Origin: Marinobacter adhaerens HP15
GTDB lineage: Bacteria > Pseudomonadota > Gammaproteobacteria > Pseudomonadales > Oleiphilaceae
Direction: 5' to 3'
DNA length: 64,000 nt
Assembly (NCBI RefSeq): GCF_000166295.1
Contig: NC_017506.1
Span: 124,001 to 188,000 of the forward strand
In this document: positions 1-64,000 of the stretch, in pieces
How positions within the stretch are numbered: position 1 is the first letter of the stretch
Layout: each line of letters begins with the position of its first letter
Translations under genes and position numbers: made by a program
Notes under the pieces: model-generated
What the model saw: only the letters and a program-made list of their open reading frames with translations
Told to the model about the DNA's origin: nothing
The model's database searches: none

Positions 1-2022
1 ATGATCATGGCCTGGTTCGGTCTCTCGGCCAACTTGATGTCTCTGGGCGGCATTGCTGTGGCAATTGGCATGCTGGTGGACGGCTCTGTTGTTATGGTCG
101 AGAACATGTTCAAACATCTGACGCATCCCGATGCTGAGCATGACGCCCATCGAGATGAATTGATTGAAAACGACCCCGATCCGTTGGACGCGTCACACGA
201 TGATCATGGCATTGCGCTCAGACTCCAGGAAGCCGGCCGGGAAGTGGCGCGCCCCATCTTTTTCGCCACGGCGATTATCTTGGTCGTTTTCATGCCTCTG
301 TTCAGCTTTGAAGGTGTGGAAGCCAAGCTGTTCCAGCCAATGGCGATCAGCATCATGCTGGCCATTGTGTCCGCTGTGATCGTTGCTCTGATCGTCGTGC
401 CTGCGTTGGCTTCGTTTGTGTTTCGCAAGGGTATCCGGGAACGGGAAAGCTTCGTTTTAAAACCTCTTGAGAAGCTTTATCGCCAGGGCCTTGACTGGTC
501 GCTGAAACACACCCGATCTGTTGTCGGTGCTGCCGCTGTTCTTGTGGTGCTGGCGGCCCTGGTCGTGCCGCGACTCGGCACTGAGTTTGTCCCTGAACTG
601 GAAGAAGGGACGATCAACCTCCGGGTGACGCTGGCCCCTTCATCAAGCCTTGATACGGCGATTGAAGTTGCGCCAAAACTGGAAGCCATGTTGATGGAAT
701 TTCCAGAAGTGACTTACGCTCTGTCCCGGGCTGGTCGAGCAGAAATAGGGGGCGACCCGGAGCCCGTCAACAACATAGAGATCTATATTGGCTTAAAGCC
801 AACTTCGGAGTGGACCAGCGCCAGTAATCGCTACGAATTGCAGGCCCTGTTTGAGGAGAAGCTCGAACAGCACCCGGGGCTACTGTTTAACTTTTCTCAG
901 CCTATCGCGACTCGGGTTGATGAATTGTTGTCAGGTGTTCGTGCGCAGTTGGCCATCAAACTCTTTGGCCCGGATCTCGACGTACTGGCGGAGAAAGGCC
1001 AGCAGATTGAAGCGGCGGTCCGAACAGTTCAGGGAACACGAGACGTCGCCATGGAGCAGATTGCTGGTGAAGCGCAGTTGGTGGTTCAGCCTGACCGTCA
1101 GGCACTCTCCCGGTACGGACTCGCCGTGTCTGATGTGATGAGTGTCGTCCGGGATGGACTGGGTGGTGCCGCCGCAGGCCAGATCATCAACGGAAATGAG
1201 CGGTACGATATCTATGTGCGTCTGGCCAAACGTTTCCGGGAGGACCGGGATGCCATTGCCGATCTCAGGTTACAAGCGCCGTCCGGGGCCTGGGTGAGAC
1301 TCGGTGATGTGGCCGATGTGTCTATTGAGTCCGGCCCGCCTCAGGTGCGCCGCGATGACGTGCAGCGCCGTGTGGTCATTCAGTCCAATGTGCAGGGTCG
1401 TGACATGGGCAGTGTGGTTGCCGATATTCAAGATACCATCGCGTCAGAAGTGAACCTTCCCCCCGGCTATTCGGTGGATATTGGTGGTCAATTTGAAAAC
1501 CAGCAGCGAGCTCAGAAGCGATTGGCCATTGTGGTTCCTGTATCCTTGGGTCTGATTGCGTTGTTGTTGTACTTTGCTTTCAGTTCGGTTGGTCAGGCGC
1601 TGCTGATTCTTGTCAACGTACCGCTTGCTGTCATTGGTGGCGTCTTTTCACTCTGGATCTCCGGCCAGTACCTTTCCGTGCCCAGTTCCGTTGGATTTAT
1701 CACACTGTTTGGTGTGGCGGTGCTTAACGGAGTCGTTATGGTCGAAAGCATCAATCAGCGAATACAGGATGGGTTAAGCGTGGATGCCGCGGTGTTTGAA
1801 GGTGCCGTCTCCCGTTTGCGTCCTGTCTTGATGACAGCAATAACCTCGGCACTCGGTTTGATACCGATGCTATTGTCGACGGGCGTGGGTGCGGAAATCC
1901 AGAAGCCATTGGCCAGCGTGATTGTAGGTGGTCTCGTGACTGCGACTTTCCTAACGCTTTTTGTTTTGCCGGCTCTATTCACGCGCTTCTCAAGGGCTAA
2001 ACTCGATGATATGCAACGGTAG
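1..2022 (+). CDS. Heavy-metal efflux RND transporter, CusA/CzcA family (5' end outside window)
   Basis: This is the C-terminal 673 residues of an inner-membrane proton-driven pump of the heavy-metal RND family, which normally has about 1040 residues. The gene is cut by the window edge, and the ATG at position 1 is internal. The fragment starts in the TM4 region: GMLVDGSVVMVEN carries the conserved Asp and Glu of the proton relay, while the upstream Asp found in CzcA (DFG) is absent (AIG), as in CusA-type copper/silver pumps. A His/Asp-rich insertion follows at about residues 40-70. The periplasmic porter domain, a second membrane block and a TM10-12 region complete it. Substrate is inferred as a monovalent metal or broad; neighbours are metal-responsive. 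It is followed by a convergent histidine kinase gene. Confidence 0.92.
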   Translation: MIMAWFGLSANLMSLGGIAVAIGMLVDGSVVMVENMFKHLTHPDAEHDAHRDELIENDPDPLDASHDDHGIALRLQEAGREVARPIFFATAIILVVFMPLFSFEGVEAKLFQPMAISIMLAIVSAVIVALIVVPALASFVFRKGIRERESFVLKPLEKLYRQGLDWSLKHTRSVVGAAAVLVVLAALVVPRLGTEFVPELEEGTINLRVTLAPSSSLDTAIEVAPKLEAMLMEFPEVTYALSRAGRAEIGGDPEPVNNIEIYIGLKPTSEWTSASNRYELQALFEEKLEQHPGLLFNFSQPIATRVDELLSGVRAQLAIKLFGPDLDVLAEKGQQIEAAVRTVQGTRDVAMEQIAGEAQLVVQPDRQALSRYGLAVSDVMSVVRDGLGGAAAGQIINGNERYDIYVRLAKRFREDRDAIADLRLQAPSGAWVRLGDVADVSIESGPPQVRRDDVQRRVVIQSNVQGRDMGSVVADIQDTIASEVNLPPGYSVDIGGQFENQQRAQKRLAIVVPVSLGLIALLLYFAFSSVGQALLILVNVPLAVIGGVFSLWISGQYLSVPSSVGFITLFGVAVLNGVVMVESINQRIQDGLSVDAAVFEGAVSRLRPVLMTAITSALGLIPMLLSTGVGAEIQKPLASVIVGGLVTATFLTLFVLPALFTRFSRAKLDDMQR

Positions 2023-2109
2023 AAAAGAGGTGGAAATACACAGTTTTGATCGCGAGCAGGGGAGGGTAGTCCCTCCGTCATAGCGGGGCGGAGGAATTAT
2101 GGTTGTGCT

Positions 2110-3432
2110 CTACTCTGGGAAAGGAAGCACAACTGTAATTCTGGCGCCCCCCGTTTCTGAGGGGCCAATGTTCATCCGTCCGAAATTGTCTTCTAGTATT
2201 TCGGACACGATGGACAGTCCCAATCCAAATCCAGAAACGGTTTCGTCAAGCCGGGAACCTCTATCCATCACTTTTGAGGCCGCTTCTGGAGTAATCCCAG
2301 GGCCGTCGTCTGCAACTTCTATCGTTAGCCCGGAATCGGTCTGGCTTATTGAAACGTCAATCTCAGCCTGACTCCACTTCCCGCCGTTTTCGAGCAGGTT
2401 ACCGAATAACTCTGATAGGTCCTGACGCTCCATGGGCCAACTGAAGTTATTCGGCAAGGATGTATTAATACGGAAACTCTTATCGGGAAAGATTTTTTCC
2501 ATGACAGAAATGACGTTGTTCGCTATTTCAATCGGCAAACATGTTTGCCCCATCTGCCTGCCGGAGATATCTGCCTTGCTCATGCGGTAGTTCAAGGACC
2601 GGCTTAGATCCTTTAGGTTGGAGGTCATGAACTCTATGTCGTCGCGGGACGGAGGTAATGAACCAGTGTCTGACAAGATTGCGAGATTGGCAGAGATCGA
2701 GGTCTTGACCATGTGAGAAAGATCGGAATTGAGGCGGCGATGGCGGTCAAGGCGACGACTTGCTAGTTCAAGTAGGTTATTGAACTGTTTGATCAGCGGA
2801 CTGAACTCCTCTGGTGCATCAGGATTCAAACGAGGTTGTTTGCCAGATTGCAGTCTCCTCATGTCTTCCTTGATGTGTTCGATCGGTTTCAAAGCCAGGT
2901 AAGTAGTGGTGCCTACCAGAGCCAAGAGAACAACAAGTAATATTGCGGAGGCAGCCAGCAAGGTCAGGTGAGCCCCACTGGATCGCTCAGCTAGTCCGCT
3001 TTCCATTTCCAAGATGGTGATTGACGAAAGCGAACTATCAATTCCGACACCACGTTTTAATCCGAGAAGGCGATCCGCACCGTGGGATATTTCGACAAAG
3101 CCCGCCGGCTTTTCTGAGATCATACGCAACTTCGTTTGATTTACGTTGTTACTGGCAATGACGCTTCCATCTTTCATTTCAACAATGAGGGCGTGTTCCA
3201 GTAGCAATTGGAATTGATCGATCATGCTTCCGATCTCGTCGGCCGTCGGCATTTCGTTTGCAATGATGGTTTGAAAACTCTCCACCTCTTTGTCAAGACG
3301 ATGTTTTCTGGACTCGTTCGAAAGCTCCTCTATCACATAGGTGTGTGAGAAAAAAATAAGCAGAAAATACAGGATGCTAAAAACCATGCCATATTGGAGT
3401 GCAGTTTTTCGGATGCTTTTCTGCGCTGTCAT
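2110..3432 (-). CDS. Sensor histidine kinase (PhoQ/QseC-like), copy 1
   Basis: This is a membrane histidine kinase of about 440 residues. It has an N-terminal membrane segment, a periplasmic sensor region, a second membrane segment (LTLLAASAILLVVLLALVG), a HAMP-like linker, the H-box SHMVKTSISANL, an N-box (LLENGGKWS) and G-boxes (DDGPG, GFGLGLSIV). The H-box lacks the usual Pro (KTS instead of KTP). It closely resembles the kinase at 52240-53595 in domain order and in motifs such as PEEF.PL..Q.N.LL. Its probable partner is the response regulator at 5399-6085 on the same strand, but two genes of opposite strand lie between them. A TTG at 3477 would add 15 residues; the ATG at 3432 was chosen, and neither has a strong ribosome-binding site. 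Confidence 0.85.
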   Translation of the reverse strand: MTAQKSIRKTALQYGMVFSILYFLLIFFSHTYVIEELSNESRKHRLDKEVESFQTIIANEMPTADEIGSMIDQFQLLLEHALIVEMKDGSVIASNNVNQTKLRMISEKPAGFVEISHGADRLLGLKRGVGIDSSLSSITILEMESGLAERSSGAHLTLLAASAILLVVLLALVGTTTYLALKPIEHIKEDMRRLQSGKQPRLNPDAPEEFSPLIKQFNNLLELASRRLDRHRRLNSDLSHMVKTSISANLAILSDTGSLPPSRDDIEFMTSNLKDLSRSLNYRMSKADISGRQMGQTCLPIEIANNVISVMEKIFPDKSFRINTSLPNNFSWPMERQDLSELFGNLLENGGKWSQAEIDVSISQTDSGLTIEVADDGPGITPEAASKVMDRGSRLDETVSGFGLGLSIVSEILEDNFGRMNIGPSETGGARITVVLPFPE

Positions 3433-3477
3433 GAGGGTGCTTTTGTCGATTGAGCGGAAGGGTTCAGTTGAAAGCAA

Positions 3478-3779
3478 ACAGAGGTGTTCCGGTCCGAAAG
3501 CATAGTTGGAATCGAAGCGTGCCGCAACGGGTGCGAACCTGAGGGAGGGCGGCTCTGGCCTTCAGATAGGTCTGGCCTAGTCTTATTTTCTCAGGCATTG
3601 AAAAATTAGGTTTAGTGTCATCAAAGCCGACCTGAATGGCTTTTGAGCTAGGGGTAAACGCTAAAAAAACGTTTCATCACCATAGATTTTCAAGTGTGTT
3701 TAAAGTTTCGATGTTCTACTGATCATCCGAGGCCATTGAATTTTGTCGGTCTAATTGGAATAAATATCGGAGCCGTTTT
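3478..3779. other. Intergenic region between kinase and small secreted-protein gene
   Basis: About 300 bases without a gene. It must hold the promoter and ribosome-binding site (GGAG at about 3769) of the plus-strand gene at 3780. No copy of the OmpR-type direct-repeat box found elsewhere in the window was seen here. Confidence 0.5.
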
Positions 3780-4010
3780 ATGAAGAAAGTATCCATGATT
3801 CTAGTAGCTTCTTTCCTGGCAAGTGGTGCTTCAATAGCCCTCGCAGGAGGGCAAGCGGACAGATACAACGAGGCAAGAACCTATCCTAATAAGAGCATAG
3901 ATGAACGTTCCTCCCAGTATCGTGTGGAAGAGATCGAGACCATCAAAAAACTGAAGGAAGAACATAGATTGATTAAAGAGTTGATTGGGGATCTTTTGGC
4001 AAAGCAATAA
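3780..4010 (+). CDS. Small secreted protein with NEARTYPNK motif, paralogue 1
   Basis: A 76-residue protein with a clear signal peptide (MKKVSMILVASFLASGASIALA, cleavage likely after ALA). The mature part begins GGQADRYNEARTYPNKS and continues with a charged, probably helical tail. The stretch ADRxNEARTYPNK is nearly identical in the 80-residue protein at 39617-39859, 36 kb away, so the two are paralogues. Function is unknown to me. Both lie beside metal-regulated genes, so a periplasmic metal-stress role is inferred only. The start is supported by GGAG ten bases upstream. The gene sits on the opposite strand between a kinase and its probable response regulator. Confidence 0.75.
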   Translation: MKKVSMILVASFLASGASIALAGGQADRYNEARTYPNKSIDERSSQYRVEEIETIKKLKEEHRLIKELIGDLLAKQ

Positions 4011-4545
4011 CATTTATCGTTGTTTATTTGGAGCCAGGCGCGCAATTGCGTGGCTCCAAGATTAGTTTGATGATAGATTTTGTTAATTTTTCCAAAAACG
4101 GCGAAAGTCGCGCTTTAAGGCTGATCAATTTCGAAAAAAAGACAGAGTGCAAAAAGTTGGAAATTTGCATTCTTTACTCAGAGTTTTTTTAGTAGTATTC
4201 ATGACCAATTAAGACCTACCTCTATTTTCCTAATAGAACCATATCTTATCTCGAATTTTTGCGTTAAAAATATTCTACTTTAGTGATATTTTTATTTCAG
4301 TTTTTGTTCCTATTTGGTGCGCATTATTAATGAGTGCACTATCGTCGAGCAATGCGAAACTATGAAGCAAAATGTTCATTGCATTGAATGATTAAATATT
4401 CAACGGATTTTATTAACTATGGACCTGATTTGACAATAATTGCTCATAAACTAAGTCTCTAAAAGTTGGCGCAAAATATGCAGTCATTGTAGATGCGTTA
4501 TTCGATGCGCAAATAACTAAGCTGTCAAAATTTAAGGTGAAAACG
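4011..4545. other. AT-rich intergenic region
   Basis: About 530 bases without a convincing gene and visibly richer in A+T than the flanks, especially 4070-4540. A hairpin at about 4030-4058 (arms GGAGCCA and TGGCTCC) may terminate the upstream small gene. The promoter of the outer-membrane protein gene must lie near its right end; AAGGTG at 4534-4539 is its ribosome-binding site. Confidence 0.5.
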
Positions 4546-5274
4546 ATGAAAAGACGTATCTCGACTAAGGATTGTTTGCTAAGTGTTGGTTTGCTCGTAA
4601 CCCTCCAAGCGGTCCCGTTAATTGCCAACGCTAATGTAAGTGCAAATTTAGGTGTAACAAGCAACTACTTATTTCGTGGTGTGACACAAACAGATGGCTC
4701 AACGGCGACGCAAGGCGGGCTTGACTACGAACATGCGTCGGGGCTTTATTTTGGCGGCTGGGGCTCCAATGTGGATTTCGGCGATGGGACGAGCTATGAG
4801 CTTGATCTTTATGCTGGCTTCTCCGGTGCAATCGAGGATATTGGTTACGATGTTGGGTACATTTATTACTCTTACCCTGATGCTCCTGAATCTATTGATT
4901 TTGGCGAAATATACGGAGAGTTGAATTACAGCATTGCATCTATAGGTGTTGCTTACACAGCAAACAGCGACGTAAGCGGCGATGGGCTGTTCGTTCAAGG
5001 CGATATCTATTATTACGCATCTGTTGATGTGCCGCTGGAAGACGATTTCAGCACAGGTGTTTTGATTGGCTATTATGATTTCACTGATGATAGCAAGGCG
5101 TCTATTGGCGAGGCGAGCTACGGACATGCAGCTGTCAACATCACCAAAGATGCGGAGAGCTTTGGAGCTTTTAGTGTTAATCTGGAGTACGCTGATATCG
5201 ATTCAAGTAACGCACTTGGTTCGGTCAATTCGGACGACCCGAAGTTTTGGCTGGGCTGGACTAAGTCCTTTTAA
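4546..5274 (+). CDS. TorF-family putative porin (TIGR02001 type)
   Basis: A 242-residue outer-membrane beta-barrel protein. After a signal peptide ending at IANA, the mature sequence opens with NVSANLGVTSNYLFRGVTQT, the hallmark of the TIGR02001/TorF family. Alternating aromatic-rich strands follow and the C-terminus is WLGWTKSF, ending in the Phe expected of barrel proteins. The ATG at 4546 has AAGGTG just upstream and is preferred over a GTG at 4537. Its role in this context is unknown; family members are annotated as putative porins. It lies with the small secreted protein between the two halves of a two-component system. A hairpin at 5317-5339 follows. Confidence 0.85.
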   Translation: MKRRISTKDCLLSVGLLVTLQAVPLIANANVSANLGVTSNYLFRGVTQTDGSTATQGGLDYEHASGLYFGGWGSNVDFGDGTSYELDLYAGFSGAIEDIGYDVGYIYYSYPDAPESIDFGEIYGELNYSIASIGVAYTANSDVSGDGLFVQGDIYYYASVDVPLEDDFSTGVLIGYYDFTDDSKASIGEASYGHAAVNITKDAESFGAFSVNLEYADIDSSNALGSVNSDDPKFWLGWTKSF

Positions 5275-5316
5275 TCTATTTGGTATTTTTCACCGAAACG
5301 GTTAAACATTGAGAAA

Positions 5317-5339
5317 GCTGGCCCGGTCTTTGGGCCAGC
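5317..5339 (+). terminator. Terminator-like hairpin after porin gene
   Basis: Perfect 8-bp stem GCTGGCCC / GGGCCAGC with a 7-base loop, 43 bases after the porin stop codon. The following T content is modest, so termination is inferred. Confidence 0.5.
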
Positions 5340-5398
5340 GCATTTATCTGGCGAGCCTTGGCCCTTGAGGAAAAATGGTTAAATCACAGTAAAATAAT

Positions 5399-6085
5399 TT
5401 AACCTTCAACCCCTTTTTGAAGAGGATCTCTTGCAAAGAAATATCCTTGTCCTCTCAATGTTTTTATTCGTTTTTTACCGAGTATCTTTCTGAGCCTAGC
5501 TATGTAGACTTGAACGACATTTCTGGTTGGGCACCTTTCGATATTATAGAGTGCTTCAACAAGTTCGTCCTGCGAGAAGACTCTGTCAGGAGAGCGAAGA
5601 AGGCATTGTAAAAGGCGGTACTCCGTTGCGGTTAGTCTGAACTCTTTATGATCGGGAGTTGTTAGGGTTCTATAGGTTGCATTAAGTTGAAAGCCATCCA
5701 CGATAATCTTATCAGTTGCTCGCCCGTCTTTTCTTCGTATTATGGCGCTAAGTCGAGCTTTTAGTTCATCGAATTCGAAGGGTTTTGGAAGATAATCGTC
5801 TGCGCCGGCATTCAAGCCCTCAACTCTCTCTGTCCAGTTGGAGCGAGCAGTTAAAATAAGAATAGCCTCATCTTTGCCACCGCTTCTCCACTTCTGCATC
5901 AAGGAAAGTCCGTTCTGGTCGGGCAGTCCGATATCGAGTATAATCGCCTGATAACTGCATGTTTCTACGAAAGAATTGGCCTCTGCGCCGTTTTTGGCTA
6001 CATCAACAGTAAAGTGTTCCTTCGCAAGCCAACCAGAAATTTTTTCTGCGAGTATCGCGTTATCCTCGACAATTAGAACTTTCAT
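5399..6085 (-). CDS. Response regulator, OmpR/PhoB family, copy 1
   Basis: A 228-residue transcription regulator. The receiver domain has the acidic pair VEDN, the phospho-acceptor Asp in IILDIGLPD, Thr in ILTA and Lys in PKPF. The C-terminal winged helix has the typical RLTATEYRLLQCLL and GQGYFF segments. It is closely similar to the regulator at 51588-52253. The likely partner kinase is at 2110-3432 on the same strand, about 2 kb downstream. A candidate binding box of the OmpR direct-repeat type lies 110 bases upstream at 6195-6214, suggesting autoregulation. Confidence 0.9.
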   Translation of the reverse strand: MKVLIVEDNAILAEKISGWLAKEHFTVDVAKNGAEANSFVETCSYQAIILDIGLPDQNGLSLMQKWRSGGKDEAILILTARSNWTERVEGLNAGADDYLPKPFEFDELKARLSAIIRRKDGRATDKIIVDGFQLNATYRTLTTPDHKEFRLTATEYRLLQCLLRSPDRVFSQDELVEALYNIERCPTRNVVQVYIARLRKILGKKRIKTLRGQGYFFARDPLQKGVEG

Positions 6086-6194
6086 CTATGAACGCCGTTT
6101 CTGGATGTTGGATGATTTTGGTCGCCACCTATCTCGTGCGCAAATCAAAATAGCTCAAAAATGGATTTCAAGCGACGCGGCATTTCAACAGACG

Positions 6195-6214
6195 AACCTG
6201 AATTCAGCTTGAAA
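6195..6214 (+). promoter_or_regulatory. OmpR-type direct-repeat box, copy 1
   Basis: AACCTGAATTCAGCTTGAAA, two CTGAA-like half-sites 11 bp apart. It matches four other sites in the window (39562, 48162, 51481, 51519). Position upstream of a response regulator supports autoregulation; binding itself is inferred. Confidence 0.55.
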
Positions 6215-6641
6215 AGCACATTACCTTTCGGACAGGTTGGCAATCCACAAAGCATGGGCTGAGGCAAGTTGGTCTTCCACCGTTTATCGTGACAGATGCA
6301 CCAAGTGTAGTGGTTCAATGATTCCGGACACCAACGTAGGTGGTAATATCGCCACCATAAACGAGGTGTCTGATGACCAGAAAGCGACGTTCTTTTTCTC
6401 CGGAGTTCAAACAGGAAGCAGCCAGCCTGGTGCTGGATCAAGGTTACACGATTCCCCAGACGAGCGTGTCCCTGGGAATTGGTGAAAGCGCTATCCGGCG
6501 CTGGGTTAACCAACTGACCGAGGAGCGTGACGGTGTCACCCCGAAGGGCAAGGCGTTAACCCCGGAGCAGCGCCGTATTCAGGAGCTGGAAGCCCGCTGC
6601 AAGCGCCTTGAGCAGGAGAAAGACATACTAAAAAAGGCTAC

Positions 6642-8773
<2,132 letters not shown>

Positions 8774-8784
8774 CCACTACAAAG

Positions 8785-9274
8785 GGGTTCTACCCCGTTA
8801 CTGCGCACCTTTCTAAAAAGAGTCCGAATTTCTTCTAGGGAGAGTCTTGGTCTATCTGTCTGAATATCCGCTTTGCGACCTCAGCCTGCATTTCGCAGAA
8901 ATTCAAGAATTGTGAGCGTCGAGAAAATATTTTGCCTTGTACCTCGCACAAGGCTGGTGTAATTTTCAAATAGTGCCTCACCGGGTCATTCGGCACACCG
9001 CCTCGTCGGGACCCATCTCTCCAGATCGCGCACCTCCGCGCACTTTTACCCAAAAGCAGATTAAACAGACCTCTTTGATAGGCCCACCCCTTTCCTGAGG
9101 GTGTTTTGCCGTGCCTGTGAGTTTCTCAGGGCAGGGCAGACCGCCTTTTGGTTTCTCCGGATCTTGTTGCTGTTTGTTCTCTGAACAACGGCACCTGATG
9201 AGCATCCTCAATTTAGCCACGAAACGGATGCGATCGCCACGGCGATTTGGCTTAACACTAGACCGGAGAAAATT
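8785..9274. other. Non-coding region at start of recombination module
   Basis: About 490 bases without a supported gene. It holds one variant of the dispersed palindromic repeat (8861-8880) and, at 9152-9277, the first copy of a structured leader (type B). The promoter of the module probably lies between them; I could not identify it with confidence. Confidence 0.5.
8861..8880 (+). repeat. Dispersed palindromic repeat, divergent copy
   Basis: TGAATATCCGCTTTGCGACC, matching the core of copies at 38898, 55798, 59489 and 60345 except in the first arm. Confidence 0.4.
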
Positions 9275-9277
9275 ATG
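9152..9277 (+). promoter_or_regulatory. Structured leader type B, copy 1 (SD-sequestering)
   Basis: Elements in order: TTTCTCCGG (9152-9160), which pairs perfectly with CCGGAGAAA (9263-9271) covering the ribosome-binding site; hairpin TTGTTC/GAACAA (9174-9188); conserved CGGCACCTGAT and GCATCCTCA; outer stem AGCCA/TGGCT (9215-9219, 9248-9252) enclosing GAAACGGA and hairpin ATCGC(CACG)GCGAT (9233-9246). The same layout with compensating base changes is at 9912-10038. No known riboswitch was recognised. Confidence 0.7.
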
Positions 9278-9565
9278 TTTACTGCAAAAGAAAAACTCTT
9301 CATTCGAAATTCTGAACTTCATGCACGATGGAGAGCAGCAATGGTAAGCGTCAACGCAAGTTCAATGGCGCCCACATCTGTCGCTCTTTGGGAATTGCTC
9401 AATAACGGCGATCTCATCCAACTGGCTATCTACCTCGTTCTCACGATCATCATTGTGAGCCTAAACGTCATCTGCGCTGGAAAAATTGCTCATTACAAGC
9501 ACTCTGTAGAGCGAATCCGAATGCGACTGGATCACCCTCCGAACAAGTCTGAAAGACTTGATTAG
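9275..9565 (+). CDS. Small membrane protein, unknown
   Basis: A 96-residue protein with one strong membrane segment (LIQLAIYLVLTIIIVSLNVICA, about residues 47-68), a basic cytoplasmic tail and no recognised domain. The ATG is preceded by GGAGAAA, which the leader can sequester. It opens the recombination module. Function is unknown. Confidence 0.65.
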   Translation: MFTAKEKLFIRNSELHARWRAAMVSVNASSMAPTSVALWELLNNGDLIQLAIYLVLTIIIVSLNVICAGKIAHYKHSVERIRMRLDHPPNKSERLD

Positions 9566-9605
9566 CGAGTAAAAATCCACCAACATTCTTAAGGAGACGC
9601 AACCT

Positions 9606-9743
9606 ATGGAGCCTTCCATGCTTATTTTTATGACTTGCTTTGTAGCCGTCGTAGTAAGCAGCGTTTTGATAGCGGCCCACATCGACTCGAAGAACGAGCA
9701 GCTATTGATTGCTGAAGTCGAACGCGAAGAGAAAAACCTCTAG
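9606..9743 (+). CDS. Very small membrane protein (45 aa)
   Basis: MEPSMLIFMTCFVAVVVSSV followed by LIAAHIDSKNEQLLIAEVEREEKNL: one N-terminal membrane helix and a short acidic tail. AAGGAGACG lies ten bases upstream of the ATG, a good ribosome-binding site. It sits in the same direction 40 bases after the previous gene. Function unknown; the call rests on the ribosome-binding site and composition only. Confidence 0.5.
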   Translation: MEPSMLIFMTCFVAVVVSSVLIAAHIDSKNEQLLIAEVEREEKNL

Positions 9744-10035
9744 GCCTACGGCCTTAACTCTGTTCGTTTTTACGAACACATCCCCGACAGACCGCATGAT
9801 CCTCAGTTGATTCTCAACTGCTAGGTTTCGTGCGTCTGTCTTTCCTTCCCTACCCCTCACGAGCATTGCGGCCTGGACCCGTATCGGATCCAGACTTGAA
9901 TGCTTTCCCTGTGATTCCTCGAATCTTGTTGCTGCAGTTCAACTGAACTCGGCACTTGATCAGCGTCCTCACCTAGCCATGAAACGGACGCGGTTGCTAC
10001 GGCAATTGGCTTAACACTCCAAAGGAATCACTCCC
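9744..10035. other. Non-coding region with hairpins and leader copy 2
   Basis: Three small hairpins follow the 45-aa gene: AGGCC(TAC)GGCCT at 9742-9754, GTTCGT/ACGAAC at about 9763-9778 and CAGTT/AACTG at about 9806-9820. The second type B leader occupies 9912-10038. Confidence 0.5.
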
Positions 10036-10038
10036 ATG
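9912..10038 (+). promoter_or_regulatory. Structured leader type B, copy 2 (SD-sequestering)
   Basis: Same order of elements as 9152-9277: TGATTCCT (9912-9919) pairs perfectly with AGGAATCA (10023-10030) at the ribosome-binding site; hairpin AGTTC/GAACT (9936-9949); CGGCACTTGAT and GCGTCCTCA; AGCCA/TGGCT (9975-9979, 10007-10011) enclosing GAAACGGA and hairpin TTGC(TACG)GCAA (9994-10005). The loop is a C(UACG)G tetraloop, a known very stable type. Stem bases differ from copy 1 in a compensating manner while single-stranded boxes are kept. Confidence 0.72.
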
Positions 10039-10272
10039 AATCGAAGTGAACACGATGCCAACAAGCATCTCTCTCAATTCGTCAACCACGTTGATGAGGT
10101 CATCCAACAGGCAATCGAAAAAGCGGACAAAGGACGTTTTGTCGTTGCCACTTCTGAGGCCGGAAATGTGCTGCTACTGCCGCACTTTAACGCCTCTCTG
10201 AGACAGGATCTGACTTGGGTCTATGACACTGAGTACGGGTATGTCTTCTCACCTGAGAAAAGGAGTGCTTGA
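10036..10272 (+). CDS. Small hypothetical protein
   Basis: A 78-residue soluble protein beginning MNRSEHDANKHLSQFVNHVD; no domain recognised. Its stop codon overlaps the next start (TGATG at 10270-10274), so the next gene is translationally coupled. Preceded by the second type B leader. Function unknown; the location upstream of ssb suggests a place in the same mRNA. Confidence 0.7.
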   Translation: MNRSEHDANKHLSQFVNHVDEVIQQAIEKADKGRFVVATSEAGNVLLLPHFNASLRQDLTWVYDTEYGYVFSPEKRSA

Positions 10273-10613
10273 TGGAACTCGTTTTGGGTCTGTCTGCAAT
10301 CCTGGTCCTGATGTTCGGTAGCAGGATTATTCTTTTCCTGGTCGATCTCGGTTTCGAAACTGGAGACCGTCTTCTCGCAGCGTGTGAACGTCGTTTGACG
10401 CTGTACACCAAAGCCTTGCTTCGAGGAATGGTCTTCGTGATTCGCTGGATTCTCCATCGATTCTACAAGCCTGAACCCGAGCAAATGACCATCCGGTCAA
10501 TCATCGATTCTCCTGCTGAACTTCAGCACATGAGAAATCAGCACCTCCTTCAATCCGGCAAGCGTGCGCCTGTCGAGATTGAATACTCTCAACCTAAGCT
10601 CAAGAGGAAATAA
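10272..10613 (+). CDS. Small membrane-associated hypothetical protein
   Basis: A 113-residue protein with an N-terminal hydrophobic helix (ELVLGLSAILVLMFGSRIILFLVDLG) and a second amphipathic segment (TKALLRGMVFVIRWILHRFY). The ATG overlaps the previous stop codon and AAAAGGAG precedes it. It ends two bases before ssb. No family recognised. Confidence 0.7.
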   Translation: MELVLGLSAILVLMFGSRIILFLVDLGFETGDRLLAACERRLTLYTKALLRGMVFVIRWILHRFYKPEPEQMTIRSIIDSPAELQHMRNQHLLQSGKRAPVEIEYSQPKLKRK

Positions 10614-10615
10614 TC

Positions 10616-11080
10616 ATGCTTAACAAAGCACAACTCATTGGCCGTCTCGGTCAAAAAGATGTTCGTTCCACCCCAAGCGGCATGCAGGTGGCTTCTTATT
10701 CAATCGCTACAACCAAGTCTCTCAAGGACAAGGATACTGGCGAATGGAAAGAGAACACCGAATGGCACCGTTGCGTCAGTTTCAACAAGACTGCTGAGCA
10801 CATCGGCATGAACGTTGAACCTGGAGATCTCTTGTTCCTTGAGGGCGAGTTGAGAACCAGGAAATGGCAAACCCAGAGCGGTGAAGATCGTTACACCACA
10901 GAAATCGTGGTCAATGACTTCCCACGCAAGCTGCCGAAGTATTTTTCCAAAAATGGTTCGCAGCAAGCCGCTCCCGCGCCACAGTCCCAACAGCAGGCTC
11001 ATACTTCACCGAGTCAGCCTGGGCATCTGGAACAGCCGCCAGTTGAAGCCTATGGCTTTGACGACGACTACCCGTTCTAG
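10616..11080 (+). CDS. ssb: Single-stranded DNA-binding protein
   Basis: A 154-residue OB-fold protein: LNKAQLIGRLGQKDVRSTPSG, then TEWHRCVSFNKTAEHIGMNVEPGDLLFLEGELRTRKWQ, a disordered Gln/Pro-rich linker and the acidic tip DDDYPF, similar to the DDDIPF tail by which SSB recruits repair proteins. It coats single-stranded DNA during recombination or conjugative replication. The gene follows its neighbour by two bases and belongs to the ssb-bet-exo block seen in SXT/R391-type elements. Confidence 0.95.
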   Translation: MLNKAQLIGRLGQKDVRSTPSGMQVASYSIATTKSLKDKDTGEWKENTEWHRCVSFNKTAEHIGMNVEPGDLLFLEGELRTRKWQTQSGEDRYTTEIVVNDFPRKLPKYFSKNGSQQAAPAPQSQQQAHTSPSQPGHLEQPPVEAYGFDDDYPF

Positions 11081-11102
11081 CGACTGGCTTTTTAACCTTT
11101 AA

Positions 11103-11167
11103 CCCGAATGGGGCTTCTACCCCAGACGGGAGAGCCCCATCTTCTCGATGGAGACAACATCATGGGG
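11103..11167 (+). promoter_or_regulatory. Structured leader type A, copy 1
   Basis: Hairpin TGGGG/CCCCA (11109-11113, 11120-11124), extended by CCCG/CGGG. A downstream strand AGCCCCAT (11133-11140) can pair either with TGGGGCT (11109-11115) or with the start region ATGGGG (11162-11167). Thus the upstream arm mimics the start codon region. The hairpin arm is shared, so this copy is more a switch than a clean pseudoknot. Confidence 0.6.
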
Positions 11168-11353
11168 TTCTCAAGGAAAGAGGTTTATTACTGGCTGGAA
11201 ACGGCAAGTGATGAACAACTTCAGGCGCACCTACGCAATTCTCAGGAAATGCTGGTGCTTCTCACCGATCGGGAACAGATCAAATCTTTGAAGTGGCTTC
11301 GCAGTCGCATCATTGAGGAAATCAACGCCCGCAAAGAAGCTAAACAGTCTTAA
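11162..11353 (+). CDS. Small hypothetical protein (63 aa)
   Basis: A 63-residue protein MGFSRKEVYYWLETASDEQL... with a charged helical composition. GGAGA lies ten bases before the ATG at 11162; an upstream ATG at 11108 would place the structured leader inside the coding region and is not favoured. Its 3' end overlaps the convergent gene at 11340-11660 by 14 bases. Function unknown; it sits between ssb and bet. Confidence 0.6.
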   Translation: MGFSRKEVYYWLETASDEQLQAHLRNSQEMLVLLTDREQIKSLKWLRSRIIEEINARKEAKQS

Positions 11354-11660
11354 ACGACCGTTTCCGCTTCATCTTCTCAATCAGAGCTTTCTGCTCTTCA
11401 TCTGACCCAAACGCGATGGATCTGATGGCCTGCCACTCAACGGTGTCCGGCTTTCCTTCCAGCATGCGGTCAGTTTCGTCTCTGAGGTAATCCATAAAGT
11501 AAGGCCTAGCGGTCTTCCTGGCCTGGATATATGCCTCATACGTCTTGATGGATGTGGGATCAATGCCGGCTTTAACCAGCAGCGGTCCTTCTTCCTCAAG
11601 ACCCACCGATGTGAACCTGAAATTGCCCTCGTCATCGACGATGTAATGGTTGGTCTGCAT
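11340..11660 (-). CDS. Hypothetical protein antisense between ssb and bet
   Basis: A 106-residue charged protein (MQTNHYIVDDEGNFRFTSVG ... ending KRKRSFKTV). It is the only supported minus-strand gene in the recombination module. The ATG at 11660 has AGGTGAGAG upstream, a fair ribosome-binding site, and the plus strand here carries no alternative gene. Its promoter must lie within or near the bet leader and the first codons of bet, so the two transcripts would overlap. No domain recognised. Confidence 0.6.
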   Translation of the reverse strand: MQTNHYIVDDEGNFRFTSVGLEEEGPLLVKAGIDPTSIKTYEAYIQARKTARPYFMDYLRDETDRMLEGKPDTVEWQAIRSIAFGSDEEQKALIEKMKRKRSFKTV

Positions 11661-11672
11661 CTCTCTCACCTC

Positions 11673-11720
11673 TCCGGGAATTATCACCCGGAATTCTTTA
11701 CGCGCAAGGACCTTTCTATG
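11673..11720 (+). promoter_or_regulatory. Structured leader type A, copy 2 (bet)
   Basis: Hairpin TCCGGG/CCCGGA (11673-11678, 11687-11692) with loop AATTATCA. Loop AATT (11679-11682) can pair with AATT at 11692-11695 just downstream. TTCTT at 11694-11698 is also complementary to the ribosome-binding site AAGGA at 11706-11710 (one G-T pair). Confidence 0.55.
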
Positions 11721-12674
11721 AATCAGGCACCTCAGGCAGTACAACCCGCTCAATGGCATCAGATCATTGAATCCTCAAAAGAGAAGTTCAACAGCTCCAG
11801 TTTGGATTTTAAACAGGAGCAAATCTTTGCGACCCAACAGTTGATGAACAACTCCTATCTGCTGGATGTGGCAAAGAAGAACCTCTCATCACTTCGGCTT
11901 GCGATGTACAACGTCGCCGCGGTCGGACTAACGCTCAATCCCAACCAGGGCCTGGCGTTTTTGGTCCCCCGTCGTCTACGCCGCAATGAAGACGCCAAGG
12001 TCATGCTCGATATTTCTTATCGGGGATTGATTGCAATTGGCGTGGAAACCGGTGCGATCCGTTGGGCCAAGGCTGAACTGGTGTACGAGAAAGACCAGTT
12101 TTCCTACAAAGGCCCCGCCGAGAAACCAGATCACGTCTGTGATCCCTTCTCAACGGATCGTGGCTCCATTCGAGGTGGTTACTGCATCGCAGAACTACCT
12201 TCCGGGGGCGTTCTGGTCGAAGCCATGTCGAAAGCTGACATGGACAAGGTTCGGGACGTTTCTGAAGCCTTTAAAAAAGGTTTTGGGCCCTGGGTCGATT
12301 GGGCTGAACAAATGATGTTGAAAAGCATCGTGAAGCGAGCCAGCAAGTGGTGGCCAATCTCGAACCCTCGCATGGCACAGGCACTCAGGATCCTCAACGA
12401 GGAGAACGGAGAAGGCCTGGCGATTCTGGCAAACCAGCACAAGCCGGTTACGCCTTCGGCGCTTCCTGCACCACCGCCAAGAGAAGAACTCTCGGCCCAA
12501 CTGCTCAACACCGTGAAAAATCTGGTGGACCGGGCAAAGAACCAAAACGCTTTTGAAGCGTGCAAAGAGGTCATGATGGAGAGGATCAAAGATCCCTCTG
12601 AGTTGGCCTACGCTCTGGACGAACTGGATAAGGCAAAGGCCCAACCAGCCCCGTCCGCTGCGGTAAATCAATAA
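11718..12674 (+). CDS. bet: Single-strand annealing recombinase, RecT/Bet family
   Basis: A 318-residue protein of the RecT/Redbeta group, which anneals complementary single strands and works with a 5'-3' exonuclease. Family segments seen include AAVGLTLNPNQGLAFLVPRR, LDISYRGLIAIGVETGAIRWAKAELVYE and KSIVKRASKWWPIS. The C-terminal third is Pro/Ala-rich and variable. The ATG at 11718 (AAGGA upstream) was chosen over an upstream ATG at 11646. It forms a recombination set with ssb and the YqaJ nuclease as in SXT/R391 elements. Confidence 0.93.
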   Translation: MNQAPQAVQPAQWHQIIESSKEKFNSSSLDFKQEQIFATQQLMNNSYLLDVAKKNLSSLRLAMYNVAAVGLTLNPNQGLAFLVPRRLRRNEDAKVMLDISYRGLIAIGVETGAIRWAKAELVYEKDQFSYKGPAEKPDHVCDPFSTDRGSIRGGYCIAELPSGGVLVEAMSKADMDKVRDVSEAFKKGFGPWVDWAEQMMLKSIVKRASKWWPISNPRMAQALRILNEENGEGLAILANQHKPVTPSALPAPPPREELSAQLLNTVKNLVDRAKNQNAFEACKEVMMERIKDPSELAYALDELDKAKAQPAPSAAVNQ

Positions 12675-12681
12675 AACCTAA

Positions 12682-12754
12682 ACCCACTTGGGGCATGGAC
12701 CCCAACACGGGTGTTCATGCCTCTTATCTCTACTCACGAGGAATAATCATGAAC
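12682..12754 (+). promoter_or_regulatory. Structured leader type A, copy 3
   Basis: Hairpin TTGGGG/CCCCAA (12688-12693, 12700-12705), with outer ACCC/GGGT. Loop GCATG (12693-12697) pairs with CATGC (12716-12720). The overlapping strand GTTCATG (12713-12719) is perfectly complementary to CATGAAC (12748-12754), which contains the start codon at 12749. Confidence 0.7.
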
Positions 12755-13042
12755 GCTCAAACTCAACCAAAGATGACGATGTTCTACTTCGATAGCCTTG
12801 AGAAGATCCGCGACTACGACTCTTTCCGAGTCAAAGCCGTTTATCTGTCTCACTCGGAACCTCAGTGCAACGACGGCCGCCCGAATTTCTATTCGGTCAT
12901 CGGCCACCTCCGGCCCGGTGTTCAATTTGAATACCCGGAATTCCCGGTCGCTGACTTTCCCTCAGAAGGCTACGCGAGGATGTTTGCAGAGCTCTGCGAA
13001 CAGTACATCAAAGACTTTCCGGCCATGAGCCAGACAGCCTAA
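12749..13042 (+). CDS. Conserved small protein between bet and exo
   Basis: A 97-residue protein (MNAQTQPKMTMFYFDSLEKI...). No domain recognised. GAGGAATAAT precedes the ATG. Its location between the annealing recombinase and the exonuclease matches the small gene found at that place in SXT/R391-type elements, so an accessory role in recombination is inferred from position only. Confidence 0.7.
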   Translation: MNAQTQPKMTMFYFDSLEKIRDYDSFRVKAVYLSHSEPQCNDGRPNFYSVIGHLRPGVQFEYPEFPVADFPSEGYARMFAELCEQYIKDFPAMSQTA

Positions 13043-13058
13043 ACACTCACTCTCTCAA

Positions 13059-13117
13059 CCCAATGGGGTAATGCACCCATTGGGCGGCATTACCCCTCTA
13101 ATGGAGATTCGTAATGC
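13059..13117 (+). promoter_or_regulatory. Structured leader type A, copy 4 (exo): clear H-type pseudoknot
   Basis: Nine-bp stem CCCAATGGG/CCCATTGGG (13059-13067, 13076-13084) with loop GTAATGCA. Loop GTAATGC (13068-13074) pairs with GCATTAC (13087-13093). The same GCATTAC is equally complementary to GTAATGC at 13111-13117, the start codon region of exo (ATG 13114). The loop is an exact 7-base copy of the start region. Confidence 0.8.
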
Positions 13118-14118
13118 CGAAAATGACTGTAGTTGACCTGAACCAACGCTCTGAAGAATGGCTGAAATGGCGAGCCCTGGGCATCACCGCAACAGACATT
13201 CCGGTGATCCTTGGACTGAGCCCCTATAAAACCCCTTGGCAACTTTGGGCTGAAAAGATCGGACGGATTAACCCGCCAGACCTTTCAGGCAACCCAAACA
13301 TCCAAAGAGGTGTTGCCCTCGAGGATAAAGCGCGTCAGTTGGCCGAAGCCCGCTACGGTGAGTTTCTGCTTCCTATGTGCGGTGAATGTGCCAAATGGGA
13401 CGTGCTTCGCGCCTCGTTTGATGGTGTGGATACACATGATCAACCCTACGAATTCAAGGCGCCTTCCAAGACTGTTTGGGATGACCTTGAGGCAAACGGA
13501 GTCGAGTCCACGGCCTTCAAGCTTTACGAAGCTCAGGTTCAGGCTCAGTTGACTGTAGCCGGCCAGAGCATCGGACGACTCATTTTCTACCGTGAAGATG
13601 GTGCGGACCAGGATTTCGAGATTCGGTTAACTCCTGAACGGGAGCATCAAATCATCGAGGCGGCCAAGCACTTTTGGCAACTGGTCCAGACTGAGCAACC
13701 CCCAGAATTGGATCCTGATCGCGACTGGTTTATCCCGGAAAGCGGTACGGAAAAATTCAAGTGGGAAGCTCATGCGGAAGCCTGGCGGATGCAACAGGAA
13801 CAGATCAAGTCTCTGAAGGACAAGCTGAAGGCTCTTGAAAAAGACCAGAAGGATGTCCAAAAGGCATTGGTTAACCTGATGGGACCTTTTCGCCATGCTG
13901 ATGTCGGCGGCGTGAAGGTCACTCGCTTCGAAAAGTCGGGATCTGTCGACTACCTCAAATACCTTCAGGAGAACTTCCCTGACCTGGATTTGAGCACCGC
14001 GCTGGAGAATTATCGCAAGCCCTCTCGCGAGGAAGTTCGGTTCACCCGTTCTGAGGATGAACTGGTCAATCGCGACGTGGGTGAGGTGATTACGCCAGTC
14101 AAAGCGGCCTACTTCTAA
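13114..14118 (+). CDS. exo: YqaJ-type viral recombinase / 5'-3' exonuclease
   Basis: A 334-residue nuclease of the lambda-exonuclease/YqaJ fold, the partner of Bet. N-terminal WLKWRALGITATDIPVILGLSPY is typical of the family. Catalytic residues visible: RG...E (65-70), D103 in SFDGVD, and E113-x-K115 in YEFKAPS. A C-terminal coiled-coil-like stretch (about 215-250) follows the nuclease domain. It resects duplex ends to leave single strands for annealing. A strong terminator follows at 14125-14169. Confidence 0.92.
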   Translation: MPKMTVVDLNQRSEEWLKWRALGITATDIPVILGLSPYKTPWQLWAEKIGRINPPDLSGNPNIQRGVALEDKARQLAEARYGEFLLPMCGECAKWDVLRASFDGVDTHDQPYEFKAPSKTVWDDLEANGVESTAFKLYEAQVQAQLTVAGQSIGRLIFYREDGADQDFEIRLTPEREHQIIEAAKHFWQLVQTEQPPELDPDRDWFIPESGTEKFKWEAHAEAWRMQQEQIKSLKDKLKALEKDQKDVQKALVNLMGPFRHADVGGVKVTRFEKSGSVDYLKYLQENFPDLDLSTALENYRKPSREEVRFTRSEDELVNRDVGEVITPVKAAYF

Positions 14119-14124
14119 ACCAGC

Positions 14125-14169
14125 AATGGCTGTTCCGGGGATTTTATCCTCGGAGCAGTTCCATTTTTT
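14125..14169 (+). terminator. Rho-independent terminator after exo
   Basis: Long hairpin with arms starting AATGGCTGTTCCGGGGAT and ending CCATT, small mismatches only, followed by a run of six T. It separates the ssb-bet-exo transcript from the downstream genes. Confidence 0.8.
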
Positions 14170-14284
14170 GTGTCTGCCTTCTCTAGTGCCCTGCAATCCA
14201 GGGTGTTACGGAAGGCGGTTACCCCACCAGGTAATCCCTTGAGCATTTTGATCGTGCTTGCACGACAAAATAAGTGTCTATACC

Positions 14285-14323
14285 GGAATTTGAAACGGAC
14301 ACGTCAGCTACGGCTGTAATTCC
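14285..14323 (+). promoter_or_regulatory. Structured leader type B, partial copy 3
   Basis: GGAATT/AATTCC outer stem (14285-14290, 14318-14323) encloses GAAACGGA (14292-14299) and hairpin CAGC(TACG)GCTG (14305-14316). Compared with copies 1 and 2 both stems have changed in a compensating manner while GAAACGGA and the tetraloop are kept. The long SD-pairing arm was not found here. Confidence 0.6.
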
Positions 14324-14344
14324 TCTCTCAAAAAATCTCACTTG

Positions 14345-14423
14345 CCAGAAGGCCATCATCACCTTCTGGTGTGTGATGCCGCTCTGGAATAAGTGAACTC
14401 TCACTGAAAAGGAGCTTTCTATG
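14345..14423 (+). promoter_or_regulatory. Structured leader type A, copy 5 (cobS-like gene)
   Basis: Stem CCAGAAGG/CCTTCTGG (14345-14352, 14362-14369) with loop CCATCATCA; CATCA in the loop pairs with TGATG (14374-14378). GCTCT at 14381-14385 can pair with GGAGC at 14411-14415, the ribosome-binding site (one G-T pair). Confidence 0.6.
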
Positions 14424-15380
14424 ACCGTTCGCGACAAGGCACTGCCAATTCGCAACACCTTCAACCTCGACGTTCCAGCTGAAGTAATCACAGCCGGTTT
14501 CGCCGATTCCACCAATCCCTACATCCCCAAGCGAAACGATTCCTACGTTTTCCGCCGGGAGACTCTGCGGGACATCCTGAACTTTCTGGATGATCCCGAC
14601 GATGATGGGCTCTACTTCTCTGGTCATTACGGAGCAGGGAAGACCACCTTGCCTTACCAAGTTGCGTCACGCCTTAACTGGCCGACGCAGAGCTTCACCG
14701 CGCACTCGCGTATGGAGTTCGATGACCTGGTAGGCACTTGGAAATTGGTTAACGGCACGATGGAGTTCGTTTACGGACCCCTTTCTGTTGCCATGCGTGA
14801 TGGTCACCTATTCATTTTGAATGAGGTCGATCGAGCTGATCCCGGTCAGCTTGCCGCTTTGCATGATGTCCTCGAAGGACACCCGTTGGTCATTGCGACA
14901 AACGGTGGCGAAGTGATTCACGCTCACCCAAACTTTCGGTTCATTGTGAACGGCAACAGCGTTGGTTCTGGCGACAGCACCGGCCTGTATCAGGGTGTAA
15001 ACCAGCTTGATATCGCCTTCCTTGACCGATTCCGGATGGTGCACGTGGACTATCCAACCGAGGACGTTGAACTGACGATCCTTGAAAAGAAGGCACCAGA
15101 CCTTCCCGAAGAGCTGCGTAAGAAGATGGTTCGCGTAGCGAATCAGATTCGGAAGCTGTTCATTGGGGGTGAGGAAACGGCGACGCCGCTGACCATCACC
15201 ATGTCCACGCGCACGCTGTGTCGCTGGGCAAAATTGGCACTGGCCTTCCGAAATGCACCAAATGCTCTGTCTTATTCGCTGAATCAGGCTTTCCTGGCTA
15301 AAGCGGAACCAGAGCAAAGGATAGCAATCGAGCGAATCGCACAGGACATCTTTGGTACCTCCTGGTCCAAAGGAGCTTGA
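14421..15380 (+). CDS. CobS/MoxR-like AAA+ ATPase
   Basis: A 319-residue AAA+ protein like the CobS subunit of cobaltochelatase and the cobS-annotated gene of SXT/R391 elements. Walker A is GHYGAGKTT (residues 68-76); the Walker B region reads LFILNEVDRAD, so the first acidic residue is Asn while the catalytic Glu is kept. Sensor-type segment FIVNGNS and a C-terminal helical lid follow. With the CobT-like VWA protein encoded at 17139 it forms the MoxR-VWA pair typical of ATP-driven remodelling systems. A role in cobalamin synthesis is unlikely here; DNA-related remodelling is inferred from context. The stop codon is three bases before the next start. Confidence 0.88.
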   Translation: MTVRDKALPIRNTFNLDVPAEVITAGFADSTNPYIPKRNDSYVFRRETLRDILNFLDDPDDDGLYFSGHYGAGKTTLPYQVASRLNWPTQSFTAHSRMEFDDLVGTWKLVNGTMEFVYGPLSVAMRDGHLFILNEVDRADPGQLAALHDVLEGHPLVIATNGGEVIHAHPNFRFIVNGNSVGSGDSTGLYQGVNQLDIAFLDRFRMVHVDYPTEDVELTILEKKAPDLPEELRKKMVRVANQIRKLFIGGEETATPLTITMSTRTLCRWAKLALAFRNAPNALSYSLNQAFLAKAEPEQRIAIERIAQDIFGTSWSKGA

Positions 15381-15382
15381 GC

Positions 15383-16123
15383 ATGAGCGACGATATCCGT
15401 GTCCTGCACTACGCCGATAAAACGTCCGATAAATATTGGGCGATAGATACGCGGCCAAACGCCAAAGGTGGTCACGATGTCTGGTATGGACGCCGTGGGA
15501 AGCCCTTGGTTTATCGTTCCTCGGATAAGGCGGATTGGAGAAGGCAGTACGAAGCGAAACTTCGCAAGGGCTACCTCAAATTCAAATCGCTGACGATCGA
15601 TCGAAGCACCAACATGGTTGTTTCGAAAAACGACCTGGAGAGCAGCATTCCAAACCAGTTTTGGTTTCGGATCTCGACTCAGGTTCCCGAAACGCAGATC
15701 GCCAGCTTCTTGGCGTCTGCACTCAACACTTTCACGGAGCAATTCCGTGATGAGGCAACCACACTGGCTTCACTACCGGTGTTCAAAAGCCTTTTAAGTG
15801 GCAGTCACAGCGGCGGCGCGGAACTTTCCGAAGGTCCGTTGGCGATTCTGCTGCTGTTTGCTCTTCGTCGGCATCTGACTGAGCAAGGCCCCTCAGCCTC
15901 GCTCTCATTTGCACCCATAGAAATTGTGGACGACGACAATACTCTCCTGACGGACAGTTTCGATGAGCTCGCAGAGCTTTACGGAACGTCCAAGGAGTTT
16001 TCGGACATGCGTCAGAGCTGTCCCCCTGCTGACTTCAGGAAATACGCCATCGCACTGGGCGCAATCGAGGCACCAATTGATTTGACGGTAATTGAGTCAA
16101 ACACAAAGGCCGCCTTTTTCTGA
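15383..16123 (+). CDS. WGR-domain-like protein in CobS/CobT cluster
   Basis: A 246-residue protein. Its first about 70 residues (KYWAIDTRPN...HDVWYGRRGKP...YEAKLRKGYLKF) resemble a WGR domain, a nucleic-acid-binding fold found in PARPs and in bacterial MolR-like proteins, with YGR in place of WGR. The remaining 170 residues are of unknown type. AAAGGAGC precedes the ATG at 15383, which follows the cobS-like stop codon immediately, so the two are coupled. A DNA-contacting role in the ATPase system is inferred. Confidence 0.75.
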   Translation: MSDDIRVLHYADKTSDKYWAIDTRPNAKGGHDVWYGRRGKPLVYRSSDKADWRRQYEAKLRKGYLKFKSLTIDRSTNMVVSKNDLESSIPNQFWFRISTQVPETQIASFLASALNTFTEQFRDEATTLASLPVFKSLLSGSHSGGAELSEGPLAILLLFALRRHLTEQGPSASLSFAPIEIVDDDNTLLTDSFDELAELYGTSKEFSDMRQSCPPADFRKYAIALGAIEAPIDLTVIESNTKAAFF

Positions 16124-16139
16124 GTCTTTCCTCGACCCC

Positions 16140-16178
16140 GGTTCTCTGAACCACAACTCACCGCCGGCCTCCGGCGGT
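16140..16178 (+). promoter_or_regulatory. Paired hairpins upstream of DUF3150 gene
   Basis: GGTTC(TCT)GAACC at about 16140-16152 and ACCGCCGG(CCT)CCGGCGGT at about 16162-16180. The loop is too short for the pseudoknot seen in the other leaders. It may be a terminator or a divergent leader. Confidence 0.4.
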
Positions 16179-16213
16179 ACACCCTCTTCTCATAATTGCT
16201 AAGGAGATAACAC

Positions 16214-17128
16214 ATGGAATTCATCCATGGGACCACCCTTGTCCATCTGAAAATGCGGTGTTGGAGCGGTGAGAAAAAAGCCTCTCGCGACAGTGATATC
16301 CGATTGGGCACAGACGGCAAAATGCCACCACAGAAACTGCTGGATTTGGGTCGAAAGAAGATTTTTCCTCCCAAAGCTCTCGATCCTTTGCTCAGTAAGC
16401 GCAAATCGGCTGAAAGGGCATGTCTGGCTGAAGGCACACGTTTCATGGGCGGATTCGCTGTACGCGATGCAGCAATTGATGACGTAGTTGCCAAACTCGA
16501 AACCGTGAAGGCCGGCTTTGAATCCGCGTTGCAGCAATTTCTCAATGATTTTGACCGCAACAAGGAGGACTGGATCGCGGAGAACGAAGAGTACGCTCAC
16601 ATCATGCGGGATCAGGTTCCTGACCGCGAAACCGTGGCGAGCGCATTCAAGTTCGAATTTAAGCTCTACAAAATGCAGCCCCTAAAAGGCTTCGAACCGG
16701 ATGAGGCAGAAATTGCCGATCAAATCCTGCACGAAGTCGGACTGAGCTGCCGTGAGATGTCCGACCGTCTTCTGGAGCGGAAACGCGCCATCGGCGGAAA
16801 GACACTTTGCAAACAACTCGACCCATTGGTGACCAAGCTGGACACCCTGAGTTTCGGCAACGGCCGGATTCTTAGGGTTCTTGGCGAATTCCGCGCGCTG
16901 CGTAGCTCCATCCCAGCGGAACGAATCGACCAGGATCATCCTGTGTTTGGCAGGGTACTGACGTTCCTCACGATGTGTTCTGACGATAAAAAGTTGGAGC
17001 GGATCGTGTCTGGAGAATTCTCGGTGACAAAACTGATTGCCGGGCTCCAGAGCGGAAACGCACAGCCCCAGGTTTCACCTTCCTCAACCTATCCAACCAC
17101 TGCATCAGCAATGGGCGCCTACTTCTAG
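16214..17128 (+). CDS. DUF3150-family protein
   Basis: A 304-residue soluble protein. The opening HLKMRCWSGEKKASRDSDIRLG followed by LPP-type and FP.KALDPL..KR segments is typical of DUF3150, a family of unknown function that repeatedly occurs beside CobS/CobT-like genes in phages and integrative elements. A central alpha-helical, charged part and a Ser/Thr-rich tail ending GAYF follow. AAGGAGATAACAC precedes the ATG. It ends 10 bases before the VWA gene. Confidence 0.8.
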   Translation: MEFIHGTTLVHLKMRCWSGEKKASRDSDIRLGTDGKMPPQKLLDLGRKKIFPPKALDPLLSKRKSAERACLAEGTRFMGGFAVRDAAIDDVVAKLETVKAGFESALQQFLNDFDRNKEDWIAENEEYAHIMRDQVPDRETVASAFKFEFKLYKMQPLKGFEPDEAEIADQILHEVGLSCREMSDRLLERKRAIGGKTLCKQLDPLVTKLDTLSFGNGRILRVLGEFRALRSSIPAERIDQDHPVFGRVLTFLTMCSDDKKLERIVSGEFSVTKLIAGLQSGNAQPQVSPSSTYPTTASAMGAYF

Positions 17129-17138
17129 GAGCGGAACT

Positions 17139-18911
17139 ATGAACCAAAGACAATCCGCTCTCGAGCGGGCATTACCAATCGTGGCAGCTGCCTATGGTGA
17201 GCAATTTGGTGTGCGCGTCGTGCTTTCGGGCTCAGACGCCATGACAGATGGCAAAACCATTGTGCTGCCTATGCTAGACAACATGAGTGAGATGAAAGAT
17301 GTGCTGTTTGGCTATCTCTCTCACGAAGCAGCTCATATTCGCGAGTCCAGTTTCGACACCTTAAAAAAGTGCCGGTCTGAAATCGAAAAGAGTATGACCA
17401 ACTTGATTGAGGACATCCGGATTGAGCGTGCTATCCAGCACGCCTTTCCCGGGACTCAGTTCACGCTGGAAGCCATGGAGAACTACATCCATGGGCGAGG
17501 CTGGACACCCGTACCAACCACGGCAGAAAGCGAGGCATCACAATTGTTTCGTTACCTCTACCACCGGTTGTATGGAGAGTTTCTGGATCGGCAGGTCTAC
17601 CAACCGCTGATTCCAGAGTCTTTGAAGGTCTTGGAGCAGACGTTTCCCAGAGGCTTCTTCGTTCGTTTGGACGGGCTGCTGGCGAAATACATGATGTCCA
17701 TGACAACCAGTGATGACGCTCTCAAGGTGGCCCGGGCCATTTTGAAAGCGTTAAAGGATGCCGAAAAAGAGGAAGAGCAGGAGCGAAAGTCCGGCCAGGA
17801 TAGTGATTCGTCACAGCCGCCTGATCCGTCACCCGACGGCCAGGGGGATTCTTCGGACCCGAACTCCAACTCAGACAGTTCCTCATCTGAGAATGGCGAC
17901 AATCAGGGGGATTCCTCTCCTGAAGCCGCTGACCAGACAGAAGGCCCGTCGGATGCGTCCGGTGAGCAATCAATGTCTGATCAGGACTCAGCTGGTGACC
18001 AGGCAGAATCGGACTCGTCTTCGGACGATTCCAGCGACGCTGGCGCAGGAGGCACCTATGAACGGGTTATGTCGGAGCAGGATATGCCGACCAATCCCGG
18101 TCAACAGCTAAAAGAAGACTTGTGCTCACAGGCCCGTGAAGACCAGTCCGGTAAATCTTTCGAGATTGATACCGGTGTGGGCCAGGACATGAGGAACGGT
18201 AACGGTGACACGAGTGAATTGCAGGCGGGCATTTTGACGTCTTCAAGCATTCGCAGCCGGTTGCTGGGACTTCTACAGGCTGAAACCCGACAGCGCCAGT
18301 GGTTGCATGACCGCGGGCGCCGCGTTGATGGCCGTCGTCTAAGCCGTTTGGCTGCAGGCGACACTCGGGTGTTCATCCAGCGAGATGAACATAAGAGGCC
18401 TGAAACCTCGGTTCATGTCCTGCTCGATACGAGTGGTTCCATGAGCCAAAGACAGGAGATTGCCAATCAGGCCACTGTGTCGTTGGCGCTGGCTATTTCC
18501 ACCATCCCGAAATGTGACATTGCGGTGTCGATGTTTCCGGGTTGTGGGGGGAGTGTCAGTCCGATGATCCATCGTGGACAGCCGGTGAGACCCAATCTTG
18601 GGCGCTTCCTGGTCAGTTCCGGCGGTGGCACACCTCTGGCTGAAGCAATGCTCTACGCGGCACGGGAACTCAGTGCCAGTCATAAACCACGTCAGGTCCT
18701 GATTGTGATTACCGACGGTTCTCCGAACAACGGTCACGCAGTCAACTACCTGCTGGATCTGATGAAACACCAGATCGACACCTATGCCATTGGTATAGGT
18801 TCAAACGCTGTGAAGTCGTATTTCGGGAATTGGACCGTCATCAACGATGTGAGGGAGCTGCAATCAGCTTTGTTTCGCATCGCCGGCAACGTCCTCGATC
18901 TCGATCCCTGA
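17139..18911 (+). CDS. CobT-like VWA-domain protein with HEXXH motif
   Basis: A 590-residue protein. Residues 1-200 contain SHEAAHIRES (H62, E63, H66), a zinc-protease-like HEXXH. Residues about 205-310 are a low-complexity Ser/Asp/Gln-rich acidic linker. The C-terminal third is a von Willebrand A domain with the metal-ion site DTSGSMS (about 428) and VITDGSPN. CobT of cobaltochelatase has the acidic linker and VWA layout. The partner is the CobS-like ATPase upstream. An HEXXH segment at the N-terminus suggests a metallopeptidase or a structural metal site; activity is unproven. GGAGCGG precedes the ATG at 17139. Confidence 0.88.
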   Translation: MNQRQSALERALPIVAAAYGEQFGVRVVLSGSDAMTDGKTIVLPMLDNMSEMKDVLFGYLSHEAAHIRESSFDTLKKCRSEIEKSMTNLIEDIRIERAIQHAFPGTQFTLEAMENYIHGRGWTPVPTTAESEASQLFRYLYHRLYGEFLDRQVYQPLIPESLKVLEQTFPRGFFVRLDGLLAKYMMSMTTSDDALKVARAILKALKDAEKEEEQERKSGQDSDSSQPPDPSPDGQGDSSDPNSNSDSSSSENGDNQGDSSPEAADQTEGPSDASGEQSMSDQDSAGDQAESDSSSDDSSDAGAGGTYERVMSEQDMPTNPGQQLKEDLCSQAREDQSGKSFEIDTGVGQDMRNGNGDTSELQAGILTSSSIRSRLLGLLQAETRQRQWLHDRGRRVDGRRLSRLAAGDTRVFIQRDEHKRPETSVHVLLDTSGSMSQRQEIANQATVSLALAISTIPKCDIAVSMFPGCGGSVSPMIHRGQPVRPNLGRFLVSSGGGTPLAEAMLYAARELSASHKPRQVLIVITDGSPNNGHAVNYLLDLMKHQIDTYAIGIGSNAVKSYFGNWTVINDVRELQSALFRIAGNVLDLDP

Positions 18912-18930
18912 CTCCACAATCTTCCAACAG

Positions 18931-18989
18931 CCCACGCGGGAACACATCTTCCCGTTGGGTTGGTGTGTTCTTCGCAAGGAGGACACATG
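18931..18989 (+). promoter_or_regulatory. Structured leader type A, copy 6
   Basis: Hairpin CGGGAA/TTCCCG (18937-18942, 18949-18954), extended by CCCA/TGGG. GAACACA across arm and loop (18940-18946) pairs with TGTGTTC (18964-18970). Alternatively TGTGTTCTTC (18964-18973) pairs along ten bases with GGAGGACACA (18978-18987), closing a GCAA tetraloop and hiding both the ribosome-binding site GGAGG and the A of the ATG. Confidence 0.78.
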
Positions 18990-19280
18990 GAAACCTCTCG
19001 GAAACCGGACTTCTGTGAGCCTTCGGGCCCACTACAGGAGATCCCCGAATCAGCCTTCGCAGATATTCGTGAACGGCTTCTAATCGAGTCAGTAAAAAGC
19101 GCCTTTGGCATCCGTCAGCACGGTGGTGTTCGCAAACCGTGCGATGAAGCCTGGGAGTGGATTCTGTCCGAAAACCGGGAAATGCCCTTCTCATTTGCAG
19201 CTTGCTGCAGGGAGTGGGGTGTGGATCCGGAAACAATGGTCGAGTGGCTGCGGTACTACCGCAAGAAGATGCTCGGCTAA
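18987..19280 (+). CDS. Small hypothetical protein after VWA gene
   Basis: A 97-residue protein with no recognised domain. The C-terminal part (DEAWEWILSENREMPFSFAACCREWGVDPETMVEWLRYYRKKM) looks like a helix-turn-helix-type helical bundle and resembles small ICE-encoded proteins seen beside cobT-like genes. GGAGG precedes the ATG and can be hidden by the leader hairpin. Function unknown. Confidence 0.65.
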   Translation: METSRKPDFCEPSGPLQEIPESAFADIRERLLIESVKSAFGIRQHGGVRKPCDEAWEWILSENREMPFSFAACCREWGVDPETMVEWLRYYRKKMLG

Positions 19281-19299
19281 GAAAAGACCTCAACCCTCT

Positions 19300-19364
19300 A
19301 AGGGACACACTCTGTCCCTTGGGGCTGGTGTGTTCCCTCAATACTCAAAAGGAAACGCACCATG
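19300..19364 (+). promoter_or_regulatory. Structured leader type A, copy 7
   Basis: Stem AAGGGACA/TGTCCCTT (19300-19307, 19313-19320). ACACAC (19305-19310) pairs with GTGTGT (19328-19333). The overlapping strand GGTGTGTTCC (19327-19336) is complementary, with one bulge and one G-T pair, to GGAAACGCACC (19351-19361), that is the ribosome-binding site through to the base before ATG. Confidence 0.7.
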
Positions 19365-19529
19365 TCTCAACAACCTCAACTCTCGATTGAGCACGGCCTG
19401 ACCACGCGGAACGGCAAGCCAATCCGACTCATGACGATCTATGAGCCCCAGAAAACCACCGAATTGTTTTTCCAACAGTTCGGGAATACCTGGGTGCAAT
19501 ACAAAAGAGTCGTTCTGACGCTTCACTGA
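19362..19529 (+). CDS. Small hypothetical protein (55 aa)
   Basis: MSQQPQLSIEHGLTTRNGKP and on to VLTLH, 55 residues, no recognised domain. AAAGGAAAC precedes the ATG. Supported mainly by its position downstream of a leader of the same architecture as its neighbours and by the ribosome-binding site. It resembles the opening of small proteins with an N-terminal strand-rich fold, but nothing firm can be said. Confidence 0.5.
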   Translation: MSQQPQLSIEHGLTTRNGKPIRLMTIYEPQKTTELFFQQFGNTWVQYKRVVLTLH

Positions 19530-19533
19530 TGAC

Positions 19534-19555
19534 TGAAAGGGCCCCGGCCCTTTCT
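19534..19555 (+). terminator. Strong hairpin before primase gene
   Basis: Perfect 9-bp stem GAAAGGGCC/GGCCCTTTC with a two-base loop at about 19535-19554, then a second small hairpin CACTGC/GCAGTG. A T run is lacking, so it may be a pause or leader element rather than a terminator. Confidence 0.4.
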
Positions 19556-19607
19556 TACTCACTGCTCGGCAGTGTCCCTTGAAAAGTTCACTGTCTGGAG
19601 GAGAACC

Positions 19608-20687
19608 ATGGAAAAACGAAACTCAACTGCTCTGAAACGTCGCATGGAAGGACGTTGGCTCAGTGCTTTCCTTGCACTGGCGCCAGCCCTCGAAACTGCG
19701 GTCAATAAGCTTGGCAAAAATGTGCCTTGTCCCGTTGACGGTGGTACCGATGGCTTCCGGCTGTTTCGTGACGCCAACACCACTGGTGGCGGCGTAAAAC
19801 AGGCTTGGCGAGTGATCCCCGAAGGCATCGACATGCTGATGTGGGTGAACGATTGGTCATTCACCAAGACCTACGACGAACTTGAAGCCTTTTTGGGCGG
19901 AAGGATCGTGGACGCCAAACCTATCAGGACGCCCAAGACTCAGATCCAGGACGATTCAAAGCTTCGGCTTTGGCTTAACCAGATCTGGGGGGATGCTCTG
20001 CCACTGAACGACCTGCGATCGTACCCGGCGAGAGCCTATTTCGAACGCAGAAGTCTACGCACAGCAGCGATGCTCGCCGATGACCTGCGGTTCCATCCGT
20101 CACTCAACTACGTTGGTGTCGACGGTCAAACGCTGGGTCAGTACGGCACGATCCTCGGTCTGGTCCGCAATAATGCGGGTGAACCAGTCTCGATTCATCG
20201 GACGTTCATCACCAAAAGTGGGCTGAAGGTCGAGTTTTCCGACGGCAAGAACAAGTCGCGAAAACTCACGCCGGCGGTCAACAAAGAAAGCCGCGGACGC
20301 CAGATTCGCGTGAACCCGGTGAAAGGAACCGTTATGGGTGTCGCAGAAGGACTGGAAACAGCTCTTGCGGTAACACTCATGACGCAGCTGCCAGTGTGGC
20401 CAACGCTTTCGACGACCATGATGCAATCGTTTCTGCCGCCCGAATGGGTAGAAAAGGTTCTGATTTTCGTCGACAAAGATCGTAACCAAGCGGGTGAAGT
20501 CGCTGCCAACACGCTGGCCCAGAAGCTCAGTCTTCTAGGCCTGGATGTTCAGCTGATTTTGCCATCAATTCCGATGCTCGAATCGGATTCAAAAGGTGTG
20601 GACTGGGCGGACCAGTTGAAGCGTGACCCTTCTGGTTTTAGCCAGATTGGAAACCTATTAAGGGACCGTCCACGACAGACAGCTTAA
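19608..20687 (+). CDS. Toprim-domain DNA primase-like protein
   Basis: A 359-residue protein like plasmid and ICE primases. The N-terminal part (VPCPVDGGTDGFRLF and GGGVKQ) is a degraded zinc-finger-type region. The C-terminal Toprim domain shows VAEGLETALAV (about 244-254, catalytic Glu) and LIFVDKDRNQAG (about 283-294, the DxD pair). It probably primes replication of the element or its transferred strand. GGAGGAG precedes the ATG at 19608; an upstream start at 19572 is less likely. Confidence 0.85.
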   Translation: MEKRNSTALKRRMEGRWLSAFLALAPALETAVNKLGKNVPCPVDGGTDGFRLFRDANTTGGGVKQAWRVIPEGIDMLMWVNDWSFTKTYDELEAFLGGRIVDAKPIRTPKTQIQDDSKLRLWLNQIWGDALPLNDLRSYPARAYFERRSLRTAAMLADDLRFHPSLNYVGVDGQTLGQYGTILGLVRNNAGEPVSIHRTFITKSGLKVEFSDGKNKSRKLTPAVNKESRGRQIRVNPVKGTVMGVAEGLETALAVTLMTQLPVWPTLSTTMMQSFLPPEWVEKVLIFVDKDRNQAGEVAANTLAQKLSLLGLDVQLILPSIPMLESDSKGVDWADQLKRDPSGFSQIGNLLRDRPRQTA

Positions 20688-20702
20688 ACCACAAACTGCC
20701 GA

Positions 20703-20783
20703 CCTCGGAGAGCAAGCCAACCCTCTCCGGGGTCTGGCTTGTTTTCTCTGAGCGAGGTCATGCCTGGAGAGAACACACGTATG
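20703..20783 (+). promoter_or_regulatory. Structured leader type A, copy 8
   Basis: Ten-bp stem CCTCGGAGAG/CTCTCCGGGG (20703-20712, 20723-20732, one G-T pair). Loop CAAGCCA (20713-20719) pairs perfectly with TGGCTTG (20735-20741). TTCTCT (20744-20749) is complementary to AGAGAA (20768-20773) in the ribosome-binding site region, and TGT/ACA extend it. Confidence 0.75.
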
Positions 20784-21143
20784 AAATTGCTTTACCAGAA
20801 ACTCAACAAACTACGGACGCAGGATCTGATCATTCAGAAAATGCGCTACCGGCGAAGCACCAGGTTGGTGGGCAGTCTGAAAACGATGGCCTACGCTGCC
20901 TCAGCTTTAATGGCCGGACACCTGTTCCAAACCTTTGCCGATGGACTGGAACTTACCAGTTTTGACGCAATCGCAATGGTTCTAGTGATGTGGTTGCTCG
21001 CCATCATTCTCATGTTAGAAGTGGAAATGGCTCGCGATCTCGCAGGACATGAACTGATTCAGGATCTTTTGGTGCTGCGAAGTCAGCGGCTGAACTTGAC
21101 TGTCAGTAAGCGTTCCGCTCCAATGAAACGAGGTAAACAGTGA
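20781..21143 (+). CDS. Membrane protein, unknown
   Basis: A 120-residue protein with a basic N-terminus (KLLYQKLNKLRTQDLIIQKM), two membrane segments (MAYAASALMAGHLFQTFA and FDAIAMVLVMWLLAIILMLEVEM) and a basic tail. GGAGAG lies nine bases before the ATG. Its stop codon overlaps the next start (TGATG). No family recognised. Confidence 0.65.
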   Translation: MKLLYQKLNKLRTQDLIIQKMRYRRSTRLVGSLKTMAYAASALMAGHLFQTFADGLELTSFDAIAMVLVMWLLAIILMLEVEMARDLAGHELIQDLLVLRSQRLNLTVSKRSAPMKRGKQ

Positions 21144-21295
21144 TGGGCAATGCCATGTCAGTTTTTCTCATGTTTGGAATCGTCCTTACCCTGGTAGGCA
21201 CAGTCGGTACCGGCTTCGTGGTCTATCAGCGCCGCCTTCAGTGGCAAGAGATTTGTCGCCTGGCGGATCAACAAGACTGTCGAAAATCGAAATAG
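21143..21295 (+). CDS. Very small membrane protein (50 aa)
   Basis: MGNAMSVFLMFGIVLTLVGT followed by a basic tail RRLQWQEICRLADQQDCRKSK. One membrane helix. The ATG overlaps the stop of the previous gene and a terminator follows directly, which supports it as the last gene of the operon. Confidence 0.55.
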   Translation: MGNAMSVFLMFGIVLTLVGTVGTGFVVYQRRLQWQEICRLADQQDCRKSK

Positions 21296-21301
21296 ACCCA
21301 C

Positions 21302-21330
21302 AAAACCCGCTTCGGCGGGTTTTCTATTTT
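21302..21330 (+). terminator. Rho-independent terminator closing the recombination module
   Basis: AAAACCCGC(TTCG)GCGGGTTTT: a perfect GC stem with UUCG tetraloop, flanked by T-rich sequence TTTTCTATTTT. Confidence 0.85.
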
Positions 21331-21410
21331 GGCAGGCGGGTTCTGACTAAGAAACTCTTTAACCGCCTACGGTATCTGATTTTAAGAAACGCAGGCACGC
21401 ATGCAAGAAC

Positions 21411-21776
21411 TTAGCTCAACCTATTTCTAACGCGCATGTCGATCAATCGTTGGCACACACACTCGAAAATAATTGCGCCAAATACTATACAAAAGGCGCC
21501 CAGGTAGGTGTGATTTTCGAGAAAATGATCTGCTGCGAGTGTGTAACCAACTGCTGCCCCCATCCCAATCAGGGCCTCTAAAAAATAAAGTTTGCCGAAG
21601 TGACATATCCAAAGCAGAACTGCGCTTCCTATTGCCCAAACCACAAATGGATTAACCACGGGTCCGTCAAAACCAAAGAAACTGTTCCACACCGTTATGA
21701 GAGTTGCTACTCCCAAGCCAATAACGGAAATGAATTTCCCCCGAGTCTGCCAAAACCTTTCTCCATTAAACTTCAT
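21411..21776 (-). CDS. Membrane protein, unknown
   Basis: A 121-residue protein starting MKFNGERFWQTRGKFISVIG with four predicted membrane segments. No family recognised. The ATG at 21776 has only a weak ribosome-binding site; an upstream ATG at 21818 would add 14 residues. It is transcribed opposite to its neighbours. Confidence 0.55.
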   Translation of the reverse strand: MKFNGERFWQTRGKFISVIGLGVATLITVWNSFFGFDGPVVNPFVVWAIGSAVLLWICHFGKLYFLEALIGMGAAVGYTLAADHFLENHTYLGAFCIVFGAIIFECVCQRLIDMRVRNRLS

Positions 21777-22175
21777 GATTTCCGTGCGTCCATTGATCAA
21801 TCTATTAGAGCCTGTCACAAAAGCTTTACGCAGCTTTGATAGTCGTTATAGGTCAATAATATCATGACTTTAGGTGCAAAAACCCAAACATAATTTCACT
21901 CTGGCCATGACGATAGGCTTTCAGGAAGACTCAGATCCCCGGAGGTCGGACTATAAAACCGATTTGCAATCCAATTCGATCAAATACAAATAGCGGACTA
22001 TCCAAGTCGCACGGTAACCGTGAATCTCCTGCTCCTCGTGTGGAATCCTAATAAATTCGGTAACTAGATTTCCCAATGATCGATCGGCTGGGGAATCGTG
22101 GCTGGATGGATGGTAGGAAGGACCGTAAACTTTCAAGTCGTGCGCCATCAAAGAAAAAAGAGAGAAACGACAGTC
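21777..22175. other. Intergenic region
   Basis: About 400 bases between two divergent genes. I see no repeat or hairpin of note; both promoters are expected here. Confidence 0.4.
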
Positions 22176-23564
22176 ATGGATGATAAGCAGATCAATCAAC
22201 TGATTACCCGGCCCAATGAAAGCCTTGGACTGGAACTGAAGAACTGGTTTGATCCTGACTCGTTCTCAGGTCGCGCGAAACTTATCAAAGCTATCATCGC
22301 CCTCAGAAATAATGATGGCGGCTATCTCTTGATTGGTTTCAACGATGAGGATGGATCACCAAACCTCGCCGATGCGCCCGATGATGTGCAAACGCAATTT
22401 CATGTGGACAAACTGGTTGCCCTTGTTACCAAGATGGCCTCCCACTCCTTCGAAATTTTTGTCCATTACCCTGTCATCGATGGCAAGCATTTCGTTTTGG
22501 TTGAGGTCCCTTCAGGCATAAAGTCACCCATTGTCACGAAGTCAGAGCTAAAGGACGGATCAAACGTCTACGTGAAGCTAAACTGCACCTACGTTCGAAC
22601 GCTCAAAGCCAATCTCACGCCAAGCACCGCAGAAGCCACTTGGAAAGACTGGCCTGACCTAGTTGAACGCTGCTTTGAAAACCGCGAAGCGGACGTAGGC
22701 CGGTTTGTAAGGCGACACTTGGCTAGCGCGATGACCGGGGACATGAAAGAAACGCTTGGGCACGTCTTTTCCAATAGTCGCCCTCCTACTCCCGTCGATC
22801 AACTTCATCAGTTTCTTGACGAATCCCTGGCCCGATATCAGAGCCGGATCGAGGAGCGAAAACATGAAGATCTGCCCGAACACGGCTCAATGGAGTTTGC
22901 AGCCAGCATTGACGGTGAGATCGGAGAATTTCGCGTGAATCAGGATTTCCTGAACCTGATCCAGTCGACCAACCCTAACTGGACCGGTTGGTCAGTTTTT
23001 AGCGTAGTGGGCAGCACGGATTTCCCCTCGTTTAAACCTCGGAACGTGGACGGCGCATGGGAAGCACTAGTCGACATTTTTGGTACCGGATTCATGGATG
23101 ACCTGACATTCTGGCGTGTAGCACCCGAAGGTCGTTTCTACGCTTATCATGGCTTTGAGGACGATTTCAGCAACGGGGATAGAACACCGGAGCCTGGCAC
23201 GGCCCTGGAGTTCGTTCTTGCGATCCTCCGTGCTTCCGAATGTCTGGCGCTTTCCCTCCATTTTGCAAAAGCTATGGGTGCCACCGAGGACGGCGTTCTG
23301 CACGCGACTTACCGTTGGAAAGGAATCAGCGGGCGCACACTGAGTTCATGGGCCAGCCCGAGAAGAATGATGCCCTCATGGTATACAGCTGAGCAGGATG
23401 AAGTGATTTCAACTATCAGTGTACCCATCGAAACCGCGCCAGCAGCACTTGGTGGATACGTCTTTCAAGCGACACGCCCACTGTTCGAGGTCTTTGACGG
23501 TTTCACTCTGAAACCAGATATCGTCGACGATATTGTTTCACGCCTGCTCAACCGACAACTCTAA
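22176..23564 (+). CDS. AlbA_2 (Schlafen-type) domain protein
   Basis: A 462-residue protein. The N-terminal 130 residues show the AlbA_2 pattern: ESLGLELKNWFDP, LIKAIIALRNNDGGYLLIGFNDEDG and HFVLVEVPSGIKSPIVTK ... VYVKLNCTYVRT. Such domains occur in putative transcription regulators and in Schlafen-like nucleases, several of them in phage defence. The C-terminal 300 residues show no recognised domain. Positioned alone after the recombination module, it may be a regulator or a defence protein; the sequence does not decide. An upstream start at 22098 is possible but the ATG at 22176 opens the conserved domain. Confidence 0.75.
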   Translation: MDDKQINQLITRPNESLGLELKNWFDPDSFSGRAKLIKAIIALRNNDGGYLLIGFNDEDGSPNLADAPDDVQTQFHVDKLVALVTKMASHSFEIFVHYPVIDGKHFVLVEVPSGIKSPIVTKSELKDGSNVYVKLNCTYVRTLKANLTPSTAEATWKDWPDLVERCFENREADVGRFVRRHLASAMTGDMKETLGHVFSNSRPPTPVDQLHQFLDESLARYQSRIEERKHEDLPEHGSMEFAASIDGEIGEFRVNQDFLNLIQSTNPNWTGWSVFSVVGSTDFPSFKPRNVDGAWEALVDIFGTGFMDDLTFWRVAPEGRFYAYHGFEDDFSNGDRTPEPGTALEFVLAILRASECLALSLHFAKAMGATEDGVLHATYRWKGISGRTLSSWASPRRMMPSWYTAEQDEVISTISVPIETAPAALGGYVFQATRPLFEVFDGFTLKPDIVDDIVSRLLNRQL

Positions 23565-23730
23565 ATGGAATTCGGTACATGGGATCAAGTCCATTGTGTT
23601 GATAATTGGGAATTCACCTCACTCCGGAGGTTTGCAGAAGTTTCTAGTTACCGACTTTATTGAGGGTCCACGACTTGCCCGTGAAACATTCCATGAGAAG
23701 GTTATAGCAAATGGGTAAAACAGGGACATC

Positions 23731-24288
23731 GTGGACATGGGTTTCACATCAGAGCTGCTCAAGACGGTTACTTTTCAAGGTCTGTCCAGTACACCGGCTC
23801 GCCTAATGGCTGCTGGAGCGTCACTGGTCATCTGGGCCTTGTCAGTGTTTGTTCTGGTTGAACTGAGCTTTCGGTTCGAGGCGGCCGGCATCGCTGATCA
23901 GGTGGGGTTGGTTGCGGCTTCGATCATCCTCGTTCACTACTCACTATCAGGACGATTCTTGCTGGCGGACATTGCTACCTGGATGGCTTTGCGCACGCCG
24001 GTCGGTGTTTTGTACCGGAATGATAGGAAGATCCTCGATAGAGCACGCGAAGAGATCCTTCGCCTGGCTGGGCAACACTCTCTTGCCAGTTTCCTGCCCT
24101 ACAGCAACATCAACCCCGCGGTTGCGCGCGCCGACGCCTTTGAAGTCTTCAAGCAGCAGGAAGCTGGAACACTTCAGTCGTGGTTGGATGACTCGCAGAA
24201 TCTGAATACAGCCGCCTACCTGGTGTTCCAGATTGCGCTTGTTGAGCAGGCTCTGGCCGCCGGCGACTACCCAAAACCCGAATTTTAA
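23731..24288 (+). CDS. Membrane protein, unknown
   Basis: A 185-residue protein with two membrane segments near the N-terminus (ARLMAAGASLVIWALSVFVLVEL and GLVAASIILVHYSLSGRFLLADIA) and a cytoplasmic helical tail. The start is a GTG at 23731 or the ATG at 23737. It begins a run of about ten unrecognised membrane or secreted proteins transcribed in one direction. Confidence 0.65.
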   Translation: MDMGFTSELLKTVTFQGLSSTPARLMAAGASLVIWALSVFVLVELSFRFEAAGIADQVGLVAASIILVHYSLSGRFLLADIATWMALRTPVGVLYRNDRKILDRAREEILRLAGQHSLASFLPYSNINPAVARADAFEVFKQQEAGTLQSWLDDSQNLNTAAYLVFQIALVEQALAAGDYPKPEF

Positions 24289-24371
24289 AAGGTCACACTC
24301 CGCTGACCTTTTGATCCCCAATTCGTCGAGTGCCCTCAATAGACTGGCCAAAAGCTCAGGAGGGCGCCTTC

Positions 24372-24533
24372 ATGTTCATAACCACACCGTTTATCAGATG
24401 GCTCGTTAACCGGCTTTTCCAGACCGGAAAGATCGACGGCCAGCAGCGTGAACAGCTTCTGTCTCAGGATCGACAGATCAATGTTGTCATCACAGGCGCC
24501 GCACTGGTCCTTTTCGCTTCACTTTTTCTCTGA
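24372..24533 (+). CDS. Very small membrane protein (53 aa)
   Basis: MFITTPFIRWLVNRLFQTGK then a helix INVVITGAALVLFASLFL. CAGGAGGGCG upstream is a strong ribosome-binding site that picks the ATG at 24372 over the one at 24330. No family recognised. Confidence 0.55.
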   Translation: MFITTPFIRWLVNRLFQTGKIDGQQREQLLSQDRQINVVITGAALVLFASLFL

Positions 24534-24545
24534 CGGGGTGACCCC

Positions 24546-24821
24546 TTGACCAATATCGTTCACGCGAACTTCGGCGGCCGGCTTTGTGATGGGCAATTTT
24601 TCAATGCCGACGTGTACACGGAAAACCGAACCAAGTACCAGTTCGAGGCAACGGCCGATTCAGCCACTGCGGCTTATTTCCGAATCATTGCTCTCGCAGT
24701 AAAAGAGGGGATTTCAGTGATTCGGCTGGTAGCGATGTTTGATGGAGTCCTGGCAGACAGAAAAGCCGATCATCCGCCCATCAAAGTATGGTCGCGTCCA
24801 AAAATTGCGTCTGGGTTGTAA
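24546..24821 (+). CDS. Small hypothetical protein
   Basis: A 91-residue soluble protein (TNIVHANFGGRLCDGQFFNA...). The start is a TTG at 24546, with GGGGTG upstream, 12 bases after the previous stop codon. No domain recognised. Confidence 0.6.
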   Translation: MTNIVHANFGGRLCDGQFFNADVYTENRTKYQFEATADSATAAYFRIIALAVKEGISVIRLVAMFDGVLADRKADHPPIKVWSRPKIASGL

Positions 24822-24824
24822 AAG

Positions 24825-25127
24825 ATGCTTTCCCGCTGGCTTCGCTCGCCCCGCTCATACCCGATCCTCGTTGTCGTGGCTGCGGCGATCGCGATGTTTG
24901 TCATCATCCAGATGGGCGATCCGGTCAGCATGACGTTTCCCCTGATGCTCTTCATCTCCGCAAAAATGGGAATTCTCTTTGCCTGCGTAGAGATCGGGCT
25001 CTCTGTGACGGGGCTTTATAAGGAGAAAGAGCGGGTGTATCGCAGCATCAGCCGAGCAATAACCGCACTGGGCATGTCGATCAGCTTCATGTTGTTGCTT
25101 GGTGCGTTTGAGCGGGCTTTGAGGTGA
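24825..25127 (+). CDS. Membrane protein, unknown
   Basis: A 100-residue protein with three likely membrane segments (YPILVVVAAAIAMFVIIQMG, MTFPLMLFISAKMGILFACV, AITALGMSISFMLLLGAF). It starts three bases after the preceding stop codon and its end overlaps a GTG of the next gene, indicating one transcript. Confidence 0.6.
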   Translation: MLSRWLRSPRSYPILVVVAAAIAMFVIIQMGDPVSMTFPLMLFISAKMGILFACVEIGLSVTGLYKEKERVYRSISRAITALGMSISFMLLLGAFERALR

Positions 25128-25138
25128 GGGCGGTAACA

Positions 25139-25558
25139 ATGAACGTCATGCGTGTTACCGAATTCCACTCTGCCGACGCGGCCATAGACCGAAGTTTATT
25201 TCAGTTGCTCGAGCATTTTTCTTCGTTTTGCCTGATTGAGTGCAAACGGCAGAACGCGATTCAGATTCCTTCAGAATGCCCAGTCCTTGTTTTGGACAAT
25301 CTGGACCTGGCAAGGGATCCGGAAACCATATTGGGCAGTGTGATTGCCCAATCCCGCCCGCAGGATGTTCTGATCGTTGTTGATCATCAACCAGACAATT
25401 GGCTTTTGGCTGCCGCCGGACTGAGACCAGTGGTTCACCTCGTTCTGGGCTCGACAGGCCACCTCCATCATAAACCCAACAGGCACCAGCCCGACGTTCC
25501 GGCAACTGCTTCGATTACGACGGCACTGGCTTGCCTGGAACATGCTCGAGCTGCATAG
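25139..25558 (+). CDS. Hypothetical soluble protein
   Basis: A 139-residue protein (MNVMRVTEFHSADAAIDRSL...) with alternating hydrophobic strands such as PVLVLDNLDLARD and QDVLIVVDHQPDNWLLAAAG, which suggest an alpha/beta fold, and a His-rich stretch STGHLHHKPNRHQ. An earlier GTG at 25124 overlaps the previous gene. No family recognised. Confidence 0.6.
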   Translation: MNVMRVTEFHSADAAIDRSLFQLLEHFSSFCLIECKRQNAIQIPSECPVLVLDNLDLARDPETILGSVIAQSRPQDVLIVVDHQPDNWLLAAAGLRPVVHLVLGSTGHLHHKPNRHQPDVPATASITTALACLEHARAA

Positions 25559-25567
25559 GACGACATC

Positions 25568-26164
25568 ATGAGTGAAACCAATCAAATCGAGGCTGAAGCG
25601 AATCGGAAATCGGATCCTTTGGACGCTAGCACTCCCGTTTCATATGACAACGAAGAAGTCGTCTGGGAGGGCAGTCCATCCCAGATAGTGAATCTTGGCA
25701 GCTTTATCTTTTGGGGCCTTGTTTTTGCGGCAGCCGGCGTTGGCCTGGTGTTGTGGAACGCAGGCCTTAAAGCGCAATACACACCACTGATCGATCAAGT
25801 CGTCAGGTATTCAATCTACGGGCTTCTCATCGTTGGCGTCCTGAACGTTCTCATGTCCTACCTAACTGTGAAGTGTGAGCGGACAGTTATCACCCGCAAC
25901 AAGATCAAAGAAGCGAAGGGCATTACCTCAATTTTCCGCCAAGAGTTGTTCTGCGAGATGTCAGAGGTCTCGGATATCAAGAGTCCGCCGGCAGGGCTCA
26001 TGGGGCTGTTCGGTCTGTCCACGCTGGTCCTTGAAACAAAAGATGCGGATCAACCGATCATTCGAATTCGAGCGATTCGAAATCGTGATGAGCTGGTGCA
26101 GAAGATTCTGCCGATTTGGCGGAAGCTCAAAATGGACCGCAAAGGCTACTTTGGAGATAAGTGA
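25568..26164 (+). CDS. Membrane protein with bacterial PH (YdbS/bPH2-like) domain
   Basis: A 198-residue protein. EEVVWEGSPSQIVNLGSFIFWG, two membrane helices, then LTVKCERTVITRNKIKEAKGITSIFRQELFCEMSEVSDIK and a C-terminal IRIRAIRNRDELVQKI form the pattern of bacterial PH-domain membrane proteins (YdbS-like). Binding partner unknown. Its stop codon overlaps the next start (TGATG). Confidence 0.75.
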   Translation: MSETNQIEAEANRKSDPLDASTPVSYDNEEVVWEGSPSQIVNLGSFIFWGLVFAAAGVGLVLWNAGLKAQYTPLIDQVVRYSIYGLLIVGVLNVLMSYLTVKCERTVITRNKIKEAKGITSIFRQELFCEMSEVSDIKSPPAGLMGLFGLSTLVLETKDADQPIIRIRAIRNRDELVQKILPIWRKLKMDRKGYFGDK

Positions 26165-26655
26165 TGAAAAAACTGACCCTGTTGCTCCTTTCGGCAGGCT
26201 TGAGCACATTGGCGCTCGCCGATCCCCCTGAATACGACCGAAAGTCTCTGCGTTTGGCAACGGAAGCGAACGCCAGAGAATTGGTTGAAATCTACTACGA
26301 CAAGGCTGCGGTTGGCTTGTCTGATCGAGATTTGAATGTCTTCTACAGTCGAAAATACCGCCGCTCTTTAAACGAAGTAGTCGCTCAATTGTCTCAGACG
26401 ACCGGCCAAGGCACTGACATCGAGCAGCATCGTGTTCTCGAACTCGAGCGGATGAATGCAAAGTGCGAGAATCTCACGTTCCAGGACGCCAAAACCTATG
26501 GTTCTCAAACCCGGCAATCTGAACTGCATTACCTGGTGACCAACACCTGTGTGGACTACGTTCCGACAATTGCACGCACCATCGAGCTTCGCTACTCAAC
26601 AGACATCGACAGCTGGCAGATCGACGAGGTAAGGGACCGGGAGCTCGTGGAATGA
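26164..26655 (+). CDS. Secreted hypothetical protein
   Basis: A 163-residue protein with a signal peptide (MKKLTLLLLSAGLSTLALA). The mature part has two Cys residues (KCENL and TNTCVDYV) likely to form a disulphide. ATG overlaps the previous stop and the end overlaps the next start by four bases, so it is part of a tight operon. No family recognised. Confidence 0.65.
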   Translation: MKKLTLLLLSAGLSTLALADPPEYDRKSLRLATEANARELVEIYYDKAAVGLSDRDLNVFYSRKYRRSLNEVVAQLSQTTGQGTDIEQHRVLELERMNAKCENLTFQDAKTYGSQTRQSELHYLVTNTCVDYVPTIARTIELRYSTDIDSWQIDEVRDRELVE

Positions 26656-27485
26656 AGAGACTAGTCGGCTCTCTTTGTTTGGTAGGTGCCATGATGGCTG
26701 GACCGGTCTTGGCCTCCTCTGAAGCTCTTCCTGGTAAGCCGTTCCCAGAGGTTACCTTTGATCTCGTCTCGGAAATTTTCGGTCACAACCTGGACACCAG
26801 CGAAGATCGCCTGCAAACGCTGCTTTTAGCAATCGGCATGGACCACACCACGCCAACGTCGCCACATTTCGAAGAAGAGGTTGGTATCCCTTTCATTGTT
26901 CATTACGGACCGAACCATTGGGTAAACCGACTGGCCAGCGGGGACATGAGTGTTGATGTCCTGGTCAACAATGCTCTGCTTCTGCTGTTTGCAGAAGCGG
27001 ATATACCGAATCGGGACAAGGCTGCCTATGACCTAATGAAAAAGGCCTCAGAACAAGGATACTGGCCGGCGGACTATTTTGTGGCCGAAACCAATCTTCT
27101 GAAGCAATTGGTCAACGGGCCGGACGTTGCCATTCCTATGGCGCCAAGCATTGAGAACAGTGGTCTCAGAGAGGTAGCGCAAGAGACGATGGACGCCTTC
27201 AGCCGATGTGCCGAAGTTGGTTTTGCTCCCTGTCGCTACCGGGTGGGCTTCTGGCTTTCCAATTCCAGGCAGACTCTTCAGGACGGTTTGAAAGTTCTTC
27301 AATCCGCCATTGACGTGAATCTGAAAGACACGCGTTACGAGGACAAGCTTGATGGCGCTCTCGTTGCTGCAGCCCATGAGTTGGCAACGCGGGGTGAAGC
27401 AATTGGTTTGGATTCAGACACCGTAAACCAGTACAGACAATTGATTGATCAATACAGCAGGAGTGCGAGCCGTCTTCTGAACTGA
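26652..27485 (+). CDS. Secreted protein with helical-repeat character
   Basis: A 277-residue protein with a signal peptide (MKRLVGSLCLVGAMMAGPVLA). The mature part contains segments like AAYDLMKKASEQGYWPADYFVAE and DAFSRCAEVGFAPCRYRVGFWL that resemble Sel1/TPR-type helical repeats, and two Cys. Function unknown; periplasmic scaffolding is a guess. Coupled to the preceding gene by a four-base overlap. Confidence 0.65.
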   Translation: MKRLVGSLCLVGAMMAGPVLASSEALPGKPFPEVTFDLVSEIFGHNLDTSEDRLQTLLLAIGMDHTTPTSPHFEEEVGIPFIVHYGPNHWVNRLASGDMSVDVLVNNALLLLFAEADIPNRDKAAYDLMKKASEQGYWPADYFVAETNLLKQLVNGPDVAIPMAPSIENSGLREVAQETMDAFSRCAEVGFAPCRYRVGFWLSNSRQTLQDGLKVLQSAIDVNLKDTRYEDKLDGALVAAAHELATRGEAIGLDSDTVNQYRQLIDQYSRSASRLLN

Positions 27486-27512
27486 ATGCGGCAATACCAA
27501 GGCAGGTATGAG

Positions 27513-27749
27513 ATGAAAGATTCAGAATTTTACTGCGGCCATTTCACGGCTGATCGGTCAAATCAGCATGGATTTGATTCTATTGATGAAGCAGAGGCAA
27601 AAGCCCGTGCACTGGCCTCTGAATCCGAAGATCCCGCGATTGCTGTCTGGGACCGCTGGGGGAAGCCCTGCATTGTGATCTGGGGATCTCAGGAAATAAG
27701 GCGAGTGTCAGTGAAGCCAAATTCTCATGAGAGCGACCTGTCGAAATAG
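27513..27749 (+). CDS. Small hypothetical protein
   Basis: A 78-residue soluble protein (MKDSEFYCGHFTADRSNQHG...). An ATG at 27486 would add nine residues and sits two bases after the previous gene; the ATG at 27513 was preferred for the upstream purine-rich AGGTATGAG. No domain recognised. Confidence 0.5.
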   Translation: MKDSEFYCGHFTADRSNQHGFDSIDEAEAKARALASESEDPAIAVWDRWGKPCIVIWGSQEIRRVSVKPNSHESDLSK

Positions 27750-27795
27750 CCAAAAGAGCTGCCCCGTATTCAGCAGACTGACCGATCATTCAGCT

Positions 27796-28827
27796 CTAAC
27801 GGTCTTTCGATTCCAGAAGTTCCTGGAGTGCCATGGGCATTCGCGCCCTCACAGTCTGTGAGATCGCTTTCTCGTGCCGTTGCCAAAGAACGCCCAGGTA
27901 AATGATGCCCAGCCCAATGGCGGTCAACATTACCGGAAACAAGACGCTGTCCTGAAAGACGTTTGAGGCAAGGTAGCCAAGGTAGCCACAGCTGCCAAGA
28001 GCGCCGAATATCACGAAGACACGACGCACCAGAAGAACACCCACCCCGATCATCAGAAGGTTGATGCAGAAGTAGAGAAACTTCGACAATTCGCTGTCTG
28101 ATTCTTGGGCGGACAGTCCCCCCCAAAAAGCAACGACGCCGAACAGATACAGCCAAAATGCGTAATCCGCTGTATGCCTGGAGCGGATATCCACCCAGAA
28201 CGCGATCCCTATGACCAACAAACCAGAATAGAGAGAGACGAGGGCGCGCAACTCCCAAGTCATCTCGCCACCCGTTAAGACCGAGGTCAGGTCCATCGTC
28301 AGATACCAGAGCGTAAGGGCGATCGGCATGATCAAAAACGGGTATTTGTACTTCCAGGCAACCAGGACACCTACGGCCAACGTGCCCAGCTCCATAAACA
28401 ACCAGTGCCACTGGATGTAACGATGGTAATCCCGGTAGACCGAGTCGTCCGGCCATACTCCGAGCCATTGTTGAAGGCCATAAATTGCCAGTGGCGTCAG
28501 ACAAACGACAAAAGTCGCGCAAAGACCGGCGGGAATAGGGAGTTCTCTTTGCTGAAAATGATGTGTGAGCTTCAGTCCCACGCCGGCATACGCGAGGGCT
28601 ATGAAAAAAATACCGGCGCCACCGAAAGACTCCCATGCCAGGTTCATAAACAGTGTCATCGCGCCTATCGCGATTAAACCGCCAAGGTAGTAAAGAACGT
28701 GTGTGAATATAAAGCGGGGGCGACTTTCCGCCTTATCCGCGAGGAACTGGAACAAGGCTTCGGATTGCTGGCTTGAGATGATGCCCTGGTCGACGGCTTC
28801 ATCCAGATTCTTTCGGTTTATGTCCAC
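27796..28827 (-). CDS. DUF2157-like polytopic membrane protein
   Basis: A protein of about 343 residues with ten or so membrane segments. The N-terminal cytoplasmic part (NRKNLDEAVDQGIISSQQSEALFQFL) is typical of DUF2157 proteins, whose function is unknown. GTG at 28827 has AGGAG nine bases upstream and gives a family-like N-terminus; a GTG at 28884 would add 19 residues. It is the last of three minus-strand genes beginning with the DsbA-like gene. Confidence 0.75.
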   Translation of the reverse strand: MDINRKNLDEAVDQGIISSQQSEALFQFLADKAESRPRFIFTHVLYYLGGLIAIGAMTLFMNLAWESFGGAGIFFIALAYAGVGLKLTHHFQQRELPIPAGLCATFVVCLTPLAIYGLQQWLGVWPDDSVYRDYHRYIQWHWLFMELGTLAVGVLVAWKYKYPFLIMPIALTLWYLTMDLTSVLTGGEMTWELRALVSLYSGLLVIGIAFWVDIRSRHTADYAFWLYLFGVVAFWGGLSAQESDSELSKFLYFCINLLMIGVGVLLVRRVFVIFGALGSCGYLGYLASNVFQDSVLFPVMLTAIGLGIIYLGVLWQRHEKAISQTVRARMPMALQELLESKDR

Positions 28828-28891
28828 CGAAGACGCTCCTGTCTTCTGCAATTGATAAGGGTAGGTACCGTGTTCGATGGCCACCGGCCGA

Positions 28892-29134
28892 TCACACTTC
28901 GGTCGAACCTACCCATTCATCGCCGAGAAAAGCATCCAGTTCTGATGTCGTCAGATGAGCTGTGCACGTCTCCAGAAGAAGTGGTGTCCATCCGTCTGCC
29001 GGTGCCGACATGTTGAACACGATGTTCTTGTGCGCGTCCGTGACGGTCAGTGGCAAATGAGCAATAGGGCTCAGGATGTCAGGCTCTCGGGGATTCGCTC
29101 GATCAACAATAAAGCAGATTGCCACGTCAGGCAC
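28892..29134 (-). CDS. Small hypothetical protein overlapping dsbA-like gene
   Basis: An 80-residue protein (VPDVAICFIVDRANPREPDI...) starting with GTG within the last codons of the DsbA-like gene; an ATG at 29161 is the alternative. No signal peptide or domain is recognised. Its overlap on both sides suggests translational coupling. Confidence 0.5.
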   Translation of the reverse strand: MPDVAICFIVDRANPREPDILSPIAHLPLTVTDAHKNIVFNMSAPADGWTPLLLETCTAHLTTSELDAFLGDEWVGSTEV

Positions 29135-29918
29135 CCAGAATCTGCTGTAAAGCTTGAGCAAGCTGTTCTGGGGTCTTGTAGCCTTTGATCAGGTAATCCC
29201 GACCAGTTTTGTGATCGAGAATTCTCAGAGCGGGTGTCCCGGTAATACCCATTCGCGATCCCTCCCGATAATCTTGGGTGATTCGGTCTTGGTGAGCATC
29301 AGATTGAAGACAGAGCTCCATCGCTTTCCCACTCAAACCCATTGATCTGGCAAACGTTGGCAAATCACCGACCCCCTGACCATTACTTCGCGTTTTCTCG
29401 AAAAACTGATCGAGAGCCGCCCAGGCAACACGATTGCCATAGGACTCACGCACGCATTCAACGGCCTTGGCCTGCATAGCCGCCGCCGGGTTATGCCCGC
29501 TTAGTGGGAAATGCTTGAACTCCCAATTGACGACGCCTTGGGAGTTATCAACGACGGATTTCAAACCGCCATGCATTTTTCGGCAAAACGGGCATTCAAT
29601 ATCGCTGAATTCCTGCATGGTCAGGCGAGCGTTAATGCTGCCGTAGACGAGTCGATCTTCCGGAACTCTGGGAGAGGCCAGTTCGTAATCCGCTATCAGC
29701 GTCTGAAATTTGTCCTGTGCCCGCCTTTGTTCAGCGACATCCAACCGTTGATCCACGATGGACACAATTTCATTGGACGTGAGGGCCTGTGTGGCCTGAG
29801 ATCGCTCTTGTTTGAGCGTTTGGATCTCTGAGAACTGATAGGCGTGGCTCACCGAGAGGACGCCAAGCGCTGCGAAAACAGCGACCTGCGTGAATTTGGG
29901 CATAACGGGAAGGTCCAT
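29127..29918 (-). CDS. DsbA-family thioredoxin-fold protein
   Basis: A 263-residue, membrane-anchored or exported protein. After an N-terminal hydrophobic segment (VAVFAALGVLSVSHAYQF) and a coiled-coil-like region (about 30-75), a DsbA/DSBA-like thioredoxin domain starts: SDIECPFCRKMHGGLK carries the redox pair C109-x-x-C112, and GITGTPAL holds the cis-Pro loop. It probably forms or shuffles disulphides in the envelope; SXT/R391-type elements also carry Dsb-type genes. Substrates may include the Cys-containing secreted proteins encoded nearby. Confidence 0.85.
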   Translation of the reverse strand: MDLPVMPKFTQVAVFAALGVLSVSHAYQFSEIQTLKQERSQATQALTSNEIVSIVDQRLDVAEQRRAQDKFQTLIADYELASPRVPEDRLVYGSINARLTMQEFSDIECPFCRKMHGGLKSVVDNSQGVVNWEFKHFPLSGHNPAAAMQAKAVECVRESYGNRVAWAALDQFFEKTRSNGQGVGDLPTFARSMGLSGKAMELCLQSDAHQDRITQDYREGSRMGITGTPALRILDHKTGRDYLIKGYKTPEQLAQALQQILGA

Positions 29919-30056
29919 AGTAGGTTTTCATCATCCTATCGGCTCAGGACCACTTAAGAAGGTTCAAAAGGTCAGGGGGTCATGACCTTTTGTTTCCCGA
30001 ACAAAACCTTGCTGGGCAGTAAAATTTACCGATATTTCCAAGAATAGGAATGACAG

Positions 30057-30362
30057 GTGAGCGAGGTCATTATCTTCGGGATTTTCATACAGTTTCCCTG
30101 GCTCGCCGCCTTAATAGGGACTGGATTCTTGATCGCATGGCGGCATTGGCGCGTTCATCGATCGCTGCTGCTTCCCGCTTCCGCGTGGCTTGGCTGTAGC
30201 GTTTATGAAGCGATGGTGCACGCGGGAATAATTTGTCCAGCCAGCTGTGACATCCGGATAGATGCCCTGGTTATATATCCTGCTTTGGCGGTTGTTTCGC
30301 TGATTCCCTTCATCAAGTTAGCGCTCTCTGACCTTGTCGGCGCCCAAAAAGGTAGGTTCTAA
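30057..30362 (+). CDS. Small membrane protein, unknown
   Basis: A 101-residue protein starting with GTG (MSEVIIFGIFIQFPWLAALIG...), three membrane segments and a Cys pair (ICPASCD) probably outside the membrane. AGGTGAGCG overlaps the start, a modest signal. First gene of a second plus-strand run of unknowns. Confidence 0.55.
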   Translation: MSEVIIFGIFIQFPWLAALIGTGFLIAWRHWRVHRSLLLPASAWLGCSVYEAMVHAGIICPASCDIRIDALVIYPALAVVSLIPFIKLALSDLVGAQKGRF

Positions 30363-30364
30363 AC

Positions 30365-30670
30365 ATGACGACACGGGCAAGTGGAATCGTCATTGCTCAG
30401 ACTGCAGTTGAAATCGGCGGCGATATGGCAACCAGCTACCTGCCTGTAGGCTATTCGGGACGCTGTGCAATTGTCGCCGATTCTGACTCAAAGGTTATCG
30501 CCGTTCTGTCATCCGGGATTGAGGCCTTTAGAGTGGCGGCATACGCAATCACTCCTGATGGAGGCTACGGCTCGGTGAACATCCAACCAACGGAGCTAGG
30601 TGAAACCCATGAGTCTCTCCTAGACTGGATCGAGGTCGGCCCAAAAATTAGGTGTGCTGTTGAAGATTGA
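30365..30670 (+). CDS. Small hypothetical protein
   Basis: A 101-residue soluble protein (MTTRASGIVIAQTAVEIGGD...), two bases after the previous stop codon. It overlaps the next gene by 17 bases. No domain recognised. Confidence 0.55.
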   Translation: MTTRASGIVIAQTAVEIGGDMATSYLPVGYSGRCAIVADSDSKVIAVLSSGIEAFRVAAYAITPDGGYGSVNIQPTELGETHESLLDWIEVGPKIRCAVED

Positions 30671-30956
30671 ACTGCTGTTTCTGGCTTTTGCTGCCTACAT
30701 CATTCTCCAACTTGTCAGTTTGAGAGTTCTTCGCGGCCATTGGAGGTCCGCTGCCGTCGTTTCAGCGGTCATTGGTGCTCTTATCAGCGCCTATACAATC
30801 GTCGCATTCATTCTGGCCAGCAACCTTTGGCCGCTGATGCTGCTATTGTCGGCTCCCTGGATGTTGCTCTATGTCGTTGCTTTGTTGGTCCTGAACGCTC
30901 TGGCTGGGGCAACGTCTGCCAGTAACGGAAATCGTAGTTCCCAACCAAAACCATGA
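30654..30956 (+). CDS. Small membrane protein, unknown
   Basis: A 100-residue protein with three hydrophobic segments (LLFLAFAAYIILQLVSL, VVSAVIGALISAYTIVAFIL, LMLLLSAPWMLLYVVALLVL) and a polar tail. The start is GTG at 30654. Its end overlaps the next ATG by four bases. Confidence 0.55.
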   Translation: MLLKIELLFLAFAAYIILQLVSLRVLRGHWRSAAVVSAVIGALISAYTIVAFILASNLWPLMLLLSAPWMLLYVVALLVLNALAGATSASNGNRSSQPKP

Positions 30957-31630
30957 AAGAAACTGTCCTGAAATTGCTGGGGTGGGCTGAGTTCCGCGCT
31001 CGCATGAAGCATCGCTTCAATCCCGGGCCCGTCGATACAAGCCAGTTTGCGGACCATGTTGCCAGTAAGATTCCATGGTCGCCCATGGACACACGAAGCG
31101 TACTTCTTCGTCGAAGACTGGCACCAGTTGGGCCATTGGCTCTGACATTCGCATTGCCGCCCTCTCTGAAGATCCTGCTGACTCTGCTACCTGTTCTGAT
31201 CACGCTGCCGATGATTCTGGTTGTCGATACCTGGAGCACCATCGCTTTTATTACACCGTTCATCCTGGTTCCCAGTTACCTCACAATTGGCTACATCCTC
31301 TATCGCTCGGCGAGTCGTCCTGTGTTTGATCGGAAATCAGGAACCTTCTGGAAAGGTCCAAGCCAATCCCGGCACAAAGTTGCAGTAGCGCTGGCCGACA
31401 TTCATGCACTTCAGCTGATTTCTTACTTTTACTCAGATGGCGAACTGAAATCAGCCGGTGTTGTTTATCAGCTGAACGTGGTCGTCAGCGACAAATCTCG
31501 ACGCGAAGTTTTCACACAACGCCAACCTTTGACCTCGGCTGGAAGGACTGCGCTCATGGATGATTGCGAACGCCTGGCTCGATGGCTCGGAGTTCACCTT
31601 TGGAATGCTATTCATGAATTTGATCGATAG
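30953..31630 (+). CDS. Membrane protein, unknown
   Basis: A 225-residue protein. Two adjacent membrane helices (ILLTLLPVLITLPMILVV and STIAFITPFILVPSYLTIGYILY) are followed by a cytoplasmic domain (RPVFDRKSGTFWKGP...VALADIHALQLISY...YQLNVVVSD) that looks like a PH-type or lipid-contacting beta fold as in some DUF membrane proteins. No firm family. Coupled to the previous gene. Confidence 0.6.
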   Translation: MKETVLKLLGWAEFRARMKHRFNPGPVDTSQFADHVASKIPWSPMDTRSVLLRRRLAPVGPLALTFALPPSLKILLTLLPVLITLPMILVVDTWSTIAFITPFILVPSYLTIGYILYRSASRPVFDRKSGTFWKGPSQSRHKVAVALADIHALQLISYFYSDGELKSAGVVYQLNVVVSDKSRREVFTQRQPLTSAGRTALMDDCERLARWLGVHLWNAIHEFDR

Positions 31631-31679
31631 GCTATGGACGATTAAGGTCTGAGAATCTGATTCAATAAGGGACTCTTTA

Positions 31680-31997
31680 ATGGAGCAACGTAAGGCTCGT
31701 GTGGTCATTCCCGACCATCTTTCGTTCTCAGATCTCGGGCTGAAACGCCCAGAGACAGGCAAAATTGAATTCGAATGGGACGTAGTCAAACAAATCTGTG
31801 AGAGCAGCGAGGGACTTCCTCTGAAGAATCTCGAAGAAGGCCCTGAGGACAATATCGTCGGGTTGATTCTCGGCTGGTATATGGTGATTCGAGAGAATGG
31901 TGGAGAGACAGATCCTGTAGCCGAAGAACTCCTGGCTGAAGTGATGGAGAAAAGGGGCGAGTCCGTTTCCACGGACGATGAATCAGGACGTACTTGA
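31680..31997 (+). CDS. Small acidic hypothetical protein
   Basis: A 105-residue protein (MEQRKARVVIPDHLSFSDLG...), rich in Glu, no signal peptide. No domain recognised. The ATG follows AAGGGACTCTTTA. Confidence 0.6.
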   Translation: MEQRKARVVIPDHLSFSDLGLKRPETGKIEFEWDVVKQICESSEGLPLKNLEEGPEDNIVGLILGWYMVIRENGGETDPVAEELLAEVMEKRGESVSTDDESGRT

Positions 31998-32050
31998 GCT
32001 GCACCGAACCTCAGTTTTGACTATTCCAGGTACATTAGGAACTAGAAGCC

Positions 32051-32779
32051 TTGATCAATGCAGTAATTAAGATCGTCGTATTTGTCCTTCTTGCCGCCTT
32101 AAATCCAGCTTTCGCATCTGTTGTTAAAATGTCGAGCAGCGGGATTTGTCACCCACCGCAGAGCAGCTGGTACGACCGCACCAAAAACTTTCAGCCGTTT
32201 GGTTCGGTCGAAGCCTGCCTTGCAGCTGGGGGACGCCTGCCAAAAGGAATCGCTCGTCCTTCCGCCAGTGACCGGCGAACAATTAAGCCCTCTGATTCAG
32301 GGAGCTACTCCAGAACTGCCTTTGGCCACGGATGGGATGATTCTGATGGTGATTGTCAGGACAGTAGGGCAGAAGCGCTCGTTCAGATGTCATCAACACC
32401 GGTCAGATTCGCAACAGATCGACGCTGCCGGGTCGTGACCGGCAGGTGGATAAGCCCTTTCTCGGGAAATGTCATTCAAAATGCGTCTGAAGCGGACATC
32501 GATCATGTCGTTCCATTGAAATGGGCCTGGGATCGGGGGGCCAATCACTGGAGTGACGCAAATCGAGAACGGTTTGCCAATGACCCCGTAAATCTTCTGC
32601 CGGTCGAGGCATCGCTTAATCGTAGTAAAGGTGCAAAGGGGCCCACGGAATGGTTGCCGCCGTCTGGTCAGTGTTCTTACGTGGCGCGGTTCTCGAGAAT
32701 CACGAAGAAATACCAGCTAGAACCTCGACCATCCGAGACTGTGTGGATCCAAGACTTTCTGCAGCGTTGCCGTTCATGA
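32051..32779 (+). CDS. Secreted HNH endonuclease (DUF1524/GmrSD-like)
   Basis: A 242-residue protein with a signal peptide (VIKIVVFVLLAALNPAFA) and start codon TTG. The C-terminal half is an HNH-type nuclease domain: ADIDHVVPLKWAWDRGA (D151-H152), NDPVNLLPVEASLNRSKGAKGPTEW. A short DUF-like Cys-containing region precedes it (GICHPPQSSWYDRTK, GSVEACLAAGGRLPKG). Similar secreted nucleases digest extracellular DNA or act in the periplasm against incoming DNA; which applies here is not shown. Last gene of the unknown block before the 140-bp repeat. Confidence 0.82.
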   Translation: MINAVIKIVVFVLLAALNPAFASVVKMSSSGICHPPQSSWYDRTKNFQPFGSVEACLAAGGRLPKGIARPSASDRRTIKPSDSGSYSRTAFGHGWDDSDGDCQDSRAEALVQMSSTPVRFATDRRCRVVTGRWISPFSGNVIQNASEADIDHVVPLKWAWDRGANHWSDANRERFANDPVNLLPVEASLNRSKGAKGPTEWLPPSGQCSYVARFSRITKKYQLEPRPSETVWIQDFLQRCRS

Positions 32780-32810
32780 CAACTATCGATCAAAGTTCAG
32801 CTGTTAAACA

Positions 32811-32950
32811 ATAGCGAACATCGAGCCAGAGCTTTCCTCCAGAGCTGACGACTTAATCACAGCCAGTTTATCCAGTGTGATTGGCGGAGCAAATTGCAGG
32901 CGCTGCCGCCGTAAAGATAGTGCTCAATATATCGGGGTAAGTCCAATATC
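32811..32950. repeat. About 140-bp direct repeat, copy 1
   Basis: Matches 38943-39085 at high identity by eye (shared runs such as GAGCCAGAGCTTTCCTCCAG, GTGATTGGCGGAGCAAATTG and CCGCCGTAAAGATAGTGC). The two copies flank the 33.2-38.7 kb metal block. The origin is unknown to me. Confidence 0.75.
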
Positions 32951-33226
32951 GATCGATTGACGTTCGTGAAATCGGCGCAGAACCTGGGCTTCAGTCTCGA
33001 TGAGATTATCGACTTGCTTCGGCTGGAAGATGGTGCCTACTGCCAGGAAGCCAGTGTCCTGGCCGAGCACAAACTGGAGTCCGTGCGTGGAAAGATCAAA
33101 AAGCTGGAGAGGATTGAAGGTGTTCTGAGCGATATGGTCACCCGATGCCATATTCAAAAAGGGGATGTTCAATGTCCTCTAATTGCGTCATTGCACACTG
33201 GAATCAGTGAAGCCCCAGAGGTTTGA
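32948..33226 (+). pseudogene. merR-family remnant, C-terminal part only
   Basis: Reads [36 protein letters not shown]... to LIASLHTG, very close to residues 51-136 of the intact MerR at 56614-57048. All three mercury-binding Cys positions are kept, but the N-terminal DNA-binding helix-turn-helix is gone: the 140-bp repeat abuts directly at the break. As a dimerisation/metal-binding fragment it could still be translated from the ATG at 32957, without DNA binding. Confidence 0.85.
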
Positions 33227-33245
33227 GTGGGATCGTTGTTGAGAT

Positions 33246-33279
33246 TCTAGAAGCGGGGCACCGGGACCTCCGCTTTTAG
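33246..33279. terminator. Bidirectional terminator between merR remnant and ccdA
   Basis: Inverted arms TCTAGAAGCGG and CCGCTTTTAGA with small mismatches, followed by AAAA on the plus strand and thus T-rich on the minus strand exit. Serves the convergent genes. Confidence 0.55.
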
Positions 33280-33286
33280 AAAAACA

Positions 33287-34009
33287 TTAGCCGAGCTTTC
33301 CCAGCACTGGAAATGTGGACAGCATCCAGGTGGCAAATAGAGTCATTTGACCGGTTAACACCATCACGCCCATGACAATCAAAACCAAACCAGCTAGCGC
33401 TCTCAGAAACCTACTCCAGCGGCTCAAGCCGCGCACGCGCTTGCGGAAATGCTCAATGAACAGGGCGGTCCCAAGAAAAGGCAACGCCAGTCCCAACGAG
33501 TATATTGCCAGATACAGCATTCCCGTTTCGGCGTTGGCATGCGTAGAGCTCAGAGCCAGAATGGCACCAAGTATGGGGCCGATACAGGGCGTCCAGCCGA
33601 CGGCAAAGGCGACGCCCAGTACAAAGGCCGCCGTCGGCCGCCCACCTTCGAGTGTCTGCCCGAGGCGCCAGTCACGTTGCAGAGCGGGCATGCTCCACCA
33701 ACCCAGCATGAACAGCCCCATCAGCACAATTAGTGTGCCTGCCACCAGGTTGGCTTCCTGACGGTAGGCCATCAGCCATTGGCCCAGGAGGCTGGCGCTC
33801 GCACCGAGCGCGACAAAAACCAGGCTGAATCCCATCACAAAACAAAGGCTCAACCAAAAAGCCTTCAACCTATTTGAGGCTTCGCTTACCGCGCCGCCGG
33901 TCACAACGGATAGATAACCCGGTACGAGCGGAAGGGTACAAGGGGAGAAGAAGGACACAAGGCCGCCGAGAAAGGCGGCCAGAGTGCCCCAGGTTGCGAG
34001 GTCCGGCAT
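33287..34009 (-). CDS. ccdA: CcdA-family cytochrome c biogenesis / thiol transport membrane protein
   Basis: A 240-residue, six-helix protein of the CcdA/DsbD-beta type that passes electrons from thioredoxin to periplasmic thiols. The two redox Cys are in FFSPCTLPLVPGY and VGWTPCIGPILGA, the hallmark segments. It begins one base after the DUF411 stop codon, so both form an operon. In metal islands such proteins are thought to keep periplasmic Cys proteins, for example DUF411, reduced; that link is inferred. Confidence 0.92.
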   Translation of the reverse strand: MPDLATWGTLAAFLGGLVSFFSPCTLPLVPGYLSVVTGGAVSEASNRLKAFWLSLCFVMGFSLVFVALGASASLLGQWLMAYRQEANLVAGTLIVLMGLFMLGWWSMPALQRDWRLGQTLEGGRPTAAFVLGVAFAVGWTPCIGPILGAILALSSTHANAETGMLYLAIYSLGLALPFLGTALFIEHFRKRVRGLSRWSRFLRALAGLVLIVMGVMVLTGQMTLFATWMLSTFPVLGKLG

Positions 34010-34010
34010 A

Positions 34011-34514
34011 TCAGAACTCGTATCGTTTGACGCTTTGAGCCATGCCGTCGGCGGTAAATGCCATCACGTCATAGTTATCCTGCCTGCCTGTTTCCATACC
34101 AGGCGTGCCATGAGGCATGCCAGGGACCGCGAGGCCGACGGCGTTGTCGCCGAATGGTTGTGACGGTGAATCAAGGTATGCCTTGATGTCGTCTGCTGGA
34201 ACATGACCCTCGATCACCAAGCCATCGATGATACCCGTGTGGCAGGATGCCATGTCCCGTGGAATCTGATGCTGGATTTTGACTTCGTTGATGTTGCTTG
34301 TGTTCTCAATGGTCACGTCGAATCCGTTGTTCTCAAGATGCTCTGCCCAGTCGGCACAGCATGAACAATTGGGACTCTTGTAAACGGTAATGGCATGATC
34401 GGCTTTACCCGATACGCCGTTTTCGAGAGTGGGTTCGGCGGCGTGAAGCTGGAATCCCGTAGAAAGAGTGCTCAAAGCAAGAGCGATTGAGCCGGCAGCG
34501 ATGGAGGTTCTCAT
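34011..34514 (-). CDS. DUF411 periplasmic metal-binding protein
   Basis: A 167-residue secreted protein. The signal peptide ends near LHAAEP. KSPNCSCCADWAEHLENNGF carries the CxCC cluster, and DMASCHTGIIDGLVIEGHVPADDI is the second signature of DUF411. Members are found with copper and silver resistance genes and are thought to bind metal in the periplasm. Operon with ccdA downstream. Confidence 0.9.
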   Translation of the reverse strand: MRTSIAAGSIALALSTLSTGFQLHAAEPTLENGVSGKADHAITVYKSPNCSCCADWAEHLENNGFDVTIENTSNINEVKIQHQIPRDMASCHTGIIDGLVIEGHVPADDIKAYLDSPSQPFGDNAVGLAVPGMPHGTPGMETGRQDNYDVMAFTADGMAQSVKRYEF

Positions 34515-34593
34515 AGAGTGTTCCTGTCAAATGATTTGAGTGAGGCTGGTGTCGCAGGTTTTAGCGCGTCACCAGCCATGGGCTCTTGATTAG

Positions 34594-34857
34594 TTATTGG
34601 CTGGATTCGTCCTGATTGCTTGATGGCGACGCTTTGTTGTGGCTCTGCATCATCTTCATGCACGCCGCCTGCATTTTGGAACGATCCTCGGCGGACATGC
34701 CGGACATCATTCCCATCATGCCGCCCATGGTCTCCATGTGTTCGCCCATCATGCCCATACCTTGCTGTTCAGGTTTGTGGGCAAAAGCGGAAACGCTAGC
34801 GATGGCGGCGGTAAGAACAGCACCTGCACCGATCATTTTGAACGTAGTGGTTTTCAT
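34594..34857 (-). CDS. Small secreted Met-rich protein
   Basis: An 87-residue protein with a signal peptide (IGAGAVLTAAIASVSAFA) and a Met/Gly-rich mature part (MGMMGEHMETMGGMMGMMSGM) suited to bind Cu(I) or Ag(I) through thioethers. AAGGAGA lies at a proper distance from the ATG at 34857. Role as periplasmic metal sponge is inferred from composition and context. Confidence 0.75.
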   Translation of the reverse strand: MKTTTFKMIGAGAVLTAAIASVSAFAHKPEQQGMGMMGEHMETMGGMMGMMSGMSAEDRSKMQAACMKMMQSHNKASPSSNQDESSQ

Positions 34858-34973
34858 CGTCATTCTCCTTACGCGCAGATCCGGACCCGTGTAGCCATTG
34901 CCAGAACTGCTTTTGTGTTCGAGCGGATATTCTTGTGCCGAGCTTTGGAGCACGGACTCGGCGGAACAGTGGT

Positions 34974-35354
34974 TCAGGAGCGAGAATCAGGTGGGGGCGT
35001 GAGAACGTCTGCAATAGGGCTCTGGTATTCCGCACTGATCGGTGCGGCACGAAAACCTGTGGTGAGCTGAATACTTGGAACGGAGCTTGTGCCTGTCAGC
35101 GCATATAACGGTATTAAGGGGCATTGCGCTGCGATCCGCAAACAGTTCATCTTCTCAGGATCACTGCAGTTCGTCGGTACCTTGGCGGTGCCAGATTCCA
35201 TATCAGCTGGATAACCTTGACCCATTCCGCGGCAATGAGTCTCACTGCCAATCGCGTCAGTGGCACCCATTGCTACCCCAGCTAGACCCGATGGTACGGT
35301 GCCGAGCAAAAGCAGAATACTTAGCAATGCGGTGGTGACGTTTCGGAAGAGCAT
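34974..35354 (-). CDS. Secreted Cys-containing protein, unknown
   Basis: A 126-residue protein with a signal peptide (LFRNVTTALLSILLLLGTVPSGLA) and four Cys in the mature part (HCRG, NCSD, NCLR, QCPL). The layout resembles small DUF2946-like copper-island proteins, but I cannot confirm the family. It precedes the Met-rich gene on the same strand. Confidence 0.65.
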   Translation of the reverse strand: MLFRNVTTALLSILLLLGTVPSGLAGVAMGATDAIGSETHCRGMGQGYPADMESGTAKVPTNCSDPEKMNCLRIAAQCPLIPLYALTGTSSVPSIQLTTGFRAAPISAEYQSPIADVLTPPPDSRS

Positions 35355-35456
35355 TGGTCGACCCGGATTAAATACCGAAGGTCATAATAAAACCCTTGAG
35401 CTGCTCATACGTCAAGCACTGGATCAGGGCAATCAAAAAAATCTTAAACCTATATC

Positions 35457-35519
35457 ACCTCTGTGAACCAGGGCACTGAAAGTGCCTTCCCTCCCAATTC
35501 ACAGAGGTAATTTCCAATG
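35457..35519 (+). promoter_or_regulatory. Leader hairpin covering a ribosome-binding site
   Basis: Perfect 11-bp stem ACCTCTGTGAA/TTCACAGAGGT (35457-35467, 35498-35508) enclosing an inner hairpin GGCACT(GAA)AGTGCC (35472-35486). The 3' arm contains AGAGG, the ribosome-binding site of the gene at 35517, which would be masked. Confidence 0.6.
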
Positions 35520-35714
35520 TCTGAACAATGCCCCAACTGCCTGTCCCGGAGGATTGGCAAGAATAACTACGGAAAGAAAACCGCTGGTGTGGTCGGTGCG
35601 TCTGCCGGTATCTACGACGGTTATGCAGCTGCCACTGCCGGTGCACAAGCGGGCGCCGCGATGGGGCCAGCAATTCAGCGGGGTTTAAAGAACGGAAAAT
35701 TGGAAATAGCTTAG
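35517..35714 (+). CDS. Small Gly/Ala-rich protein with N-terminal Cys pair
   Basis: A 65-residue protein: MSEQCPNCLSRRIGKNNYGK with a CxxC knuckle, then an Ala/Gly-rich hydrophobic stretch (GVVGASAGIYDGYAAATAGAQAGAAMG), like glycine-zipper peptides. Unknown function. AGAGG upstream is the ribosome-binding site and lies inside a long stem. Confidence 0.6.
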   Translation: MSEQCPNCLSRRIGKNNYGKKTAGVVGASAGIYDGYAAATAGAQAGAAMGPAIQRGLKNGKLEIA

Positions 35715-35782
35715 TTAAGCGTTATAAACCAGGCAGCCGAAATATCGGCTGCCACTAAGCGTGCGCCACATCTTTCCAATAT

Positions 35783-36688
35783 TCAGCAAAGCAATGTATT
35801 TGGGCACTGGCCCTCACAACGCTCCCACTGAACGGTCGTATGCTGGATTCCAAAGTGCTGATTCAGCATTTCAGCGGCCTCACTGATCACCTGGTCGTCA
35901 CTCTCGGGGTCGGGTTTCACTAGGTGAACGGTTAGCGCGTTTTCGGTGGTACTCAGGGCCCAGATGTGTAGGTGATGGGCCGATATTACTCCTGGCAATC
36001 GTTCAAGACGCTCATGGACAGCCGAAGGATCAATCCCCTTGGGAACAGCATCCACCGCCAGGTTTACGGAGTCCTTCAGTAACTGCCAGGTGCCCACAAA
36101 GATCACAACGGCAATAACGAGACTCACAATTGGATCAATCCAGGTCAGGTTGGTGAACATCAGTATCGTGCCGGAGATCACGACGCCGACCGACACTGCG
36201 GTATCTGCGGCCATATGCAAGAAAGCGCCCCGGATATTGATGTCCCCTTTCTGCCCTTTGAGAAAGAGCATCATGGTTGCGCCGTTGATCAGTACGCCAA
36301 TGCCAGCCACGATCACCACGGTCAGACCAGCGACGTCGGCAGGATCTGTCAGGCGCTGAAGGGCTTCCCAGGTAATGCCACCGACAGCGGCGATCAGAAT
36401 CAGAGCGTTAAACAGGGCCGCCAGAATCGTGGTTTTCTTCAGGCCATAGGTCTTTGCGTTGGTTGCCGCTTTGCTGGCCAGCCAACTGGCTGCCCAGGCC
36501 ATGATCAACCCCATAACATCGCTGAGGTTGTGGCCGGCATCGGCAAGCAGCGCCAGCGAGCCGGATATGACCCCGTACACCGCTTCGATGACGACAAACA
36601 GGATGTTGAGGAACACAGCAATCGCAAAGGAGCGGTTATGGGTGTCGAAATGATGGCTGTGGTCGTGACCGTGACTGTGATCGTGCAT
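35783..36688 (-). CDS. CDF-family cation efflux protein (CzcD/DmeF-like)
   Basis: A 301-residue inner-membrane metal/proton antiporter. It has a His-rich N-terminus (MHDHSHGHDHSHHFDTH), six membrane helices with the metal sites HNLSD and HMAAD, and a cytoplasmic C-terminal domain. Substrate probably Zn, Co or Cd. GAGGCAAAA precedes the ATG at 36688. A MerR-type operator lies 46-66 bases upstream (36734-36754), so expression should respond to metal through a MerR-family activator. Confidence 0.92.
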   Translation of the reverse strand: MHDHSHGHDHSHHFDTHNRSFAIAVFLNILFVVIEAVYGVISGSLALLADAGHNLSDVMGLIMAWAASWLASKAATNAKTYGLKKTTILAALFNALILIAAVGGITWEALQRLTDPADVAGLTVVIVAGIGVLINGATMMLFLKGQKGDINIRGAFLHMAADTAVSVGVVISGTILMFTNLTWIDPIVSLVIAVVIFVGTWQLLKDSVNLAVDAVPKGIDPSAVHERLERLPGVISAHHLHIWALSTTENALTVHLVKPDPESDDQVISEAAEMLNQHFGIQHTTVQWERCEGQCPNTLLC

Positions 36689-36733
36689 TTTTGCCTCTAT
36701 CAATGATCAACAACGATGTTGGTCTAGTTATGA

Positions 36734-36754
36734 ACCCTGTAGCAACTATAGGGT
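36734..36754 (-). promoter_or_regulatory. MerR-type operator/promoter of CDF gene 1
   Basis: Half-sites ACCCTGTAG and CTATAGGGT separated by CAA; read on the minus strand it lies between TTGACC (-35) and a TATA-like -10 with the long spacer typical of MerR-family promoters. It overlaps the stop codon of the DUF3703 gene. Confidence 0.75.
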
Positions 36755-37143
36755 CAAGGGAGCCGCCGATTCTTCGGTACGTTGTGAGCAACCATACTGA
36801 CCGCGCTTTTTCCCAGTATCTCTGCCAAGTCTTCGGGCACCGGCATGGGTGCAAACGCGCTGACGTTGGCACGACCGGTGTTTCCGACCGGAACCCAAAT
36901 TCGGGAAAAGACCAGGGCGGCAATGGTTCGAATAGACTGCCCCAGCACTTCACGAACGTCTCTTGTCCGCCACCCTAGTCTGAGCATTCGCAGATGGGTT
37001 GCAGTGTGCGCCAGAGCAAATTTCTGGCTGAGGATATGGGCTCGCTCAAGGTGAGTGAAGGCTGTTTGGAAATCGCCCGCCCATTCCGCAACGCGTGCCG
37101 CTTCAAGCTCCGTAAGATAGGACGCCTTCAATTCACTGTGCAT
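36754..37143 (-). CDS. DUF3703 protein
   Basis: A 129-residue protein (MHSELKASYLTELEAARVAEWAGDFQTAFTHLERAHILSQ...) matching DUF3703, a TPR-like helical family regularly found next to CDF pumps and MerR regulators in metal islands. Role unknown. The CDF operator overlaps its stop codon, and it lies directly downstream of the second CDF gene, likely in that transcript. Confidence 0.85.
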   Translation of the reverse strand: MHSELKASYLTELEAARVAEWAGDFQTAFTHLERAHILSQKFALAHTATHLRMLRLGWRTRDVREVLGQSIRTIAALVFSRIWVPVGNTGRANVSAFAPMPVPEDLAEILGKSAVSMVAHNVPKNRRLP

Positions 37144-37206
37144 TGATGTTCACTCCCCATGAATGGCAAACGACGGCCAAGTATCGACCACCTGACCCCG
37201 AAAGGT

Positions 37207-38103
37207 TCAGCTTTTCAGTGCCAGTATGCGTTTGGCACCCATCAATACGATGGCACCAACAATTCCTCCAATAATCAGATCTGGGTAGTTGGACCCGGTC
37301 CAGGCAACGAGCAGTCCCGCAAGTATTACTCCCAGGTTGATGACCACGTCGTTGGCTGAAAATATCCAGCTGGCTTTCATGTGAGCACCGCCCTCACGGT
37401 GTTTTGCGATCAGAAGAAGGCAACTGATATTCGCAATAAGAGCAACAGAGGCAACGGTCATCATCATTAACGACTGAGGGTCACTACCGAACAGAAAACG
37501 CCGGCCGACTTCAACCAGTACACCGGCGGCAAGGATCAGTTGGAGAATGCCGGCAACATGCGCAGCTCTGACCTGCATTTTGATGCCGTGCCCAACGGCG
37601 TAAAGCGCGAGACCGTAGACGGCGGCATCGGCAAGCATGTCTAGCGAGTCTGCAATCAGGCCAGCAGACTGGGCGATCAGGCCCATCGTCATCTCGACCA
37701 GAAACATCAGAGCGTTGATTGCCAGCAGTATCCATAAAGTGCCGGATTCTTCGCTTTCGTTGGTTTTAGACGATTCAGCCGCTCTGACGGACTCAGCGCT
37801 GGCCTCTTCTGACTTCTGCAAGGAAGCGCCCAGCCCCAGGGTTTCCAGTTTGCTGGTAATTGGTCCGGTTTCGCCCTGATGGATAATTTCCAGCTTTCGA
37901 TTCGATAGGTCGAATGAGAGTGATTGAATGTTGTCAAAGCCCGTGAGCGCCATTCGAATCATTCGCTCTTCTGAAGGGCAATCCATTTTTGGCACGGTGT
38001 AGGTGCTGAACTGACTGCCTATTTTGGCGGTGACGGGGCTCTTAAACTCATTGCTTACGACAGCATCTTCGCTGCCACACTGTCCATTGCAGGGGGTGCT
38101 CAT
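37207..38103 (-). CDS. CDF-family cation transporter with N-terminal HMA-like domain
   Basis: A 298-residue protein. The N-terminal 90 residues (FSTYTVPKMDCPSEERMIRMAL...LSFDLSNRKLEIIHQ) form a heavy-metal-associated-like fold in which the usual CxxC is DCPSE. The rest is a cation-efflux membrane domain (SAGLIADSLDMLADAAVYG, ANDVVINLGVILAG). It lacks the large cytoplasmic tail of the other CDF. A MerR-type promoter lies just upstream at 38146-38166. Such HMA-CDF proteins are known from metal islands beside DUF3703. Confidence 0.88.
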   Translation of the reverse strand: MSTPCNGQCGSEDAVVSNEFKSPVTAKIGSQFSTYTVPKMDCPSEERMIRMALTGFDNIQSLSFDLSNRKLEIIHQGETGPITSKLETLGLGASLQKSEEASAESVRAAESSKTNESEESGTLWILLAINALMFLVEMTMGLIAQSAGLIADSLDMLADAAVYGLALYAVGHGIKMQVRAAHVAGILQLILAAGVLVEVGRRFLFGSDPQSLMMMTVASVALIANISCLLLIAKHREGGAHMKASWIFSANDVVINLGVILAGLLVAWTGSNYPDLIIGGIVGAIVLMGAKRILALKS

Positions 38104-38145
38104 TTTTTTGGGGCTCCGGTTCTCGCAGAAGTTCCGTAATTTAAA

Positions 38146-38166
38146 ACCCTGTAGTCACTACAGGGT
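38146..38166 (-). promoter_or_regulatory. MerR-type operator/promoter of CDF gene 2
   Basis: Perfect inverted repeat ACCCTGTAG/CTACAGGGT around TCA. On the minus strand TTGACC and TAAATT flank it with a 20-bp spacer, characteristic of promoters activated by MerR-family proteins of the CadR/ZntR/PbrR kind. Confidence 0.8.
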
Positions 38167-38271
38167 CAATAGCTGGTTTACTCTCGTCGCAAAAAATCGG
38201 TGCCTATCTGGATAAAGATCTACAATTAAAAGCGGGATGGAGTGAGCATCTCACTTTCAGGGGAGAATTTT

Positions 38272-38736
38272 ATGATTTCAATTAAAGGACTGATAGCAAC
38301 CGCTGCGCTGTTGGGTTTTCCAGCATTCGTACTAGCGCATGGTGATCAAGGCTCATGGCAAGGGCATGGTCCTGGCATGATGATGGATCAGGAGCAAATG
38401 CAGCAGATGCACCAGAACTGGTCCCACATGAACCAGCTGATGAAACGCATTCCTGATGAAGCTTCACCGCAAGAACGACAACGATTGATGCGAGAACACA
38501 GGGAGGCGATGCAAGAGCAAATGGATTTTATGCATCACGGTATGATGGGCCCCGGCATGATGCGGGGACAACAGGGCATGATGGGAGGCAAGCACATGAT
38601 GAATGGTGGTAAACCAAAAGATGGTGGTGGCCTGACGACCGATCAACAAATTCAGATGATGCAGGAGCGCATGGATCAAATGCAGCTGATGATGGAGCAA
38701 ATGCTGCAATACCAGCAAAATCTAAAGGTAGAGTGA
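38272..38736 (+). CDS. Secreted Met/His/Gln-rich protein
   Basis: A 154-residue protein with a signal peptide (IKGLIATAALLGFPAFVLA) and a mature part of Met, His and Gln clusters (HGPGMMMDQEQMQQMHQN, MHHGMMGPGMM). Composition fits a periplasmic copper or silver binder. Helical, CpxP/Spy-like segments (ERQRLMREHREAMQEQMDFM) are possible. GGGGAGA precedes the ATG. Confidence 0.75.
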   Translation: MISIKGLIATAALLGFPAFVLAHGDQGSWQGHGPGMMMDQEQMQQMHQNWSHMNQLMKRIPDEASPQERQRLMREHREAMQEQMDFMHHGMMGPGMMRGQQGMMGGKHMMNGGKPKDGGGLTTDQQIQMMQERMDQMQLMMEQMLQYQQNLKVE

Positions 38737-38786
38737 TCGAGAAGCCTTCAAATACTTCTGTTTAACAGACGCTTAGTATCTGACGA

Positions 38787-38850
38787 GTTTGATAGGCTGA
38801 CGTTTGTGAAAACGGCGCAGTAGCTGGCTTTCAGTCTCTACTATCCGTAA
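38787..38850 (+). pseudogene. merR-family scrap
   Basis: GAGTTTGATAGGCTGACGTT and following codons read [11 protein letters not shown], then a stop, then LAFSL: residues about 50-67 of MerR. Only about 60 bases remain. Confidence 0.65.
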
Positions 38851-38897
38851 CCTTTTACGGCTGAAAATTGGCGCTCCGGGCGCTCCGGGCGCTACTT

Positions 38898-38958
38898 CGA
38901 ATGTTCGCTTTGCGACCAGGGCATCCTCTGAACTCAGCTAAACAAAAGCGAACATTCG
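38898..38958. repeat. Dispersed palindromic repeat with long inverted arms
   Basis: CGAATGTTCGCTTT (38898-38911) and its perfect complement AAAGCGAACATTCG (38945-38958). The left arm plus GCGACC recurs at 55798, 59489, 60345 and, diverged, 8861. Confidence 0.7.
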
Positions 38959-39085
38959 AGCCAGAGCTTTCCTCCAGAGCTGCCGAGTTAATTACAGCCA
39001 GTTCATACATTGTGATTGGCGGAGCAAATTGCAGGCGCCGCCGTAAAGATAGTGCCCATGGTGCCGAGGTAAGTCCATAACCCGT
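38943..39085. repeat. About 140-bp direct repeat, copy 2
   Basis: Second copy of the segment at 32811-32950, slightly shorter in the GCCGCC part. Confidence 0.75.
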
Positions 39086-39225
39086 ATCTTTATAACGTTT
39101 TTCTGTCCATCTTTTTTTAATCCACCCACCTGTAAATTTAAAGTTATATTTATTTTTTCTTTTTCAGGACCATTTCAGAAACCAATGGTTAAATATAATC
39201 GACAACCAAATAGGAGGTTTCGATT

Positions 39226-39513
39226 ATGAAGAACATACTTTTATTTACCGCAACAATTGCTCTCTCAACATATACATTTGCTGGCAACGTGTCACCAGAT
39301 GAGAATATGAAAGCCACGCATGATCAGTCTAAAGGTAAGGGCTCCTTAGAAAACATTCTCAACAATGACGAAATGAAACGCCTACACAAGCGGATGACAC
39401 GTTACAGCATGTCCGAGCCTGGGATGGAGGCTCGCGTGGAAATGATTACGACTGAAGTGGGTCGGGCCTACCACAAGGCACTGGAAAAGGCAGAGAAAAA
39501 TACCGCAGGATAA
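39226..39513 (+). CDS. Small secreted protein, unknown
   Basis: A 95-residue protein with a signal peptide (MKNILLFTATIALSTYTFAG) and a charged helical mature part (LNNDEMKRLHKRMTRYSMSE). TAGGAGG precedes the ATG. No family recognised. It stands just upstream of the second NEARTYPNK protein. A hairpin CCGCAGG/CCTGCGG spans its stop codon. Confidence 0.65.
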   Translation: MKNILLFTATIALSTYTFAGNVSPDENMKATHDQSKGKGSLENILNNDEMKRLHKRMTRYSMSEPGMEARVEMITTEVGRAYHKALEKAEKNTAG

Positions 39514-39561
39514 CCCTGCGGCCAAGTTAACTCATGGAGACGTTAACAATCTAACCATACG

Positions 39562-39581
39562 AACCTGAACTCAGGCTGAAA
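39562..39581 (+). promoter_or_regulatory. OmpR-type direct-repeat box, copy 2
   Basis: AACCTGAACTCAGGCTGAAA, 36 bases before the ATG of the NEARTYPNK paralogue 2. Placement close to the promoter suggests direct control by one of the two response regulators. Confidence 0.6.
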
Positions 39582-39616
39582 TAATCAACTGATTTTAAGG
39601 TTAAAGGGGAAAGGTC

Positions 39617-39859
39617 ATGAAAAAAGTAATGGTAATCACAGCAATCGCAGCTTTTTTTTCAACAATGGCTTCGGCCAACTCAGGCTTGGCAGACCGTATT
39701 AATGAGGCTCGCACTTATCCGAACAAAACGGTCGAAATCCGATTTACAAAAAATTTCAAAGAGCATGCTAGAACGAAAAAGAATTCAAGTAAAATAAATA
39801 CCGAACACAATCAGCACAGTGAACAGAATGTAGAAACGATGAGCCACAAGCACTCATGA
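39617..39859 (+). CDS. Small secreted protein with NEARTYPNK motif, paralogue 2
   Basis: An 80-residue protein: signal peptide (MKKVMVITAIAAFFSTMASA), then NSGLADRINEARTYPNKTVE, the same block as in the protein at 3780-4010, and a basic, His-containing tail (HNQHSEQNVETMSHKHS). Function unknown. The upstream direct-repeat box and the His-rich tail point to a metal-induced periplasmic role, as inference. A terminator hairpin follows. Confidence 0.75.
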   Translation: MKKVMVITAIAAFFSTMASANSGLADRINEARTYPNKTVEIRFTKNFKEHARTKKNSSKINTEHNQHSEQNVETMSHKHS

Positions 39860-39888
39860 ATCGAAGATTATAAGTTGAGAGAAATAAG

Positions 39889-39925
39889 AACCGACCCTGT
39901 AAGTATCGGGGTCGGTTTCATTTTA
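39889..39925 (+). terminator. Rho-independent terminator
   Basis: AACCGACCC/GGGTCGGTT stem (39889-39897, 39909-39917) followed by TCATTTTATT. It can also serve the convergent cytochrome gene. Confidence 0.7.
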
Positions 39926-39944
39926 TTGCCTGAACAACTGAGTA

Positions 39945-40367
39945 TCAGAGCCCACTCCTTTCAGACCATGCTTCGTAGATCCGCTTTTCCCATTTGCTTT
40001 GGAAATAGGCGATAGCGGCTTTTTGATCGTCCCTGGAGAGCTCGTCTGCGAAGGCCGGCATTTTCCCACCCATGGGGGCGCCACCTTGACTAATTGTACC
40101 CATCAGCGTGTCGAAGGAATGGTGCCAGGCATGGCCTGTTCCGTTGAGCGGTGGCGGCGGATAGGAGCCATCCTTCAGGGTCTTTTTCCAATTGAAAGCG
40201 CCTTGGGCATTTCCGCCATGGCAGCTTGCGCAGTTGTCGTCGAAGACCACTGCGCCGCGTTCGACCTGGGCCTGTGTGTACCAGCGGTCATCCACCGTCT
40301 GTTTACCGCAGCCGCTGATTAGTGCGACAGCAAGAACGCCTGCTGAGATAGTTACCACATGCATCAT
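39945..40367 (-). CDS. Cytochrome c lipoprotein
   Basis: A 140-residue lipoprotein: lipobox LISGC near residue 20 and one haem-binding motif CASCHG, with MPAF...ELSRDDQKAAIAYFQSKW forming the C-terminal class I cytochrome c helix. It probably moves electrons in the periplasm. The ATG at 40367 overlaps the upstream stop codon (ATGA), so it is coupled to the methyltransferase gene. Confidence 0.88.
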   Translation of the reverse strand: MMHVVTISAGVLAVALISGCGKQTVDDRWYTQAQVERGAVVFDDNCASCHGGNAQGAFNWKKTLKDGSYPPPPLNGTGHAWHHSFDTLMGTISQGGAPMGGKMPAFADELSRDDQKAAIAYFQSKWEKRIYEAWSERSGL

Positions 40368-41029
40368 TCTTGTTCCTCGATTTCCTTGCGCCTCAAATTC
40401 CTCAATTGCGGAATAAAACGGGGAGTTCTGGCTGCATAGGCTCGCCAATCGGAGCCGAACGCTTTTTCTGTTTCACGCTCCTCGTGAATAGACAGGCGCG
40501 AGTACATCCACACCAGCACCGGGAACATGGCCAGCGTCAGCAGCGTTGGCCACTGCAGGAGAAAACCGAACATGATGAGCACGAAGCCGGAATACTGGGG
40601 GTGGCGAACGTGGGCATACAGGCCGGTTGCGGCCAACTGCCCTGCCTTTTGCGCGGCATACAGGGTACGCCAGCCAGCCGCAATCAGATAAAACCCGAGG
40701 CCAATAAACACTGTGCTCAAGAGATGAAACGGCCCAAAGTGTGGGGACCCCTTCCAACCAAACAGCATTTCCAGCAAGTGGCCACTGTCGTGAGCCAACC
40801 AGTTAACGTCGGGATACTGGCTCTGCAGCCAGCCGGAGAGGAAGTAGAGCGTCAGCGGGAACCCGTACATCTCGGTGAACAGTGCCACCAGAAACGCGCT
40901 GAAGGCACCAAACGAACGCCAGTCCCGGCGGGTCTGTGGTTTGAAGAAACTGAAGGCGAAGAAGATGAAAATTGCTGAATTCAAAACCACCAGGCTCCAA
41001 AGGCCATAATCCGAAGTGCCACTAGTCAT
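40364..41029 (-). CDS. Isoprenylcysteine carboxylmethyltransferase-like membrane protein
   Basis: A 221-residue membrane protein with six or so helices. GLYAHVRHPQYSGFVLIMFGFLLQWPT and YSRLSIHEERETEKAFGSDWRAYAART are the SAM-binding signature of the ICMT/PEMT family. Substrate unknown; such proteins often occur in copper and mercury islands with DUF2933 proteins. Overlaps the end of the DUF2933 gene. Confidence 0.85.
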   Translation of the reverse strand: MTSGTSDYGLWSLVVLNSAIFIFFAFSFFKPQTRRDWRSFGAFSAFLVALFTEMYGFPLTLYFLSGWLQSQYPDVNWLAHDSGHLLEMLFGWKGSPHFGPFHLLSTVFIGLGFYLIAAGWRTLYAAQKAGQLAATGLYAHVRHPQYSGFVLIMFGFLLQWPTLLTLAMFPVLVWMYSRLSIHEERETEKAFGSDWRAYAARTPRFIPQLRNLRRKEIEEQE

Positions 41030-41243
41030 CACGCCGTTCTACGCTTTTGCCAGATTGCTCTACTTGATGGCGATGCCCTCCATGTCCGCCGTGCCCACCA
41101 TGCATAAAGATGTGGATCAGTGGGCAGGCAAGCAGTATCAGCCAAGGCAAAGCGCCAAGCAGATGAACCTTGTGTTCTCCCCAGAGTAAGACCAGTGCGA
41201 TAACGGCAAATATTGCCAAGGTGATTTTGAAGCGTCGATCCAT
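41022..41243 (-). CDS. DUF2933 small membrane protein
   Basis: A 73-residue protein with two hydrophobic segments and a His/Gly cluster (IHIFMHGGHGGHGGHRHQ), typical of DUF2933. Likely membrane-bound metal binder; function unproven. First gene of a three-gene minus-strand operon. Confidence 0.85.
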   Translation of the reverse strand: MDRRFKITLAIFAVIALVLLWGEHKVHLLGALPWLILLACPLIHIFMHGGHGGHGGHRHQVEQSGKSVERRDD

Positions 41244-41334
41244 GAGCGGGTCCTTTTTGAGAAAACTCAGATATGGTTATTATCGATCAGTCCACCACAC
41301 CAAGCTGAAACAGGCCTGAAAACAGTTGCGTAAC

Positions 41335-42684
41335 ATGCATTCGTTTGACCAGAATCAAGGTCGAACGATTCACAATGACCATGGACGACCAATGCAAGAC
41401 GTACCCCGGGGAAACCAGCGGACACCCAAATCCCGCGCCGACCGGCTCAACCGGCAGTGTTATTGCATCACTCTTGACCGAAAAGCGCTCACCGACAGCC
41501 TCAAAAAGCAGTTTTCAGAGGCCGGGCATGAACTGTCGGCGGCTCCCGAGCTCCACCACTTTTTTTCAAACACGCCGGTTTTTGTACCCCAGGCGGACAT
41601 CGCAACGATGGAGCGGATCGTCCAGGCGATCGAATCGGCTACCGAGCTTCCGTCCTACCGCGAAAGGGCTCTATCCTGGGCGCCGGACATCGCCGGTTTT
41701 GATCCAGGCCCCATCGGGGCCTTCATGGGCTACGACTTTCACCTGGGCGAGAACGGGCCTCAGCTGATCGAAATCAACACCAACGCCGGCGGCGCATTTC
41801 TGAACACGGTATTGGCCCGGGCTCAACACCGATGCTGTGACCCGTCCCAGCAGACCGCTGGCACCAACCGTGCACTGGATGGGTTCGAGGACGCGGTGTT
41901 TGCCATGTTCCAGCAGGAGTGGCAACGGCAAGGTGGCGACTCGACGCCCGGTTGCCTGGCCATTGTGGACGATGCCCCTGAATCCCAGTTTATGTTCCCG
42001 GAATTCCAACTGGCCCAGCAGTTATTCCAGGCCAGAGGCATTGAGACCTTGATCCTCGACCCATCGGAGCTTGAGTATGTTGATGGCGCTCTGAGCGCCC
42101 ACGGCAAGCCTATCGACATGGTGTACAACCGCTTGGTGGATTTTGGCTTGGAGGCCCCGGCTCTTGGGGCGCTGAGGCGCGCCTACCTCGACGGCGCGGC
42201 GGTCGTCACGCCCAATCCACGCGCCCATGCGCTGATGGCCGACAAACGGAACCTGATCCTGCTATCTGATGCCCAAACCCTGCGCGACTGGGGCCTGAGT
42301 GAAACCGAGGCAGGATTTCTGGATAGAGCTGTACCGAAGACCCGGCTGGTTTCAGCAAGTGATGAGGCGGAGTTGTGGAGCAACCGGCGTAAACTGTTTT
42401 TCAAACCGGTAGCGGGCCATGGCAGCAAGGGCGTCTATCGGGGCGAAAAACTAACCCGCCGCGTTTTCGAAGAGATCCTGAAGGGTGATTACATCGCGCA
42501 GAACTTCGTTCCCGCCGGAGAACGCACCCTGAGAGTGGATGGCACGGTCACCACCAGAAAGGTCGATATCCGTTTGTACACCTATGCCGGGCAACATCTG
42601 CTTGCCGCTGCCCGTGTGTACCAGGGCCAGGCCACCAACTTTCGAACGCCGGGAGGTGGCTTTGCGCCCGTCTTTGAGGTGTGA
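41335..42684 (+). CDS. ATP-grasp-like enzyme, unknown substrate
   Basis: A 449-residue soluble protein. YDFHLGENGPQLIEINTNAGGAFLN and KLFFKPVAGHGSKGVYRGEKL with RKVDIRLYTYAGQHLLAAARVYQG are ATP-grasp-type nucleotide and Mg sites in an unusual order, as in circularly permuted ATP-grasp ligases. It may ligate a carboxylate to an amine or thiol. Neighbours are copper genes, so formation of a metal-binding small peptide is conceivable but purely speculative. A TTG at 41326 is an alternative start; the ribosome-binding site is weak. Confidence 0.75.
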   Translation: MHSFDQNQGRTIHNDHGRPMQDVPRGNQRTPKSRADRLNRQCYCITLDRKALTDSLKKQFSEAGHELSAAPELHHFFSNTPVFVPQADIATMERIVQAIESATELPSYRERALSWAPDIAGFDPGPIGAFMGYDFHLGENGPQLIEINTNAGGAFLNTVLARAQHRCCDPSQQTAGTNRALDGFEDAVFAMFQQEWQRQGGDSTPGCLAIVDDAPESQFMFPEFQLAQQLFQARGIETLILDPSELEYVDGALSAHGKPIDMVYNRLVDFGLEAPALGALRRAYLDGAAVVTPNPRAHALMADKRNLILLSDAQTLRDWGLSETEAGFLDRAVPKTRLVSASDEAELWSNRRKLFFKPVAGHGSKGVYRGEKLTRRVFEEILKGDYIAQNFVPAGERTLRVDGTVTTRKVDIRLYTYAGQHLLAAARVYQGQATNFRTPGGGFAPVFEV

Positions 42685-42744
42685 AGGTGAGCCTCAATTG
42701 GAAACATTCAAAGGGATTAAGCCGTCAGCAAAAGTGCTCGGATC

Positions 42745-43203
42745 TCATAGATCCTGCATTCGGCCAACCTGACGAGCCAGTCTCATCGACTCATTTTCCT
42801 CCATCGCCAAAAGAGATTCGAACAGCTCTTTTGCTTCTGGAATTTCGGCTTTTCCAATCAGCGTTTTGTAGAGATCAATAATCTGATCATGAAAGTCGAA
42901 CACCTCCCGGCAGATACCATCAAAATCAAGCTTCGCGTAAGGCTCGTCACAGGTTCGATGAGTTTTGATCGGATTATGGGACAGGTAGTCGTACACCCTA
43001 GTTTCCAGTGCCTTCTTATCCCCTTGGTGCTCAAACTCGTTCACGATCCGCTCTATTTCCGATTCATGAGTTGCCAGATAATCCAACAGCGCACGGGCCC
43101 GTTCTTCTTCGTGCTTTGTTGCGCAATGGGACAGGCAGCTCGCCAGATGTGAGTGCAGATCGCGCGTCCAGTCGATCAGTTGTCCAAAGGTCTTTATATC
43201 CAT
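42745..43203 (-). CDS. Helical (haemerythrin/ferritin-like) protein, unknown
   Basis: A 152-residue all-helical protein (DIKTFGQLIDWTRDLHSHLASCLSHCA...HEEERARALLDYLATHE...) with His and Glu spaced as in four-helix metal-binding bundles. Similar proteins are found beside copper ATPases and DUF302 genes. An ATG at 43242 would add 13 residues, but ATG 43203 has a GGGAAAAG ribosome-binding site. Confidence 0.7.
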   Translation of the reverse strand: MDIKTFGQLIDWTRDLHSHLASCLSHCATKHEEERARALLDYLATHESEIERIVNEFEHQGDKKALETRVYDYLSHNPIKTHRTCDEPYAKLDFDGICREVFDFHDQIIDLYKTLIGKAEIPEAKELFESLLAMEENESMRLARQVGRMQDL

Positions 43204-43378
43204 ATCTTTTCCCTTTTTGCTTCTCCAAAGTATGACTGACATCCAGTAGATATCCCGTCATCAAATTAGAAGTCCTATTTGCATTTCCAGTGTTCAGCTG
43301 GGCTAGGGGCTCGCCTGGCTAGTTTGCTTACCCATTGTAAACCGGAGGCACTCCAGCAAATCGACGCCTCTACTGGCT

Positions 43379-43765
43379 TCAGATCGATTCGACAACCTCA
43401 GAGAGCATATCCCTGACCTTCCCAGCAACCTGCTTGAGCTCGTCATTATCGATGGCGCTCATGGAAGCCACTGGATCCACTGCACTCACCTCAATACCCT
43501 CCGAAACCTCTCGAAGAATAACGTTACAAGGCAGCATGGCACCCACGCGAGGCTCCACACCAATGGCTTCCCAGGCCATGCCAGGATTGCAGGCCCCCAG
43601 AATCCGATAGGCCAACATATCCTTGTCCAGCTTTTTCTTCATGGTGGCTTTGACATCAATTTCTGTCAGCACACCGAACCCGTGATCAGTGAGGGCCTGA
43701 CGCGCTCTTCTGTCCACGTCCTCGAAATCGACATCTTTGATAACTCGATCGATCGTGTATGACAT
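43379..43765 (-). CDS. DUF302 protein
   Basis: A 128-residue protein (MSYTIDRVIKDVDFEDVDRRARQALTDHGFGVLTEIDVKATMKKKL...). ACNPGMAWEAI and GAMLPCNVILRE are signatures of DUF302, found in many copper and redox loci; function unknown. It follows the copper ATPase gene by 24 bases in the same direction and AGGTAGC precedes the ATG. Confidence 0.9.
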   Translation of the reverse strand: MSYTIDRVIKDVDFEDVDRRARQALTDHGFGVLTEIDVKATMKKKLDKDMLAYRILGACNPGMAWEAIGVEPRVGAMLPCNVILREVSEGIEVSAVDPVASMSAIDNDELKQVAGKVRDMLSEVVESI

Positions 43766-43789
43766 AGCTACCTCCAATGATTCAGAAGT

Positions 43790-46144
43790 TCATTGCTTTG
43801 ACCCGAGTTTCACCACCCTCAAACGCAGCGCATTCACGATCACGCTGACCGAGGACAGCGACATGGCGGCCGCTGCAAAAATGGGCGACAGCAGTATCCC
43901 GAAAAACGGGTACAAAACCCCTGCCGCTATCGGAACACCGGCGGAGTTGTAAACGAAGGCGAAAAACAGGTTCTGACGGATATTGCGCATGGTCGCCAGA
44001 GACAAACGGCGCGCCTCGACAATGCCCATCAGGTCGCCGCGTAGCAGCGTAATGCCGGCGCTTTCGATGGCGACATCGGTCCCGGTGCCCATGGCCACAC
44101 CGACATCCGCCGTTGCCAGTGCAGGCGCATCGTTTACGCCGTCACCCGCCATCACGACAACACGGCCTTCGTCTTTCAGGCGCTGGACGATCTTGCCCTT
44201 ATCTTCCGGCAGGACTTCCGCTTCCACTTCGTCGATATGCAGTTTTCGGGCAACTGCTTCAGCTGAAGTGCGGTTATCGCCGGTCAGCATGACCACCCGG
44301 ATGCCGTCTTTTTGCAGCGCGGAAATAGCGGCTTCGGTGGTTTCCTTGACCGGATCGGCAATCGCCAGCAACCCTGCGACGTTTCCGTCGACAGCAGCAA
44401 AAATCACGGTAGCACCATCTTTTCGGAGCTGGTCGGCGTCGTCGTCAAATCGCGTGGTGTCGACATTTTCCGACTCCATGAGAAGGCGGTTACCAAGTAG
44501 CACCCGCTTGCCGTCTATTCGACCGGCAACCCCTTTACCATTCGGAGAGTCAAAGTCTTCCGCATCCGGAAGCTTCAGGTCCATGCCCTTGGCTCTATCG
44601 AGTATGGCGTGAGCCAGTGGGTGCTCACTGCCTTTCTCCAGGCCGCCTGCATAACGCATGAGACTACTGTCATCGAACCCGTTGGCCGCGACAAGCCGGG
44701 TGACTTGCGGCTTGCCCTCTGTCAGCGTGCCGGTTTTATCCACCACCACGGTGTCCACCTTCTCCATACGTTCCAGAGCTTCCGCATCGCGAATGAGCAC
44801 GCCACTCTGGGCACCGCGTCCGACACCCACCATGATGGACATGGGCGTCGCCAGGCCAAGTGCGCAAGGGCAGGCAATGATCAGAACACTGACCGCTGCA
44901 ATCAGCCCGAACGCCATAGGCGGTGCGGGTCCAAAGAAGGACCAAGCAATAAAGGCGACAATAGCAATCACAATAACTGCAGGCACAAACCAGCCTGCTA
45001 CCTTGTCAGCCAGCCCCTGGATCGGTGCTCGGCTACGCTGGGCGCTGGCCACCATCTGAACGATCTGGGACAGCATGGTATCGCGGCCAACCTTGTCGGC
45101 GCGCATGATGAAACTGCCCTGCTGGTTGATGCTGCCGCCGATCACCTCATCGCCGGATTTCTTACTAACCGCCAGGGGCTCACCGGTCACCATGGACTCA
45201 TCCACGTTAGAACTGCCTTCAAGCACTTCGCCATCCAGCGGCACCTTGTCTCCAGGGCGCACTCGGAGACGGTCACCAACCTTTACCTGATCCAGCGACA
45301 CATCAGACTCACTGCCATCATCATCCAGCTTCCTGGCTGTGGCGGGCGCCAGATCCAACAGAGCTTTGATGGCGCCGGAGGTTTTTTCTCGGGCGCGCAA
45401 TTCCAGCACCTGCCCCAGCAGCACCAGCACCACGATGACAGCAGCCGCCTCGAAGTAGACGGCGACCGACCCGTCTTCCTGCCGGAAGGCGCCTGGGAAG
45501 ATCTGCGGCGCCAGGGTTGCCACCAGGCTGTAGATCAGCGCGACGCCGGTACCAATGGCAATGAGCGTAAACATGTTCAAGTTACGGCTAACCACGGATT
45601 TCCAACCCCGGACGAAGAAGGGCCAACCGCACCAGAGCACCACAGGCGTTGCCAACACCAGTTGAATCCAATTAGACATTTGCGGGGCAATGATGTGATC
45701 AAGCCCGGTAAGGTGCCCACCCATTTCCAGCACCAGCACCGGCAGAGCCAACACCAGGCCGATCCAGAATCGGCGGGTCATGTCTTTGAGTTCTTCCGAA
45801 GGCCCGTCGTCCAGGCTTACCTGCTCGGGCTCCAGGGCCATGCCGCAAATGGGGCAATCTCCGGGGCCTTGCTGGCGAATTTCCGGATGCATCGGACAGG
45901 TGTACATTGTGCCCGGAGCCACGGTTTCTTCCGGCTTCTGTTCTCCACTGAGGTAGTGTTCCGGATCCTCGTCAAACCTTGACTGGCAGCGTGAAGAGCA
46001 GAAGTACCAGGTTTTGCCGCCATGCTGGCTGCGGTGTTCCGCGGTATGCGGATCCACTGCCATGCCGCAAACTGGATCCTTGGCGGTGTGCTCGCCAGGT
46101 TCTTTATCGGTGTGGTGATCATGGGCGTGATGGTGCTCAGCCAT
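43790..46144 (-). CDS. Cu(I)/Ag(I)-exporting P1B-type ATPase (CopA-like)
   Basis: A 784-residue pump. Instead of HMA domains the N-terminus has a His-rich tip ([13 protein letters not shown]), a YHS-type domain ([17 protein letters not shown]...[11 protein letters not shown]) and a metal-binding box (YTCPMHPEI...[10 protein letters not shown]). The transport Cys are in ACPCAL (about 425), the phosphorylated Asp in DKTGT (about 470) and the hinge in GDGVNDAP (about 668). It exports monovalent copper or silver from the cytoplasm. CAGGAGATCGCA fixes the start at 46144, overlapping the preceding gene by eight bases. Confidence 0.95.
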
Positions 46145-46364
46145 TGCGATCTCCTGTTTTGTCGGAGGGCCAGTCTGCAAATGCGATGAAGTAGAGTAGA
46201 ACAAGGTTGACGATGGGGATGAGTATCAACCCGCCCAACCACCCCGGGTAACCTGTTCGCTGGCAGATACGCCAAGCCGGAATCACCACCACAATGGCGA
46301 TCACCAGCATCCACAACCAGTGCCCGGCCCACATGGTGTTTCCAAACATGTCATTGTTCATCAT
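46137..46364 (-). CDS. Small membrane protein upstream of copper ATPase
   Basis: A 75-residue protein with two membrane helices ([19 protein letters not shown] and [19 protein letters not shown]), a type often annotated near metal ATPases. Its end overlaps the ATPase start by eight bases, suggesting coupling. Function unknown. Confidence 0.75.
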
Positions 46365-46394
46365 GGTAGTGCTCTCCCTGTCGAATTCTGGTAT

Positions 46395-47747
46395 TCAGTG
46401 ATGATGAGCATGAGATTCCTCCTGCCCTAGCTGCCCAGCATTGGCGGCCCTTTTAAGAAAAACCTGTTCAGCCACGGCAATCACAGCCATGGTGACAACC
46501 GCTACGCCGATCACAAACGGGTCAGTATTCAGTTTGACCCAAACGAAGCCACCAAGAGCGAGCAAATCCAGAACAATTGCCATCGTAGGCACCCACACAC
46601 TGGCCTTCACATCCTTCCGCAAATAGCGCAGAACGCCCCAATGGATAGCAATGTCCATGATCAGGTAAAAAATGATGCCCAGCGCTGCAATTCGGGATAG
46701 GTCGAAGAAGGCCGTGAGGATAAGACCAAGCACCACGGTATAAACCAGCGTGTGCTTCTGGATGCTTCCCGGCATGCCGAAATGGCTGTGGGGGACCAGC
46801 TTCATTTCAGTCAGCATGGCCAACATGCGTGAGACGGCGAAAATACTGGCCAGAATGCCTCCGGCGGTGGCCATCATCGCAATGGCAACGGTAAACCAGA
46901 CGCCATACTCGCCCAATGCGGGGCGCGCAGCGGCCGCGAGGGAGTAGTCCTGCGTCTTGATGATTTCCGCCAGGGACAGATTGCTGGCAACGGCAAAACC
47001 GACCAGGGTGTAGATCACCACGCAGGCTGCGATGGAAATAATGATAGCTCGCCCTACATTCCGCTTGGGGTCGATGACTTCCGAGCCGCTGTTCGTAATG
47101 GTGGTAAAGCCCTTGAACGCCAAGATGCCCAGTGCGGTCGCACCGAGAAAATTACCAATCGTTCCTGTTTCTCCCGGATCGGAAAAATCAACCGAGATCG
47201 AGTCAGCAATCCAGACCCCGACCAAACCGAAAATCAATATGCCGCCGATTTTCAGGATCCCTATAAAGGAAGCCACCCCCTGAATCATCCGATTGCCCAG
47301 CAGGTTGATCAGAAAGGCCGCCAGAATGAGCCCCACGCCGAGAATAGGCACCATGCGGCCACTGTCATCCCCGCCGAAAAGTTGCATGGTGTAGGAACCG
47401 AAGGTGCGCGCAAGAAAGCTCTGGGCGATCACCATCGAAAAATACATCAGCAAAGCATTAAACGCGGTCGGTAGCCGGTTGCCATAAGCTTTGTGCAGGT
47501 ACATGCCAATGCCCCCGGCTGATGGGTAGGCATTGGAGATTTTGATGTACGAGTAAGCGCTGAAGCCGACGATCACCGCGGCAGCGAGAAACGCCAATGG
47601 GAAAAGAACTCCGGTCATCTGCGCCATCTGCCCGGTCAAAGCGAAGATACCGGCGCCAATCATGACGCCGGTACCCAGCATAACGGTTCCCGGGAGAGTA
47701 AGACTGCCTTCCTGGTAACGAGTGGTTCGGTCTTGTTCCCGACTCAT
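46395..47747 (-). CDS. APC-family amino acid permease
   Basis: A 450-residue, 12-helix transporter. GTVMLGTGVMIGAGIFALTGQMA is the family-defining first helix. The C-terminus is His-rich (EESHAHHH). In copper islands such permeases occur beside CopA-type pumps; the substrate is unknown. GACAGGAGGTTGA upstream is a strong ribosome-binding site. Same direction as the ATPase, separated by 30 bases from the small membrane gene. Confidence 0.9.
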   Translation of the reverse strand: MSREQDRTTRYQEGSLTLPGTVMLGTGVMIGAGIFALTGQMAQMTGVLFPLAFLAAAVIVGFSAYSYIKISNAYPSAGGIGMYLHKAYGNRLPTAFNALLMYFSMVIAQSFLARTFGSYTMQLFGGDDSGRMVPILGVGLILAAFLINLLGNRMIQGVASFIGILKIGGILIFGLVGVWIADSISVDFSDPGETGTIGNFLGATALGILAFKGFTTITNSGSEVIDPKRNVGRAIIISIAACVVIYTLVGFAVASNLSLAEIIKTQDYSLAAAARPALGEYGVWFTVAIAMMATAGGILASIFAVSRMLAMLTEMKLVPHSHFGMPGSIQKHTLVYTVVLGLILTAFFDLSRIAALGIIFYLIMDIAIHWGVLRYLRKDVKASVWVPTMAIVLDLLALGGFVWVKLNTDPFVIGVAVVTMAVIAVAEQVFLKRAANAGQLGQEESHAHHH

Positions 47748-47758
47748 TCAACCTCCTG

Positions 47759-48112
47759 TCATTTTTTCATGGGTGGAATTTTCGAGCAGCAGAATGGCTC
47801 ATGCTTGGCATTAGCTCGGACGTTGTCGTCGGTAAACCGGTACCAGGCCAGTTTGTGCCGGGACCACCACCCCATTTTCAATCGGCCACCGTAAGCCTTG
47901 ATTAGTTCCAATAATTCATCGACGGACCAGTGGGTTCCATCGTAATTGACGTGTAATTTGCCATTCGGCTTACGCTCGGCGATATCAACGCAGGGGTGGT
48001 GATTAAGATCGTATATGAGACCGTCCCATTGATCTTCTCCAAGCCCCTCGACAGCCATTCTCCGGCGCAACAAAAACTGCTCCTGATTGGTTGCTTTGTG
48101 TGCTTTGGTCAT
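47759..48112 (-). CDS. Hypothetical soluble protein in copper cluster
   Basis: A 117-residue protein (MTKAHKATNQEQFLLRRRMA...). LHVNYDGTHWSVDELLELIKAYGGRL has the strand-helix look of an HMA half, without CxxC. A pair FCCSKIPPMKK ends it. GAGGTG precedes the ATG at 48112; the region up to 48163 is also open. An OmpR-type box lies at 48162-48181, close upstream, so the operon 47759-43379 is likely regulated by it. Confidence 0.7.
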   Translation of the reverse strand: MTKAHKATNQEQFLLRRRMAVEGLGEDQWDGLIYDLNHHPCVDIAERKPNGKLHVNYDGTHWSVDELLELIKAYGGRLKMGWWSRHKLAWYRFTDDNVRANAKHEPFCCSKIPPMKK

Positions 48113-48161
48113 GGGGTGACACCTCTCTTCCTGATGACTTCTCCCTGTATCAAAACACTTC

Positions 48162-48181
48162 AACCTGAACTGCTACTGAAA
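48162..48181 (-). promoter_or_regulatory. OmpR-type direct-repeat box, copy 3
   Basis: AACCTGAACTGCTACTGAAA, about 50 bases upstream of the start codon at 48112 of the copper ATPase operon. Confidence 0.5.
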
Positions 48182-48231
48182 ACGAATACAGGTTTAAGGT
48201 GGATTTGAGCTACATCAATTCATAGAAGAAA

Positions 48232-48259
48232 AAGGGCCATGGGTTTCCCCATGGCCCTT
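48232..48259 (-). terminator. Rho-independent terminator after copB
   Basis: Perfect 12-bp stem AAGGGCCATGGG/CCCATGGCCCTT with a four-base loop, and a T run (TTTTTCTTCT) on the minus strand, directly after the copB stop codon. Confidence 0.85.
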
Positions 48260-48264
48260 CAGCA

Positions 48265-49014
48265 TCAGAATGCGATTCGAGCGCCGATTACGGCAAACCA
48301 ATCTTCTGTGCCACCGCCGCCCGCCTCGGCCAGGTCGGCGCTATCGCCATACTTACGTTCGTGCACCACACCCACGTAGGGTGAGAACGCACGGTCAATC
48401 AGGTCGTAGCTGAGCCGGAGGCCGGTTTCGGTGGAAACCAATCCCTTGCCTACGCCTATCTCTTCATCCTCACTGAACGCTACTGAGGCATCCAGCGTTG
48501 CCGCCAGAATCCAGTAGTTGGTGAACAGCAATTCGTACTCAGCGTCCAGTTCGGCTGACGTATCGCCATCCTTACTGACATACAGATTTGCGTCGATCTC
48601 GAACCATTGAGGTGCCAGCCCCGCGACGCCGAGAACAGCGTATGTGCGGTCCGGCCCCTCCGGAGTATCGAAACGCACGCCCGCTTTGGCGTCGAAGAAC
48701 TTGGAGATGGGGATCTGGCCGACCAACTGGTTTTCCAGTGTTTCGTAGGCCTGCTCCTGTATTTCGTATTCACCGGTTGTGAGCAGCCGGATTTTAAAAT
48801 CATCGGTGCCATAGAAGGCATCCGCATTCCAGACGCCCAGCTCCTCGTCATCGTCGCTGTAGCGGTATTCAAACTCTTCAAATTGAACACCCCAGGTTGT
48901 GAGTGGCTGTTTACGAGCGGTCGTGTCGGAGATCATTTCCTGAGCGGTCACCGCCGTCGAGAATCCGATAGAGGCAAGGAAACTGACCGCAACAAGTGAT
49001 CGAATACAACTCAT
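48265..49014 (-). CDS. copB: Copper resistance outer-membrane protein CopB/PcoB
   Basis: A 249-residue outer-membrane barrel protein. After a signal peptide (SLVAVSFLASIGFSTAVTA), WGVQFEEFEYRYSDDDEELGVWNADAFYGTDDFKIRLLTTGEYE and YVGVVHERKYGDSADLA match the CopB/PcoB family. Its N-terminus lacks the Met/His-rich leader of longer CopB proteins. The start overlaps the copA-type oxidase stop codon (ATGA), so both are coupled. Confidence 0.93.
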   Translation of the reverse strand: MSCIRSLVAVSFLASIGFSTAVTAQEMISDTTARKQPLTTWGVQFEEFEYRYSDDDEELGVWNADAFYGTDDFKIRLLTTGEYEIQEQAYETLENQLVGQIPISKFFDAKAGVRFDTPEGPDRTYAVLGVAGLAPQWFEIDANLYVSKDGDTSAELDAEYELLFTNYWILAATLDASVAFSEDEEIGVGKGLVSTETGLRLSYDLIDRAFSPYVGVVHERKYGDSADLAEAGGGGTEDWFAVIGARIAF

Positions 49015-50771
49015 GCCTCACCTCCTTCTTCAGCCGCCACGTCTGTTTTGGCCTGCGTTGACTCTGGCCCACCTTCAACAATCACCTTGCGGAACATGCC
49101 AGCGGCCGCGTGATAAGAAAGGTGGCAGTGGAACGCCCACTGGCCAGGCTCGTCGACTTCGGTTTCCATATAAACGGTGGTGCCGGGCTGCACACTGACC
49201 GTGTGCTTGATCGGATTCCACTGGCCTGCGCCAACATCAAGAATTGACCACATACCGTGCAGATGCATGGGGTGAGTCATCATGGTTTCGTTAACAAACT
49301 TGAAACGGACCCGCTCACCGTATTTGAGGCGAATCGGATCGGCGTCTTCGTACTTAACGCCATTTATGCTCCAGGTATACCGCTCCATGTTGCCGGTCAA
49401 ACGAAGCTCAATTTCCCGGGTCGGCTCGCGAACTTCATACAGCGGATCCTGAGCCTTCAGGTCAGCGTAGGACAGGAACTTACCGCCATTGGCTGCCGTG
49501 GGTACGAGGCCACTACCCTTGGCATAGAAGGGATCACTTGGACCTTCTTTTTTACCCATCGCCATGGAACCGTGATCCATGCCTTCCATGTTAGAATGAT
49601 CCATTCCTTTCATATTTGAGTGGTCCATTCCTTTCATCGAAGAATGATCCATTCCGCCCATCCCTTCTGAGCTGCTCATATCCATGTCGCCATGATCCAT
49701 ACCGGCCATGCTGCCATGGTCCATGCCATGCATACCGCTCATGTCGGCCATAGTCAGGCGGGCCGGTTCACGCAGTTGCGGTACAGCCGCTTCCATACCC
49801 TCTTCTGGGGCCAGTGTTGCTCTGGCATAGCCCGAACGCCCCATGGATTCGGCGAATATGGTGTAGGCCTGCTCATCTTTCGGACGCACGATTACATCGT
49901 AGGTTTCCGCCACACCAATCCGGAATTCGTCTACATTAACCGGCTGAACATTGTTGCCATCAGCCTGGACAACCGTCATATCCAAACCCGGAATCCGGAT
50001 GTCAAAGTAGGTCATCGCGGAAGAGTTGATGAATCGCAGCCGAATGCGTTCGCCCGGCTCAAAGAGTCCCGTCCAGTTCTGGTCCGGACCTTTGCCGTTG
50101 ATCAGGCCCGTAAAGCCCTGCACGTCTTCAACGTCTGCCTTCATCATCCGCATGCCACCCCAGGCCATACGGTCACTGACGGTGTTCATCAGGCCATTTT
50201 TTGACACGTCCGAGAAAAACTCGCCGACGGTTTGCTGCTCGCGGTTGTAGTAATCCGGCATCATTTTCAGGTTGCGCATGATGCGGTCACCGGAATGGGG
50301 GTGCTTATCAGTCAACTGCACCACGTATTCACGATCGTAGCGGAATGGCTCACGGCCCTCGGGCTCGATGACAATGGCACCATAGGCGCCGTCCGGCTCC
50401 TGGAATCCAGAGTGGCTGTGGAACCAGTAAGTGCCCGCTTGCTGGATAGGAAATTCATAGGTGAAGGTTTCACCCGGCTTGATGCCCGGGAAGCTGATAC
50501 CGGGCACACCGTCCTGGTTAAAAGGAAGGATCAGGCCGTGCCAGTGAATAGACGTCATCTCATCCAGGTTATTGGTCACATTGATCTTGACGTTTTCGCC
50601 TTCCTTGAAGCGCATAACCGGCCCCGGGGATGCGCCGTTGTATCCGATGCCTTCCTTCACAAAATCGCCGGTATCAATTTTTACCCGGTCGACCGTAAGG
50701 TCGTACTCACCGGCCATAACCAAGGCTGGCATCAGCAGGCTCAAAAGCCCTGTCAAAAAGCGTGTTTTCAT
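49011..50771 (-). CDS. Multicopper oxidase, CopA/PcoA family
   Basis: A 586-residue periplasmic oxidase with three cupredoxin domains. Copper-ligand motifs are HWHGLI and HSHSGF near residues 78-125 and HPMHLHG plus HCHLSYHAAAGM near the C-terminus. Between domains 2 and 3 lies a repeated Met-rich block (units like MDHSSMKG, seven or so copies at about residues 350-400) that binds Cu(I). It probably oxidises Cu(I) and sequesters copper. The signal peptide lacks an obvious twin-Arg motif, unlike many PcoA proteins. Named copA in Pseudomonas; symbol left blank because the ATPase shares it. Confidence 0.93.
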   Translation of the reverse strand: MKTRFLTGLLSLLMPALVMAGEYDLTVDRVKIDTGDFVKEGIGYNGASPGPVMRFKEGENVKINVTNNLDEMTSIHWHGLILPFNQDGVPGISFPGIKPGETFTYEFPIQQAGTYWFHSHSGFQEPDGAYGAIVIEPEGREPFRYDREYVVQLTDKHPHSGDRIMRNLKMMPDYYNREQQTVGEFFSDVSKNGLMNTVSDRMAWGGMRMMKADVEDVQGFTGLINGKGPDQNWTGLFEPGERIRLRFINSSAMTYFDIRIPGLDMTVVQADGNNVQPVNVDEFRIGVAETYDVIVRPKDEQAYTIFAESMGRSGYARATLAPEEGMEAAVPQLREPARLTMADMSGMHGMDHGSMAGMDHGDMDMSSSEGMGGMDHSSMKGMDHSNMKGMDHSNMEGMDHGSMAMGKKEGPSDPFYAKGSGLVPTAANGGKFLSYADLKAQDPLYEVREPTREIELRLTGNMERYTWSINGVKYEDADPIRLKYGERVRFKFVNETMMTHPMHLHGMWSILDVGAGQWNPIKHTVSVQPGTTVYMETEVDEPGQWAFHCHLSYHAAAGMFRKVIVEGGPESTQAKTDVAAEEGGEA

Positions 50772-50856
50772 CTGTTTTACTCCAAACTACACGTCATTGA
50801 AGCCGGGCCAAGAAACGTGTCTCAGCCCCGCTGATCGCGGACTTCCGCCAAGCGAT

Positions 50857-51384
50857 TTACTCGAAATTGACCTCACCGTACATACCGGCCTGATAGTGGC
50901 CTGGCACGTTGCAGGCGAATTCGATATTGCTTTTATCAGAAAACTTCCAAATTATTTCTTTGCTTTGGCCGGGTTCCAGCAACACGCTGTTCGGGTCGTC
51001 ATGCTTCATGGAATGGCCATTGCCCATATCCATATTCATCATGTCGTGGTTCAGCTTGCCGCCCTGGATCACGCCATGCTCAACCATCATCATCATTTCC
51101 TCTTGGTGAGCGTCGTGCATGTCGGGAGTGCCCACATTGAATTCATGCACGAGGTTTCCTTTGTTCTCCACCACGAAGCGAACGGTTTCGCCAGGCTTTA
51201 CACTGATTTCTTCGGGCTCGTAGTAGTTGTCGTACATTTCCACTGTGATAGTGCGAGAGGCCTCCGAGGCTTTACCCGGTTCGCCGCTGCTGGCGCCATG
51301 ACCACCGCCATGAGCACCGGCGGCGAGGGTCACTGCGGACATCGACATGGCCGCGGCTGCAACAATCAACTTGGATGCATTCAT
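50857..51384 (-). CDS. Cupredoxin (plastocyanin/azurin-like) copper protein
   Basis: A 175-residue periplasmic blue-copper-type protein. After the signal peptide (ends TLAAG) come VEMYDNYYEPEEISVKPGETVRFVVENKGNLVHEFNVG and the C-terminal loop FACNVPGHYQAGM, which supply His, Cys, His and Met ligands. An insertion rich in Met and His (EEMMMMVEHGVI, MNMDMGNGHSMKHDD) sits between them. It heads the operon with the oxidase and copB, divergent from a two-component system. Confidence 0.92.
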   Translation of the reverse strand: MNASKLIVAAAAMSMSAVTLAAGAHGGGHGASSGEPGKASEASRTITVEMYDNYYEPEEISVKPGETVRFVVENKGNLVHEFNVGTPDMHDAHQEEMMMMVEHGVIQGGKLNHDMMNMDMGNGHSMKHDDPNSVLLEPGQSKEIIWKFSDKSNIEFACNVPGHYQAGMYGEVNFE

Positions 51385-51480
51385 CTTGTCTTCTCCATTG
51401 ATAAAGTGGCCGGAAATCCCGGCGTCGGTTGGCTCTGAACAAAGAGCGATGCCAGAATACGATTCACACCATCGCGCATT

Positions 51481-51500
51481 AACCTGAATTCTTGCTGAAA
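51481..51500 (-). promoter_or_regulatory. OmpR-type direct-repeat box, copy 4
   Basis: AACCTGAATTCTTGCTGAAA in the divergent promoter region between cupredoxin operon and response regulator. Confidence 0.6.
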
Positions 51501-51518
51501 ATATTGAACTAATTTGCC

Positions 51519-51538
51519 ATTCAGGCTGAATTCAGGTT
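51519..51538 (+). promoter_or_regulatory. OmpR-type direct-repeat box, copy 5 (inverted)
   Basis: On the minus strand AACCTGAATTCAGCCTGAAT. With copy 4 it forms a pair facing opposite directions, serving both the copper operon and the regulator gene. Confidence 0.65.
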
Positions 51539-51587
51539 GATCAGCGACACTCCAAAGCTATTACTTGGCTCAGAGAAGGAATGTCCG

Positions 51588-52253
51588 ATGCGATTACTGC
51601 TCGTTGAAGATGACCGTTTGCTGGCTGACGGATTAAGTGGTCAGCTTGAAAAGGCAGGGTTCAGCGTTGATACGACCTACACCGCCAAAGAGGCTGCGAT
51701 TCTGGGCGAGCAGGAGGACTATCGAGCCGTTATTCTTGATCTTGGCCTACCCGATGGCAACGGGTTAGACGTTTTGAGGAAATGGAGAACCCATCAGATA
51801 GGCTGCCCGGTTCTTATTCTGACCGCCAGAGGCGACTGGCACGACAAGGTGGAAGGCCTTAAAGCTGGAGCGGATGACTACCTTGCAAAACCCTTTCAGA
51901 CCGAAGAACTCATCGCCCGGCTCAACGCCATTGTGCGTCGAAGCGAAGGCCGTATTCATTCAATGGTAAAAGCCGGACGCTTCGAATTAGATGAAAATCG
52001 TCAAAGCCTGAAATCGGAAGATGGCACGGAGCACAGCCTCACCGGCACGGAATTTCGCCTACTGCGCTGCCTGATGAGCCGTCCCGGCCATGTGTTCTCG
52101 AAAGAGCAGCTAATGGAGCAGTTGTACAACCTGAACGATACCCCTAACGAAAACGTGATTGAAGCTTACATTCGCCGATTGCGGAAACTGGTCGGCAACG
52201 ACACCATTGCAACTCGTCGCGGTCAGGGATATCTCTTCAATGACGCTGTTTAG
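51588..52253 (+). CDS. Response regulator, OmpR family, copy 2 (CopR/CusR-like)
   Basis: A 221-residue regulator: acidic pocket VEDDR, phospho-Asp in VILDLGLPDG, ILTA, AKPF and a winged-helix domain ending RRGQGYLF. The ATG at 51588 has AGAAGGAA upstream. It stands divergent to the copper operon with two direct-repeat boxes in between and overlaps its kinase gene by 14 bases, so a copper- or silver-responsive role is well supported by context. Confidence 0.92.
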   Translation: MRLLLVEDDRLLADGLSGQLEKAGFSVDTTYTAKEAAILGEQEDYRAVILDLGLPDGNGLDVLRKWRTHQIGCPVLILTARGDWHDKVEGLKAGADDYLAKPFQTEELIARLNAIVRRSEGRIHSMVKAGRFELDENRQSLKSEDGTEHSLTGTEFRLLRCLMSRPGHVFSKEQLMEQLYNLNDTPNENVIEAYIRRLRKLVGNDTIATRRGQGYLFNDAV

Positions 52254-53595
52254 CAAGCCCAAATCCGTCAAAGGCACCTTACTTTTATTGCTACTGCCAG
52301 CCGGCATTGCGTTAATGGGGCTTGCATGGCTGGTTCACGGCCTCTTACTGGACCGGATGTCCCGGGAATTCGTCGAGACACGTCTGAAAGATGAGGTCGC
52401 ATTTCTGGAACACCAGATTCTTGATTCTGGCGGTCAATTGGACAGCCTCCAGACCGGTGACTACTTTCAGGAAGTCTTTCACCACGCCTTCGCCATACAT
52501 TCTCCGTCCAGAACGATCATTTCCCCGGATTCCTGGGCACCGGTGTTAACGTCGTTGATTGAATCAGCAAAGGATGGAACCGTTCGTGTTCGGGATGCGG
52601 ATACAGTCGAGGGCCCAAAGAACATTCTTGCGTATCGAAAGTCGTTCCAGATCGGCGATACGCCGATTGTTGTGATCGTGTCCGAGGATCTTGGCGCACT
52701 GAAACGCAGCCAGGCAGAGCTGCACGCGTGGACAGCCATCGTCTCTATTTTACTGATTCTGCTGTTGGTCGTTGTGATCTGGTTCGGTATCAATCTGTCC
52801 ATGCGCCCTGTCGTCGAGCTGAAGGCCACGCTTAAGCGACTTCAGGATGGCAAGGTTTCCCGGATTCACGTCCAGGCACCTGAGGAATTTCGACCGCTGG
52901 TTCAACAGCTCAACCAATTACTCGACTCGCTGGATCAACGCCTGGAACGATCAAGGGATGCGCTGGCGAATCTGTCTCACAGCGTCAAGACCCCCATTGC
53001 GGCGGTCCGGCAGATACTTGAAGACACTAGTCGTCCGCTTTCCAACGATCTCCGCCTTCAGATGACCGCGAGACTCAATGACATCGACAAACAGCTTGAA
53101 GCCGAGATGCGCCGAAGTCGCTTTGCAGGACCACAGGTTGGGAAAAGCGCTTACCCGCTGAAACAGGCGCGGGATCTACTCTGGATGCTGGGGCGGCTCT
53201 ACCCGGAAAAGTCCTTTGAACTGTCGAGTTCTCTGCCGGAGGACGCCCGCTGGCCGATCGAGGAACACGACCTAAATGAAATTATGGGCAATCTCCTGGA
53301 CAACGCCGGCAAATGGTCAGATCACTGTGTGGAACTGTCACTCGTTCAACGCTCCGGAACACTGCAAATGGGTGTCATAGACGATGGCCCCGGCGTCGCA
53401 GACGCTGAAATCAGCAAGCTGGGTCAACGGGGATTGCGGCTAGACGAGCAGACGCCGGGCCATGGCCTTGGGCTGGCAATTGTTCGGGAAATTGTCGAGC
53501 GTTATGGTGGAACACTGCGTTTTCCCACGATCCCGGAGCGCGGCTTTTCGGTGGTGGTCAACCTCCCAAAGTCAGCATCAGTGATCAGTCATTGA
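52240..53595 (+). CDS. Sensor histidine kinase, copy 2 (CopS/PhoQ-like)
   Basis: A 451-residue membrane kinase: TM1 (GTLLLLLLPAGIALMGLAWLVHG), a periplasmic sensor, TM2 (AWTAIVSILLILLLVVVIWFGINL), HAMP, H-box LSHSVKTPIAAVRQIL, N-box LLDNAGKWS, G-boxes DDGPG and GHGLGLAIV. No Met/His-rich metal site stands out in the sensor region. It overlaps the regulator gene and is clearly homologous to the kinase at 2110-3432. Confidence 0.92.
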   Translation: MTLFSKPKSVKGTLLLLLLPAGIALMGLAWLVHGLLLDRMSREFVETRLKDEVAFLEHQILDSGGQLDSLQTGDYFQEVFHHAFAIHSPSRTIISPDSWAPVLTSLIESAKDGTVRVRDADTVEGPKNILAYRKSFQIGDTPIVVIVSEDLGALKRSQAELHAWTAIVSILLILLLVVVIWFGINLSMRPVVELKATLKRLQDGKVSRIHVQAPEEFRPLVQQLNQLLDSLDQRLERSRDALANLSHSVKTPIAAVRQILEDTSRPLSNDLRLQMTARLNDIDKQLEAEMRRSRFAGPQVGKSAYPLKQARDLLWMLGRLYPEKSFELSSSLPEDARWPIEEHDLNEIMGNLLDNAGKWSDHCVELSLVQRSGTLQMGVIDDGPGVADAEISKLGQRGLRLDEQTPGHGLGLAIVREIVERYGGTLRFPTIPERGFSVVVNLPKSASVISH

Positions 53596-53758
53596 ACCGC
53601 CCATTTGGGATGCAAGCTATCAGAGAGCTGGGCAAAGTTTTGCGCTCATGTATTCGATGTTCGCGATCATTTACCATGTTTAATGCCTATCACCCTTGGG
53701 AGGGGTGGTATTCTCTGTCCTCAATGAAATCCAACCACAGACTCTTCCCATTAGATTT

Positions 53759-54142
53759 ATGATTTCAGCCATCCACCAGAGAAAACTGCTTCCGACACTC
53801 GTCATGCTGTTTGCATTGGCGGGCCTATCAATGTCGGTGATTGGCGAGTCTTTCTCTCACGGTGTGGCTGAGCTGGCAGGCGATTGGGAATCGCAGTCTG
53901 ACGGCCAAACGGACAGTCATGGTGCGCATGGACACACCCACGATTTTGACGAAGAGCCAGAGACATCATCAGTGCATCATGATGCTGGCAATCATACCCA
54001 CGAGACCATGGACCACCTCAGGGTTCCGTTTGTTTCCCAAAGCCTGACCGTTCTCCGGCAGCCCGTACCCTTTGCCGGAGGTTCGCCCCGCAGTTTGCGC
54101 TATCGGCTTGAACGCCCTCCAAAAGTTCTCCTTTCCTCTTGA
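53759..54142 (+). CDS. Secreted/membrane His-rich small protein
   Basis: A 127-residue protein with one N-terminal hydrophobic segment (LLPTLVMLFALAGLSMSVIG) and a His/Asp/Glu-rich centre (DSHGAHGHTHDFDEE, HHDAGNHTHETMDH). Likely periplasmic metal binding. No family recognised. It precedes a HupE/UreJ-like gene. Confidence 0.65.
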   Translation: MISAIHQRKLLPTLVMLFALAGLSMSVIGESFSHGVAELAGDWESQSDGQTDSHGAHGHTHDFDEEPETSSVHHDAGNHTHETMDHLRVPFVSQSLTVLRQPVPFAGGSPRSLRYRLERPPKVLLSS

Positions 54143-54190
54143 TTCTTGCCGCTTAGGCGGCCCGAGAAAACACATTCGATTGGAGTCTTT

Positions 54191-54925
54191 ATGTTGTCAA
54201 ACTTGCCTGGCCGATGCCGTGGTGTGTCCTCAACGGGCACAGGCAATCGTCTACTCTGGATATTTCTAACTTTGGGCTTGCTGGGTCTGAGTACCGATGT
54301 ACTCGCTCATGCCGTCGCCCAGGGCGACAAGGGGTACATCCAGGAAATTACCGGGATAAACCTTATTTCGTTCATCTATCTGGGGGCCAAACACATGGTC
54401 ACCGGATATGACCACCTGCTGTTCCTGCTGGGTGTCATTTTCTTCCTCTACCAGATGAAGCACATCGCGATCTACGTGAGCCTGTTTGCCTTGGGGCATT
54501 CCACCACGATGCTGCTGGGGGTTTACTTCAACGTGGGCATCAATAGTTACATCATTGATGCGATTATCGGTCTGTCCATCGTCTACAAGGCACTGGACAA
54601 CATCGGTGCCTATCAGCGGTGGTTTGGTTTCCAGCCCAACACCAAAGCCGCCACGTTGATTTTCGGGTTCTTCCATGGCTTTGGTCTGTCCACCAAGATC
54701 ATCGAATACGACATCTCACAGGACGGCCTGATTCCGAACCTCCTCGCCTTCAATGTGGGCGTGGAAATCGGACAATTGATCGCCCTGGCCATGATCCTGA
54801 TTGTCATCAGCTTCTGGCGAAAAACCGACGGATTTTTCCGCCATGCCTACACCGCCAACGTGGCCATGATGAGTGCAGGTTTTCTGCTCTTTGGCTATCA
54901 GCTCACCGGTTACTTCGTCGCCTGA
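54191..54925 (+). CDS. HupE/UreJ-family membrane protein
   Basis: A 244-residue protein with a signal-like first helix, then LISFIYLGAKHMVTGYDHLLFLLGVIFFL, ALGHSTTMLLG and FGFFHGFGLS: the His-containing signatures of HupE/UreJ proteins, which take up nickel or other metals. TGGAGTCTTT precedes the ATG. The actual metal here is not known; the context would suit copper or another transition metal. Confidence 0.88.
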   Translation: MLSNLPGRCRGVSSTGTGNRLLWIFLTLGLLGLSTDVLAHAVAQGDKGYIQEITGINLISFIYLGAKHMVTGYDHLLFLLGVIFFLYQMKHIAIYVSLFALGHSTTMLLGVYFNVGINSYIIDAIIGLSIVYKALDNIGAYQRWFGFQPNTKAATLIFGFFHGFGLSTKIIEYDISQDGLIPNLLAFNVGVEIGQLIALAMILIVISFWRKTDGFFRHAYTANVAMMSAGFLLFGYQLTGYFVA

Positions 54926-54940
54926 TTCTGGAGATTTTTT

Positions 54941-55636
54941 ATGTACAACACCGATATTCCCAACCGTGAAGAACTGCCCAGCACTGCCAAGCTGGTTCGA
55001 TCAACCATCATTGCGGCAATTGTGGCGTTGGTTCTGCTTGTAACCGTGGTCATGCCCGCCGAATACGCCCTGGACCCAACCGGCGCAGGTCGCCTTTTGG
55101 GCCTGACTGAAATGGGTGAGATCAAGGAGCAGCTCGCCGAAGAGGCTGCTGCTGACGAAGCTGCTCAGATGGTTGCTGTTCAATCCTCAACTGAGCGAGA
55201 GGCCCCGGAAGTCAAAGAACCTGTCGTGGCTGAAGCCGTTAAGGAACCAGCTCCCTCGCCTGAAGCAGAAGTTGCACCTGCCGAGCCAGAACCTGCGCCT
55301 GCACCAGAAGTTGTGGAACCGCAGTGGCAGGATGAAGTGCGCGTGGTTCTCACACCGGGAGAAGGCACAGAGTTCAAACTTACTATGGAGGAAGGCGCTA
55401 CAGCCCGATTCTCCTGGGTATCAGAGGGTGGCCCGATCAACTTCGATACCCATGGTGATGGAAGTGGTCAGTCAATTTCCTACGAAAAAGGCCGGGGCGT
55501 GCTTGAAGACGAGGGCGAGTTGGAAGCAGCCTTTACCGGCAATCACGGCTGGTTTTTCAGAAACCGGAACGACAACGACATCACTCTGGTACTACGTACT
55601 GGGGGAGACTACGGACAGTTAAAGAAGATGTTGTGA
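54941..55636 (+). CDS. Transmembrane anchor protein with Pro/Ala/Glu linker
   Basis: A 231-residue protein: one N-terminal helix (TIIAAIVALVLLVTVVMPAEY), a low-complexity Pro/Ala/Glu linker (about 85-125) and a C-terminal beta-rich domain (DEVRVVLTPGEGTEFKLTMEEGATARFSW...GNHGWFFRNRND). Such proteins accompany HupE/UreJ-like genes in copper and mercury islands; function unknown. Follows that gene by 15 bases. Confidence 0.75.
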   Translation: MYNTDIPNREELPSTAKLVRSTIIAAIVALVLLVTVVMPAEYALDPTGAGRLLGLTEMGEIKEQLAEEAAADEAAQMVAVQSSTEREAPEVKEPVVAEAVKEPAPSPEAEVAPAEPEPAPAPEVVEPQWQDEVRVVLTPGEGTEFKLTMEEGATARFSWVSEGGPINFDTHGDGSGQSISYEKGRGVLEDEGELEAAFTGNHGWFFRNRNDNDITLVLRTGGDYGQLKKML

Positions 55637-55661
55637 TTAACATTAGACAAATGTAACGACT

Positions 55662-55697
55662 TCCGGTCCCGTGTACTCACGGGGCCGGATCCTTTTG
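55662..55697 (+). terminator. Rho-independent terminator
   Basis: TCCGGTCCCGTG/CACGGGGCCGGA stem with a 4-base loop and one G-T pair, then TCCTTTT. It ends the HupE operon. Confidence 0.8.
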
Positions 55698-55797
55698 AGC
55701 AGCTAAATAGTGCTTGCCGGCTCATCTTTCGGTGTAACTTTCAAGCTTGTACCGAGCGACATGCGAGACTCAGAACCTGGTCGCAATAAAGTGCGCC

Positions 55798-55817
55798 TGA
55801 ATGTTCGCTTCGCGACC
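55798..55817 (+). repeat. Dispersed palindromic repeat
   Basis: TGAATGTTCGCTTCGCGACC, core of the repeat defined at 38898. AACAAAAGCAGACC about 30 bases on resembles a decayed right arm. Confidence 0.55.
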
Positions 55818-55876
55818 CTCCACCACCTCGATTTCCTAAACAAAAGCAGACCTTCGGTGGGCGGCAAAGACGCCGT

Positions 55877-56521
55877 CTAGTTTTTCGCTTCGATAATGTA
55901 GCCCCAAAGGGAGAGGAAACGATACGGCATTGGGAATTGGGAGAAGGTCACAGAAGTGAACCCTGCTTTTTGAAGTGCCTCTTCAAGTTCTTGCTTGCTA
56001 TAAAGGTTTGCTTGCCACCATCGGCCGATAAGCGGACGTGTGAGCCAGTTCCTGCGGGTGATAAAGAGAACGAATTTTCCATCTGGCTTTAGTCGTAAAC
56101 GAAGCGCTCGAAATCCTTCGCTCAAACGTTCTGTTGGAAGGTACTCGAACATCGATGCCGCAACGATTAGATCGTAATTGCCCCATTCAGCCGGCAAGCC
56201 CTGAGAGTCGAGCACATCTGCCTGTGCAATGTCGACGTTGTGGATAGCACGCTTTTGAAGCTTGGAACGAAAGCGATCAAGCATCGCCGGCGTCAGATCG
56301 AAGGCCTGAAGCGAACCAGGCACTATGCCCTTGCTAAGCAACGCGTCTCTAAGAGCGAGCGTTGCGATTCCAGAACCGCACCCGGCATCAAGCACACGAA
56401 GGCCTGACCGAAGGTGTGGCGAGCGACGGAAGTACGCGCGGATACCCTGGGGGTAGCACACAAGATTCACAAACCTAGCGTAAGTACTCACGCGACTGGT
56501 ATACAAGCGAACGGGGTCCAT
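55877..56521 (-). CDS. Class I SAM-dependent methyltransferase
   Basis: A 214-residue enzyme: LRVLDAGCGSGIATLALRDAL is the SAM-binding motif I, AFDLTPAMLDRFRSKL motif II and YDLIVAASMFEYLP the post-II region. Substrate unknown; arsenic- or mercury-island methyltransferases have similar plain folds. ATG 56521 (MDPVRLYTSRV) was preferred; ATG 56593 would add 24 residues. Confidence 0.82.
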   Translation of the reverse strand: MDPVRLYTSRVSTYARFVNLVCYPQGIRAYFRRSPHLRSGLRVLDAGCGSGIATLALRDALLSKGIVPGSLQAFDLTPAMLDRFRSKLQKRAIHNVDIAQADVLDSQGLPAEWGNYDLIVAASMFEYLPTERLSEGFRALRLRLKPDGKFVLFITRRNWLTRPLIGRWWQANLYSKQELEEALQKAGFTSVTFSQFPMPYRFLSLWGYIIEAKN

Positions 56522-56613
56522 AAAACAAAGGGTACCTTCACAAATGACTCTCGCATAGATGGTCTGTTTATGTGTATCGGGATAAGTCCACAAGAGGTTG
56601 ATTGGTTCTGAAG

Positions 56614-57048
56614 CTAACCCTTTTGGCCTCTTGTCCCAATACCTCCCTCATGTAACGAAGCAATGAGCGGGCACGCGATGCTGTCCGGCTGTGCGTGGCA
56701 TTGACTGACCATATCGCTCAGAGCCATCTCAATTTTGACCAGCCTTTCGATCTTTTCACGCACATCCTTCAGCTTGTGCTCGGCGAGCGCACTGGCTTCC
56801 TCACAGTGGGTGCCATCTTCCAGCCGTAGGAGGTCGCTTATCTCATCGAGACTGAAACCCAGGTGCTGCGCCGTTTTCACAAAGGTCAACCGATCAATAT
56901 CGGCGAAACCGTAGCGTCGAATGCCACCCGGAGGCCGCTTGGGTTCCGATAACAGACCACGTCGCTGGTAATAGCGGATCGTCTCTACATTTACGTTGGC
57001 CGCCCTGGCCAAGCCGCCAATAGTCAGTGAATTAGCTTTATCCAACAT
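56614..57048 (-). CDS. merR: Mercuric resistance regulator MerR
   Basis: A 144-residue regulator. The N-terminal winged helix ([26 protein letters not shown]) precedes the dimer helix, and the mercury ligands C82, C117 and C126 fall at exactly the positions known in Tn501 MerR. It represses and, with Hg(II), activates the divergent mer promoter at 57054-57087. It is also the only intact MerR-family gene in the window, although two CDF promoters carry MerR-type operators. Confidence 0.95.
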
Positions 57049-57053
57049 GATGC

Positions 57054-57087
57054 TTGACTCCGTACTTGACTACGGAAGTAACCTTAT
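57054..57087 (+). promoter_or_regulatory. mer operator/promoter
   Basis: TTGACT (-35), then the dyad CTCCGTAC/GACTACGGAAG and a -10-like TTATCT, with the elongated 19-20 bp spacer on which MerR acts. Very similar to the Tn501/Tn21 mer promoter. Confidence 0.85.
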
Positions 57088-57121
57088 CTCATCAAGTCCA
57101 TGGGCAACAGGTGTAAACGTC

Positions 57122-57478
57122 ATGTCGAAATTCAAATCTAAATCCGGAGGTGCTTCTCTCGCTGTCGGGGGGATGGCTGGAATTCTCGCCTCGGCTTGCT
57201 GTCTCGGGCCATTGGTACTTATCACTCTGGGCGTTTCCGGTGCCTGGATCGGCAATCTGACAGCTTTGGAGCCCTATCGACCGCTGTTCATTGGCGCGGC
57301 CATCGTCGCCATGTACCTCGCCTGGCGACGAATCTATCGCCCTGTAGAGCAATGCTCACCCGGTGAAACGTGTGCGATCCCTCAAGTCCGAAAGACCTAT
57401 AAGATGATCTTTTGGGTAGTTACGGCTCTGGTACTGGTCGCTTTAGTGTTCCCTTACATTTTGCCCCTATTCTACTAA
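57122..57478 (+). CDS. merT: Mercuric ion transport protein MerT
   Basis: A 118-residue inner-membrane protein with three helices. ASACCLGPLVLITLGVSGAW holds the Cys pair of the first helix and EQCSPGETC the second pair. It takes Hg(II) from MerP into the cytoplasm for reduction. Confidence 0.95.
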   Translation: MSKFKSKSGGASLAVGGMAGILASACCLGPLVLITLGVSGAWIGNLTALEPYRPLFIGAAIVAMYLAWRRIYRPVEQCSPGETCAIPQVRKTYKMIFWVVTALVLVALVFPYILPLFY

Positions 57479-57493
57479 ACGGAGATTTTCCTC

Positions 57494-57792
57494 ATGCGTA
57501 AACAGCTTGTACTTGCCATGTTCCTCACTTTGCTCAGCATGTCCACCTGGGCTGCGTCTCAAACAGTGACGCTCTCGGTGCCTGACATGACCTGTTCCGC
57601 CTGTCCGATCACCGTCAAGCTGGCCTTAAGTAAGGTGGAAGGGGTGTCGCAAGTTTCCGTGAGCTACCCTGATCGAGAAGCCGTCGTCACCTTTGACGAT
57701 GCGCTCACTTCCATAGAGGCGCTCACCGAGGCCACGAGCGACGCTGGTTACCCCTCCACTCCCACGGCCTCAGAGGCGACCCCGGAGGGGCA

Positions 57793-57796
<4 letters not shown>
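57494..57796 (+). CDS. merP: Periplasmic mercury-binding protein MerP
   Basis: A 100-residue protein: signal peptide (MRKQLVLAMFLTLLSMSTWA) and an HMA fold with the site PDMTCSACPITVK. The C-terminus is a little longer than usual (TPTASEATPEGQ). It overlaps merF by four bases. Confidence 0.95.
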
Positions 57797-59449
<1,653 letters not shown>

Positions 59450-59488
59450 TCGCTCCGGCTCTGGTCAACGCTAGCATTGTCCATAATT

Positions 59489-59509
59489 TGAACGTTCGCT
59501 TTGCGAGCC
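59489..59509 (+). repeat. Dispersed palindromic repeat
   Basis: TGAACGTTCGCTTTGCGAGCC; the same core as at 38898, located 40 bases after merA. Confidence 0.5.
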
Positions 59510-59743
59510 AGGCTAGCGAGCGGAAAATCCTTTTCTGAATCATAATTAAAGGCCTGGCAAGCCCCGATACCATAAACGCCCGATAGCATTACACGGAATT
59601 ACGCGGGAAACTACAGAGAAAAAATCTATCCCGGTTTTCGGATATCGGTCATGATCACTCTGCCTATGACTGTTTACTGATTTGAACAATCAGGGCAGAT
59701 TGGAAGCAATCAAGCATCACATAACGCGCAGGAAGCAAGTGAG
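59510..59743. other. Intergenic region after mer operon
   Basis: No gene or strong terminator seen. It must contain the promoter of the cytochrome gene at 59744; AGGAAGCAAGTGAG is its ribosome-binding region. Confidence 0.4.
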
Positions 59744-60241
59744 ATGGCTAAAGGCAATGGAACCAGAAAATATTCAGCACTGGCCTTGAGCGCGTTGATG
59801 TTATCCGGATGCATGGATGGTCACAACAGTCGCTACAGCGTCGACAACTGGCCAGCCAGTTTCAGCAGCGAAGGGGAACGCCTCTATTTCACTGGCGTTT
59901 CCAGCTCCGGTGAGAGGATCCGCCCGGTTGGCGGAAACCATCATATGCAGATGCACGGGGGCGGTTGTGCCACCTGCCATGGTTCTGAAAAGGAAGGCGG
60001 CGCCATCATGTGGCCGCGTTTCTGGGTGATGGCTCCGGCTTTAACCGACGCGGCGCTGCAGAGCGAACACGATGACGGCCACAACCATGCCTCTTATGAC
60101 GAGTCATCGCTAAAAAAGGCCATCGTGAACGGTATTGGCCCCGATGGTGAGCCATTGCACGCTACGATGCCACGATGGAAAATTTCGGAGGAAAGCTTGA
60201 ACGCGCTGGTTCACTATCTGATGGGTGAGCATTCGCATTGA
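59744..60241 (+). CDS. Cytochrome c lipoprotein
   Basis: A 165-residue lipoprotein: lipobox MLSGC near residue 23, haem motif GGCATCHG, and a Met ligand candidate in ATMPRWKISEESLNALVHYLMG. A His-rich stretch (GGNHHMQMHGGG, HDDGHNH) suits metal contact. It is distantly like the cytochrome at 39945-40367. Last gene of the accessory region before the tRNA. Confidence 0.85.
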   Translation: MAKGNGTRKYSALALSALMLSGCMDGHNSRYSVDNWPASFSSEGERLYFTGVSSSGERIRPVGGNHHMQMHGGGCATCHGSEKEGGAIMWPRFWVMAPALTDAALQSEHDDGHNHASYDESSLKKAIVNGIGPDGEPLHATMPRWKISEESLNALVHYLMGEHSH

Positions 60242-60344
60242 AGCGTGGTTTGAGCGTGCTCAGTTTTTTATTTGCCCCCCTCGCCAAGCATGACACTTCC
60301 GGGCCTCAAACGGAGCCCTTTTTCATTGCCTTCGTCGGCCATTT

Positions 60345-60378
60345 TGAATGTTCGCTTTGCGACCGAAGCGAATATTCA
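60345..60378. repeat. Dispersed palindromic repeat, complete short hairpin
   Basis: TGAATGTTCGCTT (60345-60357) and AAGCGAATATTCA (60366-60378) flank TGCGACCG: 12 of 13 pairs with G-T allowed. Confidence 0.65.
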
Positions 60379-60616
60379 CGCTGAGTCCTGCCGGTCCTGA
60401 CCCCACCTAAGGAGAAAGCTGTCTGGCTAAAGGCGAGCAGGTCAGAATGACAAATACTGTCAGAGGCGGTTGTAGCTCTTAGAGCCATATTTCCAGCCAT
60501 GAATTGCTCCCACGGACGAGTGGTCTCGTTCGGCAATTTCTGTGTCCAGTAAGCAAAATGACGCGTTCAGGGCAAAGGTCAGAATTTTTGCGCTCAGAAA
60601 AATACCCGCAAAAGTC

Positions 60617-60649
60617 TGGACACACCGTGGACACAGTTTGGACACAGAC
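60617..60649 (+). repeat. Three 11-bp direct repeats
   Basis: TGGACACA occurs three times with exact 11-bp spacing. One helical turn apart, so sites for a protein that binds one face of DNA are possible; no gene or origin evidence nearby. Confidence 0.5.
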
Positions 60650-60790
60650 CCAATTTCATGTGCCAAACAGGACAATTTCATAAGCAGTGCAGGGGTCGTT
60701 GCCTGATTCGACGCTTGAGCGTCTGCAGTTTCAGTATACGAGGATGAAAAGGAAGATTGCGCGGTGTAACTTGTTGAATTGCCATTGAAA

Positions 60791-60867
60791 TGGCCCGCCC
60801 GTCAGGATTCGAACCTGAGACCTTCGCCTCCGGAGGGCGACGCTCTATCCAGCTGAGCTACGGGCGG
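60791..60867 (-). tRNA. tRNA-Arg(CCG)
   Basis: Complete 77-base cloverleaf on the minus strand, including the encoded CCA: 5' CCGCCCG pairs with CGGGCGG; D arm GCTCAGCTGGATAGAGC; anticodon loop CTCCGGA in stem CGCC/GGCG; T arm with GGTTCGAATCC. Very close to E. coli tRNA-Arg(CCG). Confidence 0.95.
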
Positions 60868-60925
60868 ATTTCAACAAGTTTGGCATGTTTGACCGTTGCC
60901 TTCGGTTCCGGATTTTTCTCTGACC

Positions 60926-60970
60926 CTTGCCTCCGGAGGGCAACGCTCTATCCAGCTGAGCTACGGGCGC
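60926..60970 (-). pseudogene. 5' half of a second tRNA-Arg(CCG)
   Basis: Acceptor 5' strand GCGCCCG, D arm and anticodon arm TTGCC(CTCCGGA)GGCAA are present, then the sequence leaves the tRNA: variable region and T arm are missing. The anticodon stem differs from the complete gene by a compensated pair, so it is not a simple copy. It probably marks where an element joined a native tRNA gene. Confidence 0.75.
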
Positions 60971-61060
60971 TTCGAGCTCGACGATGACTCGCCGATTTCG
61001 AGTGCGCAATCTTACGTGCGTAGCGGGTGTCTGTCCAGCCCCCGGCGGCAAGTCCTGACC

Positions 61061-61606
61061 TCAGTTCTGGGGTAGTCGCTGCTCGGGGGTAATCGATACC
61101 AGATTGTTGTCATTGCTGAAGGTGACCTCGCCATCCTGGATGGTCACCTGGAAGCTCATGGACCGGTCCGCGAGCGCTGCCAGGGCCTCAGTGCTGTCGC
61201 CGGGTAGGTGAACAATGGTGAGGTTGTCGAAACGTTCCAGCTTGCCGTGATGTTTGTCCCACCAGACTGGGAATGCGCGATCGCCATAGGTGTAGAGGAT
61301 CACTTTCCCGGCGCGGTTGCAGGCCTTCCTTATTCGGTCTTCTTCTGGCAGGCCAAGCTCGATCCATAATTCAATTTCGCCGGTCAGGTCTTTCTGCCAC
61401 AGCTCTGGCTCATCATCGGTGCTCAGGCCTTTGGTAAATTCGAGGGTGTCGCTGGCGTTCAGGGCAAAGGCAAGCAGCCGGATCATCACGCGCAGGTCCG
61501 TTTCCGACGGATGCTGGGCGATGGTCAATTGATGATCCGAGTAGTAGTGACGGTCCATGTCGGCGATGTTGAGCGTCGCCTTGAGGATGGTTGCTTTGAG
61601 CGCCAT
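61061..61606 (-). CDS. yaeQ: YaeQ family protein
   Basis: A 181-residue protein: MALKATILKATLNIADMDRHYYSDHQLTIAQHPSETDLRVMIRLLAFAL is a close match to YaeQ, a compact PD-(D/E)XK-like fold of unclear role, once described as a suppressor of RfaH loss. Typical chromosomal gene; it marks resumed host sequence. Confidence 0.93.
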   Translation of the reverse strand: MALKATILKATLNIADMDRHYYSDHQLTIAQHPSETDLRVMIRLLAFALNASDTLEFTKGLSTDDEPELWQKDLTGEIELWIELGLPEEDRIRKACNRAGKVILYTYGDRAFPVWWDKHHGKLERFDNLTIVHLPGDSTEALAALADRSMSFQVTIQDGEVTFSNDNNLVSITPEQRLPQN

Positions 61607-61681
61607 GGGCTTCCTGCATTGGTATCGGGATAGGGGTTTGGGCTAGTGTAATGCAATTCTTTCCCGGGTGAGTGTAAGCGC

Positions 61682-62041
61682 ATGCCGATGTTGCGTGGTT
61701 TTCTGGTTCTGGTGCTGTTTTTTATTCTTGGCGAGTCTGTGCGCCTGCTGCTGGCGTTGCCGGTGAGTGGCGGCGTGCTGGGGATGGTGGTCATTACCTT
61801 CACGCTGATGCTTAAAGGCAACGTGAGTGATGATCTTGCTCGGGCCAGCCAGGGGCTTATATCGGTGCTGGTGCTCTTGATCATGCCGGGGGTGGTGGGT
61901 GTGTTTTTCACGGCGAACCAGTTCTCCGGGCAGTGGCTGGCGGTTGCGGCGGCATTGCTGGTGGGCACCTTTCTCAGTGTGCTGACTACCTTGTTGTTGA
62001 TGAAGGCGGTGACGAAAAGAGGCGTTAGCGATGGTGAGTGA
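61682..62041 (+). CDS. LrgA/CidA family membrane protein
   Basis: A 119-residue, four-helix holin-like protein (LGESVRLLLALPVSGGVLGMVVI...DDLARASQGLISVLVLLIMPGVVGVF). Pairs with the LrgB-like gene that overlaps its end by 11 bases. Family role: control of murein hydrolase export or small-metabolite transport. Confidence 0.92.
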   Translation: MPMLRGFLVLVLFFILGESVRLLLALPVSGGVLGMVVITFTLMLKGNVSDDLARASQGLISVLVLLIMPGVVGVFFTANQFSGQWLAVAAALLVGTFLSVLTTLLLMKAVTKRGVSDGE

Positions 62042-62753
62042 GCTCCTTGCGCGCTTCCAGGCCCTGCCGGAGTCGCTTGCCGCCACCCCGATTCTTGCGA
62101 TCGGTTTGACCCTCGGTGCCTTTTTTGCCGGCAACTGGCTGTTCTCCCGCATTGGCCGGCCTATCTGGCTGCCGCCGGTTGTTTTGTCTGCGTGTCTTTT
62201 ATCTGGCTTCATCGCGTTGGCGGTGGATTACCAGGATTACCAACAGGGCGCGCGCTGGCTGACGGTGTTGCTGGGGCCTGCCACCGTCGCACTCGGGATT
62301 CCCTTGTACCAGCAGATGCACCATATCCGTGCCATGTGGCGCCCGATTGTGGTCACGCTGCCGATTGCCGCCACCATGGCGGCGGTTTACGCCGTGGTGA
62401 TTGGCTGGGCTCTGGGGGCCACACCGGAGGTCCTGGCATCGCTGGCGCCCAAGTCGGTTACTGCGCCTATCGCCATCGGTATTACCGAGCAGTTGGGCGG
62501 TTCGGTGCCCCTGATGATGGGCGGGCTCCTGATCACGGGCGTGGTGGCAACCCTCTTCGTTGACCTGCTCGCGCGGCTTTTGCCTGTTGAGGACGAACGG
62601 ATTCTGGGCTTTGCCCTGGGGCTGAATGGCCATGCCATCGGAACCGCGAGGGCGTTTGAAATCAGCCATAGCGCCGGCGCGTTTGCGTCTCTGGGAATGG
62701 GACTTACCGGTGTGTTTACTGCCCTGATCCTGCCTCTGGTTTTCCGGCTGTAA
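62031..62753 (+). CDS. LrgB/CidB family membrane protein
   Basis: A 240-residue polytopic protein: FIALAVDYQDYQQGARWLTVLLGPATVALGIPLYQQ and LAPKSVTAPIAIGITEQLGGSVPL are LrgB hallmarks. Start ATG 62031 lies within the end of the LrgA-like gene, so both are translated together. Confidence 0.93.
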   Translation: MVSELLARFQALPESLAATPILAIGLTLGAFFAGNWLFSRIGRPIWLPPVVLSACLLSGFIALAVDYQDYQQGARWLTVLLGPATVALGIPLYQQMHHIRAMWRPIVVTLPIAATMAAVYAVVIGWALGATPEVLASLAPKSVTAPIAIGITEQLGGSVPLMMGGLLITGVVATLFVDLLARLLPVEDERILGFALGLNGHAIGTARAFEISHSAGAFASLGMGLTGVFTALILPLVFRL

Positions 62754-62909
62754 GTCTGCGCCAAATCAGGTCATTCACCTGGCGTATAGCCCCATGTCGC
62801 AATTTCGATTGCCCTAAGTGTTTTCCGAGACTAGCTTGTTGGCCAGGCATTCGGCGCCGTTCTGCGCCGATGTTCCGTGAAAATTCCTAAAACAGCGACG
62901 GAAAACGCG

Positions 62910-64000
62910 ATGAAAAAACTGATTGCAGCATTTGTCGGTTCCATGGCCCTGGCGGCGGCGCCGGTAGCCCTGTCTGCCGAGGCGACCAAGGAACTGAAGA
63001 TGGCGTACGACGCCGACCCCGTGACCCTCGACATTCATGAGCAGCTGTCTGGTGGCATTCTCCAGCTGTCCCATATGACCTTTGATCCGCTGTTGCGCTG
63101 GACCAAGGATCTTGGTTTCGAGCCGCGCCTGGCAGAGAGCTGGACCCGGGTTGATGAAAACACCATGCGCTTCAAACTCCGTGAGGGCGTGAAGTTCCAT
63201 TCCGGCAACGAGCTGACGACCGCGGATGTGAAGTTCACTTTCGACCGCCTGAAGCAGAGCCAGGATTTCAAGGCCATCTTCAAGCCCTTCAGCGGCATCA
63301 ACATCATCGATGATTACACCTTCGAGCTGGTCACCAGTGAGCCCTATCCGCTGCTGCTGAACACCGCCACCTATATCTTCCCGTTCGACAGCGAGTTCTA
63401 CAGCGGCCAGACCGAAGACGGCAAAGACAAGAGCGCCATCCTCAAACATGGCAACTCCTTCGCATCCGAGAATCTGTCGGGCACCGGCCCTTACACCGTG
63501 ACCGAACGCAAGCAGGGTGTCCGGGTCGAGTTCGAGCGCTTCGACGACTACTGGGATACCGAGTCCCCGGGTAACGTCGGCAAGATCGTGCTGACTCCGA
63601 TCAAAGAGAACAACACCCGGGTTTCTGCGCTGCTGTCCGGTGGTGTCGACTTTATCGCCCCGGTTCCGCCCAATGATCTGGAGCGGATCCGCAACGACAA
63701 GAGCGCCAACCTGGTCACCATGAGTGGCACCCGCATCATCCTGTTCCACATGAACCAGAAGCGAGTGGAAGCCTTCAAGAACCCGAAGGTTCGCCAGGCG
63801 ATTGCCTACGCCATCAACCAGGAAGGCATTGCCGCCAAGATCATGAAAGGCTTCGCCACCCCTGCCGCCCAGATGTCGCCTGAAGGCTACCAGGGCTATA
63901 ACGAGTCCCTGACACCGCGCTTCGATGTGGCCAAGGCCCAGGAGCTGATGAAGGAGGCCGGTTACGAGGACGGCTTCACCATCACCATGATGGCGCCGAA
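62910..64000 (+). CDS. Peptide ABC transporter substrate-binding protein (3' end outside window)
   Basis: At least 363 residues of a family 5 extracellular binding protein (DppA/OppA type). The signal peptide (KKLIAAFVGSMALAAAPVALSA) is followed by MAYDADPVTLDIHEQLSGG, MTFDPLLRWTKDLGFEPRLAESWTRVD and LREGVKFHSGNELTTADVKFTFDRL, the signature region. It binds di- or oligopeptides in the periplasm. The reading frame is open to the last base, so the gene is cut by the window end. Confidence 0.93.
   Translation, partial: MKKLIAAFVGSMALAAAPVALSAEATKELKMAYDADPVTLDIHEQLSGGILQLSHMTFDPLLRWTKDLGFEPRLAESWTRVDENTMRFKLREGVKFHSGNELTTADVKFTFDRLKQSQDFKAIFKPFSGINIIDDYTFELVTSEPYPLLLNTATYIFPFDSEFYSGQTEDGKDKSAILKHGNSFASENLSGTGPYTVTERKQGVRVEFERFDDYWDTESPGNVGKIVLTPIKENNTRVSALLSGGVDFIAPVPPNDLERIRNDKSANLVTMSGTRIILFHMNQKRVEAFKNPKVRQAIAYAINQEGIAAKIMKGFATPAAQMSPEGYQGYNESLTPRFDVAKAQELMKEAGYEDGFTITMMAP

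Follow-up and report, generated by a model that had tools for sequence, protein, structure and literature searches.

The radC motif of Proteobacteria is located near DNA-handling genes. SXT/R391 elements and IncA/C plasmids are treated mainly at the transcriptional level in the parts of the literature cited here (PMC4542580, PMC4344509), and PMC4344509 contains none of the terms "attenuat", "leader", "hairpin", or "secondary structure". A passage of the review PMC4542580 reports, from 2013 work, that bet in SXT is preceded by a translational attenuator, which hinders expression at translation and is also present in IncA/C plasmids. In an excerpt on STAXI RNA, one pseudoknot is repeated in tandem two or three times near ssb and other DNA-handling genes (Weinberg et al. 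2010, PMC2864571). In T4 and RB69, as described in part of PMC535899, the leaders targeted by gp32 differ in sequence and are similar in structure, and either protein represses them. Here, we describe foldable leaders in front of approximately half of the genes in the DNA-recombination operon of a mobile element, a family not described in titles and abstract openings among the literature matches listed.

The window, meaning the whole stretch of DNA analyzed, comprises 64,000 nt of Marinobacter adhaerens HP15 (GCF_000166295.1; contig NC_017506.1, 124,001-188,000, forward strand). Its operon contains, in order, ssb, orfA, recT, orfB, exo (YqaJ), a CobS/CbbQ-like AAA gene, orfC, DUF3150, a CobT-like VWA gene, orfD, orfE, primase/toprim, and orfF, with seven of the encoded proteins lacking a family assignment in PHROGs. 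Leader genes are named by start: orfA 11162, recT 11718, orfB 12749, exo 13114, cobS 14421, orfD 18987, orfE 19362, and orfF 20781. Nearby is also element B, a distinct pseudoknot RNA with covariation, which precedes three gene starts of the window.

The leaders follow a plan in which a hairpin (P2) is accompanied by a strand (X) complementary to the P2 loop and also to the start region (Y). This was expressed as a triple score (loop:X plus X:start with a common X) and compared with 400 dinucleotide shuffles per leader. The features are as follows.

10616..21143, forward strand: operon with the putative switches, gene order as above
11103..11172, forward strand: putative orfA switch (0/400 shuffles as good); P1 11103-11105/11128-11130, P2 11109-11113/11120-11124, loop segment L 11110-11116, X 11130-11140, Y 11162-11172
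11673..11697, forward strand: recT leader hairpin; weak 5-bp loop helix, start pairing unsupported
12683..12758, forward strand: putative orfB switch (0/400); P1 12683-12685/12709-12711, P2 12688-12693/12700-12705, L 12690-12699, X 12709-12723, Y 12748-12758
13059..13119, forward strand: putative exo switch (0/400); P2 (P1 included) 13059-13067/13076-13084, L 13065-13074, X 13085-13096, Y 13111-13119
14344..14378, forward strand: cobS leader hairpin; loop helix of 6 bp, with weak pairing to the start (4 bp) in the window
18931..18988, forward strand: putative orfD switch (0/400); P2 18936-18942/18949-18955, L 18939-18948, X 18962-18971, Y 18982-18988
19294..19362, forward strand: putative orfE switch (1/400); P2 19296-19307/19313-19324, L 19304-19311, X 19326-19334, Y 19354-19362
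20701..20775, forward strand: putative orfF switch (0/400); P2 20701-20712/20723-20734, L 20713-20719 (20707-20719 in the triple-score scan, extending into the 5' arm), X 20735-20749, Y 20766-20775

The sequence-only reading had proposed this plan for all eight leaders, and six (orfA, orfB, exo, orfD, orfE, and orfF) display it, each being equaled by no more than 1 of 400 shuffles; in orfA, for example, the loop AATGGGGCTTC is similar to the start ATGGGGTTC. The proposal fails for recT, where the 5-bp loop helix and 4-bp start helix are equaled by 193/400 shuffles, and for cobS, where the shuffle-scored scan yields no triple and a separate scan finds helices of 6 bp (loop) and 4 bp (start) that need not have X in common. 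Since a divergent gene precedes recT in relatives, its leader there is not intercistronic. The six leaders begin (P1 or P2) 8 to 22 nt after the upstream stop, inside the 8 to 25 nt anticipated. Genes without such a leader had been thought mostly to abut or overlap their predecessors; orfC (gap 2) and cobT (gap 10) do abut theirs, and DUF3150 (gap 90) and primase (gap 78) have other hairpins and no triple.

We assessed the specificity of the pairing by exchanging partners between leaders. For 11 usable leaders of the window, z is -3.6 for loop:X and -4.5 for X:start (0/5,000 permutations each). The hairpin was picked here by energy alone, and the one picked in orfB differs from the P2 described above; this test is therefore not tuned to the helices of the earlier reading. 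Ten related elements, some of them close relatives, provided 105 usable of 107 leaders in which both pairings become weaker on exchange, with z of -9.0 (loop:X) and -12.6 (X:start), again with 0/5,000 each, and with a similarity between loop and start of z 5.5 (0/5,000). Six of the ten were also tested singly (X:start, 0 to 8 of 5,000; loop:X, 0 to 108 of 5,000). Across 46 loci, 225 usable of 230 nonredundant leaders gave z of -8.6 (loop:X) and -12.9 (X:start), of which 113 and 128 beat 80% of foreign partners and about half do not; the elements L077, L078, L080, and L090 show little signal in this set. Moreover, the X bases are common to both helices at a fraction of 0.64 versus 0.47 expected (70 leaders), the corresponding chromosomal values being 0.30 versus 0.26 (37 leaders).

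In the samples examined, the pairing is confined to the module. All 26 leaders of the pRA1 module were usable and, as a set, gave z of -6.5 (loop:X), -7.2 (X:start), and 4.6 (loop-start similarity), while neither pRA1 leaders outside the module (51/55 usable) nor sampled chromosomal leaders (117/128 usable) display a partner preference. By itself, the triple descriptor lacks specificity: scores of -18 or better occur in 31/81 pRA1 leaders, 30/128 chromosomal leaders, and 236/1,045 shuffles. By our own count, 20 of the 26 pRA1 module leaders reach -18, and by our own reading of the list, the 16 of 81 pRA1 leaders at -25 or better are all inside the module. Two further scans are too unselective for genome annotation. 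Scanning the window by pseudoknot energy yields 296 sites on one strand and 295 on the other, and a triple-helix scan covering every possible start yields 415 matches versus 268.7 in shuffles; with an ACCC/GGG rule added, the latter retains 6 matches versus 1.0 in shuffles, two of which are switches named here. Searching phages with the orfA leader gave no matches.

Covariation is seen in 14 cobS/DUF3150 leaders from eight elements, where 95.5% of loop:X cells are paired and 0/500 shuffles reach the score. At some positions, loop, X, and start change together, and X:start pairing exceeds permutation (11/2,000, the register being chosen per sequence in real and permuted data alike). In the orfA set, loop:X is mildly above shuffles (20/500 for score, 58/500 for double-changed pairs); X:start covariation in this set is not (294/500), and a register shifted by one performs equally well. 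The exo loop:X helix has no double changes. Taken with the exchange tests, these data bear out several parts of the sequence-only reading: that pairing is preserved as sequence varies, that the loop mimics the start, that the two helices draw on the same X bases and hence exclude each other, and that the plan recurs in relatives.

With X blocked, the start region becomes more open on average, going from 0.36 to 0.52 in 163 leaders (0.38 with other blocks) and from 0.41 to 0.44 in 30 chromosomal leaders; within the window, it opens the start by >0.2 in only two of six leaders. The two states are near balance by rough energies that include an assumed pseudoknot penalty (median difference, 1.0 kcal/mol). 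In some leaders a full pseudoknot would need an open P1, because the connection to X is short with P1 closed (2 nt in exo).

These leaders have three complementary segments, a leader-specific match, and covariation in one ortholog set, and X is complementary to both decoy and start region, which at the sequence level is what an exclusive-fold switch calls for. We consider it likely that they constitute a family of cis-acting translational switches, one per switched gene, in the recombination module here and in related conjugative elements. X, complementary to the Shine-Dalgarno sequence and/or AUG in Y, would also recognize Y's imitation in the loop and upper 5' arm of P2, just upstream. X:Y pairing would block ribosome binding (off), and pairing of X with the decoy loop, whether in an H-type pseudoknot or in a more extended helix between the 5' arm and X, would leave Y free (on). 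We infer this on/off assignment as well as the action on translation, the latter being supported by the attenuator that the review reports upstream of bet in SXT. The most likely mode may be that X encounters the decoy first during transcription, so that the young message would be open and, unless ribosomes load promptly, would relax towards X:Y, attenuating the expression of heavily transcribed genes. More tentatively, the leaders could form an element-wide posttranscriptional regulon, with gene-specific decoys before many genes of an element in a common AACCC-P2-GGG frame and one factor or cellular state opening the entire recombination program simultaneously, perhaps with element B included; we view this as conceivable rather than probable.

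A shared frame would also suit operators under the control of one trans-acting protein, of element or host, that reads AACCC-P2-GGG or the pseudoknot and stabilizes one state within a single posttranscriptional regulon. A CCC-P2-GGG frame beside variable loops occurs in 134/256 module leaders versus 5/128 from the chromosome, 71% having A at -1, and the partly consulted account of T4 and RB69 gp32 targets offers a precedent (PMC535899). However, CCC and GGG were demanded by the frame search, which limits the independent evidence to the flanking A's, and the analysis turned up no candidate protein. A gp32-type operator would have an element-encoded ssDNA-binding protein as repressor, but the element's SSB is unlikely to be the shared factor: tblastn at E 1e-3 with the ssb proteins from the window and R997 gives no match in pRA1, and yet the 26 pRA1 module leaders pair as a set. 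Host SSB could still play this part. Overall, we hold protein control to be a doubtful explanation. P2 often has a G-rich 5' arm and X is often C-rich, as would be expected of plain Shine-Dalgarno-sequestering hairpins whose loop match is incidental to G-rich loops lying opposite a C-rich anti-Shine-Dalgarno strand. Although the stronger signal for X:start than for loop:X agrees with this, the leader-specificity of loop:X partners in within-element exchanges and the loop:X covariation of the cobS/DUF3150 set (0/500 shuffles) make it quite improbable.

The proximity of stop codons raises the prospect of a translational relay, in which the ribosome ending the upstream gene opens P1 and X pairs with the decoy, such that translation depends on that of the predecessor. 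Besides the 8 to 22 nt seen before P1 or P2 in the window, the median distance is 16.5 nt in the 84 frame leaders that have a gene ending within 110 nt upstream. However, 50 of the 134 frame leaders lack such a gene end, a Shine-Dalgarno-preceded small open reading frame ending ≤25 nt from P1 is present in only 3 of the 50, and stop codons just before CCC are barely enriched (33/118 versus 28.6 expected). The earlier suggestion of a terminating ribosome thus does not extend to a general trigger, and we regard the relay as unlikely. Transcription attenuation, with the 5'-arm:X helix and a U-run as terminator, was rejected as highly implausible: at least 5 U within 11 nt after X occur in 13 of 163 leaders and are lacking from the other 150.

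The translational switches favored here would point toward a gene-by-gene RNA layer over the recombination module, unmatched by Rfam 15 models in the stretches searched. What opens them becomes testable with small reporters, and a decoy that copies the start represents a compact natural design for RNA switches.

No Rfam 15 family matches the leaders above threshold; permissive searches gave subthreshold matches only, and one of them gave none. At gathering thresholds the sole match in the window is a tRNA, and the only matches in eight relatives are group II introns, in one of them (L021). An identity with radC RNA (RF01754), raised previously, is not borne out: the leaders share its occurrence in Proteobacteria near DNA-handling genes but not its covariance model, which gave no match at gathering in the window or the eight relatives and none over the cutoff in four genomes or records (G000, pR997, pRA1, and p123). 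Its best match in G000 (E 0.9; 1017980-1018142) is outside the window, and none is found in the window region at E 10. Similar to STAXI, the leaders are putative pseudoknots near ssb and other DNA-handling genes, but membership was rejected, as they occur in one copy per gene rather than in tandem and Rfam yields no STAXI gathering match in the window or eight relatives. With T4/RB69 gene 32 they would share a leader pseudoknot, a replication/recombination gene, a structure conserved despite diverged sequence, and translational control; there, however, the pseudoknot nucleates cooperative repressor binding, and the consulted part of that account describes no strand common to loop and start (PMC535899). 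The SXT bet attenuator resembles these leaders in its position directly upstream of bet and in operon type. The bet leader of R997 (L018, start 5640) fits the plan with 5 bp of loop:X and 6 bp of X:start, and within the window the leader of recT is weak while six sister leaders display the plan. Whereas the SXT attenuator is told for one place in the review passage, the loop decoy is found here before many module genes in elements of several genera, and the single reported attenuator would become one of many.

The window is part of a 4.42-Mb contig (genome size, 4.65 Mb) and carries a recombination module with the following genes:

Within 10616-21143, + strand: ssb, 63-aa ORF, recT, 97-aa ORF, YqaJ-type exonuclease, CbbQ/CobS-like AAA ATPase, orfC
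Remainder of 10616-21143, + strand: DUF3150, CobT-like VWA protein, two small ORFs, toprim/zinc-ribbon primase, orfF

The nearest relatives of the ATPase are found in Marinobacter genomes and plasmids (99%), followed by a tier at 81-86% on plasmids of M. nauticus, M. shengliensis, Vibrio tubiashii, and Microbulbifer, and by relatives in SXT/R391-like elements (59%) and IncA/C plasmids (54%). Contigs L025 and L029, whose bins bear the labels Rhodopirellula and Dehalococcoidia, also carry the module ATPase (99% and 82% identity, respectively, to the Marinobacter-type window); this points to misbinning of the two contigs.

The sequence-only reading held that eight leaders share one plan, in which a strand (X) downstream of a hairpin (P2) pairs either with the hairpin loop (L) or with the gene's start region (Y). 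Each leader was parsed into these parts, and combined loop:X and X:Y helices were scored against 400 dinucleotide shuffles. The plan is borne out for six leaders, matched by at most 1 of 400 shuffles, and not for recT (193/400) or cobS (no triple pairing). Loops mimic starts in orfA (loop AATGGGGCTTC, start ATGGGGTTC), exo (loop GGGGTAATGCA, start CGTAATGCC), and orfD (ACACAT in both). The primase leader (19530-19607) has two hairpins, and an arm, CACTG, not the loop, repeats the bases before the Shine-Dalgarno (SD) sequence (CACTGTCTGGAGG); this leader may be a variant switch whose decoy is an arm.

The bare triple descriptor is frequent in GC-rich sequence: scores of -18 or lower occur in 31/81 leaders of the IncA/C-type pRA1, 30/128 chromosomal leaders, and 236/1,045 shuffles, and scores of -25 or lower in 16/81, 6/128, and 35/1,045, respectively. 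We therefore used a composition-keeping swap test, in which the hairpin is picked on energy alone and partners are exchanged among leaders of one element; it is weakened because the energy choice selects a different hairpin in some leaders, e.g., orfB. True partners were superior in the ten elements tested (107 leaders, of which 105 were usable and two lacked a hairpin), with z of -9.0 for loop:X, -12.6 for X:Y, and 5.5 for loop-start resemblance, each 0/5,000 permutations. Since close relatives are among the ten, six were tested singly (the window, L016, L018 [R997], L020, L021, and L119), and all were positive: X:Y was matched by 0 to 8 of 5,000 permutations and loop:X by 0 to 4, except in L018 (99) and L119 (108). 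A wide sample, 840 leaders at 92 loci, came down to 230 nonredundant leaders (46 loci); the 225 usable ones gave z of -8.6 (loop:X) and -12.9 (X:Y). Here, the true partner exceeded at least 95% of foreign partners in 65 (loop:X) and 69 (X:Y) of the 225 leaders; with the bar lowered to 80%, the counts are 113 and 128. The pRA1 module (73.7-99.6 kb; 26/26 leaders usable) gave set-level z of -6.5, -7.2, and 4.6, and partner preference was absent in pRA1 leaders outside the module (51/55 usable) and in chromosomal leaders sampled over 200 kb of the chromosome that carries the window (117/128 usable; genes called with a simple ORF script).

Covariation, proposed earlier as a check, is seen in part of the set. 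In the cobS/DUF3150 set (14 leaders, eight elements), 95.5% of loop:X cells are paired and five are double-changed; the loop:X covariation score was reached in 0/500 shuffles. Loop G, X C, and start G change jointly to A, U, and A in two rows, and loop C, X G, and start C to U, A, and U in one; X:Y pairing is 94 versus 89.95 under permutation (11/2,000; Y register picked per sequence in both). The ten orfA leaders contain two double-changed loop:X pairs (58/500 shuffles; score, 20/500), and X:Y shows no excess over shuffles (294/500), a neighboring register being equally good. The exo loop:X (seven leaders) is 98.6% paired and nearly invariant, with no double change.

The two helices share X bases beyond expectation and therefore tend toward mutual exclusion: 0.64 versus 0.47 expected in 70 leaders and 0.58 versus 0.44 in a nonredundant set of 132, compared with 0.30 versus 0.26 in 37 chromosomal leaders. 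In 163 leaders, mean start-region openness was 0.36 and rose to 0.52 when X was blocked in nested folding; the gain exceeded 0.2 in 72 leaders, and in 1 with other blocks. The corresponding change was 0.41 to 0.44 in chromosomal leaders (n = 30; gain above 0.2 in 3) and 0.40 to 0.59 in the six window leaders (gain above 0.2 in two). Y overlaps the SD zone or AUG in 143/163 leaders (Y searched solely from -20 to +12), and the two states are near balance, X:Y being preferred in 73/163 under rough penalties of our choosing. Reading X:Y as the off state fits the translational attenuator that a review reports upstream of SXT bet (PMC4542580); we infer the on state and the trigger of the switch.

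A CCC-P2-GGG frame occurs in 134/256 module leaders versus 5/128 chromosomal ones, and A's mostly precede its CCC. The terminating ribosome suggested earlier as trigger does not hold generally. Among other candidates, transcription attenuation was set aside, U-runs following X being rare, as was the element SSB as a common factor, not being required in pRA1. The module is present in L053, L072, and L077, but by eye there is no switch before bet and cobS in L053 and L072 or before five listed genes in L077; these loci are a useful contrast for which factor co-occurs with switches.

A further RNA, element B, is found at three sites:

14244-14326, + strand: copy 1, upstream of the cobS leader
9922-10015, + strand: copy 2, ahead of ATG 10036
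9166-9255, + strand: copy 3, ahead of ATG 9275

Element B is a pseudoknotted RNA with a GURUC/GRYAC stem, whose loop segment pairs downstream beyond a small UACG hairpin. It is separate from the switch leaders and strongly covarying: with the pseudoknot included, 14/15 pairs show double changes and 90.1% of cells are paired versus 67.1% in shuffles (covariation score, 0.70 versus 0.26; 0/500), and in the pseudoknot helix by itself, 6/6 pairs show double changes and 75.4% of cells are paired. A model built from seven sequences, with the pseudoknot left out, gave 20 matches at E ≤0.01 in 10/46 sources searched and none in R997 or pRA1. Element B was found in 3/194 genomes of the order, all three also having a window-RecT match, and has no Rfam match over threshold in the window. 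At a guess, a role in antitermination or as a sensor would fit its location. A strong intrinsic-terminator-like hairpin (14128-14160) lies 3' of exo, directly ahead of element B and cobS, and suggests a break between two transcription units. IncA/C-type elements carry a recurrent block upstream of long leaders, possibly a small pseudoknot and element B analogue:

73669, 74718, 79041, 83461, 87862, 91642, 97051 (record positions): block with AGCTGG and AAACAAACAGC, seven sites in L131 (pRA1 50001-100000)

Rfam searches at gathering thresholds returned one tRNA in the window and two group II intron matches (L021) in eight relatives, with no match at the leaders. Permissive searches gave sub-threshold matches alone (window 10400-21400, R997, and the pRA1 module) or no match (window 8800-10400). 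The radC RNA, raised earlier as a possible identity of the leaders, is absent by direct search, and the STAXI motif is tandem by its description (Weinberg et al. 2010). The gp32 operator of T4/RB69 (PMC535899) is a functional analogue of the switch leaders.
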